64,000 bases of DNA from Shewanella sp. MTB7 (lineage in GTDB: Bacteria > Pseudomonadota > Gammaproteobacteria > Enterobacterales > Shewanellaceae). Made by a program: the position numbers and the translations under genes. A model generated the notes under the pieces. It was not told the origin of the DNA and made no database searches. It saw only the letters and a program-made list of their open reading frames with translations. The stretch spans positions 558,001 through 622,000 of the forward strand of contig NZ_CP085636.1 in NCBI RefSeq assembly GCF_027571385.1. Reading direction: 5' to 3'. Numbering within the stretch: the stretch's first letter is position 1; every line of letters begins with the position of its first letter. Shown one piece after another: positions 1 through 64,000 of this stretch.

Positions 1-1412
1 AGTTCAGCGAGTTGATATAGATTAATGTTAGGATAGTTACGTAACTCAGCGGTAAATAACCATTGATTATCGCCATGCTGATAGTCATTGGGGTAACCGC
101 GAATGCCAGTGTCATCCCCTAAGGCAAAGGTTTTATCTAGGTAATTATTTTTAGAGGTACTCAATCGGCTTTTGGCATAGGCAGTCCATTTCGGACTGAT
201 CTGATAGAAGTACTCTGCCATGGCATTAACCTGGTAAACGTCCTTTTGTTGAGTGGAAAATATACCGATACCATCGAAAGAGAGCAGAATTAAGTCTTGA
301 TTACCTTGGTAACCCCGAGTGGTCTTCCAGTCGATATGGTAACCAAGTGATGAATCACCTAAATCTTCGGTTTCAAAGCCAAGTTTAAAGTAGTGGTGCC
401 AACCTAAATTAAAGTCTTCGTTGTAGTTAATTAAGTGAACATTGTTGAGCACTTTATAGTCATCTTGCAGGTATTCGTAGGCAACCCAGGGGTAGAGAAA
501 ATTTCTACTCTTAGGAAGAGTGGTATCTGGGTAGTTATCAAGATTGGCAAACTCATTCCTATCACGGGTGATACCTGCGATAAGGCGAGTTCGTGAGTTG
601 GGAGTGTTATGAACTCGCCAACCATATTGAAGATTAAAATAATCTTGTTTGTGTTCAAATTCGTTGATGTTCATGCCATTTTGTCTAATGGTGTCGGTTC
701 TGAAGTCATCAAGATAACTAACACCATACATGTTAGTCGTATCTAAGGTATAGAAAGGTTTATCAAAACGGAACTGAGTCGCTTGCCCGTCACTGTTATC
801 ATGAAAACTTGCCGCGATAGTTGAATGCTCTATCAAACGATCCACTGGTACTTTCACCGCAAACTTGTAGCCAGTTCTGTCATTGGTGGATTTATACTTG
901 ATCCGAGTGCGGATGCCTAAGCCGAGTAGATTATCCTCTTTTAGTCCGATAGAAAATTTACTGTCTCCGCCGCTTCGACCGACACTGACTGTCGGCAAAA
1001 GAGACCAGTTGTCCCAGGTTTCTACTAAAACAACTTCACCCTCATCAGGAGCGTCTGCATCGGGATCCCTCTCGGCAAAACTGATTTTCGCATCACGAAT
1101 ATAGGGCTCAGATCTTAAGTTTCGTTGTGCCTCTTCGATATCTTTTTGACTTACGATGCTTTGTTCGGTAAACGTGAGTTTGTATAAAATGGTCGATTCT
1201 TGGGTATTAATATGGAGATAATTGGCCCAGTCATGGATAAAAAAGCTGTCTGGATCAGATTCATCGAAGATGGGGTGACTGGTAACTATAATTTTATGTA
1301 ATGACTTTTTTTCTGTTAGCGTACCTGTTTTTCCTGCCACTTCTTCGGCCATACTGATCTGAGAAGCGAGGAGGTAAATACTGGTAGAAATTAGATACGC
1401 CTTGTATGTCAC
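1..1412 (-). CDS. Omp85-family outer-membrane protein (3' end cut by window)
   Basis: The reading frame runs leftward from a GTG at 1412 and leaves the window still open, giving about 470 residues. The GTG follows an AAGG ribosome-binding site at suitable distance, and the protein begins with a signal peptide ending near residue 23 (ISMA/EE). Residues about 35-120 resemble a POTRA-type domain. The rest has the alternating aromatic and polar pattern of a beta barrel. Near the truncated end is DTGIRGYP, which matches the conserved (V/I)RG(F/Y) loop-6 motif of Omp85 proteins such as BamA, TamA and FhaC. It lacks the five POTRA domains of BamA, so it is an accessory Omp85 member. Its substrate or partner is unknown. 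Confidence 0.8.
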   Translation of the reverse strand, partial: MTYKAYLISTSIYLLASQISMAEEVAGKTGTLTEKKSLHKIIVTSHPIFDESDPDSFFIHDWANYLHINTQESTILYKLTFTEQSIVSQKDIEEAQRNLRSEPYIRDAKISFAERDPDADAPDEGEVVLVETWDNWSLLPTVSVGRSGGDSKFSIGLKEDNLLGLGIRTRIKYKSTNDRTGYKFAVKVPVDRLIEHSTIAASFHDNSDGQATQFRFDKPFYTLDTTNMYGVSYLDDFRTDTIRQNGMNINEFEHKQDYFNLQYGWRVHNTPNSRTRLIAGITRDRNEFANLDNYPDTTLPKSRNFLYPWVAYEYLQDDYKVLNNVHLINYNEDFNLGWHHYFKLGFETEDLGDSSLGYHIDWKTTRGYQGNQDLILLSFDGIGIFSTQQKDVYQVNAMAEYFYQISPKWTAYAKSRLSTSKNNYLDKTFALGDDTGIRGYPNDYQHGDNQWLFTAELRNYPNINLYQLAE

Positions 1413-1617
1413 GTTAGATACACCTTAATTTGATTTAAGTTAGTATGTTCGAAGTGAGGCTTAAACAAGCTGATTACAAGTTAATAACACACCTAGGTGA
1501 AGGGTTAGTCAAGCAAGAAATGAAAATAACGTGATGATTTAATTTAAGCAAAGTGAAATGCCGCAGTGAGTAAAGAGCTCTTTGCTGTTGAATTTTTTTA
1601 AGTGAGTCTGTTTGTGA

Positions 1618-2838
1618 TTAGAGTGTTCTTCTGGGAGAAACTGCGACGTTGGCAAAGATCAGTCCAGCAATGAGAGACATGAATATCAGAAATATCTGAC
1701 TACCGATATGAGATTGGTTAAGCATGGTTTCACCTGAAATGAGGGTATTCAAGCCAATGTAGGTTTTACTTCCTGGGACGAGTATTACTATGCCTTGCAG
1801 TAAAGCAATGGAGGCAGGGGCTTTCATCCAACGAGCAAACAGGTTCGAGTAGACGCCAACAGCAAAAGCGCCAAAGAAAATACCGATAGAGTCGCCTAAA
1901 TAGATCCCGCCTAACATCGATGAGCAGAAGGCTACGATACCAGCTAACACCCCCCAAGGAGCATCTTTCATGCGTGCTTTAAAGATGATGACTAATGCCA
2001 TTGATAAGATGGGCACAGCAGACCAGATAGCGAGTGATGGCAGAGAGTCGGGCTCAAGGTAGAGCGCTTCACCGAAAATAGCAGTACCAACTACCATGCC
2101 GAAAATGACGCCAAAATAGAGCTTGAAAAGCTGCATACAGGCGTCCATTATGCGTGCGGTACCCGAAATGAGATCTCTGGATGCGAGTTCAGCTAACCCT
2201 AAAGTGAGTGCTAGTCCGGGGATAAAGACAATGATGCCAGATAAGATCACCACGGGAATATTAATACTGGGATCGAGTTGCGCTATGCCACAGGTGATAA
2301 AGGCGCATAATATCGCAGCCAGAGGTTCGAGCATTTCAGCCATACGTTTGGAATGCTCGGCGCGATAGACTAGACCAAACACCATAATGCCTAACAGGGC
2401 AGACCAGAATACATCGTTCCAGCTGGTTTCCATCAACATAGCAAAAGCGCCTGCTGAGCTACCAAATGCTAATAAGGTTAATAGCGGGCCATAGGGAGGG
2501 GGCTTATTGGCTATTTCGTCGAGTCGCTCTAAGGCTTCGTTAAGGCTTCGTTTTCCGGAAACTAACTCTTCGACTAATTCATCGGTTCTTGCCAGTGAGC
2601 CCAGATCCAGTTCGCCAGGTTTTACCCTAGCAACATGGTTATATTCCTGTTCATCGTTACGCTGGAGTACGAAGGTCATAGCGGTTGGGGATATTAAGAA
2701 GTAACCCTCTAAACCTAAGAAATTGGAGACGGCTTGAAGGTGCGCTTCGAGTCGATAAGCTGGGGTACCAAACTTATGAAGATATTTACCTAACTTAATA
2801 ATGAATTTGCGCTTTTCAAGAAATGCCTGATTGTCCAC
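1618..2838 (-). CDS. ThrE-family threonine/serine exporter, fused two-domain form
   Basis: An inner-membrane protein of about 406 residues. The N-terminal half matches the ThrE/YjjP domain (soluble segment followed by helices). The C-terminal half has about five further helices like ThrE_2/YjjB. Many enterobacteria carry these as two proteins, whereas this is the fused Corynebacterium-type layout. The predicted role is export of L-threonine, L-serine or small related molecules. I prefer the GTG at 2838 because a GGA lies eight bases upstream; the TTG at 2844 is too close to it. It stands alone between the Omp85 gene and a divergent MAPEG gene. The family call is secure and the substrate is inferred. 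Confidence 0.82.
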   Translation of the reverse strand: MDNQAFLEKRKFIIKLGKYLHKFGTPAYRLEAHLQAVSNFLGLEGYFLISPTAMTFVLQRNDEQEYNHVARVKPGELDLGSLARTDELVEELVSGKRSLNEALERLDEIANKPPPYGPLLTLLAFGSSAGAFAMLMETSWNDVFWSALLGIMVFGLVYRAEHSKRMAEMLEPLAAILCAFITCGIAQLDPSINIPVVILSGIIVFIPGLALTLGLAELASRDLISGTARIMDACMQLFKLYFGVIFGMVVGTAIFGEALYLEPDSLPSLAIWSAVPILSMALVIIFKARMKDAPWGVLAGIVAFCSSMLGGIYLGDSIGIFFGAFAVGVYSNLFARWMKAPASIALLQGIVILVPGSKTYIGLNTLISGETMLNQSHIGSQIFLIFMSLIAGLIFANVAVSPRRTL

Positions 2839-3004
2839 TAGCAAGGTCCATTATTATTAAAATGAGTATCAAAGGTTGGTGAGTAACAAACGAGCGCATA
2901 GTAACCTAGTTTGTGTGGAAAAGGTTAATCAGATGGAAAATATTTACTTCAAAGCGATAACTTGTCATCTTGGTATTGGAAGTGATTAATAATTAGGGAA
3001 GTGT

Positions 3005-3406
3005 ATGTCAGTTGCTATATCTGGGCTCTATATCAGTATCACTGCTATCTTAGTGGTGATGTTAGCGATGCGAGTGGTCAAGTTACGCCGTAAATATAAA
3101 ATTGGTATTGGCAACTCTGATAATAAAGAGTTGAGAATTGCCAGTCGGGTACATGCAAACTTAGTTGAAAATGCATCGATAGCTATGATCTTGTTGCTGG
3201 TGGCTGAACTTAATGGTTTGAACCCCATGGTTTTACACTTGTTAGGCATTGTGTGGGTTATTGGACGAATACTACACGCTATAGGATTAACCAAGGGACG
3301 TGGAGGTTATCATTTAGGCCGATTTTGGGGCGGATTACTGAGTTGGTTGATGATCTTAACGCTGGCGGGCATCAATCTTGGGTATTTTATCGATAGCTTA
3401 CTATAA
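3005..3406 (+). CDS. MAPEG-family membrane protein
   Basis: A 133-residue protein with four predicted membrane helices. The block RIASRVHANLVENASI is the MAPEG signature (membrane-associated proteins in eicosanoid and glutathione metabolism), and it is followed by a conserved GR.LHA..L segment. The start ATG has an AGGGAAG ribosome-binding site. Bacterial members of this YecN-like group are poorly characterised. Some bind glutathione, but no reaction can be assigned here. It is divergent from the ThrE gene across about 160 bases. Confidence 0.85.
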   Translation: MSVAISGLYISITAILVVMLAMRVVKLRRKYKIGIGNSDNKELRIASRVHANLVENASIAMILLLVAELNGLNPMVLHLLGIVWVIGRILHAIGLTKGRGGYHLGRFWGGLLSWLMILTLAGINLGYFIDSLL

Positions 3407-3681
3407 GCAGTAAGTCATCGCTTCCTAAAACCGATTAGAGTAAACATCCATACAGCTTCTGGGGCTACTAGCCAAGGACTGTTATTTCCAGCTTAAACTC
3501 ATTCGGCTGGTTGTTTTTTGTTCGCCTTTTACCTCTCTCACCTGCTATACTCCGCGTCCCATTTATCGGTGGCGTGAGAGTGTATGTTTGAATTGTTACT
3601 TTCCATTTTTCCAGCTCTGATAATGACGTGGGCACGAATTATTTTTTCATGTTTGATATTGATAGTTAGGCTGTAAAACTC

Positions 3682-5991
3682 ATGCAAGTTGAATCTACGC
3701 TATTTACGTATCCCAAGTATCGCTCTGAATTGCAGCGACCAGCGCCATTTCTACCTATGTCTCGTAAAGAGATGGACAGATTAGGTTGGGATAGTTGCGA
3801 CATTATCATCGTCACTGGTGATGCTTATGTGGATCATCCCAGCTTCGGCATGGCCGTTATCGGTCGTATGCTTGAGGCTCAGGGTTTTAGAGTGGGTATT
3901 ATCTCTCAGCCTGACTGGTCAAACAAAAATGACTTTATGAAGTTAGGTAAGCCGAATCTCTATTTTGGTGTGACTTCTGGCAACATGGATTCGATGATTA
4001 ACCGCTATACGGCTGAGCGTCGTATGCGTCATGATGACGCTTATACTGCAGGTAACATTGGTGGCAAACGTCCCGATCGTGCAGTGACAGTTTATACTCA
4101 GAGATGTAAAGAGGCTTTTAAACAGGTTCCAGTGATTATCGGTGGCATCGAAGCAAGTTTGCGTCGTATTGCTCATTATGATTATTGGTCCGATAAAGTA
4201 CGCCGTAGCGTTATTTTAGATGCTAAGGCCGATATTCTGGTTTATGGAAATGCCGAGCGTCCTCTGGTTGAGCTCTCACATCGTCTTGCCGCCGGTGAGC
4301 CAATGTCAGAACTGCACAATATTCGTGGCACCACGGTTATTCGCAAAGAACCTATGCCGGGTTGGAAAGGCATGGATTCGCGCAAAATCGATCAGCTGCA
4401 TAAGATCGATCCGATCCCACATCCTTACGGTGCCGATGATGTTGGCTGTAAAAACCTATCTGGGCCGTCGGATCTGAAAATATTCGATAACGAAGCACCG
4501 AAAGCCATTAGCGTACAACCCGCTAGGCCTAAGCCATGGGAGAACACTTATGTGTTGCTGCCAAGCTTTGAGAAGGTATCGGAAGATAAATACCTCTACG
4601 CCCACGCGTCACGTATCTTGCATCAAGAGCAGAACCCAGGTTGTGCTCGAGCCCTATTTCAAAAACATGCTGAGCGTGCGATTTGGGTTAATCCGCCGGC
4701 ATGGCCTTTGTCTACCGAAGAGATGGACGGTGTGTTTGGTTTACCCTATGCCCGTGTGCCGCATCCTTCATACGGCAAAGAGGTTATTCCCGCTTACGAC
4801 ATGATCAAGACCTCAATCAATATCATGCGAGGCTGTTTTGGTGGTTGTTCATTTTGCTCTATTACCGAGCATGAAGGTCGGATCATTCAAAGCCGTTCAC
4901 AAGAATCTATTGTGAAAGAGATTAAAGATATTCAAGAGAAAGTGCCTGGGTTTACCGGCGTTATCTCAGATCTCGGTGGTCCAACGGCTAACATGTACCA
5001 CTTAGGCTGTAAGAGTGAGAAGGCAGAGAAAACCTGTCGTCGTATCTCCTGTATCTTTCCAGATATCTGTGGCCATATGGATACAGATCACCAGCCAACA
5101 ATCGACTTGTATCGAGCTGCGCGTGAAGTGCCCGGCATTAAGAAGATTTTAATCGCATCGGGTGTGCGTTATGACCTAGCATCCCAAGATCCTCGTTATG
5201 TGAAAGAGTTGGCGACCCATCATGTTGGTGGTTATTTGAAGATCGCGCCAGAGCATACTGAAGATGGCCCGCTGAACAAGATGATGAAGCCGGGGATGGG
5301 CACTTACGACAAGTTCAAAGAACTGTTTGATAAATATTCTAGAGAAGCGGGTAAGAAACAGTATCTTATCCCTTATTTTATCTCGGCTCACCCTGGAACC
5401 AGCAATGAAGATATGGTTAACTTGGCCTTATGGCTCAAGGGTGAGAAGTTTAAGTTAGATCAGGTACAAAACTTCTATCCATCGCCAATGGCGAATGCGA
5501 CGACGATTTATCACACTGAGCTTAATTCGCTTAAAAACGTAAAACATACCAGTGAAACGGTGACAGTGCCGAAGGGGGGGCGTCAGCGCAAGCTGCATAA
5601 GGCTTTGTTGCGTTACCATGATCCGCTAGGTTGGCCTATGATCCGTGAAGCGCTTATAGAGATGGGCAAAGAGAAGCTGATAGGCGGAGGGCTTAATTGC
5701 TTAGTGCCAGCTGAGTCGCGTCAGGAGCGTGAAGCAAATCGCAGTAAAGCTAAGGGCGGTAATAAGAGCCCATCAGCCAATAAAGAGCAAGGGGGCAAGA
5801 AAGCCTTTACGCGTTTCTCTGAAGATCAATTTGCCGATCGTAAGCCAAAGAGCCAAGGCAGCAAGTCGAGCGCAACAGCGAAATCGGGAGCAGGAAAAGC
5901 TGCTGGTGGACAAGGTCATTCTTCTACAACATCTAAGCAACGTCCGCCGAAGAAAAATGCTTGGGGAACCACACCTAAGTATCAAAGATAA
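3682..5991 (+). CDS. ygiQ: YgiQ family radical SAM protein (UPF0313)
   Basis: A 769-residue protein. Cys385, Cys389 and Cys392 form the CxxxCxxC that binds the radical SAM [4Fe-4S] cluster, inside [14 protein letters not shown]. An N-terminal UPF0313 domain of about 300 residues precedes it, with [11 protein letters not shown] as its typical start. The last 90 residues are lysine-, serine- and glycine-rich and low in complexity, which is common in this family. The E. coli homologue is about 739 residues. The substrate is not known to me. The gene is monocistronic and followed by a strong terminator. Upstream, 3407-3681 holds a weak hairpin (CCAGC/GGCTG then T-rich, about 3490) and a doubtful 30-codon hydrophobic frame. 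Confidence 0.93.
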
Positions 5992-6028
5992 TCTCAGTAA
6001 AGTGAGCACTAGCTAAATATAATGGAAT

Positions 6029-6065
6029 AAGGGAATATCAATGATATTCCCTTATTTTTTCTTTT
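6029..6065 (+). terminator. Rho-independent terminator after ygiQ
   Basis: An 11-bp perfect stem (6029-6039 with 6043-6053) closes a 3-base loop and is followed by a T-rich run to about 6065. It separates ygiQ from the YkvA-type gene. Confidence 0.9.
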
Positions 6066-6083
6066 TCTGTTGCGGAGTCAGTG

Positions 6084-6431
6084 ATGGTAGATAATTCAGA
6101 TGAGACGGTTAATGAAGCTTATAGTGAAGATGGCTTCTGGCTTAAGATAAAACAGTTTGCAAAGAAAGCGGGGCGAGAAGTGATCGAAAATGCCCTTTGT
6201 CTCTACTATGCGGCAAGAAAGCCCGATACACCTAGATGGGCCAAAACGATCATCTTCGGTGCGTTGGCCTATTTCATCACGCCATTGGATGCGATCCCAG
6301 ACTTGACCCCTTTTGTCGGTTTTACCGACGATCTTGGCGCACTCGCCGCCGCATTAGCTATGGTCTCTATGTATGTCGATGATGGCGTGCAGCAGCAAGC
6401 TGCTGAAAAAACAGCGGCTTGGCTCGATTAA
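6084..6431 (+). CDS. YkvA family (DUF1232) membrane protein
   Basis: A 115-residue protein. The stretch FGALAYFITPLDAIPDLTP followed by GFTDDLGALAAAL is the DUF1232 signature: a hydrophobic helix, the P.D.IPD motif, then a second helix. I chose the ATG at 6084 because GGAG at 6074-6077 sits six bases before it; the GTG at 6081 is too close. The function of the family is unknown. The gene lies between the ygiQ terminator and a convergent hydrolase gene 26 bases away, so it is probably its own transcription unit. Confidence 0.85.
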   Translation: MVDNSDETVNEAYSEDGFWLKIKQFAKKAGREVIENALCLYYAARKPDTPRWAKTIIFGALAYFITPLDAIPDLTPFVGFTDDLGALAAALAMVSMYVDDGVQQQAAEKTAAWLD

Positions 6432-6457
6432 TTAAAACATTTAAATATACTGATTTT

Positions 6458-7399
6458 CTAGCTGTTTTTATTCAACCACTGCGCCGTAGTGAATGCTTCT
6501 GCTCCACCGAATGAAAGAGATAACAAATTGGCCGCAACCAGCTGCTCTCCACTGAAGCTATGTTTACCATAATCCAATGTCGGTGCTGCAATGGCATCGC
6601 TAATGACCTCACAGCGATAGCCTTTGTTGGTGGCGCTGCGAGAAATCGTCTGTACACAGGCTTGAGCCATTGCGCCAACGATCACTAACTTTTCAACTCC
6701 TAGCTCAACCAGAGTTTGCTCAAGAGAGGTGTCGATAAAGCTGTCTATCTGATGTTTTACGACAACAGGTTCACTTTTCAGTGGTGCTACGCTCAGCTCA
6801 ATTTCAACTCCAGGCGTATCAGTGCTGAAAAATGGTGCGTTCTCATCTTCGAAAATATGCTGAATATGGATCACTGGCAGCACCTGCTCTCTGAAGTGAG
6901 TCAGCAGAATTTTAGCTTGTTCAGTCGCTTTGTCAGTATTGTCTAGTGGAAAGCGTCCACTGGCGAAATAGTCATTTTGCAGATCGACCAATACCAGTGC
7001 TGTGCGCTTGTGTTGATCAAGCGGTGTGGCTAATTGGCTCAAGACACTGAAATCATCCTCTGCTAAATACCATTGGCCATCATCACCCAATGTCCAAAGC
7101 TCTTTACTGATAAAACCACTGGCAATATTCATCGACCAGTTGGCTGATAATATGGCTTGTTTATCGCTTAGCACTTTAATCTCAACATTACGGTAAACAA
7201 GTTGAGTTGGGCCACTTTTGGCAAATTCGTTCCAAAAGGCAGCTATTGCATCAATTCCGTCAAAACGGCCAAATGGAGACACCTGCATCGTGGCCTCAGG
7301 CAGATAGCGTTCGATACACGCTTGAACGTCACCTTGGTTAAAGTTGGCTATCCATTCACGGCTTGCTTGCATCACTGATAGGCGTATTGACTGACTCAT
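6458..7399 (-). CDS. SnoaL-like / isochorismatase-like cysteine hydrolase fusion
   Basis: A 313-residue fusion. Residues about 5-125 form a SnoaL/NTF2-like domain (REWIANFNQGDV..., FGRFDGIDAIAAFW). Residues about 130-310 form an isochorismatase-like hydrolase, with the expected triad Asp139 (VLVDLQNDYF), Lys215 (VVVKHQIDSF) and Cys248 (GAMAQACVQTISRSA). Members hydrolyse amides, ureides or the isochorismate ether, and the substrate here cannot be told. The start has a clear GGAG site. It is divergent from a LysR regulator 90 bases away, which is its likely controller. Both domains are common, but having them on one chain is unusual. Confidence 0.87.
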   Translation of the reverse strand: MSQSIRLSVMQASREWIANFNQGDVQACIERYLPEATMQVSPFGRFDGIDAIAAFWNEFAKSGPTQLVYRNVEIKVLSDKQAILSANWSMNIASGFISKELWTLGDDGQWYLAEDDFSVLSQLATPLDQHKRTALVLVDLQNDYFASGRFPLDNTDKATEQAKILLTHFREQVLPVIHIQHIFEDENAPFFSTDTPGVEIELSVAPLKSEPVVVKHQIDSFIDTSLEQTLVELGVEKLVIVGAMAQACVQTISRSATNKGYRCEVISDAIAAPTLDYGKHSFSGEQLVAANLLSLSFGGAEAFTTAQWLNKNS

Positions 7400-7489
7400 A
7401 GTGTTACTCCTGATTAATCGATTTGTTTTTCTATGCTAGGCAGTTTATTGTTATTTGATTCTTTGATAATTAATCAAAAAGTGAAATTA

Positions 7490-8404
7490 ATGTTCATAAA
7501 AAATGAACAAAGACGGTTGGCCTATCAGATGTTGGTGTTCGATGAGGTGATTAAGAAAGGCTCTTTTACGGCAGCGGCCGAGTCTTTAGGCCACACCAAG
7601 TCTGCAGTGAGCCAATACGTGAGCCAGCTAGAGGCTGCTCTCGGTGTGCGCCTGCTTAATCGCAGTACACGGCAGTTAAATTTGACTGTGGTTGGACAGC
7701 TACTAGCAAAACGAAGTGAGCAACTGCTCGATCTGCTGATGACAACCGTGGAAGAGGTTAAGTCCCATGAACTTGCGCCAGTGGGGCGTATTGCGATTAC
7801 GGCTCCTCATGCTTTTGAGTCGAGTTTAGTAACGCCAATCGTTGCTCAGCTTTGCTATGAGTATCCTAAGTTGGTACCAGAACTGGTGTTCAGTGATGAG
7901 CGGTTGGATCTGTTGCAAAATAACTTAGACATTGCCATCTCAGTGGGGCCGCAAAAAGACAGCGCTTATCACGCGATATTGATTGGCAAACTAGACAGTA
8001 TACTGGTGGCATCGTCCGCATACCTAGCAAGAAACAGCATCACTGGCCCATCGCTTAACTTACAACATCTGGTCGTTTTACCCTGGCAGCAGCAAGCCGT
8101 ACTGGAGAGTCGTCATGGTGGGAGTATTTTGTTTCATAGTGATAAACAGTTAAAGGTGAATACCTCAATTAGCGGGATCAATAGCGTCAAATGCGGTGTA
8201 GGAGTCGGCCTCATGCCCTCCATTTTTGTAGAAGATGACCTAGCTTCAGGACAACTGCAGAGAGTGTTACCAGATTATCAGGGAAAGATAAGAGATGTGT
8301 ATGCGCTTCACTCCTACCAACAGCAACTACCATTGGTGTTAAGACGATTTGTTGAACGATTAAAGATGGCGTTTGGTCGGGTGAGCGGTCTTGGAACGGG
8401 ATAA
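7490..8404 (+). CDS. LysR-family transcriptional regulator
   Basis: A 304-residue regulator with an N-terminal winged helix (VFDEVIKKGSFTAAAESLG, then SAVSQYVSQLEAALGVRLL). The substrate-binding domain is of the CrgA/DsdC-like short type, with LDIAISVG near the middle. I chose the ATG at 7490, giving a normal LysR length. An upstream ATG at 7433 would add 19 residues with no homology and no ribosome-binding site. It is divergent from the SnoaL/isochorismatase fusion and probably controls it and itself from the shared 90-bp region. The inducer is unknown. Confidence 0.85.
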   Translation: MFIKNEQRRLAYQMLVFDEVIKKGSFTAAAESLGHTKSAVSQYVSQLEAALGVRLLNRSTRQLNLTVVGQLLAKRSEQLLDLLMTTVEEVKSHELAPVGRIAITAPHAFESSLVTPIVAQLCYEYPKLVPELVFSDERLDLLQNNLDIAISVGPQKDSAYHAILIGKLDSILVASSAYLARNSITGPSLNLQHLVVLPWQQQAVLESRHGGSILFHSDKQLKVNTSISGINSVKCGVGVGLMPSIFVEDDLASGQLQRVLPDYQGKIRDVYALHSYQQQLPLVLRRFVERLKMAFGRVSGLGTG

Positions 8405-8477
8405 AAATATCTCCCACAGCTTAAGCTAAAATTTATCTGCTTATGGTAATGTTAATCACAAATCATCGGAGATAATA

Positions 8478-9062
8478 ATGAAAACAATAAAATACTCATA
8501 CATTGGTCTGCTAACGGCTTCATTTTTTAGCTTGCCAGCTTTGGCCGTTACCACCGAACAGGATGCTTTTTTCGATAACCTAGCTGCGCATTGTGGTAAA
8601 GCTTTCGAAGGCACTGTGATTGGTGGTACTTCGGCAGATTCAGCCTTCAGTGGTAAGAAGCTGATTATGCATGTTCGTGAATGCAGTGATAGCGAGCTTA
8701 AAGTGCCATTTCATGTGGGCGATGATCATTCTCGTACTTGGGTTATCACTAAGACTCAGCATGGTTTACACCTAGCCCATGATCATCGTCATCAAGATGG
8801 CACTGAAGATAAAGTGACCATGTACGGCGGTGTAACCGCAACCATGGGCAGTACAACGTCGCAATCGTTTCCTGTTGATGCCTATTCGATCAATAATTTC
8901 AGAGACAACGGCTTAGATGTGTCAGTCACTAACGTGTGGCATATGTACATTAAACCAGAGGAGTTTACCTATCGACTAACTCGTGATAATCGTGATTTTA
9001 GAGTAGATTTTGATCTCACCAAACCAGTAGCGCTACCACCGGTACCTTGGGGACATAAGTAA
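8478..9062 (+). CDS. Secreted protein of unknown function
   Basis: A 194-residue protein with a signal peptide cleaved near residue 23 (LPALA/VTTEQ) and a CGGAG-type ribosome-binding site. I do not recognise a named domain. The mature part has two cysteines (in AHCGKAFEG and VRECSDSEL) that could form a disulfide. It also has a histidine-rich loop (LHLAHDHRHQDG) and ends in PPVPWGHK. It is probably periplasmic. A 214-bp frameshifted copy of its middle third lies at 12895-13108, so the gene has taken part in a local duplication. Confidence 0.8.
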   Translation: MKTIKYSYIGLLTASFFSLPALAVTTEQDAFFDNLAAHCGKAFEGTVIGGTSADSAFSGKKLIMHVRECSDSELKVPFHVGDDHSRTWVITKTQHGLHLAHDHRHQDGTEDKVTMYGGVTATMGSTTSQSFPVDAYSINNFRDNGLDVSVTNVWHMYIKPEEFTYRLTRDNRDFRVDFDLTKPVALPPVPWGHK

Positions 9063-9625
9063 CTGCCTTTTAATGAAGGTTGATTATATTTTCTGGCGGA
9101 GTTTGATTTTGAAGAAATTTTTTAAGTCCTAGCTTAATCACATCTTTCATCTGTATCATATTTTTTGTTCAAACTTCGTCTGAAATTAACGCGGTGGTAT
9201 TCCATACACCTCGTTCAGAGAGGCCATACACATGACCTTCACCCATGCATCCCAGATCTTGACCTATATCCATGAGGGTCGCCATGATGGTCCTACAGTA
9301 TTTTTAACTACGTATTTCAGCATGTAAATCCATATATAAAGCCAGTTCAGCATATATGGCCCCATCCCGTTTGCAAGACATTTGATATCAATTTTGAGAA
9401 GAGTTCATTGCACCCATATATTCGGCCTGTTTATGAGGTTAACCTCTGGCCCTGATGGATATGTGCCTCTACTTTCCTTATCTCCCTGCGGCTTCTAAAG
9501 AGCCTATGCTGTCGTAAGGTTTTAAGTAGAGCAGTCTGACTGTCTCATCATCAAATCAAGTGTCGTAGCAACTTGGTGGTATGTTGTTTATGCTAACTCG
9601 GTTCGTTTTACTCTATGGCTACAAG
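9063..9625. other. Non-coding stretch downstream of the transposase, possible IS right end
   Basis: I see no convincing gene in these 560 bases. They lie 3' of the IS110/IS1111-type transposase. A perfect 8-bp inverted repeat (9330-9337 with 9352-9359, 14-base loop) and a smaller one near 9557-9575 show it could be structured. In IS1111-group elements the right-end non-coding region encodes the bridge RNA, so part of this stretch may be a bridge-RNA gene on the minus strand. That assignment is inference. Confidence 0.35.
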
Positions 9626-10730
9626 CTATACAAATGCCTTATATTCATCCTCTCTCGCTGCAATAACCCACGCCATTCGTGCAAGTTTATTGGCAACGGC
9701 AACACAAGCCTTATTAAATCCTCTTCTTTCTGCCAGAGCGAATGCCCAGCGGCTTAACCTGTCTTCTTTACCTCCGCTGTGCTGCAAGACCGCTCTTGCA
9801 CCATGTATAAACAATGTTCGTAAGTAAGCATTGCCTCTTTTGCTTATCCCTAACAGATTGTCTTTACCGCCACTACTATGTTGCTTTGGTACTAAGCCAC
9901 ACCAAGCAGAAAAGTGTCTACCATTGGTAAAATCTTTCCCCTCTCCAGCTGCAGCGTAAAAAGCGGTTGAAGTCACAGGACCAATACCAAGAATGGTTTC
10001 TAAACGCTGGCAGACTTGATTTGTTTTCATCTCCTCTAGCACTTGGGCATCGCAGCTTTTTAGCCGTTTCTCGATATCTATAAATTCCTCGTGCAGTTGG
10101 TTAAATATAAACCGCCCCTTCACTGTAAGTTCACTGCACTCATCAGATAAAATATCTGGAAAAGCCATCCTAAAAGCAGCCTTGCTTTTTGCTATCACAA
10201 TACCGTACTCAGCCAGCATGCCTCTAACTTGGTTAATTAAGGCGGTAGACTGCTTATTTAAACGTTCTCTCATGCGATGAAGCATCTGCACATCTTGTTG
10301 TTCAACAGGCTTTGGTTGCACGAAACGCATGTTAGGCCTTTGAGCTGCTTCAGCTATAGCTAATGCGTCGTTATAGTCGTTTTTATTACCTTGCCTGTAC
10401 GGAACAACATATTAAGGCGCGATTAGTTTCACTTGGTGACCTAGGCATTCAAACTCTCTAGCCCAGTAGTTAGCGCCACCACAAGCCTCCATTACAATAA
10501 GACACGGCTCTATCTTGGCAACAAACTGCAGAACATCTCTGCGTTTCAACATTTTCTTTTTAACTAACTTTCCTGCTTTATTTACGCCAACAAAATGAAA
10601 AACAGACTTTGCGATATCTAAACCAATTGTAGTAATCGTCATAGTGGACCCGTCCTCTTTCTGATGAGTTTTAGCAACTACATCGTGGCCCATTGCGAGG
10701 TCGATTAAAAGGGGATAGGTCCATTCCATT
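9250..10730 (-). mobile_element. IS110-family (IS1111-like) insertion sequence, inactive
   Basis: The body is a broken IS110-family transposase with long non-coding flanks. The ends are estimates. On the transposase strand, the upstream flank near 10710 contains GGACCTATCCCC. The plus strand near 9261 has GACCTATATCC, a possible imperfect subterminal inverted repeat (about 9 of 11 matches). IS110-type elements generally leave no target duplication, so the edges cannot be set from this sequence alone. Confidence 0.55.
9626..10642 (-). pseudogene. IS110-family transposase with an internal stop codon
   Basis: One frame of 338 codons is interrupted by a TAA at 10412-10414. The upstream part begins at the ATG at 10642 (TITTIGLDIAKSVFHFVG) and carries the RuvC-like DEDD residues (LDIAK, VMEACGG). 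After the stop the frame continues through GNKNDYNDALAIAEAA, the third acidic motif. It then has the C-terminal Tnp domain with GIGPVTSTAFYAA and the serine-containing block SAWCGLVPKQHSSGG. Reading continues in the same frame, so a single C-to-T change (CAA to TAA) explains the break. The KLIAP(Q)YVVPYRQGNKND layout suggests the IS1111 subgroup. Confidence 0.88.
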
Positions 10731-10905
10731 ATCCATGCTTCTCGTTTACAGGGTATAACTTTGGGAGCTGCATTAATTTGAATGTGGCATCCGTGAAATT
10801 TTCATCTATTTATTATCTGTTGAAAAAAGACTTAAATAGATTTTTATCTGGATGACTTTCTGGATAGAGTATTCGAACCTCTCTTTAAAATAGCGAATAT
10901 ACCGA

Positions 10906-12843
10906 ATGAAATATGGAAAGTACTTTATCTACTTACTACTGACCCTCTTTTTTTCGACCACAGACTTACTGGCCGACTCATCAGACCTATTGTTGACAAA
11001 GGATACTGAGTGGCGCTATTGGGCTAGTACAGAAACTGTAGCTGAAGGTTGGATGGCACCGGAGTTTAATGACAGCCTATGGCCAGTAGGAAAACCAGGC
11101 TTCGGTTATGGTGACGAAGATGACCAGACTATTCTGTCTGACATGCGTGGTCAATATTCCAAAGTCTACCTAAGAACTGGCATTGAGCTAACTGAAAAGC
11201 AAGCCTCTAACGTGTATAGATTAAGAGTGTTTATTGATGATGCCGCTAAAGTTTATCTCAATGGTGAGCTGATAGAAGCGTTTAATTATCACCGCGGAAA
11301 AGCTGTGGGATTAGCCGATGCTAAATTGTTTCAAAGTCGGATAAGCTTGAAAAGAGGTACCAACTTATTGGCTATCGAGGGGGATAATCATGCCCTAAAC
11401 AGTAGCGATTTAAGCCTAGAACCATGGCTTACAGATGATAATTTGCCAACAGCTTCATTTTTACGAATGCGCAATGAAATTCGGTTGAGCCGAGTTCAAG
11501 CCCTAGAAGATTTACGTTCATTGCAATACCTACTTGTTGATAAGGCAGCATATTTGACCTTGCGCAATGATGATGTGATATCACAATTAGAATCAGTCGC
11601 TCAAACATTCCCCACTGAATTGTCAAATATTAAGCTATTGGAGCGAATCAATCCAGTGCTCAACAGTATGGGAGATTGTCATTATTCTAGCTCTATTTCT
11701 CCTTATTCCATTGAAGTTAACAGGAATCTGCCTTTTCGTTTGGCAGACTCTGACCTTGGTGTGGTTGCATTGGATAAAGAAGGGGACAACCTATTGAGGC
11801 AAGATGCTCCTTTGCTTATGAGTATTGATGGTATTCCTTTAGATAAGTTACTTATGATTGCCGCTTCGATGTCAAAAGATTGCTCTTTGCAAGGGAAGAG
11901 ACGAAAGGCTATATCCAATCTTGCAGCATATTATCCTCTAATCAGGGCAAGGTTTGATTTTCCTGAAGCTGAGCTGATTAACATTGGGTTAGGGGATGGA
12001 GACAAAATAATAACAGAAGTGAAAGTGCGGAAGTCAGCAAGACCGTTGAGGGTTAAAAGAATTGCACTGGGGAAGAGCCGATATCTGAGTCATGGTGTGG
12101 CGTATCTGAGAATTAAAAAGATGGATAAGTCATTGTTAGCGGGAATTATTGCAAAGATGACTGAATATCAGAATAGTTCAGGGTTGATTATCGATATTCG
12201 TGGTAACGGCGGAGGTTCATATCATATCAGTGATGCATTGTTTGGCTATTTTCTGCCTCCCGGGCAGGCGGCTAAAGTTGTTAATGTCAGAGCCTATAAG
12301 TTATCACCGGATTTTAAACCCGGAATGCTGGATTATCGAAATGCTTATTTAATAGGTAGTGGCCCTAGAAGTGATGATGAGCACGCTGTTGTTAATCGGT
12401 TTGCAACGCAGTTTTCGCCTGTTTGGAGCGGGAGCGAGTCGCTGGGAAAACACTTTAGCCAATTGCATTACAAACTACTTGGTCGCAGTAAAGCCGTATC
12501 TCAATATTATTACTCTAAGCCAGTAGTATTGTTAACAGATGCAGGGTCAGGAAGCGCTGCTGATGGTTTTGCAAGCTTCTGGCAACAGCTTGATAATGTC
12601 ACTTTAATTGGTGAACCAAGCTATGGTAAAAGTGGCAGTTCTCGCAGATATACTTTACCCAATAGTAAATTGAAGTTGAGGTTTTCTGCAGCACTTTCTT
12701 TTAGAGATAATGGACAACTGATTGAGGGGCGAGGTATCGAAGTTGATATAGATAAACGGCCTACGATTAACGACATTACCTCTGGGTCCGATTCAGTTTT
12801 AGATTATGCAGTGAAATACTTACATCAACTCGGATCAAGCTGA
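10906..12843 (+). CDS. Secreted S41-family serine peptidase with N-terminal beta-sandwich domain
   Basis: A 645-residue protein with a signal peptide ending near residue 24. Residues about 30-175 look like a galactose-binding-type jelly roll (EFNDSLWPVGKPGFGYGD; RVFIDDAAKVYLNGELI). The C-terminal half is an S41 peptidase: GLIIDIRGNGGG, then Ser550 in AGSGSAADGF and Lys575 in EPSYGKSGSS, the expected Ser/Lys dyad. No PDZ domain is evident, so it is not a typical CtpA. It probably cleaves peptides in the periplasm or outside. It lies between the dead IS and a gene fragment, which suggests it arrived with a rearrangement. The ribosome-binding site is weak. Confidence 0.8.
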   Translation: MKYGKYFIYLLLTLFFSTTDLLADSSDLLLTKDTEWRYWASTETVAEGWMAPEFNDSLWPVGKPGFGYGDEDDQTILSDMRGQYSKVYLRTGIELTEKQASNVYRLRVFIDDAAKVYLNGELIEAFNYHRGKAVGLADAKLFQSRISLKRGTNLLAIEGDNHALNSSDLSLEPWLTDDNLPTASFLRMRNEIRLSRVQALEDLRSLQYLLVDKAAYLTLRNDDVISQLESVAQTFPTELSNIKLLERINPVLNSMGDCHYSSSISPYSIEVNRNLPFRLADSDLGVVALDKEGDNLLRQDAPLLMSIDGIPLDKLLMIAASMSKDCSLQGKRRKAISNLAAYYPLIRARFDFPEAELINIGLGDGDKIITEVKVRKSARPLRVKRIALGKSRYLSHGVAYLRIKKMDKSLLAGIIAKMTEYQNSSGLIIDIRGNGGGSYHISDALFGYFLPPGQAAKVVNVRAYKLSPDFKPGMLDYRNAYLIGSGPRSDDEHAVVNRFATQFSPVWSGSESLGKHFSQLHYKLLGRSKAVSQYYYSKPVVLLTDAGSGSAADGFASFWQQLDNVTLIGEPSYGKSGSSRRYTLPNSKLKLRFSAALSFRDNGQLIEGRGIEVDIDKRPTINDITSGSDSVLDYAVKYLHQLGSS

Positions 12844-12894
12844 AATTCTACGAGTGAGGAACATAGTTGTTCTAGGTTTAAGCTCGTTAACACT

Positions 12895-13108
12895 GCATGG
12901 TTTACACCTAGCTCATGATCATCGTCATAAAAGATGACAGTGAAGATAAAGTGACCATGTACGGCGGTGTAACCGCAACCATGGGCAGTACAACCGAGCA
13001 ATCGTTTCCTGTTGATGCCTATTCGATCAATAATTTCAGAGACAAAGGCTTAGATGTGTCAGTCACTAACGTGTGGCATATGTACATAAAACCAGAAGAG
13101 TTTACCTA
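12895..13108 (+). pseudogene. Frameshifted fragment duplicating part of the 8478-9062 gene
   Basis: These 214 bases match 8759-8971 almost base for base. They differ by one extra A near 12931 that breaks the frame, plus a few substitutions. The copy covers roughly residues 95-165 of the parent protein, has no start region or signal peptide, and ends where the 3' flank of the SYLF gene begins. It is either the remains of a second paralog or a product of the rearrangement that placed the IS and S41 gene between the copies. Confidence 0.85.
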
Positions 13109-13121
13109 GAACCTCCCCTTA

Positions 13122-13685
13122 TTACTTCTCTTCAAAGGTAAATGACTGTCCTGCAAGCGCTGCTTCAAACATCAAGCCGCCTTTGGCCATGGTATAGACT
13201 GCCATTCCATTGATATATGAAGCTTTAGCCACCTTGCCTCCGGCGCCGCTTGAATTCCCTGTGGTACCAGCTTGGGCGTTTGCACCTATGGTGATGGCGA
13301 CGGCTGACGCTTGGGCGCCAAATTCGAAACTGCCACTAGTAAAGGTTTCATAGGCTTTGGCATTTTTAAAGAAGATAATCTCGCTGTAGGCTTGACCGCC
13401 TATTTGAAAGCCTAAAGATATCTGCGTCAGGCTAGTGTCCCCCGTGTAGCTTTGGTTGCGGAATACTTTACCTTTACCGTAGGCGGCTCCGATCCCGAAA
13501 CCGCCTTTACCTACGGTGGGGAAGATGGCGTAACCATAGGCGTTGTCGAAAAATTTATATGTGTCATTGGCCTGCTTAAATTTGGCAACAGTATTGGCAT
13601 ACTCTTCATCGGCGAGAGTGGCCTGTGAAAACATAAGCGTGGCGACCAAGCATGTTGCAGAGATCAGGCTAATAAGTTTTCTCAT
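13122..13685 (-). CDS. SYLF-domain (YSC84-type) secreted lipid-binding protein
   Basis: A 187-residue protein with a signal peptide (MRKLISLISA... ATLA/DEE). The core GYAIFPTVGKGGFGIGAAYGKG and the glycine-rich C-terminal part ending GMAVYTMAKGGLMFEAAL are typical of the SYLF/DUF500 family. Eukaryotic members bind phosphoinositides; bacterial ones are exported and poorly understood. The ATG has a GGAG site. A terminator hairpin lies upstream, between this gene and the S9 peptidase, so the two are transcribed separately. Confidence 0.88.
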   Translation of the reverse strand: MRKLISLISATCLVATLMFSQATLADEEYANTVAKFKQANDTYKFFDNAYGYAIFPTVGKGGFGIGAAYGKGKVFRNQSYTGDTSLTQISLGFQIGGQAYSEIIFFKNAKAYETFTSGSFEFGAQASAVAITIGANAQAGTTGNSSGAGGKVAKASYINGMAVYTMAKGGLMFEAALAGQSFTFEEK

Positions 13686-13731
13686 AATGGACTCCGTTCA
13701 AAATTCATGTCTCAGCATACGTATCTAAAAT

Positions 13732-13760
13732 AAAAAAAGCGCCTTTTAAGGCGCTTTTTT
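13732..13760 (-). terminator. Terminator downstream of the S9 peptidase
   Basis: A GCGCC/GGCGC stem is flanked by A and T runs, which makes it able to work on both strands. It lies just after the stop of the leftward S9 gene and before the SYLF gene. Confidence 0.85.
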
Positions 13761-13784
13761 ACAAAGCTGTCAGCTTAGGTTCAG

Positions 13785-15863
13785 TTACTCTTCCCCCGAG
13801 ACTTCTTTGCCCAAAACATAGTGATTGAACCATTTCTGGTCCCACTCCATCTTTGCTTTTCGGTGCTGATATTGACTTAAACCATGGCCTTCATCTGGGT
13901 AAACGATAAGCTCAACGGGTACATTAAGATAATGCTTCAGAGCGCGATATAGGCCTTGTGCGTGTCCCACTGGAACGCGCTGATCGTTCTCGCCAATATG
14001 AATAAGCGTAGGGGTTTTAATTTTATCGGCACGAGTTAAGGATGACCCATGGCTATAAGCGTCAGGCTGCTCCCAAGGCAGTCCTTGCATAAAGTTCACC
14101 ACATGACCTGGTGTATCTTCGAGCATCCACTGTAAACGTTGATCAAATACCCCCGCGCCTGAACTCGCCGCTTTAAATCGAGTATTGGTACTGATTAATG
14201 CATTGGTCAGGTAGCCACCGTTACTCCAGCCCATAACGGCCATCTTATTGCCGTCGGCAATGCCTGCTTGGATAAGATGGTCAACTCCCGCCATGATGTC
14301 ATTGACTTCGATAACATGTTCCTGACCGACAAGATCGGTTAAGAACTTGTCGCCGTAGCCTGTTGAACCACGATAGTTTGGTGATAATAGTGCCCAACCA
14401 TCAGCGGTAAAAGTAGAGCGCCCATAGGATCTATGTTGTAGCGCATAGGGCGTTGCTGAAGTCGGGCCACCGTGGATCTGTACGATTAAGGGCAGTGGGC
14501 CATCCTCTTTTTTGTAGCCTGCTGGCAAGTCTAAAATGCCTTCGACAACCGTGCCGTCCTCAGCTGTCCATTTGACGATAGATATCTGTGGTAACGCCCA
14601 ACTGTCGACTTGTGGGTTGATATTGGTCAGGCGTTTAGCCTTGGCATTTTTGCGGTTAGCGTCGGCAACAAACATATCTGAGAAATGATCGAGTCCGTTG
14701 TGACTAAAAGCCACTGTTTTGCCATTTTCGGTAAAGCTATAACTACCGATAACTCTATCCCCCTTGATGAGGTTACGGGTGTCGCCTTGTTTACCATCAT
14801 CGACTTCAGTACAGAAGAGTTTTACTCGACCATGATCGCTGCCGCGATAACAGATCTCATCGCTATTAGGGCGCCATTTAATATCACCTGAGTTTAAGGT
14901 CATGTCACCGGTACGAGTGATGGCTAAAGAGGGCTCATCGGTTGCTTCAGCGTCAGCAATAAACAACTTACCTGGATGCCCGTCAAAATCGATTCTGAAA
15001 GCCAGGTTGGTATTGTTATCTTGCCAAGCTAGTCCAAGTAACCAGCCATAAGGTGACGGGGCATTGTCTCGCCATTGAGTATCAGCAAGGAGGCTATTGG
15101 TTTGTGTTACTGTGTCAAATACCTCTATATCTGACCAACCTTCTAGGCGAACAAGCTCATTATCATTGGTCGTTATACGGGCTATTTTGCTGCCATCATT
15201 GTTGACCTTAAACTCCCAAACTACTTTATCGTCATCGAGTAGGACTTGTTGTTTAAAATGTTGCAGATCCAGTTGATAAAGCGGGTTTGTTTTACGCTCC
15301 CCATGACCATATTCTGGGGTTGAGTGGGCAGAACGCATCGAAGCCCATTCATCTTTATCTTTGACTGTCTTGGTGGCTAAAAAGTAGAGGCTACTACCGT
15401 CATGGCTTAATTGAAAGCTGCTAACACCGTCCACTTCTTTCGTCATCGGTTGGCTGTCGCCACTGTTGACGGAGAGTCGAAACACTTGGGCTTTGCCATT
15501 GTAGGGGGCTTTGGCTTTATCCTGTTTAATTTTACCCAGATAGTAGATGTACTCTCCATCTGGACTCCACTGAGGACTGGACTCACTTTCATTGGTAAAA
15601 GTCATGCGTTTTGATTGACGGGTTTTAGTGTCGAGTAGCCAAAGGTCTCGTTGGCTTTTATCTAGCTCTTTATCCCAGCGAGATTCGAGCCAAACGGCTT
15701 GTTTTCCATTAGGACTGAGTTGGACATTAGACATGCCACCAATATCAAAAAAGTCATCGGTGGTAATGGCGTGTGTTCTTTGCGTTGCTGCAATTGATGA
15801 GGTTGTGACGAATAGACTAGCTGTAATGACCGCTAGCATGCTGAGATTATTGAGACTTCCCAT
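13785..15863 (-). CDS. S9-family prolyl oligopeptidase-type peptidase, secreted
   Basis: A 692-residue protein with a signal peptide ending near residue 26 (TSSIAA/TQ). Residues about 40-420 contain PD40-type beta-propeller repeats (NGKQAVWLESRWD, SPQWSPDGEYIYYLG). The C-terminal alpha/beta hydrolase has Ser547 in GWSNGGYLT, Asp627 in GENDQRVP and His660 in DEGHGL, the complete triad. It resembles the S9C acylaminoacyl/dipeptidyl group and should degrade short peptides in the periplasm. A GGGAG site precedes the ATG. It is monocistronic, with a terminator at 13732-13760. Confidence 0.92.
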   Translation of the reverse strand: MGSLNNLSMLAVITASLFVTTSSIAATQRTHAITTDDFFDIGGMSNVQLSPNGKQAVWLESRWDKELDKSQRDLWLLDTKTRQSKRMTFTNESESSPQWSPDGEYIYYLGKIKQDKAKAPYNGKAQVFRLSVNSGDSQPMTKEVDGVSSFQLSHDGSSLYFLATKTVKDKDEWASMRSAHSTPEYGHGERKTNPLYQLDLQHFKQQVLLDDDKVVWEFKVNNDGSKIARITTNDNELVRLEGWSDIEVFDTVTQTNSLLADTQWRDNAPSPYGWLLGLAWQDNNTNLAFRIDFDGHPGKLFIADAEATDEPSLAITRTGDMTLNSGDIKWRPNSDEICYRGSDHGRVKLFCTEVDDGKQGDTRNLIKGDRVIGSYSFTENGKTVAFSHNGLDHFSDMFVADANRKNAKAKRLTNINPQVDSWALPQISIVKWTAEDGTVVEGILDLPAGYKKEDGPLPLIVQIHGGPTSATPYALQHRSYGRSTFTADGWALLSPNYRGSTGYGDKFLTDLVGQEHVIEVNDIMAGVDHLIQAGIADGNKMAVMGWSNGGYLTNALISTNTRFKAASSGAGVFDQRLQWMLEDTPGHVVNFMQGLPWEQPDAYSHGSSLTRADKIKTPTLIHIGENDQRVPVGHAQGLYRALKHYLNVPVELIVYPDEGHGLSQYQHRKAKMEWDQKWFNHYVLGKEVSGEE

Positions 15864-16030
15864 GATGCTCCCTTCTTTTTAATTATTTTCAGACACAATA
15901 ACTTAAACTGATAGGAGCTTAAATAAGAGGGGGTAAAAAAACATTGATGTGTTTGTTTAACTTCAACTCATGATTACAAAAGCTTTTGAATGGTGATGAT
16001 TGCTTGTAGGAGAGTTAGATCATTGAATGT

Positions 16031-16426
16031 TTATTTAATCGTACTATCAAACTTTCGTAAGTGCCTGTTAGAAGCGTGCAGGGGAGGCTTACCGGGAACC
16101 GCTGAACGTTCAGCGAGTAGATGGCGAATAGCCATGATTGGATGAGGCAAAAGCATTCTGGGACCTGAAAAAATCATGATCTCTCTAGCTTTTACTTTCA
16201 TATGTGGTTTGTAACAATGTACAGGGCATTTATTACAGGTGGGCTTATCTTGACCATAGGGACAGCGATCAAGCCGAGTGTGAGCATACTCTAAAAATGA
16301 TAGGCACTCCTCACAGTGAGTATGTGTTACATGCTTATGATGGGTTCGACAATAGATCTTGACCATCGCTGCGATGGTCCTATATTCGTAGAGTAACTTA
16401 TCGCTTAACAACTCTTGAACCGTCAT
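16031..16426 (-). CDS. ygbA: YgbA family (nitrous oxide-stimulated promoter) protein
   Basis: A 131-residue cysteine-rich protein. The pattern HCEECLSFLEYA, then CPYG, CNKCPVHCY and a conserved RMLLPHP segment matches the YgbA_NO family. In enterobacteria the gene belongs to the NsrR nitric-oxide regulon. The clustered cysteines suggest a metal or Fe-S site. I chose the ATG at 16426, which has GGAG six bases upstream; a TTG four codons earlier overlaps that site. I did not find a convincing NsrR operator upstream. The role in nitrosative stress comes from the family, not from this sequence. Confidence 0.85.
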   Translation of the reverse strand: MTVQELLSDKLLYEYRTIAAMVKIYCRTHHKHVTHTHCEECLSFLEYAHTRLDRCPYGQDKPTCNKCPVHCYKPHMKVKAREIMIFSGPRMLLPHPIMAIRHLLAERSAVPGKPPLHASNRHLRKFDSTIK

Positions 16427-16881
16427 CTCTAGCTCCAAATAATTAGTCCAATTCGATGTTCAGCGTTATCGAAAGGGATTTGTGAGTAAAACATTTATAT
16501 CATTGCTTCATTTTAGATAAACGAGCAGTATAATCCATGAAGGTGCGCACAAAATAGAGCTTTAACACTTCATTGATTAACTATCTGTTCGTTAATTAAT
16601 GTTTTGTGATGCCCATCTCGTCAAATTGTTAGATATAATGGCGCAAGTGTTAGGCTATTTCTTTGTTTTGTACAAATTATTTATTGGATAATGGCTTCGA
16701 GTAAATGGAGTTTGATAGTGACAAAACTGAATAATTTGGCTAATTCAAATAAAAAATCTGATAAACACTTGATTTATAGCAAGAGAATGCATTAATAATA
16801 ACGCTTGCTAGTTGTACATTTACGACGAGTTAAACTTAACCAAATTATTTAGATTTAGTAGGAAATCACTGGTGGATGACA
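16427..16881. other. AT-rich intergenic region, no gene seen
   Basis: This is the divergent region between ygbA and the EP-repeat gene. It has a TATAAT-like -10 near 16638 but no good -35 at 17 bases, and a 34-codon frame at about 16691 without a ribosome-binding site, which I do not accept as a gene. Confidence 0.5.
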
Positions 16882-17634
<753 letters not shown>

Positions 17635-17675
17635 GTAAAACGGCGTATTAGTATCGGCGTAAGCTGTGTAAAATG

Positions 17676-17701
17676 AGGCGAACTTAGGTTCGCCTTTTTT
17701 A
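17676..17701 (+). terminator. Terminator after the EP-repeat gene
   Basis: An 8-bp perfect stem (AGGCGAAC with GTTCGCCT) has a 4-base loop and is followed by TTTTTT. Confidence 0.92.
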
Positions 17702-17734
17702 TTGGTTGCTGTTTAACGCCATTTAGGAGTGTTT

Positions 17735-18025
17735 ATGAGGTTGGTTTTACTGGGTTTAATTATCTCTTCTTTGACGGCTTGTACGCAAAACCCTGAGTGG
17801 ACCTTGTTCTACTACGCTGATGAGCCGAATATTCCCACCGCTGCAAATCCTGGTGAGTATATCTCTGGCTACTATTCGACTTCAGAACAGTGTCTGTTGA
17901 AAGGGGCTGGTATGGTCAAATTGAGTGATTCTGGTGTCGGCAGTTTTCAGTGCGGCCAGTTATGTGTGGCAAACGACAAGGGGTCATTAACTTGTCAGGC
18001 ATTCGTTGATTCATTAATCTTCTAA
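17735..18025 (+). CDS. Small lipoprotein of unknown function
   Basis: A 96-residue protein with a lipoprotein signal peptide and lipobox LTAC at about residues 15-18. The mature part has four cysteines (two late ones in SFQCGQLCVAN) and no recognised domain. The ATG at 17735 follows AGGAG by five bases; a GTG at 17729 overlaps that site and is rejected. The terminator upstream makes this the possible first gene of the unit leading to DUF3630-srkA-dsbA, but about 100 bases separate it from the next gene. Confidence 0.75.
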   Translation: MRLVLLGLIISSLTACTQNPEWTLFYYADEPNIPTAANPGEYISGYYSTSEQCLLKGAGMVKLSDSGVGSFQCGQLCVANDKGSLTCQAFVDSLIF

Positions 18026-18124
18026 GCCAAATTAATCGGAGAACTGTATTTTTGTTTCTTTTAGTTAGCCCATGTTAAAATCAAGTGATTTGGGTGTGTA
18101 TCAGTATGTTAAGAGATCTTGTTA

Positions 18125-18418
18125 ATGAAGTTAGCATCAGTACAACTTGATCCTATGTCGAAGAGTTTGTCGATTCAGGCCCACATCGACTTTGACGATT
18201 TTGCGCTTTTTGCTGAGTCGTTAGCTACCGCTATTGATGCCAAAATCTTAGCGCGTCAATGGGGAGCTGATCGGCACCAGTGGTTACTGGAGTTTGAAGA
18301 TACCTTGCTGCAGCTTAACTATGAGTTTTATGGTGACATCTGCTGGTTATCGGTGGATCGGAATGATGAATTTGAAGTGCTAGAGTTTCTTGCTAGCCTG
18401 TTGGAGCTACAAAAATGA
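18125..18418 (+). CDS. DUF3630 family protein
   Basis: A 97-residue acidic cytoplasmic protein with no membrane segment. The start is the ATG at 18125; a TTG two codons earlier has no advantage. The stop overlaps the srkA start in an ATGA (18415-18418), so the two are translationally coupled. Its place directly before srkA mirrors the position of yihD in enterobacteria, though I see no clear sequence link to YihD. The function is unknown. Confidence 0.8.
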   Translation: MKLASVQLDPMSKSLSIQAHIDFDDFALFAESLATAIDAKILARQWGADRHQWLLEFEDTLLQLNYEFYGDICWLSVDRNDEFEVLEFLASLLELQK

Positions 18419-19419
18419 ACCAAGAAAATCGAGGTGCGGCGTTTCATTATCAGGCATTAACGCCTGATCTTATTCTGGATGCCATTGAAAGTCTGGGGAT
18501 CTACCCAGAAACGGGTCTGTTAGCACTCAATAGTTATGAGAATCGAGTTTATCAATTTCGCAGTGATGATGGCGTTCGTTATGTGGTGAAATTCTATCGC
18601 CCAGAGCGTTGGAGTAATGAACAGATCCAAGAAGAACATGATTTTTCTCAATCCCTTTTTGATGAAGAGATCCCTGTGGCAACGCCAATAATCATCAATG
18701 GCCGTTCACTGCATGAGTATAAAGGCTTTAGGTTCGCTCTGTTTCCATCTATTGGTGGCCGATCGTTTGAAGTGGATAACTTAGAACAGCTGGAATCGAC
18801 TGGACGTTTTATTGGTCGTATTCATCAGTTTTCACAGCAGGGGAAGTTTAAACATCGTGACTTAGTGAATCCACAGGTGTTAGGGGACGAGTCGCTGCTT
18901 TGGCTGAAGGAGTCCGGTCATGTACCCTCTTCGTTAGTTTTACCTTATTTTACGATTGTCGAACAAGTGTTAGATAAATCAAAAGAGATCTGGGCTAGAC
19001 AGAATCCTAAACAGATACGTTTACATGGCGATCTTCACCCAGGGAACATCTTGTGGACACCCGATGGACCCGGTTTTGTCGATTTAGATGATGCGCGTAC
19101 CGGGCCTGCGATTCAAGACCTTTGGATGATGATCACAGGTGATAGGCCACAGAAATTACTCCAGTTAGAAATCTTGCTTGAAGCTTATGAGGAGTTCTGC
19201 GAGTTTGATACTAAAGAGTTAACCTTGATTGAGCCGTTAAGAGCTATGCGCATGTTGCATTACAATGCCTGGTTAAGTCGCCGTTGGGAAGACCCCGCTT
19301 TTCCTATGAACTTTCCCTGGTACGGCGAAGAGAAATACTGGGAGCAGCAGATTCTCTCATTTAAGGAGCAACTAGCGGTACTGGACGAGCCAGCGCTGAG
19401 CCTTATTCCAGGGTATTAA
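18415..19419 (+). CDS. srkA: Stress response kinase A (YihE/RdoA)
   Basis: A 334-residue APH-fold protein kinase. The catalytic loop is RLHGDLHPGNILW and the metal-binding motif is GFVDLDDARTG. The N-terminal lobe is also recognisable (NRVYQFRSDDGVRYVVKFYRPERWS). In E. coli SrkA counters Cpx- and oxidative-stress-linked cell death and is co-transcribed with dsbA. Here too dsbA follows, after about 140 bases. The length matches the E. coli protein. It overlaps the DUF3630 gene by four bases. Confidence 0.93.
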   Translation: MNQENRGAAFHYQALTPDLILDAIESLGIYPETGLLALNSYENRVYQFRSDDGVRYVVKFYRPERWSNEQIQEEHDFSQSLFDEEIPVATPIIINGRSLHEYKGFRFALFPSIGGRSFEVDNLEQLESTGRFIGRIHQFSQQGKFKHRDLVNPQVLGDESLLWLKESGHVPSSLVLPYFTIVEQVLDKSKEIWARQNPKQIRLHGDLHPGNILWTPDGPGFVDLDDARTGPAIQDLWMMITGDRPQKLLQLEILLEAYEEFCEFDTKELTLIEPLRAMRMLHYNAWLSRRWEDPAFPMNFPWYGEEKYWEQQILSFKEQLAVLDEPALSLIPGY

Positions 19420-19558
19420 TGCTAATTTTGCATTTATGGCTCTTATTTTGTAACAGAAAAATGAACTAATATGCTTGAGATAGACTCGAAAGAACATTAT
19501 GTTATCCATCAAATTATTAAAATTACCTAGCGTATTGCGCAAAGAAAAAGGAATCATC

Positions 19559-20170
19559 ATGAAAAAAGCATTACTGATTGCTCTAGCCCTATTAATGGCG
19601 CCGATGGCAGCAGTCGCTGTCGATTACAAAGAGGGCGTGCATTACACTGTGATCAATGACGGTCCCGCAACGGCTAAACCTGAAATTACAGAGTTTTTCT
19701 CGTTTTATTGTGGTCACTGCTTTAACTTCTCTAAAGTACAAGTTCCTCAAATAAAAGCGAATTTACCAGAAGGTGTGGTGTTTAAACAGAATCATGTTGA
19801 GTTTATAGGTCGAGAGATGGGGACTGAAATGTCACGTGCTTTTGCTGTCGCTCACCAGCTGAAAGTTGATGAGAAGATTGAAAAAGCGATTTTTAGTGCA
19901 ATTCATGAGAAGAAACAGCATTTCACTAATCGTGATGATGTTCGTAATATATTTATTGATAATGGCGTCGATGGTAAAGATTTCGATGCTGCAGCGAATT
20001 CATTTATGGTGAGTGCTCAAATGTCACAGATGAAGCGTGCGACTGAAAATGCACAAATTTCAGGTGTGCCAGCACTTGTAGTTAACGGTAAGTACCGTGT
20101 AGAAACTGGGGCTATTAAGTCTTATGACGAACTACTTGATATCGCTTATTACTTAACAAGTAAAAAGTAA
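19559..20170 (+). CDS. dsbA: Periplasmic thiol:disulfide oxidoreductase DsbA
   Basis: A 203-residue thioredoxin-fold protein with a signal peptide cleaved near residue 21 (AVA/VDYKEG). The active site is FFSFYCGHCFNF, so the redox dipeptide is Gly-His rather than the Pro-His of E. coli DsbA. The cis-proline loop is SGVPALVVNGKY. It introduces disulfides into exported proteins and would be reoxidised by DsbB, which is not in this window. I chose the ATG at 19559 with an AAGGA site; the frame stays open 20 codons further upstream but adds only a non-signal extension. A terminator follows. Confidence 0.95.
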   Translation: MKKALLIALALLMAPMAAVAVDYKEGVHYTVINDGPATAKPEITEFFSFYCGHCFNFSKVQVPQIKANLPEGVVFKQNHVEFIGREMGTEMSRAFAVAHQLKVDEKIEKAIFSAIHEKKQHFTNRDDVRNIFIDNGVDGKDFDAAANSFMVSAQMSQMKRATENAQISGVPALVVNGKYRVETGAIKSYDELLDIAYYLTSKK

Positions 20171-20193
20171 GCACAAGTTATTGCTAGTTGATT

Positions 20194-20219
20194 AAAGGAG
20201 CCTAACGGCTCCTTTTTTG
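20194..20219 (+). terminator. Terminator after dsbA
   Basis: AAAGGAGCC and GGCTCCTTT pair around a TAAC loop, with a T run at the end. Confidence 0.93.
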
Positions 20220-20489
20220 TACATGGATGTACTTATCCCTGATCGCAGGGATAGCGATTGAAGGGATTTGTGTTTGGATGTACTTATCCCTGATCGCAGG
20301 GCACCTTAAATGCTCCCTGCATTTATTGGCATTTCTTACATCCATGTAGGTCAAAGCGATAAAAGGGATTTGTGTCAGGCTTCTCGTGATCAAGAATTAT
20401 GCAGATTGCCAAGGGCCTATGATGTTCCCGACATCATTACGGCATTTCCTACTTCCACGTCGATCAAGGCAACAAATCTGCGTTGTGTC
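20219..20489. repeat. Degenerate intergenic repeat cluster
   Basis: A 26-bp perfect direct repeat occurs at 20225-20250 and 20276-20301. A related 21-bp element occurs at 20253-20273 and 20355-20375. A longer, roughly 48-bp unit starting GCATTTC occurs at 20329 and, diverged, at 20442. TACATGGATGTA near 20220 and TACATCCATGTA near 20338 are inverted copies. No frame across it looks coding. It resembles dispersed, REP-like intergenic repeats. Confidence 0.7.
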
Positions 20490-20590
20490 TGGTGTCTATT
20501 CAGCAATCTGCGTGACATCAGGAGATTTTGAGCAGAAAGTTACGTCGCTTAGAATTCAGGTATCGACTTAATTAGTTGTTTAAAAGACAT

Positions 20591-20662
20591 AAAAAAACCG
20601 TATTTCCTGGTCGCAAGAAATACGGCTGTTGAACCATACGGCTCAGTTTTACCCTGAGTAAC
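20591..20662 (-). ncRNA. Candidate small RNA, about 72 nt
   Basis: On the minus strand a near-consensus promoter is followed by a short region with a 5' hairpin (CTCAG/CTGAG, 7-base loop). A classic terminator comes next: a 9-bp stem CCGTATTTC/GAAATACGG, 10-base loop, then seven T. No minus-strand gene lies upstream for this terminator to serve, so a stand-alone transcript is the simplest reading. It does not resemble Spot 42 or RyhB as I know them. The start is placed about seven bases after the -10. Confidence 0.5.
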
Positions 20663-20668
20663 AAAGCT

Positions 20669-20697
20669 AACATAGCAGGGTGTCAATTTATTGGCAA
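20669..20697 (-). promoter_or_regulatory. Promoter of the candidate small RNA
   Basis: TTGCCA (20692-20697) and TATGTT (20669-20674) on the minus strand are spaced by exactly 17 bases, matching 5/6 and 4/6 of the sigma-70 boxes. Confidence 0.5.
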
Positions 20698-20878
20698 GTG
20701 CCAGTTTAAGATTCTTTGTTATCGCTGAGTTTGATAGGTAAAAAATGGGTGTTCGATAAGATTGGTTTCAAATGCTTACAATTATAAATATTCTTTAATG
20801 CAACTATGACCAAAAGTACCTGTCAAATTCTGCAGTATTATCCATAATTAATAACAAAGTCGGTAATAGGAGGCCAAT

Positions 20879-21091
20879 GTGAGAGTTTTTCCTGTCTATG
20901 CACCTAAGCTTATTGTCAAGCATGCACGTATATTCTTATCTGGAGTGATCTGGGTTAAAGATTTGGGGCGATTAGAGTTTGATAAAGGGAGGTTTTTATT
21001 GCCAAGAAAAAGCTTACCAGAGGTAAAGCTGGTGGTACTTGAGTTAAATGAATTGATTGAGACTCAAAGTAGCGAAGCGAAGATAGCGTAA
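20879..21091 (+). CDS. DUF1107 family small protein
   Basis: A 70-residue basic protein. The pattern Y.P..I.KHAR.F..G.IWVK..GRLEFD.GR.LLP matches the DUF1107 family of gammaproteobacteria as I remember it. The start is a GTG with a perfect AGGAGG five bases upstream. The overlapping ATG two bases before it is out of frame and reads into a stop at once. No function is known. It converges on zapB 28 bases away. Confidence 0.78.
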   Translation: MRVFPVYAPKLIVKHARIFLSGVIWVKDLGRLEFDKGRFLLPRKSLPEVKLVVLELNELIETQSSEAKIA

Positions 21092-21119
21092 ATCTTCGCA
21101 TTCGTACCATACTGAATTT

Positions 21120-21323
21120 TTAGTTCACTTCATCATTGAGCAAGCCAACGAGTCCGGTCACTTTTTCATTCCAAGAGTTGAGATCTTGACTTAATTGCTG
21201 GTTTTGCTCAGTCAGGCTGGTGCTCTTTTGTTTCTCTTCTTCAAGCTCCATTTTTAGTAGCTCGATAGTTTCAAGTGCTGCCTGGATTTTAGTCTCCAGT
21301 TTGGACAGTAGTTCAAGGCTCAT
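21120..21323 (-). CDS. zapB: Cell division protein ZapB
   Basis: A 67-residue protein that is almost wholly coiled coil. It begins [14 protein letters not shown], runs through repeated Leu/Gln heptads and ends in a short tail, matching ZapB in length and start. ZapB bundles at mid-cell, links ZapA-bound FtsZ to MatP and helps place the divisome. The ATG has an AGGA site. Confidence 0.9.
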
Positions 21324-21589
21324 GGGAGTCCTAGTAGTTTCTGGATGGTAGAGTGATTCTATCAGGGCAAGTACAGTAGTGAACAGTTAATTATGCTGAG
21401 TGATCAAAAAAATATCGATAATTTAGCTAAGATTGTATTTTTTTTATAATTGTTATTAAGTCGTTAGTATTCTTCTCTTTATCTTCCAATAAATCTCACC
21501 ATTATAGCCCTATTCTAGTTCCAACTTTTCTTTATATGAATGTTTGACGGCCTATCACAGGTCTCTTAATAAAAGATAAAGGAGCCGTC

Positions 21590-22357
21590 ATGGGGTTTTC
21601 AATTTTATTATTTATTATTTTTTCTGGTTATGTTCAGGCTGAGCAGTCATTAATTGACTTTAAAAAGCAGAGTACAAGTATTCAGCCCTATATTGTCGAA
21701 CTGTACACTTCACAGGGGTGCAGTAGTTGTCCACCCGCTGAGAGTTGGCTTTCAGGTTTTACTGAGCGTGACACATTATGGCAGGATTACTTCCCCTTGG
21801 CCTTCCATGTTACTTATTGGGACTACATAGGTTGGAATGATCCTTTCGGTCAGCAAGGTTTCAGTCAACGCCAATACGATCACCTTAATTTAAAAAATAC
21901 AGCTCAAGTTTATACTCCACAATTTATCATCAATGGAGAGGAATGGCGTGGATGGTTTGCTCGAGATCTACTGCTTGGTTTTAATAGGCAAGAGCAAAAG
22001 GTCGGTATTTTAGATGTCATGATTAAAGATGAAATATTAAAGGTAACATTCTCTGGTACGGATACTGACAAAAGCGATAAGTTGGAGCTGCATTTAGCTT
22101 TAGTCGGATCAGAGATGAGTACTTATGTTAGGCTTGGAGAAAATCGTAATTCACGTTTGCTGCATAATTTTACAGTGCTGAATCATCAGGTATTTGAATC
22201 AAGTGTCATCTCATCCCATTGGCCAGAAGTGACCTTTAATGGGATCTTAGAGGACGTTAATGCTAAGAAAGGTAACCCTGAACGCTTGGCATTGGTTGTC
22301 TGGATAGAGCGTAATGGTAAAGCGATTCAAGCAGTGGGAGATTGGTTAGTGAAGTAA
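21590..22357 (+). CDS. DUF1223 family secreted thioredoxin-like protein
   Basis: A 255-residue protein with a short signal peptide (FIIFSGYVQA/EQ) and a good AAGGAG site. The mature protein begins with a thioredoxin-like core, VELYTSQGCSSCPPAESWL. A CSSC pair sits where redox cysteines are expected, and HVTYWDYIGWNDPFG is the family hallmark. It is likely a periplasmic oxidoreductase or chaperone of unknown partner. A bidirectional terminator separates it from the convergent barrel gene. Confidence 0.85.
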   Translation: MGFSILLFIIFSGYVQAEQSLIDFKKQSTSIQPYIVELYTSQGCSSCPPAESWLSGFTERDTLWQDYFPLAFHVTYWDYIGWNDPFGQQGFSQRQYDHLNLKNTAQVYTPQFIINGEEWRGWFARDLLLGFNRQEQKVGILDVMIKDEILKVTFSGTDTDKSDKLELHLALVGSEMSTYVRLGENRNSRLLHNFTVLNHQVFESSVISSHWPEVTFNGILEDVNAKKGNPERLALVVWIERNGKAIQAVGDWLVK

Positions 22358-22382
22358 AGAGTTAGATCATTGATGGATATAC

Positions 22383-22406
22383 AAAAGCCCCTTGCGGGGC
22401 TTTTTT
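22383..22406. terminator. Bidirectional terminator
   Basis: AAAAGCCCC and GGGGCTTTT pair around TTGC, with A and T runs on each side. It serves the DUF1223 gene and the convergent barrel gene. Confidence 0.92.
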
Positions 22407-22422
22407 CTACAACTGTTTTTTC

Positions 22423-23049
22423 TTAGAAACGGTAGTCAACACCAAGGTATAACTGTTGGCTGTCGTTGAGCGAATTATTAACCGTCACATTGGTGATACC
22501 ACCCATACCTTGAGTGATGCTGTACTGATTTGTCTCATTAAGATCTTGCTTAAGGTAGCGGTAACCTATCTCTGTACTTAAGTTATCGTTTATCTTATAC
22601 ATCAGACCCGTTTGACCACCCCAAACGAAGTTATTGCTTGAGCTGATTTGGTCTGTACTTGGGCTTGTGTGATTTACACCTGCACTTGCACCGATGAACC
22701 AGTTTAGTTTATTAGAAGCGCCTAATCCTACTAGATAGTCATATGACATTAAGACACTTTGCTGTTTTGAATAATCATCAGAGTTATATGAGTAAGTACT
22801 ATAAATACGGTTGTTATCATTTAAGTAAGCACCTACGCGTACTTCATATACCGCATTCTTGTCATCATTTTTCCAGTAATCAGTTTGCGCATTATATGCC
22901 GGGTCAAGAATATCAGCTGCTGTTGATGAAGACTTATAGGTGTTTTGCTGAGCACCAACGGTACCACCGACAAACCAATCTGCTGCCATTGTTGGAGCTG
23001 CAATGGCGGTTGCTAAAACGGCGACTAGTGCTAAAGATTGCTTTTTCAT
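22423..23049 (-). CDS. Outer-membrane beta-barrel protein (OmpW/Opa-like porin fold)
   Basis: A 208-residue protein with a signal peptide (MKKQSLALVA... APTMA/ADW). It continues with eight or so amphipathic strands and ends with ...QLYLGVDYRF, the C-terminal aromatic signal for BAM-dependent insertion. Its size suggests an 8-stranded barrel of the OmpA-like transmembrane type. No plug or periplasmic domain is present. The ligand is unknown. Confidence 0.82.
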   Translation of the reverse strand: MKKQSLALVAVLATAIAAPTMAADWFVGGTVGAQQNTYKSSSTAADILDPAYNAQTDYWKNDDKNAVYEVRVGAYLNDNNRIYSTYSYNSDDYSKQQSVLMSYDYLVGLGASNKLNWFIGASAGVNHTSPSTDQISSSNNFVWGGQTGLMYKINDNLSTEIGYRYLKQDLNETNQYSITQGMGGITNVTVNNSLNDSQQLYLGVDYRF

Positions 23050-23456
23050 AATTGACTCTCACTCTCTGAATAATAAGGTGTTTGTTTCGTTGAGTGCATA
23101 GTAGATGTGATTTGCTGAACAACAACTGAACCGTCGTTTAGTACAAGTGTTTGTATCAAATAGATGTTAACCGCTGCTCTTTTTGTTGCGCGATTGGGGT
23201 TATTGGTGTCTTTGTGTTGTTGATCTGTTTTCTTTTTTGTTTGAGTTATTATTTGTCTTAATTAATTTTATAGCCAATTTTTTTATGTTGTTTACTTTTA
23301 TCTGTAATGTTTTTCTAGTTTTATTTCATGTGCTTGACATCAAATATACCTTCATTCATCCTTATGTGCTTTCATTCAATATAGACAACAGATCCAGTCT
23401 GTTTAACGCCACTTCTATCTGCTTTATATACACTATCAATTAGGTTCATTATTAAT
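23050..23456. other. T-rich intergenic region, no gene seen
   Basis: This divergent spacer lies between two outer-membrane protein genes. It is very T-rich on the plus strand. An open frame at 23183-23443 is merely a product of that composition (runs of Phe, Leu, Val), with no ribosome-binding site. A TTGACA at about 23334 lacks a matching -10. Confidence 0.6.
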
Positions 23457-24347
23457 ATGCAAAAAGTTTGTATTCGTTTCTCTCTACTATTCACCTTGGT
23501 GTTGAGTGGTTCGCTTAATGCTATAGAACGTGAGAGAGTCGTCGGTGAAAAATACAATAGAACTTTTCCTATCTGGGCGCAGGAGGCTATCGACCTAGGT
23601 CACGAATTACCTAAACCTTATGGCTTCTCTTTGAACTACATGAATATGGATCAGCCTTTGGTTGTAGATTCCGTCAGTTTCTCAGGTTTAGGCACTTTGG
23701 ATGAGATGCTCAGTATTAAGGGGAGTGAGGCAGTACAAGACTCAGAAACCTTGACCTTGAGAGGCGATGTTTGGGTGCTACCATTTTTGAATCTCTATGG
23801 CGTGATTGGCCATACCAAAGGCAGCAGTGTGGCAAATGTCCAGCTAGAGGCTGATTGGTCTTCACTGTTACCGCCTTGGATGTGCACTGTAAATCCGTGT
23901 AATGCCACCAGTGATCCTTTCGGTTTTGTGTTGGACTTTAAAGGCACGACCTACGGTGTAGGTGGCACAATCGTCGGTGGTATCGGCAATTGGTTCGCGT
24001 TACTTGATGTCAACTATACCAATACCAACTTGAACATCCTAGATGGTGAGATCAGCAGTATTGTTGTGTCTCCTCGCGCGGGCTATCGAACAAGCTACAA
24101 CAAGCATGATATTCAAATCTGGATCGGCACTATGTATCAAAACGTAGAGCAGACGTTTAGTGGCAACATGCGGGACATCGGTTTTCCTCTTGGCGATGCT
24201 AAGTTTGAAGTTAACCAACACCTTGAAGATAAATGGAACGGTTTGCTGGGAAGTCAGGTTGGATTGACTAAGAACATTGATTTACTGGTGGAATTTGGCA
24301 TTGGGACGCGTAGTAGCTTCATGATGAGCTTAGGCTACCGTTTTTAA
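23457..24347 (+). CDS. Outer-membrane beta-barrel protein of unknown function
   Basis: A 296-residue protein with a signal peptide ending near residue 22 (LSGSLNA/IE), glycine-rich barrel strands and the C-terminal signature MMSLGYRF. Two cysteines nine codons apart (PPWMCTVNPCNA) probably form a loop disulfide. I cannot place it in a named family. It lies upstream of the DUF4056 lipoprotein and a BamA/TamA-type barrel gene in the same direction, but with gaps over 100 bases before the first of these, so operon membership is open. Confidence 0.75.
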   Translation: MQKVCIRFSLLFTLVLSGSLNAIERERVVGEKYNRTFPIWAQEAIDLGHELPKPYGFSLNYMNMDQPLVVDSVSFSGLGTLDEMLSIKGSEAVQDSETLTLRGDVWVLPFLNLYGVIGHTKGSSVANVQLEADWSSLLPPWMCTVNPCNATSDPFGFVLDFKGTTYGVGGTIVGGIGNWFALLDVNYTNTNLNILDGEISSIVVSPRAGYRTSYNKHDIQIWIGTMYQNVEQTFSGNMRDIGFPLGDAKFEVNQHLEDKWNGLLGSQVGLTKNIDLLVEFGIGTRSSFMMSLGYRF

Positions 24348-24482
24348 TCGTTAAAAGACTTCGGCGATGGGTATGCGCTCTATCAACAGATGCTATTGAT
24401 TAGCAGTTGTGCCACAAGGTGTACATGGGATCAGCCACAACTGGACCGAAATGGTCAGTTAAACCATTAAGGCATTTGTACA

Positions 24483-25772
24483 ATGATGAATCGTCGGATC
24501 TCACTGTATAGCTTGATTGCATTCATTAGCGCTATGTTCGTTAGTGCTTGTAGCAGTGACTGGCAAGTGCGGGCATTACCGAGTGAACTTGCGATAGAGA
24601 CAGCACTAGATAACGACCCAGATCTCAATCTGTTACATGGGTTAGAGCTACAAGAATTGCCCTTGTTGCAGATGCCTGAAGCTGTCCGCCCTTGTTGTGC
24701 TTTTGGCAATGCGCAAAAGGTAAAAATTGGTTCAGTACAAGTGCCTTTTTTTCGATATGCCAATACGCTAGCGGTGGATAACGTTGGTCCACACGCCTAT
24801 GAGGCTGGGGCTTTTAGCTTTCAAAAAGGAGCCCCCGATGGCCGTCGAGGCACGGAAAATAATGGTCAGATGTACACGCTTCGAGGAGGCTTTATTGACT
24901 TGGCACATGTGCGTGATACGGCCGATAATGCCATTGCGCTTTTTTACCGTATTTACCCAAAACTAGGCCAGGAACAAGTCATTGCTCTTCCAGAGGAGAT
25001 TGGCCCAAGAACTATTAAATTAAGCGAATTTGATAGTTCACAATTAAACGGTCGACAACGCTGGGAAGTCGCTGCCGCTATGGCGGTGAGGTTGGCGTAT
25101 TTTATGGCCGAGGCCCATGAAATTGCGCAGTGGCATGGCTATCGTAGTTGGGCGCCATGGTCTGAAACCGTTTCAGCTTACTCTCCAGAAGATCTCTACT
25201 CCAATATGTTAGGAGCTAAGATAGCTTTGGCTTTGTTAAACAATAATTTAGCGATGAGCACCGAGCTGTATAACCAACATATGAGTCAATGGCTGGCGGC
25301 AAGTTTACACTGGTTAATGCCCGTTACTATTGAGCAAACCAATGCCTTGTTTGATGTGGTTGATGGTCATTGGTGGGATTCGAAGCAAGCACTGCCGAAT
25401 AAGTTTATGCTGCTAAAACGTCATTATGAGTTGGGCGACAAGCAGTCACCGTTCTTAGTTCCAGAAACCTTAGCTCAGTCCCACATCAAGTGGACTGAAG
25501 TCGAAGCTCTCTATCAACAAACCCATCAAGCACATCACTTATCTATAAGTCGCACGATTCATGGGATTGATATTGATGCGGTTGCTGAGCAAAAGCTCGT
25601 TGTTGCCGATAAATTTAAGGATTCGTTTAAGCATATTCCAATTGAACTTTGGCGGAGTGGCTTTACTCAAGTCGACTTCTATCAAATTAGTCAATATAAC
25701 CAGGAGCAAGATAATCTTGAGTTACAGCAGCATCAACAAACCACTGATATGGCTAAGTCACAGGAAAAATGA
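24483..25772 (+). CDS. DUF4056 family lipoprotein
   Basis: A 429-residue protein with lipobox VSAC near residue 22. The blocks RPCCAFG, then VPFF, then GGFIDLAHVRDTAD and the helix with AEAHEIAQWHGYRSW match DUF4056. The conserved His and Glu residues in these blocks look like a metal-dependent active site, but no reaction is known. The next gene starts 16 bases after its stop, which suggests an operon and a shared outer-membrane function. Confidence 0.82.
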   Translation: MMNRRISLYSLIAFISAMFVSACSSDWQVRALPSELAIETALDNDPDLNLLHGLELQELPLLQMPEAVRPCCAFGNAQKVKIGSVQVPFFRYANTLAVDNVGPHAYEAGAFSFQKGAPDGRRGTENNGQMYTLRGGFIDLAHVRDTADNAIALFYRIYPKLGQEQVIALPEEIGPRTIKLSEFDSSQLNGRQRWEVAAAMAVRLAYFMAEAHEIAQWHGYRSWAPWSETVSAYSPEDLYSNMLGAKIALALLNNNLAMSTELYNQHMSQWLAASLHWLMPVTIEQTNALFDVVDGHWWDSKQALPNKFMLLKRHYELGDKQSPFLVPETLAQSHIKWTEVEALYQQTHQAHHLSISRTIHGIDIDAVAEQKLVVADKFKDSFKHIPIELWRSGFTQVDFYQISQYNQEQDNLELQQHQQTTDMAKSQEK

Positions 25773-25788
25773 TAAAGCCAATTTATTG

Positions 25789-27018
25789 ATGAAAACTTTC
25801 CTCTCAACGTTGACAATAATCTGGGCTAGTTTATCGACGCCTGTATTCGCTGTGGAAAACACGCCTATTGTTAATGATATTCACGCTCTCGCGTCGATAA
25901 TACCAAGTGTAGTGCCGGAGTCTGTTCAAAGTGAACCAACTCTTGTTCCAGAATCAGAAGGTTGGATCGAAGACTTTTTGCAAGCATTGGGTGCGGATGG
26001 TGAATTCAATCCAGATAAGTTGATCGATTTTAGTTATTTGCCTGGACCTTTTTACAATCCAGAGATGGATTTAGGTGTTGGTATCTCGGCGGTGGGTTTG
26101 TATCAATATGATCCTAAGGATGAGATGAGCCAACTCTCTTCTTTAGTGATCAATGGGCTGGCTTCAACCAATGGAGCGCTGGGGGTTACCATCGCAAACA
26201 AGACCTTTATCAATCAAGATGAGCAGCGCTTCTATCTCAACGCTGAAATTTTTGATGCGCCAGATGTATTCTACGGTGTGGGCTATGACAATAACTATGA
26301 TGAAGTTAATAAAGTTGAGTTTAATCAGCGGATCGTGTCGATCAACCCCAAGTTTTTACAACGTATGAGTGCCACCAGTTTTGTTGGTGTTGGCGTTGAT
26401 TATAGCTATGCTGATGCGAGTAAAGTCGACCGGTTAGATTCCAGAGTTGATACTGATATTCTTAATGAAAGTTCGCGCAGTGTTGGCGTTAACGTGTTGC
26501 TTAGTCACGACAGTCGAGACAATGTCTTAAACCCACAGTCTGGGCGAATACTCGAAATTGATGCGGCATTTTATCGACAATATCTGGGCAGTAAAACCGA
26601 CTTTGATGTGTATAACGCCTTATATAGTGAATACATGAAAACGGGCCGTGGCGAAGATATTTTAGCCTGGCAAGTGCGTGGTCGATTCACTTCAGGTGAT
26701 CTACCTTGGGATCAGCTTTCTAAAGCTGGTGGCGGTGATCGACTACGAGGCTATACCTCGGGACGTTATCGTGACAAACAGATGCTGATGACGCAAGTGG
26801 AGTACAGGCTCAATCTTACTGGGCGTCACGGTATGGTTTTTTGGGCTGGAGTTGGAGCGATAGCCAACGATATCAGTAAATTTGACGCTAGGAAAGTCTT
26901 ACCTAACGCTGGAGTGGGTTACAGATTTGAGGTTAAACCTCGGGTTAACTTAAGGCTGGATATGGCATTTGGCGATGGGGATTCTGGCTTCTACTTTAAC
27001 GTTAATGAAGCATTTTAA
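25789..27018 (+). CDS. BamA/TamA-family (Omp85) barrel protein without POTRA domains
   Basis: A 409-residue protein with a signal peptide (WASLSTPVFA/VE). After a short linker, residues about 85-409 form an Omp85-type barrel with GGGDRLRGYTSGRYRDK, which carries the conserved RG(Y/F) loop motif. No POTRA domain is present, unlike BamA. I chose the ATG at 25789, where the signal peptide begins; the frame is open further upstream but overlaps the DUF4056 gene. It probably works with that lipoprotein. The substrate is unknown. Confidence 0.83.
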   Translation: MKTFLSTLTIIWASLSTPVFAVENTPIVNDIHALASIIPSVVPESVQSEPTLVPESEGWIEDFLQALGADGEFNPDKLIDFSYLPGPFYNPEMDLGVGISAVGLYQYDPKDEMSQLSSLVINGLASTNGALGVTIANKTFINQDEQRFYLNAEIFDAPDVFYGVGYDNNYDEVNKVEFNQRIVSINPKFLQRMSATSFVGVGVDYSYADASKVDRLDSRVDTDILNESSRSVGVNVLLSHDSRDNVLNPQSGRILEIDAAFYRQYLGSKTDFDVYNALYSEYMKTGRGEDILAWQVRGRFTSGDLPWDQLSKAGGGDRLRGYTSGRYRDKQMLMTQVEYRLNLTGRHGMVFWAGVGAIANDISKFDARKVLPNAGVGYRFEVKPRVNLRLDMAFGDGDSGFYFNVNEAF

Positions 27019-27044
27019 TCTGCTGACTGACATGAATAACCCAA

Positions 27045-27070
27045 ATGGGCCCAAGTGAGCCCATTTTTTT
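27045..27070. terminator. Terminator between convergent genes
   Basis: ATGGGC and GCCCAT pair around an 8-base loop, followed by seven T on the plus strand. It is partly symmetrical on the minus strand for the cupin gene. Confidence 0.85.
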
Positions 27071-27092
27071 GCTCTATCGACGTGTGACTTAC

Positions 27093-27833
27093 TTATTTTG
27101 CAAAATAAGCTTCGTTAGTGCCGTATGGGCCTAAGTTTAGGTCACGCTTACGGATTTCATCAACGCGATCAAATGCTTCTTCAGCTACGCGTAGGTTTTT
27201 AACGTCTTTACGCCAGTAGTATTTAAAGCCGTTAAAGTGTGCGTTGTTCGGGTACCAGTACATCACACCTAAGCCTTTGTCAGACACAATAGGTGTGTTG
27301 TGGATCGTAGCACCAGGGATGTAGAAGTACTGGCCAGTGCCAAGCTTCTTGAACTGGTTATCGGCAAGTGTTTGACCTTCACCGTTTACTACGTAGTAGC
27401 ACTCAGGTTGACCATGGAAGTGCGGCGCGTGGTCTGATTTCCCACCGTCAGTGATGCCGATAACCATAGGGCTATCTGAAAGCTCTTTCCAAATATAACC
27501 AACAGGTGATTTTGATTTATCACAGTCTTGAATTTCTAGTACGTTACCGTCATCATCTAATGATTTACAAAATTGCTGATCGGCAGCGATACTGCTGTTT
27601 GATTTAATAGTGCTAAAGTCAATTTCACCCGCTTCCCAAGCTGCGATATACGCTTCAACTTCTGGGTTGCTACACTGCTCAGGCATGGTATTTTGTGGCG
27701 AATATGGTGTGCTGTCATATGGCACTGGCGTCATCTGTTGGTAGGGCAGTTGTGCGTGGTTACACTGTGGACCTTCTGCCATGACTGAAGTCGAAGCTAT
27801 CGCGGCAATCCCAAACATCATTTTTAGTTTCAT
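27093..27833 (-). CDS. Secreted cupin, DMSP-lyase-like (module A)
   Basis: A 246-residue exported cupin (signal peptide ends at SVMA/EGPQ). Motif 1 is His138-x-His140-x3-Glu144-x-Tyr146-x4-Gly and motif 2 is Gly-x5-Pro173-x4-His178. This set, with a Tyr two residues after the Glu, is what DMSP-lyase-like cupins use for metal binding and for the catalytic base. DddY is also periplasmic but much longer, so this is a relative rather than DddY. I infer a lyase that forms an enoate; the substrate is not shown. It has its own promoter region carrying an operator-like dyad shared with the flavoprotein operon at 32351. Confidence 0.72.
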   Translation of the reverse strand: MKLKMMFGIAAIASTSVMAEGPQCNHAQLPYQQMTPVPYDSTPYSPQNTMPEQCSNPEVEAYIAAWEAGEIDFSTIKSNSSIAADQQFCKSLDDDGNVLEIQDCDKSKSPVGYIWKELSDSPMVIGITDGGKSDHAPHFHGQPECYYVVNGEGQTLADNQFKKLGTGQYFYIPGATIHNTPIVSDKGLGVMYWYPNNAHFNGFKYYWRKDVKNLRVAEEAFDRVDEIRKRDLNLGPYGTNEAYFAK

Positions 27834-27971
27834 TACTCTCTTCCTATTAAAATCAAGCCCAGCTTAAAGCTGCCGTATTGTGCTTGTAATTATTTGCATG
27901 AACTAACAATAAAGAGATAATTACGCCGTAAAGTTGAATTGGATCACGCCGCGTTTTTATCAGCAAACTTA

Positions 27972-27991
27972 TTCGTGAACTTGGTCGCGAA
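27972..27991. promoter_or_regulatory. Operator-like dyad upstream of the module A cupin gene
   Basis: TTCGTGA-N6-TCGCGAA is an inverted repeat with 6 of 7 matched positions. The surrounding 35 bases closely match 32447-32466 and its flanks upstream of the module A flavoprotein. It is a candidate site for the TetR regulator at 32697. Confidence 0.6.
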
Positions 27992-28012
27992 TATTCTTTC
28001 CTTTGGTGTATT

Positions 28013-29086
28013 TTAAATGTGAAGTTGCAAGCTTAATTGGGCATAATTCGAGGCGCCTTGGACGGTTGAAACTGAGTCATAGGGCATAGGTTCATCATCT
28101 ATTTGATAACGACCTACTTCAAAACCAAGCGCTAAGGCCGGCGTTAAATTAGTGAATAAATTGACTCCGGCATGAAAGCGATCTGTCTGTTCGACATCAG
28201 TGACCGTACGTCCATAGAAAAAACTTGAGCGAGTGTGCGTCGACCAAAAGTGGCGGTAAGCAAACATCGCAGCGGTGGTGATTTCAACTTCACCATTAAT
28301 GATGTCTCTAGCAGCGTCGGTACCGACATAACGACCTAAATTTCCATGGTGCAATTGCAATCTAATATCATTCTTGCCAAAGGTGTTGAGTTTGGCTGCC
28401 AATGAAAAGCCTGTGCCAAGTTGTGTTGTTTCAGAAGGGTCTAAATAGCGAAATAGGCTGGATAGGGAAATATTACCCCAATCGCCTTGCTGGTTATAGC
28501 GAATGATAGCATCGGGGACGTAATCATTATTGGTATCGATCCATAACTTATCAGTGATTGTACTGCCTACTCTTGTGCCATAAGTGTAAGGGTTTTCTAG
28601 TGAGAGTTGCCAGTTGTCAGTGCTGTAGCGAACTAATGTTTGACGCACCATAGTTTGTCCGACTAAGGGGCCACCTAAATCTGCCGTTTCGGCAAAGGCG
28701 CTGGTATTGACCATTGTTGACCAAGTTTGTCCGGCGATAACGTCTTGATAACCGATATAAGCATGACGTAAGCGCGGACTATAGGAGTTAGAGAATATGG
28801 CATTGCCCTGTGTGGAACCTGTGAAGTCAATTTCGGCAAATCCTCTGACCTCACCGCGGGTTATTGCTATATTGAAGCGGCTTTCAGCTGCACTGAATTG
28901 GCTTCGTTTAGCGGATTCAGTGATGGTACCTCCACCGGTCCAACTGTCTTGATAGGCAATGTTACCGTCAACATAGCGAGCATTGGTTTTTAGGAAGCCA
29001 CCAAAGTGGTATTCCATTGCTGTTAGTGGTGATGAAAAGCCAGCAATAAAGCAAACACAAGTGGAGATTGTTGTTATCGATTTCAT
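28013..29086 (-). CDS. DcaP-like outer-membrane porin
   Basis: A 357-residue protein with a signal peptide (FSSPLTA/MEYHF). The mature start FGGFLKTNARY and the blocks RSQFSAAESRFNI, EVRGFAEIDFTG and LRHAYIGYQDVIAGQTWSTM are those of DcaP-type trimeric porins. Known DcaP proteins favour negatively charged and dicarboxylic solutes. It lies between a terminator on one side and the cupin gene on the other, within the respiratory module. I infer that it admits the module's substrate or releases its product. The C-terminus ends LQLHI, a little unusual for a barrel. Confidence 0.82.
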   Translation of the reverse strand: MKSITTISTCVCFIAGFSSPLTAMEYHFGGFLKTNARYVDGNIAYQDSWTGGGTITESAKRSQFSAAESRFNIAITRGEVRGFAEIDFTGSTQGNAIFSNSYSPRLRHAYIGYQDVIAGQTWSTMVNTSAFAETADLGGPLVGQTMVRQTLVRYSTDNWQLSLENPYTYGTRVGSTITDKLWIDTNNDYVPDAIIRYNQQGDWGNISLSSLFRYLDPSETTQLGTGFSLAAKLNTFGKNDIRLQLHHGNLGRYVGTDAARDIINGEVEITTAAMFAYRHFWSTHTRSSFFYGRTVTDVEQTDRFHAGVNLFTNLTPALALGFEVGRYQIDDEPMPYDSVSTVQGASNYAQLSLQLHI

Positions 29087-29112
29087 GGTTATTTCTTGTC
29101 GAGAGGAGAGAT

Positions 29113-29132
29113 AAAAAAGCCCTAAAAAGGGC
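29113..29132 (-). terminator. Terminator after the flavoprotein-cytochrome-porin operon
   Basis: On the minus strand GCCCT/AGGGC with a 4-base loop is followed by six T. A second, larger hairpin without a T run (about 29210-29243) lies between it and the porin stop. Confidence 0.85.
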
Positions 29133-29280
29133 GCGATCTATTGAGGGAATAGCAAGCAGGGGGCCGTTTTGTCCCCAAGCTGGGAGAATCTAAAACTATT
29201 TATAGCGTGGCAGAAGCAAGAGACTATGGTCTCGCTTCTGCCGGTAAACACTTTGCTTACTTCATCAATTGCGATTGTGG

Positions 29281-30411
29281 TTAGAAGTAGTAGCCAAAGT
29301 TAATGTTAACGCGCTTGTCCCAGCTGTCGCCCATTTCTGGAAGACCCACGTGGTCGTTGTTAGCGGTAGAGAACGTCATGTTCTTACCCATGACGAAATC
29401 GATCATGGTGTAAGTAGGACCTGCTGAAACGGCACAACCTGTTACGTTCTGTAAGCTGTTATCGTAGCTGTCGTCATCCACATCTGGTGTCATCAAGCCT
29501 AAGTCGTTATAACATTTCACACTGCCCCAATCGGTAACGAAAGTTCTAGCGAGGTTAAGGTTATAAGCTTGGCCTTTTGAGGCTATTTCATACTGCCAAC
29601 TAACAACCGATACGCCAATTTTGTTGGCATCTTCTGCGTCAGCCGCATTGTATTCATACTGCATAGCTTGCAGCTGTAGATTCCAGCCTTTATAGCTGCT
29701 ATCTAAATGTAAAGCGACGGCATAACGGTCACCATTATTGGCGGTTTTACTGTTATAAATTTGACCATACTGTACAGAACCGCCAAAGGTTGTTTGACCA
29801 CCTTCATGTGTGGCAGTATAAGTTTGGCGTAGGTTGAGCTGGTTGGTCTCTTCATTGAAATACTCAGTACCATTGATGGTACCTGTGTATATATCAGTTG
29901 AGTAACGCTTGTTCTCAGCAGCGCCATATTCAGCACTCTTGTAGAAGGCTAAATCTGTGTGCCAGCCATTCTTTTCGTAAACAGCTTTGATACCAGTATC
30001 ATGATCATCTTCGAAACCTAGGTAATAAGGGATGCCAAACCAGTAGCTGTTTGAGATGAAATCACGGTTACCAAATGGCACTTTGTTAATACCAACTTGC
30101 AGTTGCCAGTCAGGGTTAACATCGTAAAAGCCATAGCCATACTTAATGTAATTACTGCCTGAGGTAAAACGATATTCAGCCGCTAAGCCCCAATCGCCAT
30201 GCTTGCCATCAAACTTGATCGCAGCCATATCAAAGTTAAAGTCGCCGCCTTTATCTTTATTGGCTTTATCATAATCGCGGTAAGCGTAGTTAACGCGCAC
30301 TGCGCCGCCAATCTTAATACCATCTTCTTGCTCGGCAGCCATTGCTGTTGAGCCAGAAAGTGCAATTGCTGTAGCCACTATAGACAACATAAACTTAGTG
30401 GTTTTTTTCAT
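29281..30411 (-). CDS. Porin, OprP/phosphate-selective-like barrel (module A)
   Basis: A 376-residue outer-membrane protein with a signal peptide (ALSGSTAMA/AEQED). Its repeating strand pattern (FDGKHGDWGLAAEYRF, WQLQVGINKVPFG) resembles OprO/P-type porins, and the C-terminus is VNINFGYYF. I chose the ATG at 30411, eight bases after AGG; the ATG at 30417 is too close. It is the third gene of the operon after the flavoprotein and tetraheme cytochrome, with no terminator before it, so uptake of the electron acceptor is a reasonable inference. Confidence 0.82.
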   Translation of the reverse strand: MKKTTKFMLSIVATAIALSGSTAMAAEQEDGIKIGGAVRVNYAYRDYDKANKDKGGDFNFDMAAIKFDGKHGDWGLAAEYRFTSGSNYIKYGYGFYDVNPDWQLQVGINKVPFGNRDFISNSYWFGIPYYLGFEDDHDTGIKAVYEKNGWHTDLAFYKSAEYGAAENKRYSTDIYTGTINGTEYFNEETNQLNLRQTYTATHEGGQTTFGGSVQYGQIYNSKTANNGDRYAVALHLDSSYKGWNLQLQAMQYEYNAADAEDANKIGVSVVSWQYEIASKGQAYNLNLARTFVTDWGSVKCYNDLGLMTPDVDDDSYDNSLQNVTGCAVSAGPTYTMIDFVMGKNMTFSTANNDHVGLPEMGDSWDKRVNINFGYYF

Positions 30412-30459
30412 CGTCATTACCTATTCATATTTTATATTATTGAAAATAAACTAGCCTAA

Positions 30460-30828
30460 TTACATCACTTCAAACCAAGTGCGATGACACTCAGTACAAA
30501 CAGGGGCTTTTTTCTCGTGTTCGCCGTGACATGCTAGGCAACTTGCTCCTTGGTTGTAGTGCAACGACTTGTGAGGATGGGCTTCTGGAATCGCCAATTT
30601 ACTTTCGTCCACTGTTATGCTGTTGATGTCGCCATGACATTCAACGCATGCGGCGTCAGTTGCATTCTTTTTACCAGAACCTTGATGGCAAGTTTGGCAA
30701 CCATCTTGGTAGATAAATTCATGGTTTACACGCCCTTGGGTGCTACCTTTCATCTTAACTAGGTCACCGGCCATAACGCTGCCAGATACAGCAAGGCTAA
30801 GTAATGTGCTTAGTAATAACGTGTTCAT
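30460..30828 (-). CDS. Periplasmic tetraheme cytochrome c (module A)
   Basis: A 122-residue protein with a signal peptide (SGSVMA/GDL) and four CxxCH heme sites: CQTCH, CVECH, CLACH and CTECH. Its length and spacing match the small tetraheme domain that is fused to the flavin domain in Shewanella FccA. Here it is a separate protein, and its start codon overlaps the flavoprotein stop by one base (TAATG), so the two are translationally coupled. It should carry electrons from the CymA/quinol pool to the flavoprotein. Confidence 0.93.
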   Translation of the reverse strand: MNTLLLSTLLSLAVSGSVMAGDLVKMKGSTQGRVNHEFIYQDGCQTCHQGSGKKNATDAACVECHGDINSITVDESKLAIPEAHPHKSLHYNQGASCLACHGEHEKKAPVCTECHRTWFEVM

Positions 30829-32351
30829 TAAACGGCTCCTTGAAGATCGGCTTTAATGGTTTCAGCCACAACGATACCCATGGCTAGACACTCTAGGCAG
30901 GATGTAGAGCTCAAACGAGCCTCACCGTGTGTCCCTCCGGTGACTTCACCGATTGCATACAGGTTCTTGATTGGTTCCATTGAGCGACCATCAATCACGC
31001 GAGCGCCTAAATCCGTTTTTAGTCCACCCATGCAGTAATGCACTTTTGGCCAAATGCGCGAGACAACAAACGGGCCAGTTAGTACTTCGGCTGTATCCAT
31101 TTTACGGTTAAATAGTGGGTCTTTACGCTCTCTAACATGCTGGTTGTATTCAACAATGCTGCGCGATAATTCAGCTACTGGGATATCGAACTGGGTCGCT
31201 ATTGCATCTAGAGAGTCGAGCTTCCACGCCATCTTGTCTCTTAGAGCACGTACAACACGGTCGTCATTGGCATAGTTGTTATAATTAAAGAGTACGACTG
31301 GATAAGCTGGGCTACCATCGGCATTTCGGTTCTTCATGATGGCTTCAGAACAGGTCTTGCGGTCTGCACGCTCATCCATAAAACGTTTGCCGTTAAGTAC
31401 GTTAATCGCAACACCTTGGTGCCAGCCGATTGAAAGCAATGCGTTTGACCAACCGAATCCACCTTCATCTGGCGAACCCCAGTGACCTGTTTGGATTAGG
31501 TTCATGTGCACTGGCAGTGCACCATAAGCCATTGCTGTTAGCGTCACTTCACCCGTTGCGCCAAGGGCGTTAGTGCAATCTAATGTTGGATCAAGTGATG
31601 GGTCAACGATTTCTCGAAGCGCCATATTGCGAGCAAAACCGCCATTAGCTAAGATCACAGCCTTATTAGCTTTAATGAAAACGCTACTGCCTGTTTTTAG
31701 ATCTGGGAAACGATAATGCTTACGCACTTTTACACCGATGATCTTTTGACCATCCATGATGAAGTCTTCGATATAGTGCTGTAGACGGTAATCCACACCT
31801 TCCTTTACGCCTGCTTCATATAGCTTGGTGGTGATATCACCGCCGGTACCATGTTGGGTACGAATAGCACGAGCCTTGTTGTGCCCACCGACTTGAATGT
31901 TGAAACCGTCACGGAACTTAACGCCGGTGTCGATGCAAAGATGGTAAGCATCTAAAGCACGGTTAGCGATAAGACGCAACGAAGCCTCGTTGTGCATACC
32001 ACGACCAGAGATGATCTGATCTTTCACTAGCTCTTCAGGCGAGTCGTCATTGACACCTTGTGCTAATTGGATTGGGTTTTTAGGAATCGCTAACCATCCC
32101 CCGTTAATGGCTGAGTTACCACCAATCACTTGCATCTTTTCTAAAAGGAGTACTGATCCCACGTCTTTGCGTCTAGCATTTAGCGCTGCTGAAAGGCCGG
32201 CAAAGCCAGAACCTACGACAATGACATCGACGGTTTCATCCCAGTTAATCTCGCCACAAGTATTCGCTTGTACAGTTCCAGATAATGTGGCCGCCAAACT
32301 ACCAACAGCAGCTCCTGCGCTGAGTTTTAAAAAATTTCTTCTACTTTGCAT
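30828..32351 (-). CDS. Tat-exported fumarate-reductase-like flavoprotein (module A)
   Basis: A 507-residue protein with a Tat signal (SRRNFLKLSAGAAVG) and the FAD fingerprint VDVIVVGSGFAGLSAAL. NGKRFMDERADRK holds the likely catalytic acid Arg, and GEVTGGTHGEARL holds His475 and Arg479, the substrate-carboxylate ligands of the FccA/UrdA family. The pocket segment IQTGHWGSPDEGG keeps a His where module B has Pro. It lacks the N-terminal heme domain of FccA; the next gene supplies it. I chose the ATG at 32351, after GAGG; a TTG upstream would spoil the Tat signal. It is probably an enoate reductase used in anaerobic respiration. Confidence 0.88.
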   Translation of the reverse strand: MQSRRNFLKLSAGAAVGSLAATLSGTVQANTCGEINWDETVDVIVVGSGFAGLSAALNARRKDVGSVLLLEKMQVIGGNSAINGGWLAIPKNPIQLAQGVNDDSPEELVKDQIISGRGMHNEASLRLIANRALDAYHLCIDTGVKFRDGFNIQVGGHNKARAIRTQHGTGGDITTKLYEAGVKEGVDYRLQHYIEDFIMDGQKIIGVKVRKHYRFPDLKTGSSVFIKANKAVILANGGFARNMALREIVDPSLDPTLDCTNALGATGEVTLTAMAYGALPVHMNLIQTGHWGSPDEGGFGWSNALLSIGWHQGVAINVLNGKRFMDERADRKTCSEAIMKNRNADGSPAYPVVLFNYNNYANDDRVVRALRDKMAWKLDSLDAIATQFDIPVAELSRSIVEYNQHVRERKDPLFNRKMDTAEVLTGPFVVSRIWPKVHYCMGGLKTDLGARVIDGRSMEPIKNLYAIGEVTGGTHGEARLSSTSCLECLAMGIVVAETIKADLQGAV

Positions 32352-32446
32352 TCTGTGATCCTCAAAATGGGAATGAGGTAACGATAAACACAATTTCAAT
32401 GGCTAAAGGTGAACTGAGTCACGTCATTTTTTCAGTGACAAATTTA

Positions 32447-32466
32447 TTCGTGAGTTAGATCTCGAA
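32447..32466. promoter_or_regulatory. Operator-like dyad between flavoprotein A and its TetR regulator
   Basis: TTCGTGA-N6-TCTCGAA is an inverted repeat, 6 of 7 positions matched. It lies about 100 bases before the flavoprotein start, in the 345-base divergent region. The same sequence occurs upstream of the module A cupin gene (27972-27991). Confidence 0.6.
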
Positions 32467-32696
32467 GATCTTTTCTCACTAAAGGGGGTCGTATTGATTG
32501 GCAGCTAAGTGACGTGGCTAGGTTAATGTGAACCAAGATTCATTAGCGTTAATGTTTGCTTGTATGATGTTACTCACAAAGGTTACTAATAAAGCTGTAT
32601 TAGCGTGAACTTAATCCCGATTAGTGAAGTGAAACTATAATCAGCAATTGCAGACAGCGCATAATTGCCTAAATTTGTACAACCGACCTTTTATAG

Positions 32697-33482
32697 ATGA
32701 AATGCCCTACTGAAACATTGTCAATGCTACGCTGCAATCAAATACTTGATGCGGCGGAACGGCTGATTGAGACGCAAGGTATTGTGTCATTTAAGTTCTC
32801 ACAGTTGGCGAAAGAGGTGGGGTGTTCTACTGGTACGTTATATAAATTATTTGAACGTAAAGAAGATGTATTAGTCTGCTTGTTTTTACGCAGTGCGACC
32901 TCGAATCATCTGCGGATATTCATTGATAAATATCCAGATTTGACAGCCCAAGAAAAAGTACTCTTGCCGATATTGTTTACCTTTGAAACAATAAAACGCA
33001 GTAAGAGTTTTTTTACACTTCGCTCAGTGTCGGTTAATACCATGGTGTGGCAATTAGCCAGCGATGAAAAAGTGAACCGTTTTAAAAAGCGTATCAATGC
33101 TTTTTGGCAATGGTTTACAGACTCTCTTAATGAAGCTGTTGAAAATGGAGAATTAGAAGCCACGGAACTGCAAGTTAAAGAGCTGGTACAAGGATTCACC
33201 TTTTACCTAACGGGCTCGTTAACTCAATTCGAGAGTCAATTGATCGACACTAAATATCTAGGTGACAGACGAGAAACATGTTACCGACACTTAGCTAAGT
33301 TAATGGGACAATATAAATGGCGTAAACCGCTCACCCATGAGCTGTTTGATTCACTTGAGTCTCGCTCATCAAACTTTTTTGATAAACATTATCGTGATCA
33401 CATGTCTTGCGCTGCTTGTAGTGCATTGAGTTGCCAAACGACGACGGCTTGTTCGCGAAATAAGATCACAGCATTGCGCTAG
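32697..33482 (+). CDS. TetR-family regulator with cysteine-rich tail (module A)
   Basis: A 261-residue protein. The N-terminal HTH is canonical (RCNQILDAAERLIETQGIVS, then VGCSTGTLYKLFERKEDVL). The C-terminus carries Cys238, Cys241, Cys246 and Cys252 in a short tail. Cys3, 13, 43, 61, 238 and 241 fall at identical positions in the module B paralog, without gaps. Most TetR proteins lack such a tail, so it may bind a metal or Fe-S cluster or react with an electrophile such as acrylate. It is divergent from the flavoprotein operon, and the nearby dyads are its likely targets. Confidence 0.88.
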   Translation: MKCPTETLSMLRCNQILDAAERLIETQGIVSFKFSQLAKEVGCSTGTLYKLFERKEDVLVCLFLRSATSNHLRIFIDKYPDLTAQEKVLLPILFTFETIKRSKSFFTLRSVSVNTMVWQLASDEKVNRFKKRINAFWQWFTDSLNEAVENGELEATELQVKELVQGFTFYLTGSLTQFESQLIDTKYLGDRRETCYRHLAKLMGQYKWRKPLTHELFDSLESRSSNFFDKHYRDHMSCAACSALSCQTTTACSRNKITALR

Positions 33483-33595
33483 TGACTTGATAGAGTTAGC
33501 TTTGTTGTTACATTATTAAAATGAATACTAATATTCTATTTTAGGTCGGGTGAGATTAACTGTTAGCCATGAAGTTGGCCAACAGTTCGATCATG

Positions 33596-34066
33596 CTAAT
33601 GTTGATGTTGCTCTTCATCACAGGGTGTTTTTGACGCTAAATTTTGCACTGGATAGGCAACAGCCTCAATGCCTTTAATGTAATATCCCGTTTTCGCAAA
33701 CCCTGTTTGCTTACTTTTAACACTCAGAGTACCGGATATATAGATAGGTTGTTGTGGATTCGGTATCGCGATAGCGGTATCAAATTCAACATGAATTAAT
33801 TGGTTTTCAGGAGATGGGGGCTTGTGGAAGCAGGCACCTTGTTGTGGAGTCAATAAAAAATGGCGAGTCACCCCTTTTTTACCGTCTAATGGCACAACAA
33901 AGCCAGGAATAATGACATTTTTACCCTCTAGCTCCTTATTAATATTTGTCGCGACAGGTAACTCTGCAGGTCCTGGTGCTAAGTTGTTCCATAGGATAGG
34001 CATGCTCTCTTCGGCGAATAGGTTGGAACTAAAGAGTAAGCTAAGGGCCAGAATTGTTTTTTTCAT
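33596..34066 (-). CDS. DUF3299 family periplasmic protein (module B)
   Basis: A 156-residue protein with a signal peptide (LFSSNLFA/EES). GKNVIIPGFVVPLD followed by HFLLTPQQGACFHKPPSP is the DUF3299 signature, and the C-terminus is His-rich (CDEEQHQH). The family is exported and may bind a metal, but no function is established. I chose the ATG at 34066, which gives the clean signal peptide; the TTG at 34084 adds six residues. It follows the module B cupin by 57 bases and is probably the last gene of that operon. Confidence 0.8.
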   Translation of the reverse strand: MKKTILALSLLFSSNLFAEESMPILWNNLAPGPAELPVATNINKELEGKNVIIPGFVVPLDGKKGVTRHFLLTPQQGACFHKPPSPENQLIHVEFDTAIAIPNPQQPIYISGTLSVKSKQTGFAKTGYYIKGIEAVAYPVQNLASKTPCDEEQHQH

Positions 34067-34123
34067 GGTGAATGATGAAGCCAATTATTATTGGCCTCAC
34101 TCCTTGGGTTAGATTAAGTTTGT

Positions 34124-34861
34124 TTACTTAGATTTTTGAATAACGTCCCAACCGTAACCACCATTGCCTGAGCGCACGAGCTTAGAGTTGGTGTAAGGGA
34201 TGAAGTCAAACATCAACTGTTCACCTGGACCTACATCTTGTGGCCACTGGTACTTAAAGGTTGAGAACTTGCCATCGAGTGGGAACCAGTACATGTAGAT
34301 TAGGTCTTGATCATCAAATGTGTTTGGCGTGTAGTGCATTGCTTTACTTGGGATCTCAATATAATCGCCAGCGCCAAAAGGTTGCATACGCTCTTGAGCC
34401 CAAGTTAATCCAGCACCTGTTAGACCGTAATAACATTCCATTTCACGGTGATAATGTGGCGCAGCAGTACCCGGTGCCACACGTACCAAACCAATAACGG
34501 TAGGCTCATCGTTTAGCTCTTTCCAGCACATGCCCACTTCTGAATCACTGGCTCCGCCTTTTGGACAAGAGATAAGGTTACTTGGGTCATCGACGTTCCA
34601 GGTTAACCAACCTGAATCGTTCGCGCCTTTACCGCCGTGGTCGTTTGACTTAACAGTATAGATATCTTTGGCGCCAGACTGGAAGTCTTTGAGATAAGCC
34701 AGCGCCTGCTTTTGCTTACACACCATAGGCATAGCCTTAGTGGGTGCGTTAATGGTCGATAACGATGGCTGAGCATTGTGCCAAGGCTTATCGGCAGGTT
34801 TGTCACCTGCGGTAGCCATACCTGTTATCAGCATGGTTGACAAAAATAGTAGTTTTTTCAT
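34124..34861 (-). CDS. Secreted cupin, DMSP-lyase-like (module B)
   Basis: A 245-residue exported cupin (signal peptide ends ATA/GDKP), paralogous to the one at 27093. Motif 1 is His136-x-His138-x3-Glu142-x-Tyr144-x4-Gly and motif 2 is Gly-x5-Pro171-x4-His176. All metal ligands and the candidate catalytic Tyr are kept, while most of the rest has diverged from module A. I chose the ATG at 34861, which starts the signal peptide. It lies in one operon after the flavoprotein and cytochrome, 26 bases from the latter. I infer a periplasmic lyase that feeds the flavoprotein. Confidence 0.75.
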   Translation of the reverse strand: MKKLLFLSTMLITGMATAGDKPADKPWHNAQPSLSTINAPTKAMPMVCKQKQALAYLKDFQSGAKDIYTVKSNDHGGKGANDSGWLTWNVDDPSNLISCPKGGASDSEVGMCWKELNDEPTVIGLVRVAPGTAAPHYHREMECYYGLTGAGLTWAQERMQPFGAGDYIEIPSKAMHYTPNTFDDQDLIYMYWFPLDGKFSTFKYQWPQDVGPGEQLMFDFIPYTNSKLVRSGNGGYGWDVIQKSK

Positions 34862-34887
34862 CTTCTCATTCTCTTTATTAGTTGTTT

Positions 34888-35238
34888 TTAATTGAATTTG
34901 GGATAGTCGAAATTGTGACAATCCATACAGATAGCATGTTTTTTAGTGTGTTCACCATGGCATTCCATGCAAGGTGCTTCTTGGCCGTAATGCATGCTGT
35001 CATGGGGGTTTTGCTTAGCATCATGACCTTCGCGTTTGGTTTGATCCGCGAGTTTAGTCATGTCATGGCACTGCAAACAAGACTCATCAGATGGAAAGCT
35101 TTTTAGTCCTTGGTCGTGACAGGTTTTACAACCAGAGTCGTAGACCGTTTCGTGGTAATCACGTTTGTCTCGTGCCTGTGCTGAAAGAGCGATAAAGCCG
35201 CCTAGTGCTAGCACAAGTAAAGTAGTCATTGGTTTCAT
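34888..35238 (-). CDS. Periplasmic tetraheme cytochrome c (module B)
   Basis: A 116-residue protein with a signal peptide (ALSAQA/RDK) and four heme sites: CKTCH, CLQCH, CMECH and CMDCH. It is the paralog of the module A cytochrome. An AAGGAAA site precedes the ATG. It starts 10 bases after the flavoprotein stop and is followed by the cupin gene, so all are expected on one transcript. It is the presumed electron donor of the module B flavoprotein. Confidence 0.93.
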   Translation of the reverse strand: MKPMTTLLVLALGGFIALSAQARDKRDYHETVYDSGCKTCHDQGLKSFPSDESCLQCHDMTKLADQTKREGHDAKQNPHDSMHYGQEAPCMECHGEHTKKHAICMDCHNFDYPKFN

Positions 35239-35248
35239 ATTGGTTTCC

Positions 35249-36751
35249 TTATGCTTTCATCATCGAGCGTGCGGCTGTTACACCAAAGGCCATACAGTCT
35301 GGTGTTGAGCAACCACCAAGGCGGCTAACACCATGCACCCCGCCTGAGACTTCGCCGGCAGCATAAAGATTTGGGATCGGTTTACCATTTTTAGCTGCGA
35401 TGACTTCTGCTTTAGTGTTAATTTGGATACCACCTTGGCAGTAATGCACTTTTGGCCATAAACGTTGCACAATAAACGGAGCTGTCATATAAATACCTGT
35501 GCCCATATTCATACGCTTGCCAAACTGTGGGTCTTCTCCCGCTTTAACGTACTTGTTCCAGTCATCCACTTGTTTCTGAAATGGTTTTAGTGGCAGCTCA
35601 AAGTGTTTGGCAATGGCTTCAATGCTGTCAAACTCCCAAGCAACGTTGTAACGCAATACGTTATCCATCGATGGATCTTTCTGCGCTTCATGTTTAGGTG
35701 CAATCAAGAGTGCAGGATGTGGCTTGCCGTCTTTGTCACGACGTTGTATTTCTAAATCTGCGCGATGTTTACGGTCTGCAGTTTCATTCATAAACCGCTC
35801 ACCAGTATTACGGTCAATGGCGATAGAGTGAGGGAAGTTATACAGGGAGAAACCTGCTCCGTAACCAAAGCCACCTTCATCGGGAGATGCCCATGGACCC
35901 GATTGAATAAAGCTTAAATGAATCGGCATCGCCCCTTCGGCAAGCATGGCGATAAGGCCATCGCCGGTGGCACCGCGAGCATTGGTGTGACCTACTTCAT
36001 CGCCTAATGTTGGGTCGAGCGCCTGACGAAATGCGACGTTGGCTGCGAAGCCACCAGTAGCAATTAACACGCCTTTTTCGGCTCTTACATTAATGAGTGT
36101 TCCAGAATCTTCATGATCTGTTTGGTAATTCTTACGTACTTTAATTCCCAGTACAGTGCCATCTTCGGTGGTAATAAGGCCTTCAAATTTATGACGTGTC
36201 TTCGTCTTCACACCATAGCTCCGCGCTGTCTTGAGCATGGGGCGGATAAAGCCAGCACCGCTACGTTCTACGACTTGGTGACTACGGGTCACACTGGTAC
36301 CACCAGTATTAATAATATGATCGCGATAAACACAGCCACAATCTTTAGTGAGCTGGTATACATATGGTCCTAATTCAGCACTGTGTCTGAGTAATATCTC
36401 ACTGGCATAACCGCGACCGGAAGCAAGTTGATCTTGCACCATAAGATCGACGCTATCTTTGATACCGAGTTTTCTCTGCAGATCGGTATCGGCAAAACAA
36501 GCCTGGCCAGCATTGAGGGTACTGTTACCACCATAAACGCCCAACTTTTCAAATACGACGATATCTTTAGCGCCGAGCTTACCCGCTTCAACGGCAGCTG
36601 CAAGGCCAGCAAAGCCTGAACCAACGATAACCACTTCATGCTCTTCATCCCATATAACATCGGATGAATTGGCACTTACTGATAATGGGGCTAATGCACC
36701 AATGGCAGCAGCTCCAACCCCAAATTTTAAAAATGAACGTCTTGTTTGCAT
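35249..36751 (-). CDS. Tat-exported fumarate-reductase-like flavoprotein (module B)
   Basis: A 500-residue paralog of the module A flavoprotein. It has a Tat signal (TRRSFLKFGVGAAAIG), the FAD motif HEVVIVGSGFAGLAAAV, the acid-Arg region TGERFMNETADRK, and GEVSGGVHGVSRLGG with His473 and Arg477. The pocket segment reads IQSGPWASPDEGG, so the His of module A is Pro here, which points to a different substrate. SPDEGGFG is shared by both and may mark this subgroup. It is the first gene of the module B operon and is divergent from a TetR gene. Confidence 0.88.
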   Translation of the reverse strand: MQTRRSFLKFGVGAAAIGALAPLSVSANSSDVIWDEEHEVVIVGSGFAGLAAAVEAGKLGAKDIVVFEKLGVYGGNSTLNAGQACFADTDLQRKLGIKDSVDLMVQDQLASGRGYASEILLRHSAELGPYVYQLTKDCGCVYRDHIINTGGTSVTRSHQVVERSGAGFIRPMLKTARSYGVKTKTRHKFEGLITTEDGTVLGIKVRKNYQTDHEDSGTLINVRAEKGVLIATGGFAANVAFRQALDPTLGDEVGHTNARGATGDGLIAMLAEGAMPIHLSFIQSGPWASPDEGGFGYGAGFSLYNFPHSIAIDRNTGERFMNETADRKHRADLEIQRRDKDGKPHPALLIAPKHEAQKDPSMDNVLRYNVAWEFDSIEAIAKHFELPLKPFQKQVDDWNKYVKAGEDPQFGKRMNMGTGIYMTAPFIVQRLWPKVHYCQGGIQINTKAEVIAAKNGKPIPNLYAAGEVSGGVHGVSRLGGCSTPDCMAFGVTAARSMMKA

Positions 36752-36837
36752 ATTATTGTCTCCAATTAACTTGGAATAAGAATAGGCCTGTTACCAATGA
36801 CTAAATATGCTTGAAATCACACTTTGGATTTGGGGGT

Positions 36838-36871
36838 AAAGATTTTTGTGGACGTGTTCAAGAAAATCTTT
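36838..36871. promoter_or_regulatory. Inverted repeat upstream of the module B operon
   Basis: AAAGATTTT and AAAATCTTT form a perfect 9-bp inverted repeat with a 16-base spacer, midway between the flavoprotein and TetR genes. It is a candidate operator of the module B regulator and is unlike the module A dyad. Confidence 0.5.
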
Positions 36872-36938
36872 CTTTTAAGTATCTAATTATAAAAACCAGA
36901 ATTAGGATGATAGTTGAAATAATACTTGGGACTGACAT

Positions 36939-37709
36939 ATGAAGTGTCCGGCTACTAAATTTGATGCATTTCGATGTAACCAGCTATTAGATGTTGCAGA
37001 GGAACTTATTGATAATCATGGTGTTGTGTCATTCAGGTTTGCTCAGATAGCAAAGGGCGCAGAGTGTTCTACAAATACACTGTATAAATACTTTGAATCT
37101 AAAGAAGATGTTCTCATTTGTTTGTTTTTAAGAAACACAGCTTCAAGTCAAATCCCCATTTTTTTAGAAGATAACTCTAATCTAAATATTAATGAGCGTG
37201 CCGTTTTAGCTATTTTATTTACTTTTGAAATTGTGAAACGCAGCCCAATATTTAATATTCTTAGAGTTGTCTCCATTAATAGTATGTTTTGGCAATTGGC
37301 TAGTTCAGATAAAATTGAGATTTTAAGGCATCGTGTAAACCTATTTTGGAGTCGAATTAAACGGCCGTTAGAAGATGCCGTTTTAGCTGGAGAGCTACAG
37401 GCGAACGAGCAAGATATCCGCGATCTTAGTCAAGCATTGTACTTTTTCCTTGCTGGAGCGGCTTCATCTTATGAAAGTCGTTTGATGGAGGCTCAATATT
37501 TCATTGCTGATGATAACACTGGCTTTAGGCATATCAGTCGATTAATAAATCAATATCATTGGCGTAAGCCTATAACACAGGAGATGATGTTAAGCTTGTC
37601 ACTACGTATCAAGGTATTTCTCGATCATAGTAAAGGTAGGGTAGGCACTTGTGACACCTGTCTTGCTATAGGGAAACAGTCTGATTGCCATTCTCGATGT
37701 GGTGAATAG
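36939..37709 (+). CDS. TetR-family regulator with cysteine-rich tail (module B)
   Basis: A 256-residue paralog of the module A regulator, alignable without gaps for at least 241 residues. HTH: RCNQLLDVAEELIDNHGVVS, then AECSTNTLYKYFESKEDVL. The tail cysteines are Cys238, 241, 250 and 254. It is divergent from the module B flavoprotein. Since each module has its own copy and a different palindrome, the two probably answer to different but related signals. Confidence 0.88.
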   Translation: MKCPATKFDAFRCNQLLDVAEELIDNHGVVSFRFAQIAKGAECSTNTLYKYFESKEDVLICLFLRNTASSQIPIFLEDNSNLNINERAVLAILFTFEIVKRSPIFNILRVVSINSMFWQLASSDKIEILRHRVNLFWSRIKRPLEDAVLAGELQANEQDIRDLSQALYFFLAGAASSYESRLMEAQYFIADDNTGFRHISRLINQYHWRKPITQEMMLSLSLRIKVFLDHSKGRVGTCDTCLAIGKQSDCHSRCGE

Positions 37710-37822
37710 ATGGCTAAGCTTGTTTTGTTACCAGCTTAAGTTTCTTGTGCTAGCCCCCGTTTTACTTGACTTTATTGTGACCACTGAATAGGCTGCTCAA
37801 TCAGTATTCAAGGTGGCATGCA

Positions 37823-38920
37823 ATGCAAATAAACTATAATTTAAAATCTGCGTTAGATCGCCGTACCGAGCAGTTCGAGCCCGAAACAAATGTGGGCTTC
37901 GGTAATCTCAGAACCGATCATATGTTTTTAATGGATTATTTCGATGGTCAGTGGCGTGATCCTAGAATTGTACCTTATGGACCCTTTCAGGTAGCGCCAG
38001 GTGCAATCGCTTTACACTATGGCCAATCAGTGTTTGAAGGGGCTAAAGCCTTTAGGCATGATGATGGTGAGATCTATACTTTCCGTTTAGATAAGAATGC
38101 CGAGCGACTCAATCGCTCAGCCGATATCTTATGTATTCCAGGCTTGCCTGAAGCCATGCAACTTGCAGGCATCAATGCGTTAATTGATGTGGATAGACTC
38201 TGGTTTCCGATGCAAGAGGATGCTTGCCTTTATATCAGGCCTTTTATTTTCGCAACCGAAGATAGATTGTCAGTGAGTCCAAGTCAGCAATATACTTTTT
38301 GTGTGATATTAAGTCCTAGCGGTCCCTATTATTCAGATGGATTTGATAAAGCAATCCGTTTGCTAATCAGCAAGCGCTTCCATCGTGCAGTTTCCGGTGG
38401 AACTGGTGCTTCTAAAGCGGCAGGTAACTATGCCGCGTCATTGAAGGCGGGTAAAGCGGCTGCAGAGTATGGCGCAGCTCAAGTGCTCTATCTTGATGCG
38501 AACAACAAGCAGATAGAGGAAGTGGGTGCGATGAACCATTTTCATATATTGAAAGATGGCACAGTGATCATTCCTAGCTTTACTGACACGATTCTTAAAT
38601 CAATCACCTCTCAATCTATATTAGATTTAGGTGAGATATTGGGTTGTGAAGTACGTCAGGAGACGGTGATGTTAGATAAGTTCATTCATGATATCGAGTC
38701 GGGTGAAATTATCGAAGCCGGTGGTTTTGGTACGGCTGCAGTTGTTTCGCCAGTGGGATCATATATCTTCGAAGATAACCGAATCGTTACCGTTGGTGAT
38801 GGCCAAGTGGGTAAACATACTCGCCATCTATATCAGGTGTTAACTGACATACAAAAGGGCAACATTCAGGGGCCTGACGGCTGGATACAGCATGTAGAGC
38901 GTATTCCTTCTGGAGGCTAA
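37823..38920 (+). CDS. ilvE: Branched-chain amino acid aminotransferase (class IV PLP)
   Basis: A 365-residue enzyme of the larger, eukaryote-like BCAT type. The PLP lysine is Lys198 in GGTGASKAAGNYAAS. The blocks LHYGQSVFEGAKAFR, LYIRPFIFATE and EVGAMNHFHIL are diagnostic. It interconverts Val, Leu and Ile with their 2-oxo acids. An AAGGTGG site precedes the ATG. It stands alone, with a strong terminator after it, and I see no link to the adjacent respiratory module. Confidence 0.92.
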   Translation: MQINYNLKSALDRRTEQFEPETNVGFGNLRTDHMFLMDYFDGQWRDPRIVPYGPFQVAPGAIALHYGQSVFEGAKAFRHDDGEIYTFRLDKNAERLNRSADILCIPGLPEAMQLAGINALIDVDRLWFPMQEDACLYIRPFIFATEDRLSVSPSQQYTFCVILSPSGPYYSDGFDKAIRLLISKRFHRAVSGGTGASKAAGNYAASLKAGKAAAEYGAAQVLYLDANNKQIEEVGAMNHFHILKDGTVIIPSFTDTILKSITSQSILDLGEILGCEVRQETVMLDKFIHDIESGEIIEAGGFGTAAVVSPVGSYIFEDNRIVTVGDGQVGKHTRHLYQVLTDIQKGNIQGPDGWIQHVERIPSGG

Positions 38921-38950
38921 GCTAATCTTATACAGATTAGTATTATATCT

Positions 38951-38989
38951 AGACACAAAAAAAGCGCCTTGAGCGCTTTTTTTGTGTCT
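38951..38989. terminator. Bidirectional terminator after ilvE
   Basis: A 17-bp perfect stem (38951-38967 with 38973-38989) has a 5-base loop and internal A and T runs, between convergent genes. Confidence 0.93.
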
Positions 38990-39004
38990 ACAATATTAAT
39001 GGAA

Positions 39005-39391
39005 TTAATTTATTTGAGCCGTAATGCTCACTGCTTGATGTCGATGATTCATTTTCGTCGCCATAAAAGTTTGCTTAGAAAAGTCTGCATACATCTGTTG
39101 GTCAACTTTAAAATTTCCGATAACTTTGTCAAGATGTAGATTCTCTATTTGACCATCGTGGTTAATGGTAAACGTGGCGGTAAAGCTGCTTCGATTATTA
39201 TGTTCATTTAGCAGAGAAGACCAATCTAATACTCCGTCTTTTACCAGCCAATATTTTCCTAGTTCAGTGATATTGACCTTCAATTCATTCGAAGAGCTAA
39301 CAAAAGGTTGAGAATTGTTGGAGCAGCCTGATACTAATGTAATGAGTGCGACGAGTAAAATAGCTGGGGTTCTCATTGAGGTTTGTTTCAT
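39005..39391 (-). CDS. Small lipoprotein with TonB-C-like domain
   Basis: A 128-residue protein with lipobox LVSGC. The mature part ends with a domain of about 65 residues (FTATFTINHDGQIENLHLDKV) that recalls the C-terminal fold of TonB-like proteins, though it has no proline-rich linker. I chose the ATG at 39391, where the lipoprotein signal begins; the frame stays open 45 codons upstream without a signal. The function is unknown. Confidence 0.7.
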   Translation of the reverse strand: MKQTSMRTPAILLVALITLVSGCSNNSQPFVSSSNELKVNITELGKYWLVKDGVLDWSSLLNEHNNRSSFTATFTINHDGQIENLHLDKVIGNFKVDQQMYADFSKQTFMATKMNHRHQAVSITAQIN

Positions 39392-39675
39392 TTTGATCAC
39401 TTTTAGATATGGTATAAAACATATTGATTTGTACCAATCTAACAATATTAGTAAGTTGGTATATTCTTGACGCAATACTAATGATTTGCACTTGACATTG
39501 CGAGTTAATAAAATGATAAACCTCATATTTTAACATTAGTTATTTAGTTATTAACTACAGTCAGTCAAATGTATTTTATTTTCTATTTGCGTAAGTATTT
39601 AGCTTATTGCTAATAAATGAATTGCTTGATATTGAAGTGCTAAAGTATTTATTTCAATATCAAGCTGGGAGGTTA

Positions 39676-40593
39676 TTACTTATCTTTTTTAGCAACACCA
39701 TGCTTTAACATCACTTGGTGTATCTGCTCATCTTTCTCTTCCCACAATTGATTTAACCAACGCTGGAATTCGACGCGATATGCGGGTTCAGAAAAGTAAC
39801 GTTTATTATCAACTTCTGGGACAGGTAAGATTTCAATTTTAACGATGATTTTCTTAATCTTGCCATGCATCACCTCAGACAAAGGGTCTGACTTAGCCTC
39901 TGGATAAACTAGTGTGCAGTTGAGCAGGTGAGTGAACTGCTCTCCCATAGCAGAAAGCGTAAAGGCAATTCCACCGGCTTTAGGTCTTAGCAAGTAACGA
40001 TAAGGCGAATCCTGACGGGTATGTTTATCTTCGGTAAAACGGCTGCCCTCAACATAGTTGATAATTGACGTTGGCATAGTTTTAAACTTTTGACAGGCGC
40101 GACGCGTAGAGATCAGATCTTTGCCCTTAAGCTTTGGGTTCTTTTTCAATTTAGCGGGGCTGGTACGGCTCATAAATGGCATATCCAGTGCCCAGCAACC
40201 TAGGCCTAAAAATGGTATATACATTAACTCTCGCTTTAGGAAAAACTTGAGCATGGGGATATTATTACGCAGCACATAAGTTTGCACCGCAATGTCGAAA
40301 CCACTGAGGTGATTGCTGATAAGTAAGTACCAGCTATTTTTATTTAAATTTTCTAGTCCCTGAATATCCCACTCGATATCAGCAAGTAGATAGAGAATAC
40401 CACCATTACAGGTGGCCCATGCCCACATAAATCGGTTCATGATATTCGTGAGGATATTTCGGCCCGCAGTAAAAGGCACGAATAGTTTGATAATGCCGCC
40501 TATGCTAATTAGACCTGCCCACACGGTAGTGTTAATGGCTAAAAGCAGTGAACTCATAAGGTATAGCATTGAAGCTGGTAAAAAATTTAGCAT
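39676..40593 (-). CDS. Lysophospholipid acyltransferase, YihG-like
   Basis: A 305-residue membrane enzyme of the PlsC family. The acyltransferase motif is SNHLSGFDIAV (His-x4-Asp), followed by FLKRELMYIPFLGLGCWAL and the acceptor motif NYVEGSRFTEDK. N-terminal hydrophobic helices anchor it. It should acylate the sn-2 position of lysophosphatidic acid or a related lipid. It lies seven bases after a paralog in the same direction and is probably co-transcribed with it. Confidence 0.87.
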   Translation of the reverse strand: MLNFLPASMLYLMSSLLLAINTTVWAGLISIGGIIKLFVPFTAGRNILTNIMNRFMWAWATCNGGILYLLADIEWDIQGLENLNKNSWYLLISNHLSGFDIAVQTYVLRNNIPMLKFFLKRELMYIPFLGLGCWALDMPFMSRTSPAKLKKNPKLKGKDLISTRRACQKFKTMPTSIINYVEGSRFTEDKHTRQDSPYRYLLRPKAGGIAFTLSAMGEQFTHLLNCTLVYPEAKSDPLSEVMHGKIKKIIVKIEILPVPEVDNKRYFSEPAYRVEFQRWLNQLWEEKDEQIHQVMLKHGVAKKDK

Positions 40594-40600
40594 TGTACAG

Positions 40601-41506
40601 TCACACCTTCTGATTTACTTTATTGTCTTTGGCTAACAGCTCCAACGTTTGATCTTTCTCTTGCCAAATGTGATTAAGCTGTTCTTGGAATGCGATCTTA
40701 AAAGCCCTGTCTTTCATATAATCACCACGCATTTCGGCTGGGATCTCAGTGACTGTGATATGAACATGAACTTCTTTCATTTGACCACTAATATACTCCC
40801 AATAACTCGGCACCTTATCTGGATAATAGATAGAGACATCCACCAGTTTATTAATATGTTCGCCCATGGCTGACAATGCAAAGGCAAGGCCACCCGCTTT
40901 TGGTTTAAGTAAATGTTTAAATTGAGAGTTTTGTTGTTGATGTTTTTCTGTCTTAAAGCGAGTGCCTTCAACAAAGTTCATCACACTAACAGGCTTAGAT
41001 TTGAACTTGGCACAAGCTTTTCGTGTGATCTCAATATCTTTGCCCCTCAGCTTAGGGTTTTTTCTGAGTTGAGCTGGGCTATAGCGGCGCATGAACGGAA
41101 AATCCAGTGCCCACCAAGCTAGACCTAAAAAGGGCACGAAAATAAGTTCCTTCTTGAGAAAAAACTTCAAAAAGGGCACTTTTCGATTTAAGACTCGCTG
41201 TAAAATTAAGATATCAACCCAAGATTGGTGGTTGGCAATGACCATGTACCACTCTTTTGGGGTGAGTTCCGCGTCACTATGTAGATGAATTTTTACCGGA
41301 TGAAAAATACGCTCGATAACCCCATTGATAGAGATCCAAGCAGTAGCACAGTTATCCAGTAACGATGAGATCGCGGTTCGAATAAAAGGCACGGGAATTA
41401 ATTTAATCGGGCTTAACAAAACAATGGGGAGTACCCAAAACAGCGTATTAATGACCCAACAGACAAAAGCCAGAGAGCCCTTGATTAAAGAACAAATTCC
41501 ACCCAC
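40601..41506 (-). CDS. Lysophospholipid acyltransferase, YihG-like (paralog)
   Basis: A 301-residue protein closely related to the downstream neighbour: ANHQSWVDILIL (His-x4-Asp), FLKKELIFVPFLGLAWWAL and NFVEGTRFKTEK. The start is a GTG with an upstream GGGG. Tandem copies suggest that the two differ in acyl-chain or lysolipid preference, for example in making polyunsaturated or cold-adapted phospholipids. That is inference. Confidence 0.86.
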   Translation of the reverse strand: MGGICSLIKGSLAFVCWVINTLFWVLPIVLLSPIKLIPVPFIRTAISSLLDNCATAWISINGVIERIFHPVKIHLHSDAELTPKEWYMVIANHQSWVDILILQRVLNRKVPFLKFFLKKELIFVPFLGLAWWALDFPFMRRYSPAQLRKNPKLRGKDIEITRKACAKFKSKPVSVMNFVEGTRFKTEKHQQQNSQFKHLLKPKAGGLAFALSAMGEHINKLVDVSIYYPDKVPSYWEYISGQMKEVHVHITVTEIPAEMRGDYMKDRAFKIAFQEQLNHIWQEKDQTLELLAKDNKVNQKV

Positions 41507-41624
41507 GTAACATCCCCTGATACAAATTGGAGACTCATACTACTCTCAGTAGGGCTTTTGCTCAATATTGATGTGTCAGATCAGTGAAATTTTCATTTTT
41601 ATGGCATATTAATAGCTGTTTATG

Positions 41625-43148
41625 TTAATAACTGCTTTTTAGGCTGTTTAGCAACCTGTCCATTGCACGGTAACCGAGTGCCTGAGCAATATGGTTACGC
41701 TCTACGGTTTGACTCTGTTGCAGATCTGCAATGGTGCGTGATACCCGTTGTAGGCGATGAAAACTGCGTATCGACAGATTTAGTTTATTGACGCTTTGTT
41801 CCAGAAAAAGCAGATCTGCTTGTTTGAAGCGACCCAGTTCTTTGAGTTGTTTACCGGTCAACTCACTGTTGAGACATCCGGCACGACTAAGCTGTATTTC
41901 TCTGGCCTGTTTTACTCTCTGTGCTATTTTGGCGCTGGTCTCCGACTTGGTATCAGTTTGGGTTAGTGCCCCTTCAGGTAGTCGTGGTACCTCTATGGTG
42001 AGATCGAATCGATCGAGAAAAGGACCTGACAGGCGTGAAAGATAGCGCTGTATCTGATCCGGCGTGGCTCTGGCATTGTCTATATCACCACAAGGACTGG
42101 GATTCATGGCTGCGATTAACTGAAAGCGACTTAAGAAGGTGAGTTTAGCGGCTGCGCGGGAGATCACTACTTCACCAGCCTCCATAGGCTCACGAAGACA
42201 GTCGAGTACTTTTCGGGGGAACTCAACCACCTCGTCAAGAAATAGTACACCGCGATGGGCCAATGATATCTCGCCGGGTTTCGGTATGCTGCCTCCACCT
42301 ACAAGTGAGATAGCTGAGCTGGTATGGTGTGGATTTCGAAATGGGCGAGTATAAAACTGTTTAGGTTGGATCTCATGACCAGCGACCGAATGAAGAGTGG
42401 CAACTTCCAGTGCCTCATCGTAACCCAGAGGTGGTAAGAGCTGCATCATGCGGCTGGCCAGCATACTCTTTCCTGTTCCTGGGGGACCGAGCAGTAAAAT
42501 GTTGTGGTTACCAGCTGCGGCTATCTCTAATCCATGCTTGGCATGGTATTGGCCTATTACTTCGCTGAAGCAACCATGCTCTGATACAGCCTCATGTTCT
42601 ATCCACTCTAAGCCTGGCTCTATACCCGGTAGGGGAGATTGGCCATGGAGGTATTCACTTAACCCTTGCAGATGAGAGGCAAAGTGAACCTTGTTATATC
42701 CCACAAGCTCAGCATCGGCGCGGTTATCCAGTGGTATAACGAGTTTGGTATCTTGCTTACGAGCTTCGACAATAACCGGTAAGAGTCCATGGCTATGTCT
42801 GATGTGACCGGATAGTGCGAGTTCACCGACAAATTCATGATCGATAAGTGCTTTCTTAGGGATCTGTTTCGAGGCTGCCAATATACCTATGGCAATAGGA
42901 AGGTCATAACGACCTCCCTGCTTAGGCAGATCTGCTGGCGCTAAATTGACGGTTATTCTACGCATGGGGAATTCGAAGCCAGCGTTGATGATAGCGCTGC
43001 GTACCCGTTCTTTGGCTTCCTTGACTGAGGTTTCTGGCAAACCAACTAAGTTGAATGCAGGTAGTCCATTACTTAGATGAACCTCAACGGTAACGGGAGG
43101 AGCGTCGACGCCTTTGCTGGCTCGTGTGGCGACACAGGCGATGGCCAT
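41625..43148 (-). CDS. comM: Mg chelatase-related ATPase ComM (YifB)
   Basis: A 507-residue AAA+ protein: an N-terminal Lon-like domain (VEVHLSNGLPAFNLVGLPE), Walker A LLLGPPGTGKSML, and the Mg-chelatase core through HHTSSAISLVGGG. Then come Walker B GVLFLDEVVEF and a C-terminal helical domain. ComM is the branch-migration helicase that extends heteroduplex during natural transformation. I chose the ATG at 43148, eight bases after AGGA; a TTG six codons earlier overlaps that site. It is monocistronic. Confidence 0.93.
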   Translation of the reverse strand: MAIACVATRASKGVDAPPVTVEVHLSNGLPAFNLVGLPETSVKEAKERVRSAIINAGFEFPMRRITVNLAPADLPKQGGRYDLPIAIGILAASKQIPKKALIDHEFVGELALSGHIRHSHGLLPVIVEARKQDTKLVIPLDNRADAELVGYNKVHFASHLQGLSEYLHGQSPLPGIEPGLEWIEHEAVSEHGCFSEVIGQYHAKHGLEIAAAGNHNILLLGPPGTGKSMLASRMMQLLPPLGYDEALEVATLHSVAGHEIQPKQFYTRPFRNPHHTSSAISLVGGGSIPKPGEISLAHRGVLFLDEVVEFPRKVLDCLREPMEAGEVVISRAAAKLTFLSRFQLIAAMNPSPCGDIDNARATPDQIQRYLSRLSGPFLDRFDLTIEVPRLPEGALTQTDTKSETSAKIAQRVKQAREIQLSRAGCLNSELTGKQLKELGRFKQADLLFLEQSVNKLNLSIRSFHRLQRVSRTIADLQQSQTVERNHIAQALGYRAMDRLLNSLKSSY

Positions 43149-43395
43149 AAACAAATCCTTTTGCAAATAGAGCTACTGTGTATCTCTATTTATATCGCAA
43201 TATAGAGAGTTGATTTTAATAAAATATCAATTATATAGAGTGTAGCAGGGGAAATGTTTCATAGCTTAGTTAGCCGAAATGATTGCCCTTGGTCATTGCT
43301 ATATTTTTGGTAAAATGGTCGGATAGAGTACTTGGGTAAAGCCTAATGTTTGGCATACTAGTCTCTTGTTTAAAGTAACTATGGAGTGAATAATT

Positions 43396-44361
43396 ATGAC
43401 ATCTTACCGCCCCCTAAACGCTTTGTTGTTCATTGGCATTTTTACCGTGACTAATGCTACAGCTGGTACTTCAGATAGTTATTCACTTACTTTAATGCCT
43501 GAGAACATTAAACAGCCTTATGTCGAGGTTAAGGATGAGATCACCCTAACTGGCGCAGCCCAGTTAACCAAAGAATTTGCCCAATCTGGTTATAAATTGG
43601 ATTTAGTCAGACAAAACTTTAACGTCCCTGAGCTGTATGTGATGAATTTGCCGGACGATCTGAATAATCAAACGGTCGAGAATAAGATAGATAACTTTGT
43701 GCGTCTGTTACTGCCTAACGTGTTGGCGGTAAATCAGCAGATCCTAAAAGTGAGGGCCACCTTAAAACAGATGGTAGAGAGACCAAGCGCAAGTTTAACC
43801 TCTAAGGATCAAGTTTGGTTACAAGCCTTAGCTAATGACTACGGTCTTAAAGACAGTGCAAAAGGAGGGCTGTCAAAAGGTGGTGATAATCCCGGGGTCA
43901 ATATTCAGCAATTACTCCTCCATATTGATGTGATCCCAACTGGCATGGTGTTAGCTCAAGGGATTGATGAAAGTGGTTGGGGAACCAGTCATTTTGCGGT
44001 TCAAGGTAATGCACTTTATGGTGAACACTTACCGCAAGGTGGTGGGAAATATCTTACTACACCAGGAGGTCATGTCAAAGTCGCTGCCTTCGATAGTTTA
44101 TATCAGGGAACTGCGGCCTATATCTATAACCTCAACTCAAGCCGGGCCTACCATGAGTTATGGCAACTGCGTGAGGAGCTGCGTGCTAAAGGCAAGCCTG
44201 TCACCGGATATGAACTGGTTGCAGCGTTAGCAAACTATTCAGTTCGTGGTCAGGCTTATGTGAATAACCTACGTAGCTTAATCGAGCACCATCATCTGGA
44301 CAATTACGATAAGGTTGAATTAGACCCATCGTTGGGGCGTAAGCGTATCAAGTTTAACTAA
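43396..44361 (+). CDS. Bax-type secreted beta-N-acetylglucosaminidase
   Basis: A 321-residue protein with a signal peptide ending near residue 22 (VTNATA/GTS). The C-terminal glucosaminidase domain has the catalytic Glu192 in GIDESGWGTSHFA and the family block AVQGNALYGEH. It cleaves peptidoglycan glycan strands in the periplasm. A GGAG site precedes the ATG. It converges on the sulfatase-maturase gene 19 bases away without a clear terminator between them. Confidence 0.87.
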   Translation: MTSYRPLNALLFIGIFTVTNATAGTSDSYSLTLMPENIKQPYVEVKDEITLTGAAQLTKEFAQSGYKLDLVRQNFNVPELYVMNLPDDLNNQTVENKIDNFVRLLLPNVLAVNQQILKVRATLKQMVERPSASLTSKDQVWLQALANDYGLKDSAKGGLSKGGDNPGVNIQQLLLHIDVIPTGMVLAQGIDESGWGTSHFAVQGNALYGEHLPQGGGKYLTTPGGHVKVAAFDSLYQGTAAYIYNLNSSRAYHELWQLREELRAKGKPVTGYELVAALANYSVRGQAYVNNLRSLIEHHHLDNYDKVELDPSLGRKRIKFN

Positions 44362-44380
44362 ACTACCTTGATTATTCTAC

Positions 44381-45667
44381 TCACTCTAAGACAGCTGAAA
44401 TTCCATTGAGAATGGGCTTAGCATGTGTGAAAAAACGACTGAAACCGGAACATAAATAGTTCAAGCCTAACTCACCATCTGGGGCACGAATTAACCTGTT
44501 TTTAGGACATTCTCCCCAGCATAAATTTAGATGGGAGCACTCTTTACAATAATTTGGCAAGCTGTCACGTTTAGCCATACCAAAGGTCTCTTGGCGAGTT
44601 GAAAACACCAAATTATTTAAACTGCTTTGATGTATATTGCCTAGCTCATATTCGGGATAAACATAATGGTCGCAAGAATACACTTTACCGTCATGCTCAA
44701 CTGCTACGCCTTTACCACAAAACTCAGCCATAACGCAGATTTGAGCTGGTAACCCCATTGTTTGTGCGACGGCAGTTTCAAACAAGTTAACCAGTACTCG
44801 CCCTAGATCGTTATTGACCCATTCATCGAATACCGATATTAAAAATTGTCCCCAATCGTCAGGATCCACAGACCAATCTGTGACAACAGACATGGGGTGA
44901 CCAGGTTTTGCTAGTTCGCTGCCCATGATTGGGAGCATGTGCTCATTCCAAAATTGTGGCGCTGTTTGAGTGAAATTATTACTCTCTACACAGGGAGTAA
45001 ATTGAATATAAGTCGCGCCTAATTCTTGGGTTAGAAAGCGATAAATCTCCTTAGGATAAAGCGCATTTTTACGGTTGATAACGGTTAATGCATTGAAGGG
45101 GATTTTATGTTGCTTTAATATTTTGGCCGCCACCATGACTAATTCAAAAGTGGGTTTACCGCTACGAGTTACTCGATATATGTCATGTAAATACTGTGGT
45201 CCATCGATCGACAGTCCAACTAAAAAATCATGTTGTTTTAGAAAAATAGCCCATTGTTCATTGAGTAATATTCCATTCGTTTGCAAGTCATTTTTTATGG
45301 TCACTCCAGCAGGAGAGTATTGCTGCTGTAGTTGAACCACTGTTTTGAAAAAGTCTAACCCCATCAGCGTTGGCTCGCCACCTTGCCATGAAAAAACGAT
45401 CTCATCTCCATCTTGGCTGTTGATATAATTTTGAATAAACAGGCTAAGCGTTTTATCAGACATGCGACTCTGTTTTGGTTGGTTCAATAAGTCCTCTTTG
45501 TGCAGATAGAAACAGTACTGACAATCTATGTTACAACTTGCTCCAGTTGGTTTGGCCATCGCATGGAAGCGCCGAACGTAAGCGGGTTGAGGACTGAGAT
45601 CTTTCTCTGCACTGATCAGAGGGACTGCGTCCATATAGGTACTCTGTTTCATTGAACCTTGTGCCAT
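44381..45667 (-). CDS. Anaerobic sulfatase-maturating enzyme (radical SAM, SPASM)
   Basis: A 428-residue enzyme. Cys45, Cys49 and Cys52 bind the radical SAM cluster (GASCNIDCQYC). The C-terminal SPASM domain contains CGKGVAVEHDGKVYSCDHYV and CKECSHLNLCWGECPKN, which bind two more clusters. It oxidises a Cys or Ser in sulfatases to formylglycine without oxygen. The neighbouring sulfatase has Ser at that position, which this family can modify but the aerobic enzyme cannot. The ATG at 45667 has an AGGCGG site. The sulfatase gene ends 54 bases upstream in the same direction, so one operon is likely. Confidence 0.9.
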   Translation of the reverse strand: MAQGSMKQSTYMDAVPLISAEKDLSPQPAYVRRFHAMAKPTGASCNIDCQYCFYLHKEDLLNQPKQSRMSDKTLSLFIQNYINSQDGDEIVFSWQGGEPTLMGLDFFKTVVQLQQQYSPAGVTIKNDLQTNGILLNEQWAIFLKQHDFLVGLSIDGPQYLHDIYRVTRSGKPTFELVMVAAKILKQHKIPFNALTVINRKNALYPKEIYRFLTQELGATYIQFTPCVESNNFTQTAPQFWNEHMLPIMGSELAKPGHPMSVVTDWSVDPDDWGQFLISVFDEWVNNDLGRVLVNLFETAVAQTMGLPAQICVMAEFCGKGVAVEHDGKVYSCDHYVYPEYELGNIHQSSLNNLVFSTRQETFGMAKRDSLPNYCKECSHLNLCWGECPKNRLIRAPDGELGLNYLCSGFSRFFTHAKPILNGISAVLE

Positions 45668-45721
45668 ACACTACCGCCTAATTTTTAATATATTTTAAGC
45701 TTGCCCTACTTTGGCAGTATT

Positions 45722-47263
45722 TTATTTTACAAAGCTTGCAGGTTTTTGTCGGGGAGGATATGCAGCTAAAGTGGCTTTCATTTTTCCGATTTCCGCTAGT
45801 GCTGGCATCATGATGAAGGAATGCTCATACCACCATTTATCATAACCAAATCCAGTGTCACCACGTTCAAACGGATCTGTTTCCATATCAAATAGCAGTG
45901 GTGCTCTAAGTTTGGTAAATGGATCCCGCCAAACATCAATGCCGGTACTTTCTTGAATGTTAAAATGTAACTTCCAGCGGCTATATCGCATGGCGAGTAG
46001 ATCACCATCATCACTCCAGTAGAAGAAATTTTGTCAAGCTGTTGGTCCTATTCCCTCAATGAGTTTTCGTTGATCAAAACCGTCTAGGTGAACTTTATAA
46101 GTGAGCTCGTTGATGGTGTCGCCGTTGAGTAATTTATTTTTAACTTCAGCATCTCCTGCTGCCGCGAGCAGGGTGGGTAACCAATCTTCACTGGCGAACA
46201 TTTCGCGGATCACTGAGCCTGGTTGTACATGTCCAGGCCATTTAATGAGTGTCGGCACGCGAAATCCGCCCTCCCATCCGGTGTTCTTTTCGCCTCTAAA
46301 TGGCGCCATGCCAGCATCTGGCCAAGTAGAGAGCATAGGGCCATTATCTGTGGTGTAGATAATGATGGTGTTATCGTCTATTCCTAACGCTTCAACTTTA
46401 TCGAGTAGCTTGCCGACTTGGTCATCATGTTGCAGCATACCGTCAGCATATTCATTTAAACCTGTTTTACCTTTGTACTGCTTAGGGACATGGGTAAAGT
46501 TATGCATGCGACTTGGGTTTACCCATATAAAGAAAGGCGTGTCACTCTTAACTTGTCGCGCCATGAAATCACTGGCTACTGACATAAATTCATCGTCAAT
46601 GGTTTCCATTCGTTTTCGCGTTAAAGGGCCTGTGTCGATAACATCAGCCTGGCTTGGTGAAATACTGCCTTGTGGGTTATCTTTCTCAATGTTTTTAGCC
46701 GTAGATTTTAATACGCCTCTAGGAGCAAAGTGCTTAAGGAAACTGGGATCTTTTGGATAATCTGAATGCTCTGGCTCCTCCTCTGAATTTAAGTGGTATA
46801 AATTGCCCATGAACTCATCAAACCCATGATTTGTCGGTAAATACTCATCGAGGTCGCCTAAGTGGTTTTTGCCAAATTGTCCCGTGGCATAACCTAAGGT
46901 CTTGAGTAGAGTCGCCATGGTGGGATCTTGCTTTGATATTCCTTGTTTAGCCCCGGGGAAGCCCACTTTTGACAGTCCTGTTCTAATGGGCATTTGTCCA
47001 GTGATAAATGCCGAACGACCGGCTGTAGAGCTTTGTTGAGCATAATAAGAGGTGAACTTAGCTCCCTCCCTGGTGATGCGATCTATGTTCGGCGTGGTGT
47101 AGCCGAGCATACCTTGGTTATAAGTACTTAGGTTCCAATAACCTATATCATCTCCCATGATGACGAGAATATTTGGTTTATCAGCAGCATAAACTTGTAA
47201 AGCACAACTGCTTAACGCGGTTGTTATCGCCGTTGTCATTAGATTTTTTTTGGTTATTTGCAT
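45722..47263 (-). pseudogene. Ser-type arylsulfatase interrupted by an in-frame TGA
   Basis: One frame of 513 codons is broken only by the TGA at 46034-46036 (codon 410). The first part has a signal peptide (LQVYA/ADKP), the metal Asp pair GDDIG and the formylglycine motif Ser79-Thr-Ala-Gly-Arg83. The frame then continues as QNFFYWSDDGDLLAMRYSRWKLHF, a normal sulfatase C-terminal segment. CGA to TGA is the simplest explanation. The catalytic domain before the stop is nearly complete, but loss of the last 100 residues probably inactivates it. I see no SECIS-like hairpin, so selenocysteine is unlikely. Confidence 0.87.
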
Positions 47264-47355
47264 GGGTATCTCTTCCTTTGCCCAAGTTGTGCTTTATCGT
47301 ATTTGGTGATTCGAGCATATTTCGGGAGCTAATATTGATCGATAAACAGATAAAC

Positions 47356-49095
47356 TTATTTGGCAGGTAAAAAAGTGCCAAAGCCTTTGTCGGTACCTAA
47401 CTCAGGCGCTAAAGTGTTATTTTCAAATGCCAATTTTCCATTAATCAGTACAGTGTTAACTAGGTCGGGATTTCGATTCACTAACCTTTGTAATTCAAAG
47501 TTATCCATCTCTTTCCAGCAAACATCTTCTAGGTTTTGATCAAAGTGTTTTGGGTTGATAATAGTGACATCGGCTCGATCTCCTAGCTGAATTCTACCTG
47601 CATCAATACCAAACCAATCAGCTTGATCGCCAGTCATTTTCCATACCGCTTTTTCCATGCTCATCACAGGTTGGCCTTCGTCAGCGCTCTCTTTAATGAG
47701 TTTAAGCATGCGTAATGGCAGATTGTAAAAAGCCATATTGCGAATGTGAGCCCCTGCATCACTGAAGGTGATGAGTGATTTATCATCCTTTACCATATTT
47801 TTTAAAATATGCTTTCGATGATTAGCAACGGTGGTGTACCACCTTAAGCTTGTACCGAACTCAACCACCAGATCTAGAAACAGATCCACCACATGAACTT
47901 CACGCTTTTTAGCCACCTCAGAAAAGTTCTTGCCAATAATACTGGCATCTGGACAGTCCAAAATAATAGCATCGCCAAAATCTCGCTGCCAAACTCTAGG
48001 GCTGAGTTTCTCACCATAAAACTTTCTGAAATCACGACGATATTTCTCATCTTTCAATAGCTTATTTCGGCTGATTTGATCTTTTAAATCTAATGCCATC
48101 TCACCCGCACCAAATTCCTCAAAAAAGACGACATCGATGCCATCTGCGTAGACAGTAAAAGGGGTTGGCAGTACTTGCCATCGAAAATCGCCTTTAAAAA
48201 AGTTAGTTACCCTTGCGGCTATATTGGTGATTTTACTTAGGTAGACACTGCCTTTAAGATCCATGCGGCTGATGAGCGTTGTTTTAAGCGGCTTGTGAAA
48301 TATACCCATACATTCACGCATATATCGATTTATCTGTAATATAGCGGCGGCGTTGGGAGCCCCTTGATGAACGCGATCGTATTGCCTAACCAGTTTATTT
48401 AAACGTGAAACTTCCTTCCAACGCGCATAGGTGCTGGGTAAGCTTTTTGACCATGCTCTGTCTCCATCAAGTTTATCCCACTTGAGACGCATGGTTGATA
48501 AACCTAAGAAACCAATATCTAATGACTCTTTAAGCAGCGCCTCCATCTTTTGCATTTCAGCTTCAGTTGGGACAACCTTGGCATCGGTTGATCTCAGTAG
48601 CCCCATCACGCCAGCCCTCAGATCGCTATGACCTAACATAGAGATGACATTGGGTCCTAGCGGGTGATTTTGGACAAAATCAACCCAGCCTTTAGGTGTA
48701 CTCCATGTTTTATGTTGCTTGATAATGGGTAAGACTTTTTCTCGTGGAACGGTTTCAACACGGGTAAAAATATCTGATGCATCTTCATGTTCGCTGCAGA
48801 TGATGCTTAATGAGCAGCTACCCACCATCACCGTTGTTACCCCGTGACGAACAGACTCTGAAAGACTGGGGCTGGCGATGAGTTCAGCATCGTAATGGGT
48901 ATGGGTATCGATAGATCCAGGCATTACCCACATGTTATTAGCGGCGATGACCTTGCTACAATGGGTTTCATTAAGAGGTTCACTGCTGACTTGGGTAATT
49001 TTTCCCGCTTTTATCCCGATGTTTTGGATTGTGGCAGTTTTACCTGTACCGTCGAAGTAAAGTCCATCCTTTATGATTATGTCGAACTCAGCCAT
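47356..49095 (-). CDS. N-acyl-D-amino-acid deacylase-type amidohydrolase
   Basis: A 579-residue cytoplasmic metallohydrolase of the amidohydrolase superfamily. PGSIDTHTHYDAEL supplies the first metal His pair, GVTTVMVGSCSLSI and MLGHSDLRAGVMGL follow, and a late ITFSDAGAHIRN holds the catalytic Asp. It matches the D-aminoacylase/dihydroorotase-like group in length. It should remove an acyl group from an N-acyl amino compound. It is 93 bases upstream of the sulfatase gene in the same direction and divergent from an AraC gene, so it may start an operon for a sulfated or acylated substrate. Confidence 0.85.
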   Translation of the reverse strand: MAEFDIIIKDGLYFDGTGKTATIQNIGIKAGKITQVSSEPLNETHCSKVIAANNMWVMPGSIDTHTHYDAELIASPSLSESVRHGVTTVMVGSCSLSIICSEHEDASDIFTRVETVPREKVLPIIKQHKTWSTPKGWVDFVQNHPLGPNVISMLGHSDLRAGVMGLLRSTDAKVVPTEAEMQKMEALLKESLDIGFLGLSTMRLKWDKLDGDRAWSKSLPSTYARWKEVSRLNKLVRQYDRVHQGAPNAAAILQINRYMRECMGIFHKPLKTTLISRMDLKGSVYLSKITNIAARVTNFFKGDFRWQVLPTPFTVYADGIDVVFFEEFGAGEMALDLKDQISRNKLLKDEKYRRDFRKFYGEKLSPRVWQRDFGDAIILDCPDASIIGKNFSEVAKKREVHVVDLFLDLVVEFGTSLRWYTTVANHRKHILKNMVKDDKSLITFSDAGAHIRNMAFYNLPLRMLKLIKESADEGQPVMSMEKAVWKMTGDQADWFGIDAGRIQLGDRADVTIINPKHFDQNLEDVCWKEMDNFELQRLVNRNPDLVNTVLINGKLAFENNTLAPELGTDKGFGTFLPAK

Positions 49096-49308
49096 AGTCT
49101 AATTCTTCTAATTTTGATTCTTATTCTTATTCTTATTAGTATTCTATGAGGTAATGTTAATTAGATTACGCTGTAGTAATCCTCATTTCTTATCATTTGA
49201 CGACATTGTGATAGTTGGTATAAGTGTTTGGTTTCACGTTGTTTCATTTGCTTTTGGAGAGTGTTCGTACACTTTTCTCATCAAAGTTTAGGTACGGCGG
49301 AGAGTGGA

Positions 49309-50315
49309 ATGGATGAACAATACTTGATTCGAAGTGGTGCGTTACAAGGCTTTAAAGAGCTGGTTGAATCCTATTCTGCTAGTCCTACAGGATTACTTAA
49401 GGAGGTGGGCATCTCCCTTGGCGAGCTAGAGAGGCACGAAACACTTATCTCTTTTTTGCGATGCAAGAGTTGCTAGAAATCACTGCAGATAGACTTAAGG
49501 TTCCACATTTTGGTTTACAGTTATCACAACTTCAAGATATTGATATGTTGGGTCCACTAGGTTTGCTTATGACGAGCTGTAACACAGTGAAAGATGCAAT
49601 ATTAGCAGCCCAAAGATACATGGCTGTGCATTCTCCAGCTGAAAACTGGGTGTTAAGTGAAGTAAACGATGTTGTTTACCTTACTCGATTTGAGTATGAA
49701 ACCAATATGATGCCGTTAAAACAGATAAAGGAGCTGTCATTAGGGGCTTGCTCTAATATGTTAAACTTGTTTGCTGGACAGCATTTTACCGCGATAAGGA
49801 TAGAGCTTTCCCATAGCCCGATCTCTGATTTAAAACTGTATCGAAAAGTATTCAAAGCTGATGTGATGTTTAACCAAGAGTATGATCAGATTTTATTTGA
49901 TAAAAGATACTTAGCGGAAGCCGTTAATTCTGATAGCCACAATAGGAATGAATTTTTAGAGGAGTATGTCAATAAAGCTTCAACACCTTATAATAATATT
50001 GAACGTGAAATTACAGCGATATTAATCCAACAAATTGGTTCACAGAACACCTCCCTCGATAGTGTTGCTGATAAACTCAATATCAATAAAAGAACCTTGC
50101 AGCGGCTCCTGAAATCTCAACATGTTAATTTTAAGGAGATACTCTCAAATTTACGGGGGAGAAGGGCATGTTGGTATTTAAGTGCCAGTGTAATGAGCGT
50201 AACGTTAATCAGTGAAACGCTTGGTTATAAAGACGTTAGTGCCTTTTCTCGAGCTTTTAAAAAGCGTTATGGCTCGGCACCATTACAGTGGCGCAATAAC
50301 AGGAATGGGATTTAA
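49309..50315 (+). pseudogene. AraC-family regulator with a one-base frameshift
   Basis: The first 48 codons from the ATG at 49309 (GGAG site) read as the N-terminus of an OruR/Arabinose_bd-type AraC protein. The frame then shifts at a run of six T (49452-49457). With one more T the frame joins exactly to MQELLEITADRLKVPHFGL and on to the C-terminal HTH (SVADKLNINKRTLQRLLK, then GYKDVSAFSRAFKKRYG). The downstream part alone keeps the DNA-binding domain and could be made from the ATG at 49461. A one-base deletion, phase variation or a sequencing error are all possible. It is divergent from the amidohydrolase and was probably its regulator. Confidence 0.86.
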
Positions 50316-50730
50316 AAGTTTGATATTACTGAATATAATTTTTTTACTTCTAGAAGATTATAATTTTACTGTCGAACTTATTTTTAAGTTTGTAGAATAT
50401 TAAGTCATTTAAGTTTATTTAATATGTTCGATCAATGGTTACGTATATTTTAGTTGTTTATTTAGATGTGTTTTTGTGTCGCACATTATTATTTTTATCT
50501 CCTTGTAATTTAAAATAATAATCCATTTTATCCTCGTTAGGTTTCAACTTAAACCTATTCTTCTTCCATAATGCCTTCCGTTTGTTGATGAGGAGTGGCA
50601 CTATTTACCATAGCTTGAACGGAAAGTGTACAAGTAACGGTTTGATGACTTCACTATTAATATCAATAATTAGTGGACCACCAAGAACTATTAATTCAAT
50701 CAAGTCAAAAGTACTTCATAAGGTAATGTT
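50316..50730. other. AT-rich region upstream of amtB, no gene seen
   Basis: There is no credible open frame. TGGCAC at about 50598 recalls the -24 half of a sigma-54 promoter, but no GC pair with TTGC follows at the right spacing, so I do not call one. Confidence 0.5.
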
Positions 50731-52002
50731 ATGATTATGATCAATACTGGCGATACTGCATTTCTGCTGTTATGTACAGCATTAGTATTATTAATGACCC
50801 CTGGACTCGCGCTTTTTTATGGGGGAATGGTCAATGAAAAAAATATGCTAACTATCATGATGCAAAACTTTATTTGCATGGGTGTGATAGCCATATTATG
50901 GGTGTTTGGCGGCTTTAGTCTTGCATTCGGTAGTGATATAGGTGGCGTTATTGGCTCGTTGACTGAGTTTATGGGGTTCTACCATATTGGGGCTGAGCCT
51001 AATGATACATACGCTAAAAGTGTGCCGTTTATTTTGTTTTTTGCCTATCAAATGATGTTTGCCATTATTACTCCAGCATTGATGACAGGTGCCTTTGCCG
51101 GACGATTCAAGTTCCCAGCTTATCTCAAATTTATCATTTTATGGAGTTTGCTGGTTTACATTCCTGTCGCTCATTGGGTCTGGGGCAACGGCTTTATGGC
51201 ATCTATGGGGGTGGTTGATTTTGCTGGTGGCCTGGTGGTCCACACTACCGCGGGTATTTCTGCGCTGACAGTGGCTATGTATGTGGGTAAACGCAAAAGT
51301 ACTAAAGAAGGCAAGAAAGAGGCTCCGACAAACTTACCACTGGTTGCTGTAGGCGCTGGACTCCTATGGTTTGGTTGGTTTGGCTTTAATTCTGGCGGTG
51401 CTTATGCTGCCAATGAGCTGGCGGCTTATGCCTTTACCAATACCACGTTAGCAGGTTCTACCGCGATGTTAGTGTGGATGTTTTGGGATTGGCGCGAACA
51501 CGGTAAACCCTCTTTTTCAGGCGTATTAGTCGGTGCTGTTGCTGGTTTAGCAACGATCACACCCGCAGCAGGTTATGTGGAGCCAAGTTCTGCACTGCTT
51601 ATTGGGGCTATAGGTGCTACGGCTTGTTACTTCGCCAAGTATGTGCAACAAAAGCTGGATATTGATGATGCGCTAGAAGTTTGGCGTGCCCATGGTGTTG
51701 GGGGGATCACTGGATCGCTACTTATTGGTATTTTTGCCAGTGATGCAATAGATAAAGTCGATGCTGGTATGCCGCAATTTTTTGTACAATTATTCGCTGT
51801 GATTTTTATTACTGTTTATGCCTGGTTGCTGACGACCTTGATCCTTAAGCTTGTCAATTATAATGGTGAGTTAAAGACTTCGGATGATGAGCAGGAGCAA
51901 GGTCTTGATTTTGCTGAGTTTGGTGAAGAGGCTTACCATAATGGAGATAATGTTGAGGACCAAATGATGGATGATGGAAGCAAAATTGATAAAGCGGAAT
52001 AA
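50731..52002 (+). CDS. amtB: Ammonium transporter AmtB
   Basis: A 423-residue membrane protein with eleven predicted helices. The twin pore histidines are His171 (GGLVVHTTAGISAL) and His321 (WRAHGVGGITG), and the Trp-rich HWVWGNG segment matches the family. It has no long signal peptide, unlike the E. coli protein, and its C-terminal tail is unusually acidic (EQEQGLDFAEFGEEAYHNGD). AAGG lies seven bases before the ATG. No glnK is adjacent, which is unusual. A 21-bp terminator stem follows. Confidence 0.93.
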   Translation: MIMINTGDTAFLLLCTALVLLMTPGLALFYGGMVNEKNMLTIMMQNFICMGVIAILWVFGGFSLAFGSDIGGVIGSLTEFMGFYHIGAEPNDTYAKSVPFILFFAYQMMFAIITPALMTGAFAGRFKFPAYLKFIILWSLLVYIPVAHWVWGNGFMASMGVVDFAGGLVVHTTAGISALTVAMYVGKRKSTKEGKKEAPTNLPLVAVGAGLLWFGWFGFNSGGAYAANELAAYAFTNTTLAGSTAMLVWMFWDWREHGKPSFSGVLVGAVAGLATITPAAGYVEPSSALLIGAIGATACYFAKYVQQKLDIDDALEVWRAHGVGGITGSLLIGIFASDAIDKVDAGMPQFFVQLFAVIFITVYAWLLTTLILKLVNYNGELKTSDDEQEQGLDFAEFGEEAYHNGDNVEDQMMDDGSKIDKAE

Positions 52003-52127
52003 TCTACTTATTGAGCGTATGACACATGTAATACGCTCAGGATCAGTTTTACTGAATTTTTTGCTAAACATGAAAGCTTGCAGTCACATCTATATCCGCT
52101 CATTGACCTCTTCGATTTGACTTAGCT

Positions 52128-52173
52128 AATTGGAACACCACTATTATTAATCAATAATAGTGGTGTTCCAATT
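52128..52173. terminator. Very long perfect hairpin after amtB
   Basis: A 21-bp perfect inverted repeat (52128-52148 with 52153-52173) has an AATC loop and is followed by TTTT on the plus strand. It should end amtB transcription. On the minus strand an 18-codon frame with AGGAG lies across it (52178 to 52122). Confidence 0.88.
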
Positions 52174-52215
52174 TTCATCTTTATCTCCTAGATTTTAGAC
52201 TTGAGATTTGCAAAG

Positions 52216-52305
52216 TTACTTTTGATTTTTTATGGCTTTGACCAACGCAACTATTGCAATAAGCAAACTTGTTATTACGGTAATTAGACTCGTAATATCA
52301 TTCAA
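52216..52305 (-). CDS. 29-residue hydrophobic peptide
   Basis: This small gene starts with TTG at 52305, six bases after a perfect AGGAG, and reads 29 codons to TAA. The product has a polar start (MNDITSL), one membrane helix rich in Ile, Val, Leu and Ala, and a basic end (KAIKNQK). This is the classical make-up of small bacterial membrane peptides, including type I toxins. A -35/-10 pair (TTGTAC, 18 bases, TATGTT) is visible about 80 bases upstream. It is not homologous to anything I can name. Confidence 0.5.
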   Translation of the reverse strand: MNDITSLITVITSLLIAIVALVKAIKNQK

Positions 52306-52471
52306 TTCATACTCCTTTAAAATTAAAGAAAACCTGTCTATACGGAGGTTATTTTATTTGAGTATAAATTTAACATAGTCCTTAGCTTTTATAAGGTACA
52401 AGCTAATTCTCTGCCAAGGATGGCTTTACAGCGTCTCGAAGAAGTATCTTCACCATTAAGTTTAATCACAC

Positions 52472-53131
52472 TTAAAGCTCAACGCCTGCTTCATCCTCAA
52501 CAACTATCTCAGTTTCCTCTAGTGCTGCTGCGATCCAGCGTTGCATTTCAGGGCTTTCAGTCACATGTTTCATGTAGCAGCGTGCGTTGTCGGATACTGG
52601 AATGCCGTATGATTGAAAGCGCATCACAACAGGGGCGAACATCATGTCGCAGATAGACCAAGTGCCGAATAGCCAGCTGCCGGTGTTGTCTGTGTCGAAT
52701 GCTTCCATCTGGCTGGACCAGATATCATCGATGCGCTGAACATCTTTTTTAGCAGCGTCACTGAGCAGGATACAGCGGGTGGCGCGGACATTCATCGGCA
52801 GTTCATCACGCAGGGCGTTAAAGCCTGAATGCATCTCGCAGGCGATGGAGCGGGCCTTAGCTTTTTGGCTTGGATTATTGGGCCAAGCGGCGCCTGATAT
52901 ATAAGTATCATTGATGTATTCGCAAATCGCTAACGAATCCCATACTCTGATCTCTCCGTCGACTAAGGCCGGTACTTTCAAGTTAGGTGATATGCCTTCT
53001 AGTTGGTGATAAAAGTCGGGAGTAAAGAGCTGTAGTTTCACCTCATTGAAAGCTATTTCTGATTTTTCAAGCATTAACCAGGCTCTTAGTGACCAACTAG
53101 AGTAATTTTTATTACCTATATAAAGTTCCAT
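52472..53131 (-). CDS. Glutathione S-transferase family protein
   Basis: A 219-residue protein. The N-terminal thioredoxin-like domain starts LYIGNKNYSSWSLRAWLML, with the Ser-rich active-site region of bacterial GSTs. The substrate-binding block is NLKVPALVDGEIRVWDSLAICEYI. An all-helical C-terminal domain follows. It should conjugate glutathione to electrophiles. GGGAG precedes the ATG. It is divergent from a LysR regulator 133 bases away. Confidence 0.9.
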   Translation of the reverse strand: MELYIGNKNYSSWSLRAWLMLEKSEIAFNEVKLQLFTPDFYHQLEGISPNLKVPALVDGEIRVWDSLAICEYINDTYISGAAWPNNPSQKAKARSIACEMHSGFNALRDELPMNVRATRCILLSDAAKKDVQRIDDIWSSQMEAFDTDNTGSWLFGTWSICDMMFAPVVMRFQSYGIPVSDNARCYMKHVTESPEMQRWIAAALEETEIVVEDEAGVEL

Positions 53132-53264
53132 CTCATCTCCCTAATCTTGCCATTAGTGTTGTAACTGTTTTGCTACTATATGAGCTTGTGCTTATGGTGA
53201 CTAACGAATAGATTTGATATTATCTATTAATAATTCGAATGGGTTAATCGATTTACGAGGAACT

Positions 53265-54119
53265 ATGGATATTGATTCGCTAAGAAGTTTTATCGCCTTT
53301 GTAGAGACAGGGAGTTTTACCCGAGCAGCAAAACAAACCCACAAAACTCAATCTGCGGTGAGCATGCAGATGAAACGTTTGGAGGCGGAGTTGGGTAAAG
53401 GCTTGTTTGAAAAGGAAGGGAGAAACTTAATTCTCTCAGTTCAAGGTCGACGGCTGGCTTTGTACGCGAAGCCGATACTGCAATTACATGACCAAACCGT
53501 AGCGGCACTGAAATCATCGGATGTGAGGCCACGTTTGCACCTTGGCTGCCCCGATGATTACGCCGATACGATTTTACCGTCCATCGTCAAGCTGTTGCAC
53601 CTCTATTTACCTAAGTTAGAGTTACTCGTTACCAGTGCCTCCAGTTATCTTATTAGAGTGATGTTGGACTGTGGTGAGCTTGATGCGGCCATTGTGACCC
53701 GTTTGCCAGATTCAGATGAAGGTTATCTGCTGACAACTGATGTCGGTGTGTGGATTGGGAGTGAAGAGTTCGAGCTTATTGCGCAAGACTCATTACCTAT
53801 AATTCTGTTTCAAAAAGATTGTAAGTTTCATTTAGCGGCCATCGACGGTTTGATGAAGCTGGGAAGGGAATATTGTTTGATGGCTTCGAGCAGCAGTGCA
53901 ACGGCAATCAAGGGCATGGTTAAGCAGGGGATTGGACTTGGAGTGATGGCAAAATTGAGTGCGGGTAGTGATAGCTTAATTATAGAGTCTGATCGTCTGC
54001 CACCATTACCCAGCGTTGGTATTGCATTGGTGATCTCCTCCCGCGCTCATTCGCCTTTTTCAGCGGAGTTAGCGCAGCAAGTGGTGAAGGGGTTTGCAGA
54101 GATGAAAATTGATGGGTAA
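53265..54119 (+). CDS. LysR-family transcriptional regulator
   Basis: A 284-residue regulator with HTH SLRSFIAFVETGSFTRAAKQTHKTQSAVS (given in two parts: SLRSFIAFVETGSFTRAA, then TQSAVSMQMKRLEAELG) and a short effector domain. I chose the ATG at 53265, seven bases after GAGG; the frame is open 17 codons upstream. It is divergent from the GST gene and probably controls it. A hairpin without a T run (54133-54150) follows the gene. Confidence 0.88.
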   Translation: MDIDSLRSFIAFVETGSFTRAAKQTHKTQSAVSMQMKRLEAELGKGLFEKEGRNLILSVQGRRLALYAKPILQLHDQTVAALKSSDVRPRLHLGCPDDYADTILPSIVKLLHLYLPKLELLVTSASSYLIRVMLDCGELDAAIVTRLPDSDEGYLLTTDVGVWIGSEEFELIAQDSLPIILFQKDCKFHLAAIDGLMKLGREYCLMASSSSATAIKGMVKQGIGLGVMAKLSAGSDSLIIESDRLPPLPSVGIALVISSRAHSPFSAELAQQVVKGFAEMKIDG

Positions 54120-54183
54120 AGCAAAACCCCAGGTGCTAGAAAGCTAGCACTAGAACCTAGGTTACTGAATCTATGGATATCTA

Positions 54184-55710
54184 CTAGGGTTTAGTCTTGT
54201 AGTCAAAGCGCATGGGCAATCCTTTCCTCATCACCAACAGGGTGATCTCCTTTTGGGCTAGCGCATCCCACAGTGGATTAGCACCTTCATGTACCCACTG
54301 ATTGTTTGCCTGTAATACCACATCACCGGATTGGAGTCCTAAGGTTTTGTAAAACTCATTCCTGTCGATGTCGGTGAGCTTTAACAGATGTACCCCTTCA
54401 ATTTGATGCTCAGTGGCATGAAAATGTTGCGCCAGTTTCTCTTTGTTTTGCAAATGTTGCGATAGCCAATTCTTGGACAGCTGCATTTTGGCTGTGATGG
54501 GCAGTTGTTTAAATCTTTCGGCTTGGGCGCTGGAGTCTACTCCACGGTGTGGATGGTTTTGCTTGCTTTCGATACTTGGCGAACTCGTCACATCTGTTGA
54601 CGCGACCCGTTCATTTGGAGTCTGTTTGAGCAACAAAAATTCCATCTGACCGTTATTATTCAGCAGGACTCGGTTAGGCTCTATGGACGTTAATGTTACC
54701 TGCTTAGCAATAGTGTCGCTATGCTTATACTCAGTGACCGTTTGGCTTTTAAGATCGCTAAGGTGTGCGCTTGAATCTTGTTTAGACTGATTAATTGAGA
54801 TTGAAATTAACCCCAAAGGTAAGCTTGAAGGAATGGGTAGGCCTAAACGTAGCAACTCTTGATTGATATAGTAACCATAGCCGTCGGCAGTATTCGCCCC
54901 TTTGGTATAGAGACCATTGATAAATAATACCGGCACATTACCCAGTCCTAGGCGCTGAGCAAGCTCACGGTCTGCGTCTATTTTGTCCTGATATTGGTTG
55001 AGATCCATACAATGCGTAAAGCTGCTTTTATCTAAGCCCAACTGATTGGCAATGATAAGGTATCGTTCTCTATTTAGCTGGTTGATATTGCTGTATAAGG
55101 CTGCCTGATATGCCCACTTCGTATCGGATTCCATGGCACAGAGGTCGGCATTAGCCGCGGCTTTCCCGTAGCGATGGAAGGCTTGCGGAAGATCGTAAAA
55201 AACCAGATTAACCAGTTGACCATAGCGGGCTTCTAGCTCCCTGAGTTCAGGTTGTAGTCGAGCACAATGGGAGGACTGATAACTGCAAAACAGAGACAGT
55301 GTTATCTCTGCATTTGGGTCGCCTTTAATGGGCTTATCTGTCTGTGGCAGGTGTATTCTTGGCGCAGAAGGGGGAGTCAGTAGTATCTCTATTTCTGCAG
55401 GGGCTGAGCTGTTTGTGCTTGAGAGCTGTTGCTCTATTTTTGCCGCTAAAGTGACATTGAGGGCAGCCTTTCTCAATTGGTATTTATGCCACTTGAGATC
55501 GAAAAGTTTGAGTTGAATATTGGCATCTATCTCTGCCATCGAAATCAGCTCATTGTCAACCTTGGCAACGATGTCGAGACTCTGGGATTGTGAGCCTAAA
55601 TTTGTTTGTGCAGCAGTGGGTTTGTCATTGAGTTTAGCTTGCTCCGGATCACTGCATCCAATCAAAAGCAAGGGCAGTAAAAAACTGAGAGAGAAAAGAC
55701 CTATTTGCAT
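54184..55710 (-). CDS. Lipoprotein with DsbA-like fold and C-terminal PDZ/GspC-like domain
   Basis: A 508-residue protein with lipobox LLIGC (Cys19). Residues about 45-90 recall a SurA-type N-terminal segment (VAKVDNELISMAEID). Residues about 130-290 match the DsbA/thioredoxin fold with a cis-Pro loop GNVPVLFINGLYT. The usual CxxC reads Ser146-Ser-His-Cys149, and an extra Cys142 lies just before it. Residues about 400-505 resemble the GspC/PDZ domain (LGLQSGDVVLQANNQ). I chose the ATG at 55710 with its lipoprotein signal. It lies 81 bases after the PPC-SGNH hydrolase in the same direction. The combination suggests an envelope folding or docking factor. Confidence 0.78.
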   Translation of the reverse strand: MQIGLFSLSFLLPLLLIGCSDPEQAKLNDKPTAAQTNLGSQSQSLDIVAKVDNELISMAEIDANIQLKLFDLKWHKYQLRKAALNVTLAAKIEQQLSSTNSSAPAEIEILLTPPSAPRIHLPQTDKPIKGDPNAEITLSLFCSYQSSHCARLQPELRELEARYGQLVNLVFYDLPQAFHRYGKAAANADLCAMESDTKWAYQAALYSNINQLNRERYLIIANQLGLDKSSFTHCMDLNQYQDKIDADRELAQRLGLGNVPVLFINGLYTKGANTADGYGYYINQELLRLGLPIPSSLPLGLISISINQSKQDSSAHLSDLKSQTVTEYKHSDTIAKQVTLTSIEPNRVLLNNNGQMEFLLLKQTPNERVASTDVTSSPSIESKQNHPHRGVDSSAQAERFKQLPITAKMQLSKNWLSQHLQNKEKLAQHFHATEHQIEGVHLLKLTDIDRNEFYKTLGLQSGDVVLQANNQWVHEGANPLWDALAQKEITLLVMRKGLPMRFDYKTKP

Positions 55711-55791
55711 GATGTTGAACCTAATTAACTGCGGGTTTATTCCTGATAAAATCATGGACGCACACGTGCGTCCATGGCGTACATGCACTGC

Positions 55792-57450
55792 CTATTGAGG
55801 CTTATCTGTATTTGAGTTCCACATCAATTCAGAGATTAAACTCTGGGTTGCCACATTAGGGTGGAAACAATCACCTCCATTGATATGTGATGCACCGAAT
55901 TGGAAGGTACCGCCAGATGGAGTGCTTTCATCAACATACTCAGCCACAACCTCAATACCATTAGGGTTTTGACCATTGCTATTCGTGTTGTAAGCGGTCG
56001 CTTCTTCAGCGAGGATGGCGTTATAGCGTTTTTGAGCTGCGGCAACACCGGCGATCCTCGATGCCATGGATTCACCGTTTAAGGTGCCGGATTTGGTTAC
56101 GATTGAGCACACATCGTAACTGGTCCAGATAGATTCACAGTTGATGTAGGGATCGCCCGCTTGTTTATCTATCCCCGCTTGGCGAATATCTTGCACTCTA
56201 GGGACACTACCAAGTAGGACACTGGCGCCTTCTGGCATGCCGGCAACTAAGGTGTTCAGGCCAGTTCGTATCGCTTGACGCCATTCATCATCGCTATAGA
56301 TGGGATCGTTACAGTTAGCCGGATCGATACAGTCACGACTACAGAGATCGTTACCACCAAAAATTAACTCAACATGATCCGGTGTCGGCGTTTGGGCGAC
56401 AATGGTGTTAGCCTGAGCGGCAAAACTTGGCTCTGATCCATCCTCTCGGATCCCCGTCAGTTCAGCACCTGTGGCAGCGCTATTGTTGGTATTGATTGAG
56501 CTGTCGAGCACCTTGTAGCGGTCATAGACGCTGTTAACAGCAGAGCTTGAACCATCAAACCAAGAGTGTTCGGGTTGATCGCCGCCAGCAAGGCATAGTA
56601 GCGACCACCAAGAGCTGTTATAAGTACAATCAGCACCAAAGGCGCGGGTGATACTGTCTCCGACGACGGCGATGTTGGCGACTCCAGCGACGGGTCCCGG
56701 TGGAGGCGTGGTCACTTCATTATACGTTTCTACCAATGAAATACCGCTAAAGTTGGAATAACCGTCCATCAGCAGATAATAGGTGCCTGCTTGGATGTTG
56801 GTGACGGTACAGGTTTCATTGTTACCGCTTTTATATGGGCGGCAGTCATAGGTCGTCGTGGTTGGTTCTGCGCCAAACCTGAGATAGAGATCAGCATCTC
56901 CAGAGCCTCCAGACATGACAATATTGAGATCCTGAGCTCCAGCTGGGACTTCAAAAGTGAATAGGAGTTGTTTGCCACTATTGCCGGTTAAGTTAGTTAG
57001 CGGGACTGCATTTTCTAGCATTGTGGTGTTTGATGTTGGTGGCGTTGTGCCTGACTCATCATAACTTGCAGTTAGTGCTAATGCTGAATAGGCTGAGTAG
57101 CCTTTTAACATGACATAATAATCGCCAGCTTGAACATTGCTGATGGCGCAGGATTCATTATTACCACTATTGTATGGACGGCAATCGTAGACTGCGTCTG
57201 TGGGGGCGTTGCCAAATTTCACATAGAGATCCACATCTCCGCTGCCGCCACTGGTGTTAAAATTTAAATTTGTTGCGCCTTCAGGTACCACTAAAGTGAA
57301 GAAAGTTTCGCTTGCTGATGCTCCGCTTAATCCATTGACTGTTGTGCTGTTTTCTAATGCTGTTGCAGCGAATGCATGACCAGATAACATTAAAATGTTG
57401 ACTGCGAATATGCTTTTGAATTTTTGACTATTAATTAAATTTTTCATCAT
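55792..57450 (-). CDS. Secreted SGNH/GDSL hydrolase with two PPC domains
   Basis: A 552-residue protein with a signal peptide (SGHAFA/ATAL). Residues 33-130 and 145-243 are two PPC domains that repeat each other closely (VPEGATNLNFNTSGGSGD and VPAGAQDLNIVMSGGSGD, then YDCRPY.SGNNE.C). Residues 255-552 are an SGNH esterase/lipase: VVGDSITRAF (Ser266), FGGNDLCSRD and GGDCFHPN, which gives the Asp and His. It probably deacylates a polysaccharide or lipid outside the cell, and the PPC domains are often removed on export by type II secretion. It is divergent from an AraC regulator. Confidence 0.88.
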   Translation of the reverse strand: MMKNLINSQKFKSIFAVNILMLSGHAFAATALENSTTVNGLSGASASETFFTLVVPEGATNLNFNTSGGSGDVDLYVKFGNAPTDAVYDCRPYNSGNNESCAISNVQAGDYYVMLKGYSAYSALALTASYDESGTTPPTSNTTMLENAVPLTNLTGNSGKQLLFTFEVPAGAQDLNIVMSGGSGDADLYLRFGAEPTTTTYDCRPYKSGNNETCTVTNIQAGTYYLLMDGYSNFSGISLVETYNEVTTPPPGPVAGVANIAVVGDSITRAFGADCTYNSSWWSLLCLAGGDQPEHSWFDGSSSAVNSVYDRYKVLDSSINTNNSAATGAELTGIREDGSEPSFAAQANTIVAQTPTPDHVELIFGGNDLCSRDCIDPANCNDPIYSDDEWRQAIRTGLNTLVAGMPEGASVLLGSVPRVQDIRQAGIDKQAGDPYINCESIWTSYDVCSIVTKSGTLNGESMASRIAGVAAAQKRYNAILAEEATAYNTNSNGQNPNGIEVVAEYVDESTPSGGTFQFGASHINGGDCFHPNVATQSLISELMWNSNTDKPQ

Positions 57451-57699
57451 AGAGTCTCGTCCATTATTCCCCAGAGTATTAAGTTTGTTTTTATTATTAA
57501 GCTTGTCTATTTAACAATATTTAACCTAGCAAGAATAAATAACGAACAGTACGCAATAGAGGATAAATGGCTCAAAAGGCGGCAAAAATATCCCTTGAGG
57601 TTACTTTCTTATTCAATCTTGCATTGAATAAGAAGTTCTGTGATATTGGGTGCAACAAAAAACAACCGACATTTGTCATTTATTGGATAGAGGTGTTAG

Positions 57700-58773
57700 G
57701 TGAAAAACCTCATCGTTTCAAATAATTACTTTGCCCTGATATCTGGTTACTTAAATAAATTGAAACGACAGCATGCGGATATAGATGAGCTGTCCGATAG
57801 CGGAACCGTGAGTATTCAGCTAAGCGAATTGAAGCCGGTTTATGTGATTGATGATATTGAGTGCCTCATTAAGCAGATCACCTTAATATCCAATGATCTC
57901 TCTTTTGGCTTGAATATTGGAGAGAATATTCACCCTTCAGATTACGGCCTGGTGGGTTATGCGTTAATGAATTGCCCCAATCTGAATACCGCGCTAAGCC
58001 TCTCTTCAAAATACAAGTCAGTTATGAATCAGGCATTTGAATCTTGTTTTATCAAAGGAGAAACTGACTCAAGTTATCAAGTTAAAACGGTTCTTGATGA
58101 TGAATACCTTGCTTCATTAATTGAGCTAGATTTTGCATCCGGTATTCAGCTGGCTAAGTTGCTAGTGGATAAACAAGATCTGCCCCAACTTAAGTTACGC
58201 CAAGTTAATTTTCGACATGGTCCATTGAGCTCTCCCTCTCATTATCTGCGGGTATTTAATTGTCCTGTTCACTTTTATCAGGATAAGAGCGAGATTATTA
58301 TTGCTCATAGTGTATTGGCACTGCAGGTTCGATCGGCAAATTCTGCAATATTGGACATGTTAATAAGAAAAATAGATCAAGCGGTAAAATCTTATTCCTT
58401 AGGACTGACATTCAGTCATAAGGTTATCTGCTATGTGACTAATAGTAGAGGCTGTATACCTAGCGCGAAGCAAGCAGCTCGCAACTTTAATATTAGTTTA
58501 AGTACCCTTAAAAAGCGTTTGATGTCAGAAGGAAGAAACTATTCTGAAATTTGTGATTCAATTAGGAAAAATTTGGCGATTAAAATGGTCACAAATCCCA
58601 TCGTACAAATTAAAGCTGTGTATTGTTCTTTAAATTTCTCCAGTTCGAGCGCGTTTAATCGTGCTTTTAAACGCTGGACATCCATGACACCGACTCAATA
58701 TCGTCAAAGAGCCATCGCTAAAGAGCGACTCAAGGTGGGACCACCTCTCCCTGATAGTCTCAATAACAGATAG
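57700..58773 (+). CDS. AraC-family transcriptional regulator
   Basis: A 357-residue protein of the Arabinose_bd/OruR type. The N-terminal effector domain has SDYGLVGYALMNCPNLNTAL, and the C-terminal double HTH has AARNFNISLSTLKKRL and FSSSSAFNRAFKRWTSMTP. The start is a GTG with GAGG upstream. It is divergent from the PPC-SGNH hydrolase across 249 bases and is its likely activator. The inducer is unknown. Confidence 0.86.
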   Translation: MKNLIVSNNYFALISGYLNKLKRQHADIDELSDSGTVSIQLSELKPVYVIDDIECLIKQITLISNDLSFGLNIGENIHPSDYGLVGYALMNCPNLNTALSLSSKYKSVMNQAFESCFIKGETDSSYQVKTVLDDEYLASLIELDFASGIQLAKLLVDKQDLPQLKLRQVNFRHGPLSSPSHYLRVFNCPVHFYQDKSEIIIAHSVLALQVRSANSAILDMLIRKIDQAVKSYSLGLTFSHKVICYVTNSRGCIPSAKQAARNFNISLSTLKKRLMSEGRNYSEICDSIRKNLAIKMVTNPIVQIKAVYCSLNFSSSSAFNRAFKRWTSMTPTQYRQRAIAKERLKVGPPLPDSLNNR

Positions 58774-58880
58774 TCTGGTCGCTGAAGCTATTGGCTAAAT
58801 GGACTAGCTAAGTCCATGAATTCTTGTTTTGTTTTCTCTATCAATATTTAGGTATTACTCGCTTAACACATTCGAATTTA

Positions 58881-58972
58881 GTTTCGACTCGAAACGTATT
58901 TGACATGTACAATATTTGTCTATAAATTACTAGTATCGATTCGAAACGAATTGATCAAGGCTATTGTTTCGA
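58881..58972 (+). promoter_or_regulatory. Promoter flanked by TTTCGA/TCGAAA operator elements
   Basis: A perfect palindrome GTTTCGACTCGAAAC (58881-58895) is followed by TTGACA (58900-58905) and TATAAAT (58921-58927). Further half-sites TCGAAAC (58941) and GTTTCGA (58966) come next. Three copies of one half-site around a strong promoter point to a dimeric repressor that blocks polymerase. The AhpD-like gene follows. Confidence 0.65.
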
Positions 58973-59001
58973 GTTATTTTAAAACTACCAATGAGGTTGA
59001 T

Positions 59002-59538
59002 ATGGCAAATTTAAATCCGGTTGATATAGCGAATGCTTCTGATGAACAGAAGCAATTATTTAATGAAGTGAAGGGCGCGTTTGGGGCAGTGCCGAATATG
59101 TTCAAAACGATAGGACATTCATCAGCTGCACTTGAGAGCATGTGGACCTCTTTTGGCGCATTGGGTAAGGGCGGTATTTCTCCAGCACTTGGGGAGCAGA
59201 TTGCTGTGTTAGTGGCAGATATTAATCGTTGTGAATATTGTCTTTCGGCACACACCGTTTTAGGCAAAAATGCCGGAGTGACTGAGGAGGAGATGACGTT
59301 GGCTCAACGTGGTACTTCGCATGATCCTAAGGTGCAAGTAGCGTTAGACTTTGCCAGAAAACTTGTCACTCAACATGGACAAGTTAGCCGAGATGACATT
59401 GAATTGGTCAAAAAGGCAGGCTTTTCTGATGCCGAAGTGACTGAGATTTTGGCTCATGTTGCCCTGAATATCTTCACTAATTACACCAACGTGGCATTTG
59501 ATGTCGAAGTGGACTTTCCAAAGGTAAGTTTAAGTTGA
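59002..59538 (+). CDS. AhpD-like / carboxymuconolactone decarboxylase family protein
   Basis: A 178-residue all-helical protein. The AhpD-like core has NRCEYCLSAHTVLGKNAGV, with the CxxC and the His of the proton-relay site, so peroxidase or thiol-reductase activity is plausible. I chose the ATG at 59002 with GAGG six bases upstream; the frame is open 34 codons earlier, across the operator. The palindromic operator suggests induction by a redox or electrophile signal. The nearest relatives are annotated as peroxidase-related proteins. Confidence 0.87.
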   Translation: MANLNPVDIANASDEQKQLFNEVKGAFGAVPNMFKTIGHSSAALESMWTSFGALGKGGISPALGEQIAVLVADINRCEYCLSAHTVLGKNAGVTEEEMTLAQRGTSHDPKVQVALDFARKLVTQHGQVSRDDIELVKKAGFSDAEVTEILAHVALNIFTNYTNVAFDVEVDFPKVSLS

Positions 59539-59615
59539 TAAAGAAATACTAAGTGGTCTTAATTAAGGTCATCACCTTGCTATAACTGGCAAGGTGAGCA
59601 ATATAAGGAGTTCCT

Positions 59616-59870
59616 ATGCAAGTTCATGTATTTGATATACGAGCAACAAGTTCAAGCTTGCAATATACATATTTTGACGTACTTGTTGATAGTAACAATA
59701 AAGATAGAGTAAAAGAATTTGCCAAGATTTATCTGTCTTCATTAGGAATTAATTCAGATCGTATTAATCAATTACAGTGTAATTTTTGCCATTCTGAAAT
59801 AGCGAATCCAGAAGTGATAACAACAATAGAGCAATATGGTTATTGTATTATCCCTCTACAAATAAATTGA
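59616..59870 (+). CDS. DUF2024 family protein
   Basis: An 84-residue protein. VHVFDIRATSSSLQYTYFDV, then AKIYLSSLG and CNFCHSEIANPEV match DUF2024. The CxxC-His-Ser pair hints at a metal site. AAGGAG lies before the ATG. A hairpin (CACCTTGC/GCAAGGTG, 59573-59596) sits just upstream. The function is unknown. It is followed 11 bases later by the rof-like gene and is probably co-transcribed with it. Confidence 0.85.
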   Translation: MQVHVFDIRATSSSLQYTYFDVLVDSNNKDRVKEFAKIYLSSLGINSDRINQLQCNFCHSEIANPEVITTIEQYGYCIIPLQIN

Positions 59871-59881
59871 GGATATTATCG

Positions 59882-60127
59882 ATGATAAAGTGCGACATAC
59901 ATGATTATATTGAAATCGCTTGCCTGTACAAGATTGAAGTTCTGTTAACACAGCACTCAGGTGAGGAGGAAAAAGGAGTGGCGAGTACCACAAGTATCAA
60001 TAGTGACAAGCAGGAGTTGTTACACATTATTCAAGGCGATCACAGATTGGCAGTGGTGTTAGACACCATTAAGAACATGAAAGCCCTAACGCCTAATCCT
60101 CATTTTTCCAGCGTTGATATTTATTGA
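59882..60127 (+). CDS. rof: Rho-binding antiterminator Rof-like protein
   Basis: An 81-residue protein. IKCDIHDYIEIACLYKIEVLL corresponds to the Rof start (C.DYD..E.AC), followed by a beta-rich region and LDTIKNM. Rof binds Rho at its RNA-binding site and inhibits termination. I chose the ATG at 59882 after GAGG. Similarity is to the pattern of the family and not close to E. coli Rof, so the call is moderate. Confidence 0.65.
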   Translation: MIKCDIHDYIEIACLYKIEVLLTQHSGEEEKGVASTTSINSDKQELLHIIQGDHRLAVVLDTIKNMKALTPNPHFSSVDIY

Positions 60128-60272
60128 TTTAAGATGGGAAAGGAGGTCGAGTTTCAGCTTGAGTTTAGATTACGACTGATAAATCTAAGTTTATGTTATG
60201 CCATATAGCCAATTGCTCTGATAAGCAGATGCATTATCTGTGGATTAGGTTAAGATCTGCAATCTGCAAACT

Positions 60273-61100
60273 ATGTTGTCACAAAAAGAGCTAAACACTA
60301 TGCGTTATGAAGTTTGGGAACAGTTGAGAACCGAAGCCGAAGCCTTAGTTCAAAAAGAACCATTATTGGCCAGTCATGTATATTCATCTGTGCTAAATCA
60401 TGAGTGTCTAGGCTCTGCACTGAGTTTTATTGTTGCTAATAAGCTCTCCGATGGCGTGGTATCCCCTTTTACTTTTCGTGAGCTGTTTGACAAGGCCTTT
60501 ATTCATTGCGAACAGATGCTGACCAATGTCGCGACTGATATTAAGGCGGTGAAAGAGCGAGATCCAGCAGTGGTGAGTTATTTGACTGTCCTGCTTAATC
60601 TTAAAGGTTTTCAAGCAATCCAAGTACATCGTTTAGCCAACTGTCTATGGCATCAAGGGCGTACTGAGTTGGCTCAGTTCATTCAGAGTCGAAATTCTGA
60701 AGTGTTCGGCGTTGATATTCATCCGGCGTGCAAGATGGGCACTGGAATTATGTTCGATCATGCAACGGGTATTGTTATCGGTGAAACCGCCGTTATCGAG
60801 AATAATGTTTCTCTGTTGCAGGGAGTGACCTTAGGCGGTACAGGTAATCAGCAGGGAGATCGTCATCCTAAGATCCGCGCTGGTGTTATGATAGGGGCTG
60901 GGGCTAAGGTGTTAGGAAATATCGAAGTCGGTGAAGGCGCCAAGATTGGTGCAGGTTCCGTGGTATTAACAGATGTGGCTGCCCATACTACAGTGGTTGG
61001 AGTGCCAGCTAAAGTGGTGGGGAAACCGGTATCGGCTTGTCCAGCTGAAACCATGGATCAGACTTTCTATGAATCCGACGGGTGCCAACGTCAGTCTTAA
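60273..61100 (+). CDS. cysE: Serine O-acetyltransferase CysE
   Basis: A 275-residue enzyme with the N-terminal helical domain (EPLLASHVYSSVLNHECLG) and the left-handed beta-helix of hexapeptide repeats. GIMFDHATGIVIGETAVI and GDRHPKIRAGVMIGAGAKVLG are diagnostic, and the conserved Asp and His of the acceptor site are present. It makes O-acetylserine from serine and acetyl-CoA, the first step of cysteine synthesis. The start could also be the ATG at 60300; neither has a strong ribosome-binding site. Confidence 0.94.
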   Translation: MLSQKELNTMRYEVWEQLRTEAEALVQKEPLLASHVYSSVLNHECLGSALSFIVANKLSDGVVSPFTFRELFDKAFIHCEQMLTNVATDIKAVKERDPAVVSYLTVLLNLKGFQAIQVHRLANCLWHQGRTELAQFIQSRNSEVFGVDIHPACKMGTGIMFDHATGIVIGETAVIENNVSLLQGVTLGGTGNQQGDRHPKIRAGVMIGAGAKVLGNIEVGEGAKIGAGSVVLTDVAAHTTVVGVPAKVVGKPVSACPAETMDQTFYESDGCQRQS

Positions 61101-61141
61101 TTAAGACTACGTATTTAGGTTTATATCCAAATATGTAGGCG

Positions 61142-61951
61142 TTAATCCATATGATTTGAATATACCTGAGAGTAGCCGTCGGTAGCCTTCGCTTTATACA
61201 TCGCGATATCGGCGTGCTTCATTATCTCTTTCTTATTTATACCATGTTTCGGAAATTCGGCGATGCCGATGCTTATGCCTATTACTAAGGTGTGATTTTC
61301 ACATTGAATATCTTTAGTTAGTGCTTCCTGTATGGCTTTAGCGACCTTCAGAGCCCCTTTAGTTGTCATGCCGGGAAGCATAACCGTAAATTCATCTCCG
61401 CCTAGACGTGCGGCAATACCTCGTTTAGGAAGAGTGTCACGAATACGCTCTGCGACGACTTGAAGTACATGATCACCTTCGGCGTGTCCTAATGTGTCAT
61501 TGACCATTTTAAAATCATTAAGATCCATCATTAAGCAGCTGAAAATATGGTAATCAGTATCGATTAACTTATCTAACTCATCATAAAATTGGTGACGGTT
61601 TGGCAAGTTGGTGAGGGGGTCATGGTGGGCCTGATAATGCTTCTCGTGTATTGTTTGTTGCAGTTTAAATATGGTCTCCTTGCTCATTCTGGAAATGACA
61701 AAGACAAAGCCTCCTCCTCCGCAGAATATAGTAGCGACGATAAGCTCCAGATTGCCGACATCTCTGTCTATCAACATCCAGATATAACCCAAGTAGCCGA
61801 TAATAAACATAAAAATCATGGTGAGTAGTAATACCCAACCATTATGTTGATGGCCAGGGATATGACATATTTGACGGGTTGGATAGATGGCCAATATAAG
61901 CCCTAGCAAGCCTGTGGATACGAGTGTGATAGCGATATAACTCATAAGCAT
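61142..61951 (-). CDS. Membrane-anchored GGDEF diguanylate cyclase
   Basis: A 269-residue protein with three N-terminal membrane helices (residues about 5-25, 40-62 and 70-90). The GGDEF domain carries DPLTNLPNRHQFYDEL, MDLNDFKMVNDTLGH and RLGGDEFTV. The active-site residues are intact. The inhibitory RxxD motif expected five residues before GGDEF is missing, so product inhibition at the I-site is unlikely. It makes c-di-GMP. It converges on cysE 41 bases away. Confidence 0.92.
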   Translation of the reverse strand: MLMSYIAITLVSTGLLGLILAIYPTRQICHIPGHQHNGWVLLLTMIFMFIIGYLGYIWMLIDRDVGNLELIVATIFCGGGGFVFVISRMSKETIFKLQQTIHEKHYQAHHDPLTNLPNRHQFYDELDKLIDTDYHIFSCLMMDLNDFKMVNDTLGHAEGDHVLQVVAERIRDTLPKRGIAARLGGDEFTVMLPGMTTKGALKVAKAIQEALTKDIQCENHTLVIGISIGIAEFPKHGINKKEIMKHADIAMYKAKATDGYSQVYSNHMD

Positions 61952-62120
61952 ATTGTGTTGTTAAGTATTCGATTTTACAACTAAATGGTATCTGATAAAT
62001 AAGTATAGATGAAGATTATGATTCTGATCGTTGCGTGATTAAATACACTATTAAGGAACCTGGATCTCTTGTTAGTGATTGATTTTGATTGTTTTTCACA
62101 TCTGATGTGAGACTCGGTAT

Positions 62121-62993
62121 TTAAACAACCTTAAGGAACGCGGAGATTATTGGATCCTCTTTGCTTTTAGTCTTACAACAGCATCCGAGCTCAAACGGAG
62201 GAATATCTATTGGGGAGGGGAGCACTTGTATGCGGTCTCGTACAGGACTGTTGGCGATGACTATTTCTGGGGTGATACTGACGCCACAGCCTAGGGCAAC
62301 CATAGAGGCTATCGCTTCTTGACCTGAAACTTGAGCGTAAATGTTGGGGCTGAGGCCAAGCTGTTTAAACCAGTTATCGACTCTGCGTCTCCCTGGTCCA
62401 TGTTCGGGAACGATAAAAGGCAGTCGATCCCAAGGGATATAAGATTCACTGAGTAACTCTTGTACTCGGCATCGATAGGTTGGGGCGATAATGACGAGGG
62501 GAATATTATCTATCTTGGCGAAATGAAGACTGTCAGGAAAAGGATCTGGCAGCGCCGCGATGGCAATATCAGCACGATTGTTTTTCACTTCATTAACTGC
62601 GTTCGCCGCATCTCCAGTGGTGAGGGCAATCTCGACTAGCGGGTGCTCACGTCTAAATCTATCTAATAAGCCGGGTAGGTGGCTATAAGCTGCAGTGACT
62701 GAGCAATAAAGATTGAGTCTGCCACGTAGCAGGTCTTGTTTTGGATCTATTTTCGTTTTTAATTTGGTCCACTGATCGAGTGTCTGCTCGGCAAAGTGGC
62801 GGTATTCGACCCCTGCACTGGTTAAAGCAACACTGCGATTATCCCGCTGGAACAGCTTGGCACCCACCTCATCTTCCAGCCTTTGCATGGCTCGACTGAG
62901 GGCCGATGGGCTCACGTGCATCGCCTGAGCAGTACGTGAGAAGTGCAGACTTTCTGATAGGTGTAGATAGAGCTTGATGGTTTTTATATCCAC
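62121..62993 (-). CDS. ilvY: LysR-family activator IlvY
   Basis: A 290-residue regulator that starts with GTG. HTH: LHLSESLHFSRTAQAMHVSP, then SALSRAMQRLEDEVG. It is divergent from ilvC, the standard IlvY arrangement, with a 169-base spacer. IlvY activates ilvC when acetolactate or acetohydroxybutyrate is present. A TTGC-centred palindrome lies between the genes. Confidence 0.92.
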   Translation of the reverse strand: MDIKTIKLYLHLSESLHFSRTAQAMHVSPSALSRAMQRLEDEVGAKLFQRDNRSVALTSAGVEYRHFAEQTLDQWTKLKTKIDPKQDLLRGRLNLYCSVTAAYSHLPGLLDRFRREHPLVEIALTTGDAANAVNEVKNNRADIAIAALPDPFPDSLHFAKIDNIPLVIIAPTYRCRVQELLSESYIPWDRLPFIVPEHGPGRRRVDNWFKQLGLSPNIYAQVSGQEAIASMVALGCGVSITPEIVIANSPVRDRIQVLPSPIDIPPFELGCCCKTKSKEDPIISAFLKVV

Positions 62994-63021
62994 AGAACAG
63001 AGTTACCTTCTACTTTGTTTT

Positions 63022-63042
63022 ACGTTGCAATTAACGCAACGT
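63022..63042. promoter_or_regulatory. Probable IlvY operator
   Basis: ACGTTGC and GCAACGT form a perfect 7-bp inverted repeat with a 7-base spacer, about 30 bases before ilvY and 120 before ilvC. A -10-like TATAGT lies near 63085 on the ilvC side. Confidence 0.7.
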
Positions 63043-63162
63043 GGTGTCCCGAATATATCATTTTAAGCAATCAAAAGCATGCGTTATAGTGAATTCAATC
63101 GCTGCTCGAACACGTTGGTTTGAGCGACTCTCCTAAATTCGAATCGAAAGGTGGTATATCAG

Positions 63163-64000
63163 ATGGCTAACTATTTTAACTCTCTGAATTTGCGTCAACA
63201 ATTAGAACAGCTGGCTCAATGCCGCTTTATGGATCGTAATGAATTTAGTGCAGGCTGTGACTTCATTAAGGGTTGGAACATTGTCATCTTAGGTTGTGGT
63301 GCACAGGGTCTAAACCAGGGATTGAACATGCGTGATTCGGGTCTGAACATCGCCTATGCACTTCGCCCAGAAGCAATCGAAGAGAAGCGTGCCTCATTCC
63401 AAAAAGCAACGGGTAATGGCTTTTGCGTTGGCACTATCGAAGAGTTAATTCCTGATGCAGACTTAGTGCTGAACCTAACACCTGACAAGCAACACACAGA
63501 TGCTGTTACTCGCATCATGCCGTTAATGAAACAAGGCGCGACGCTTTCTTACTCTCATGGTTTCAATATCGTGGAAGAGGGGATGCAAGTTCGTGATGAT
63601 ATTACCGTTATCATGGTTGCACCTAAGTGCCCTGGTACCGAAGTTCGTGAAGAGTATAAGCGTGGATTTGGTGTGCCAACACTTATCGCGGTTCATCCTG
63701 AAAATGATCCTAAGGGACAAGGTTTCGATATTGCTAAGGCTTACGCTAGTGCAACGGGTGGTGACCGTGCTGGTGTACTGCATTCATCATTTATTGCTGA
63801 AGTTAAGTCTGACCTTATGGGTGAGCAGACCATTCTTTGTGGCATGCTACAAACTGGCGCTATTCTCGGTTATGAGAAGATGGTTGCCGATGGTGTAGAG
63901 CCTGGTTATGCGGCTAAATTAATTCAGCAAGGCTGGGAAACAACCACTGAAGCACTTAAGCATGGTGGTATTACCAACATGATGGATCGCCTATCAAACC
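63163..64000 (+). CDS. ilvC: Ketol-acid reductoisomerase, class II (3' end cut by window)
   Basis: The gene is open from the ATG at 63163 to the window end, 279 codons. AGGTGG lies eight bases upstream. The start ([12 protein letters not shown]) and [20 protein letters not shown], the NADPH-binding motif, match the long class II enzyme of enterobacteria (about 490 residues), as do [12 protein letters not shown] and [19 protein letters not shown]. It converts acetolactate and acetohydroxybutyrate to dihydroxy acids in Val and Ile synthesis. It is divergent from ilvY, its expected activator. Confidence 0.96.

Follow-up and report, generated by a model that had tools for sequence, protein, structure and literature searches.

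Two paralogous modules of Shewanella sp. MTB7 as candidate cassettes for lyase-fed enoate respiration in the periplasm

Two paralogous gene modules, A and B, lie side by side in the stretch of the Shewanella sp. MTB7 genome analysed here (64,000 nucleotides, hereafter the window), and we consider it reasonably likely that each of them is a cassette for respiring an enoate which a periplasmic lyase sets free, probably from a separate substrate in each module. The genes, folds, residues, linkage and tree behind this assignment were directly observed, and a feeding of an enoate reductase by a lyase represents the best reading because a DddY locus of the same genome shares the layout and holds a related reductase.

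Gene content and regulation of the modules

Module A is transcribed from the minus strand in the order Tat flavoprotein (30828..32351), tetraheme cytochrome (30460..30828), porin (29281..30417), DcaP-like outer-membrane porin (28013..29086) and cupin A (27093..27833), with a TetR gene diverging on the plus strand (32697..33482). The enoate-reductase-like flavoprotein, member of tree group A, scores 516 bits for TIGR01813 (cut-off 285), the cytochrome carries four CxxCH motifs and matches Cytochrom_c3_2 at 2e-11, and the DcaP-like protein passes PF19577 (28.9 bits, cut-off 27), while the other porin shows a weak Porin_4 match below cut-off. Module B, analogously oriented, comprises a Tat flavoprotein (35249..36751, minus strand; TIGR01813 536 bits, same cut-off), a cytochrome with four CxxCH motifs (34888..35238, minus), cupin B (34124..34861, minus) and a secreted DUF3299 protein (33596..34066, minus; PF11736 2.5e-27), a proposed helper, in this order of transcription, again with a divergent TetR gene (36939..37709, plus). 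Both cupins are secreted, DddK-like proteins and proposed periplasmic lyases.

The flavoprotein and cytochrome genes of module A overlap by one base and the gaps in module B are 10 and 26 bases, a spacing that suits operons. Probable starts are located inside three of the listed open reading frames, at 32351 for flavoprotein A (MQSRRNFLK), at 34861 for cupin B and at 34066 for the DUF3299 protein. Between A and B, BLASTP identities are 37% for the cupins, 38% for the flavoproteins, 38% for the cytochromes and 45% for the TetR proteins; since all four gene types are paralogous, the whole module was duplicated as a unit rather than one gene. Thus, the two paralogous modules described in the earlier note are recovered, with all named genes in place, and its view of the flavoproteins as fumarate-reductase-like and Tat-exported also holds, both passing TIGR01813 and both having a twin-arginine leader at the N-terminus. 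The closest named relatives are from Shewanella, and cupin A is 87-93% identical across loci L002-L017.

Upstream of flavoprotein A, we detected a CRP- or operator-like candidate, GTGA-N6-TCAC (32408..32423, minus), the exact core of which recurs in 25/32 module A intergenic regions as a raw count, and a CRP-like candidate with one mismatch, TGTGAGTAACATCATA (32563..32578, minus), with such sites in 23/32 of these regions, likewise a raw count. A weak CRP-like candidate with two mismatches precedes flavoprotein B (36806..36821, minus). CRP controls anaerobic respiration in Shewanella. In raw counts over the module intergenic regions, no position recurred for FNR sites as the CRP-like one did.

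The TetR regulators (TetR_N 5.2e-9 for A and 8.3e-9 for B) are cysteine-rich: in an alignment of rows scoring above 150 and 235-300 aa long, where TetR C of L001 was entered twice, Cys3 and Cys61 are present in 57/57 rows and the CxxC pair (238, 241) in 56/57. Our guess is that these cysteines either sense electrophilic enoates through their thiols or hold a metal or an Fe-S cluster. DUF3299 accompanies cupin B at 19/19 loci and cupin C, a third paralogue described below, at 2/2, each time at no more than 6 kb, and this position suggests that the protein may supply metal to the cupin. The family is also represented by ZrgE, part of a zinc-uptake operon in Vibrio parahaemolyticus, which increases 76-fold when zinc is short and is reported in PMC9817125 as of unknown function.

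Cupin active sites and reductase pockets

The top solved fold for cupins A and B is the DMSP lyase DddK, clearly so for B and narrowly for A, with about 22-28% identity between the module cupins and DddK over the barrel. The metal ligands (HxHxxxE...H) and both catalytic tyrosines, including that of HxHxxxExY, are kept in 69/69 aligned cupin rows, cupin C of L001 being entered twice, and DddK Tyr64, Tyr122, Trp110 and Phe117 are conserved in the module cupins, along with an invariant Cys48 and Cys143 (B numbering). Among 13 Cupin_2 matches in the genome (E up to 0.001), only the three module cupins display the HxHxxxExY....G motif. Quercetinase and sugar-isomerase cupins equal DddK in sequence score and come close behind in fold score, and KdgF, which we take to be a uronate cupin, is also among the fold matches.

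The claim of the earlier note that the cupins are DMSP-lyase-like is hence supported by DddK as top solved fold and by its conserved catalytic residues, although comparison with DMSP lyase profiles and structures gave a mixed outcome, as the fold match to DddK stood while the PF16867 cut-off was not reached and profile homology to DddY was not found. Pfam DMSP_lyase PF16867 yields 19.3 bits for cupin B and 18.4 bits for cupin C, both below the cut-off of 27, and no match was listed for cupin A; it is a weak test, for the DddY of the same genome also falls below (21.6 bits). Membership of the cupins in the DddY family was rejected, with an hhalign probability of 26% over 48 columns outside the metal motif, and identities between DddY and the cupins, being end-gap artefacts, were left unused.

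In a tree of 81 flavoprotein rows, A, B and the Y type of DddY loci constitute one group at 100/100, apart from the two fumarate-type and two urocanate-type proteins of the genome, the names of which were assigned from heme motifs and sequence. Flavoprotein A forms its own group at 98/99, outside B and Y, which join at 97/97 with B as a subgroup and the Y rows not as one resolved clade; the Y rows include L045, which is not DddY-linked, and one reference row doubles L055. Tree and consensus exclude flavoprotein open reading frames shorter than 440 aa, which are truncated at locus ends or, as in L024, interrupted. Flavoprotein B may have arisen among the DddY-linked reductases. The identity to the DddY-linked flavoprotein of the genome is 55% for B and 42% for A, compared to 30-34% between the module flavoproteins and four other flavocytochrome-type proteins of the genome. 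Tree and identities therefore group the module flavoproteins with the DddY-linked reductases, supporting their earlier designation as putative enoate reductases.

The A, B and Y flavoproteins keep the catalytic Arg of ADRK, the His of VHY and, in RL, the carboxylate Arg, whereas IQAHPT of L057, a protein of the same genome, is changed to IQSGPW in B and Y or IQTGHW in A, and VTEAV to residues other than Thr-Glu. Presumably, the His of IQAHPT and the Thr-Glu of VTEAV are the holders of the second carboxylate of fumarate. Because these second-carboxylate residues are lost and the catalytic ones kept, all three reductase types fit a mono-carboxylic enoate. Plain fumarate or urocanate reductases are contradicted by pocket residues and tree alike. 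The roles of the reductase residues are partly covered in PMC4427408. Moreover, where L057 has GGMNAA, type Y has INGGLFAAP, B LNAGQACFA and A INGGWLAIP, each largely conserved within its type, and the following Arg loop is likewise type-specific. Judged by these stretches, the pocket position of which we infer, the enoates of the A, B and DddY-locus reductases probably differ.

The DddY locus, linkage and separable partners

The genome contains a genuine DddY of 414 aa (2.8e-64 to PDB 5xkx), and the locus of this protein provides the decisive evidence for the preferred reading. Its cluster (L055) contains an acuI-like gene, assigned by eye, besides a Tat flavoprotein and a tetraheme cytochrome with 54% identity to cytochrome B, in the layout of modules A and B with DddY occupying the cupin slot. 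DddY occurs in 55/129 genomes of the genus, and at the 17 loci examined, 16 of them picked by hand across the identity range (16/54), cytochrome and flavoprotein are present in 17/17, an acuI-like gene in 13/17 and a homologue of the second porin of module A in 10/17. By sequence, the dddY cassette and the two modules are thus made of the same kinds of parts, only the lyase slot differing. The acrylate reductase ArdAB has reportedly been tied to the DddY-type principle. For Shewanella sp. MR4, dddY with fccA, fccB and acuI is indicated in the Figure 1 legend of PMC3338564.

A scan of the genome collection returned 53 loci, which with the genome's own module C locus gave 66 cupin genes. Within 6 kb of these, a flavoprotein is found for 59, a cytochrome for 58 and a TetR gene for 61, by a rule that can credit a B cupin with the flavoprotein of module A, and does so for L025, the own flavoprotein of which is cut off. 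The seven cupins without flavoprotein are L019 and L032 (contig ends), two of module C, L041, L043 and L044. At L041, a cytochrome homologue sits at the locus edge, 9.4 kb away from the cupin, and a flavoprotein may follow just beyond it. Chance linkage amounts to about 2%, estimated from ten full-length FAD_binding_2 matches in a 6.37 Mb one-contig genome. Linked cupin, flavoprotein and cytochrome genes occur in the genera Shewanella, Ferrimonas and Paraferrimonas and in a single record named Marinobacter nauticus, which are related rather than independent events; in the tree, the flavoprotein of the Marinobacter nauticus record is nearly that of Ferrimonas balearica. The linkage of cupin and reductase, the lack of which elsewhere had been named earlier as a possible refutation, recurs, and the association stands.

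The cupins were detected in 11/394 genomes and 2/114 genera of an even sample of the order, with up to seven candidates scored per genome, and in 51/129 genomes of the genus, one as a fragment only. Within these 129 genomes, 35 have cupin and DddY, 16 only the cupin, 20 only DddY and 58 neither, a co-occurrence with a Fisher p of 1.7e-6 when relatedness is ignored. As cupin-only genomes exist (16/51 cupin genomes), the modules are independent of DddY. Two species not known to be strictly marine, S. xiamenensis and S. decolorationis, also carry module A (L018, L022).

Module C, at about 281-284 kb (G000:C1), consists of a third TetR paralogue, the third cupin of the genome at about 283 kb and a second DUF3299 protein (5.6e-7), and no flavoprotein or cytochrome homologue was found in its 20-kb stretch. 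The same triad is present in Shewanella hanedai (L054), and since both lack a reductase, the three genes can occur on their own. Genes of the M24 peptidase, arylmalonate-decarboxylase and M20 families are positioned beside module C, neighbours that to us resemble an ectoine-type gene set. Furthermore, the Ferrimonas loci L045 and L046 combine an A-side cupin, according to a cupin tree of 26/54 loci and the window that comes with a long-branch warning, with flavoproteins beside the B group (98/99), and cupin B is missing from five loci (L002, L014, L015, L016, L020) that do have flavoprotein B and cytochrome B. Lyase and reductase, as assigned by sequence, are then linked and yet separable, which would be expected if the enoate could also arrive from outside.

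Proposed function, alternatives and known systems

In the proposed mechanism, for which we infer the lyase chemistry, the direction of the reductase and the order of steps, a small carboxylate that bears a leaving group at the beta position would enter via the porins. The secreted, metal-dependent cupin would then bind the carboxylate of the substrate at its metal, with the tyrosine of HxHxxxExY taking the alpha proton to release an enoate. The tetraheme cytochrome, probably fed from the quinol pool, would pass electrons to the Tat-exported flavoprotein, which would reduce the double bond with the enoate as terminal electron acceptor. The cassette was duplicated as a unit and follows the plan of the dddY cassette, a DddK-like cupin taking the slot that DddY occupies there. 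Several substrates across the modules are argued for by the pocket differences. The earlier idea that one compound serves as both carbon source and electron acceptor was dropped, as neither module includes a gene for enoate assimilation and an acuI-like gene is found only at the DddY locus.

A special case of this mechanism is that the cupins are strict DMSP or DMSOP lyases, making A and B further acrylate-respiration cassettes. The active site is indeed identical to that of DddK including two cage residues, and cupin modules and DddY co-occur in the genus as given above, relatedness again ignored. The possible origin of flavoprotein B among the DddY-linked reductases, which it joins at 97/97, also speaks for DMSP throughout. 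Such a common substrate is however weakened by the different, largely conserved pocket stretches of A, B and Y, which are difficult to reconcile with a single compound, by the 16/51 cupin genomes that lack DddY, and by module A in S. xiamenensis and S. decolorationis, so that we regard it as distinctly improbable. Unlikely, though to be taken seriously, is a metal cupin other than a beta-eliminating lyase, such as an isomerase, dehydratase, decarboxylase or dioxygenase, whose reaction would prepare the substrate or product of the reductase or remove it. The quercetinase, sugar-isomerase and KdgF matches are in agreement with this, as is the cupin of Falsirhodobacter sp. alg1 (L043), which precedes an alginate-lyase-like gene named by eye. 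On the other hand, both models have DddK as their top fold, its second catalytic tyrosine and a pair of its cage aromatics are conserved, a lyase occupies the same slot in the DddY cassette, and an oxygenase would make little sense with an anaerobic reductase.

Alternatively, the reductase may detoxify acrylate-like electrophiles rather than terminate a respiratory chain, as proposed in PMC4427408 for reductases beside DddY, and the conserved TetR cysteines could sense such electrophiles. Nevertheless, a dedicated tetraheme cytochrome per module points to an electron-transport chain, and the CRP-like sites that precede many operons of module A, as raw counts, fit anaerobic regulation, leaving detoxification as the remotest of the alternatives considered. 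Lyase-fed enoate respiration is the reading we retain. A broader version, which we put forward tentatively and hold to be somewhat doubtful, is a general swappable cassette with porin, tetraheme cytochrome and Tat enoate reductase as fixed core, a lyase slot that either DddY or a DddK-like cupin of type A, B or D would fill, matched specialised reductases so that several environmental compounds would be split in the periplasm and respired, an enoate-sensing cysteine-rich TetR switch and metal supply by DUF3299. If true, anaerobic respiration on periplasmic lyase products would be a wider scheme and not a peculiarity of DMSP and DddY, DddK-like chemistry would have been brought to the periplasm, and Shewanella-type bacteria would have more lyase substrates still to be found. 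It would also offer testable roles for the DUF3299 protein outside zinc uptake and for the cysteine-rich TetR family, and enzymes that are candidates for turning over organosulfur compounds or betaines in anoxic sediments.

For DddY, the idea of a periplasmic DMSP lyase next to a flavocytochrome has already been published (PMC4427408, PMC3338564). New are the family of DddK-like periplasmic cupins, the differing reductase pockets, the cysteine-rich TetR family and the DUF3299 partner; literature listed for such a cassette or its reductase comprised PMC3338564, PMC4427408 and a further set in which the 10 papers listed out of 16 lack 'cupin', which is no evidence that the cassettes are unpublished.

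With flavocytochrome c fumarate reductase and urocanate reductase, the modules share a TIGR01813 flavoprotein with the catalytic Arg, the His and the carboxylate Arg, but the residues of the second-carboxylate pocket are replaced and the tree group is separate. The methacrylate redox system Mrd/Mcc of Geobacter sulfurreducens AM-1 also employs a separate exported flavoprotein and a tetraheme cytochrome to reduce a mono-enoate, and a cupin is not mentioned in the portion seen of its description (PMC4427408). DddK of Pelagibacter is the top solved fold and has the same metal ligands, Tyr64, Tyr122, Trp110 and Phe117, while the module cupins are secreted, some 100 residues longer, invariant in Cys48 and Cys143 and reductase-linked, with a putative lyase activity. 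The dddY-fccAB-acuI cluster of Shewanella (PMC3338564) likewise has an exported lyase, tetraheme cytochrome and flavoprotein, and often the same kind of porin, its flavoproteins being close relatives of those of the modules. The modules differ from it by a 245-aa DddK-like cupin that has no detectable profile similarity to the 414-aa DddY, a divergent cysteine-rich TetR, DUF3299, the lack of acuI and other residues in the reductase pocket.

Regulators and module C

Conserved cysteines mark the TetR regulators of modules A and B (window 32697-33482 and 36939-37709) and that of module C, the third paralogous set of the same genome (L001, 8180-8962): Cys3, Cys61 and a CxxC near the C-terminus are kept in 56 to 57 of the 57 rows. 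Module C combines this TetR with cupin C and a DUF3299 paralogue (L001, G000:C1:273000-292999, 8180-11143), and no flavoprotein or cytochrome was found near it in the L001 stretch. This set of TetR, cupin and DUF3299 also occurs in Shewanella hanedai (L054).

Apparently disrupted, partner-exchanging and reductase-free modules

Module A of Shewanella marina (L024, 6671-9616) looks broken, because TetR and flavoprotein are each split into separate reading frames; the cupin frame is open. In Ferrimonas (L045 and L046), a B-side flavoprotein is paired with a cupin placed on the A side of the cupin tree, a case of cassettes exchanging partners. Beside the cupin of Falsirhodobacter sp. alg1 (L043, 9881-12401) the reductase is absent; by-eye naming places an apparent alginate lyase gene next and sugar-acid genes close by, surroundings that are a possible clue to the substrate.

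Other loci with lyase or lyase-like genes beside reductase genes

Elsewhere in the MTB7 genome (L060, G000:C1:365000-383000, 5913-9502), a urocanate-reductase-like flavoprotein is directly preceded by an ammonia-lyase-like protein (both named by eye) of 558 aa with an apparent signal sequence, perhaps representing a further pairing of lyase and reductase. The same genome clusters dddY, for the periplasmic DMSP lyase, with a tetraheme cytochrome, a Tat flavoprotein and an acuI-like gene (L055, G000:C1:5792000-5811000, 6327-12214). At L106 (3744-6341), one cytochrome-flavoprotein pair is adjoined by two tandem DddY paralogues, the second being 44% identical to the MTB7 DddY.
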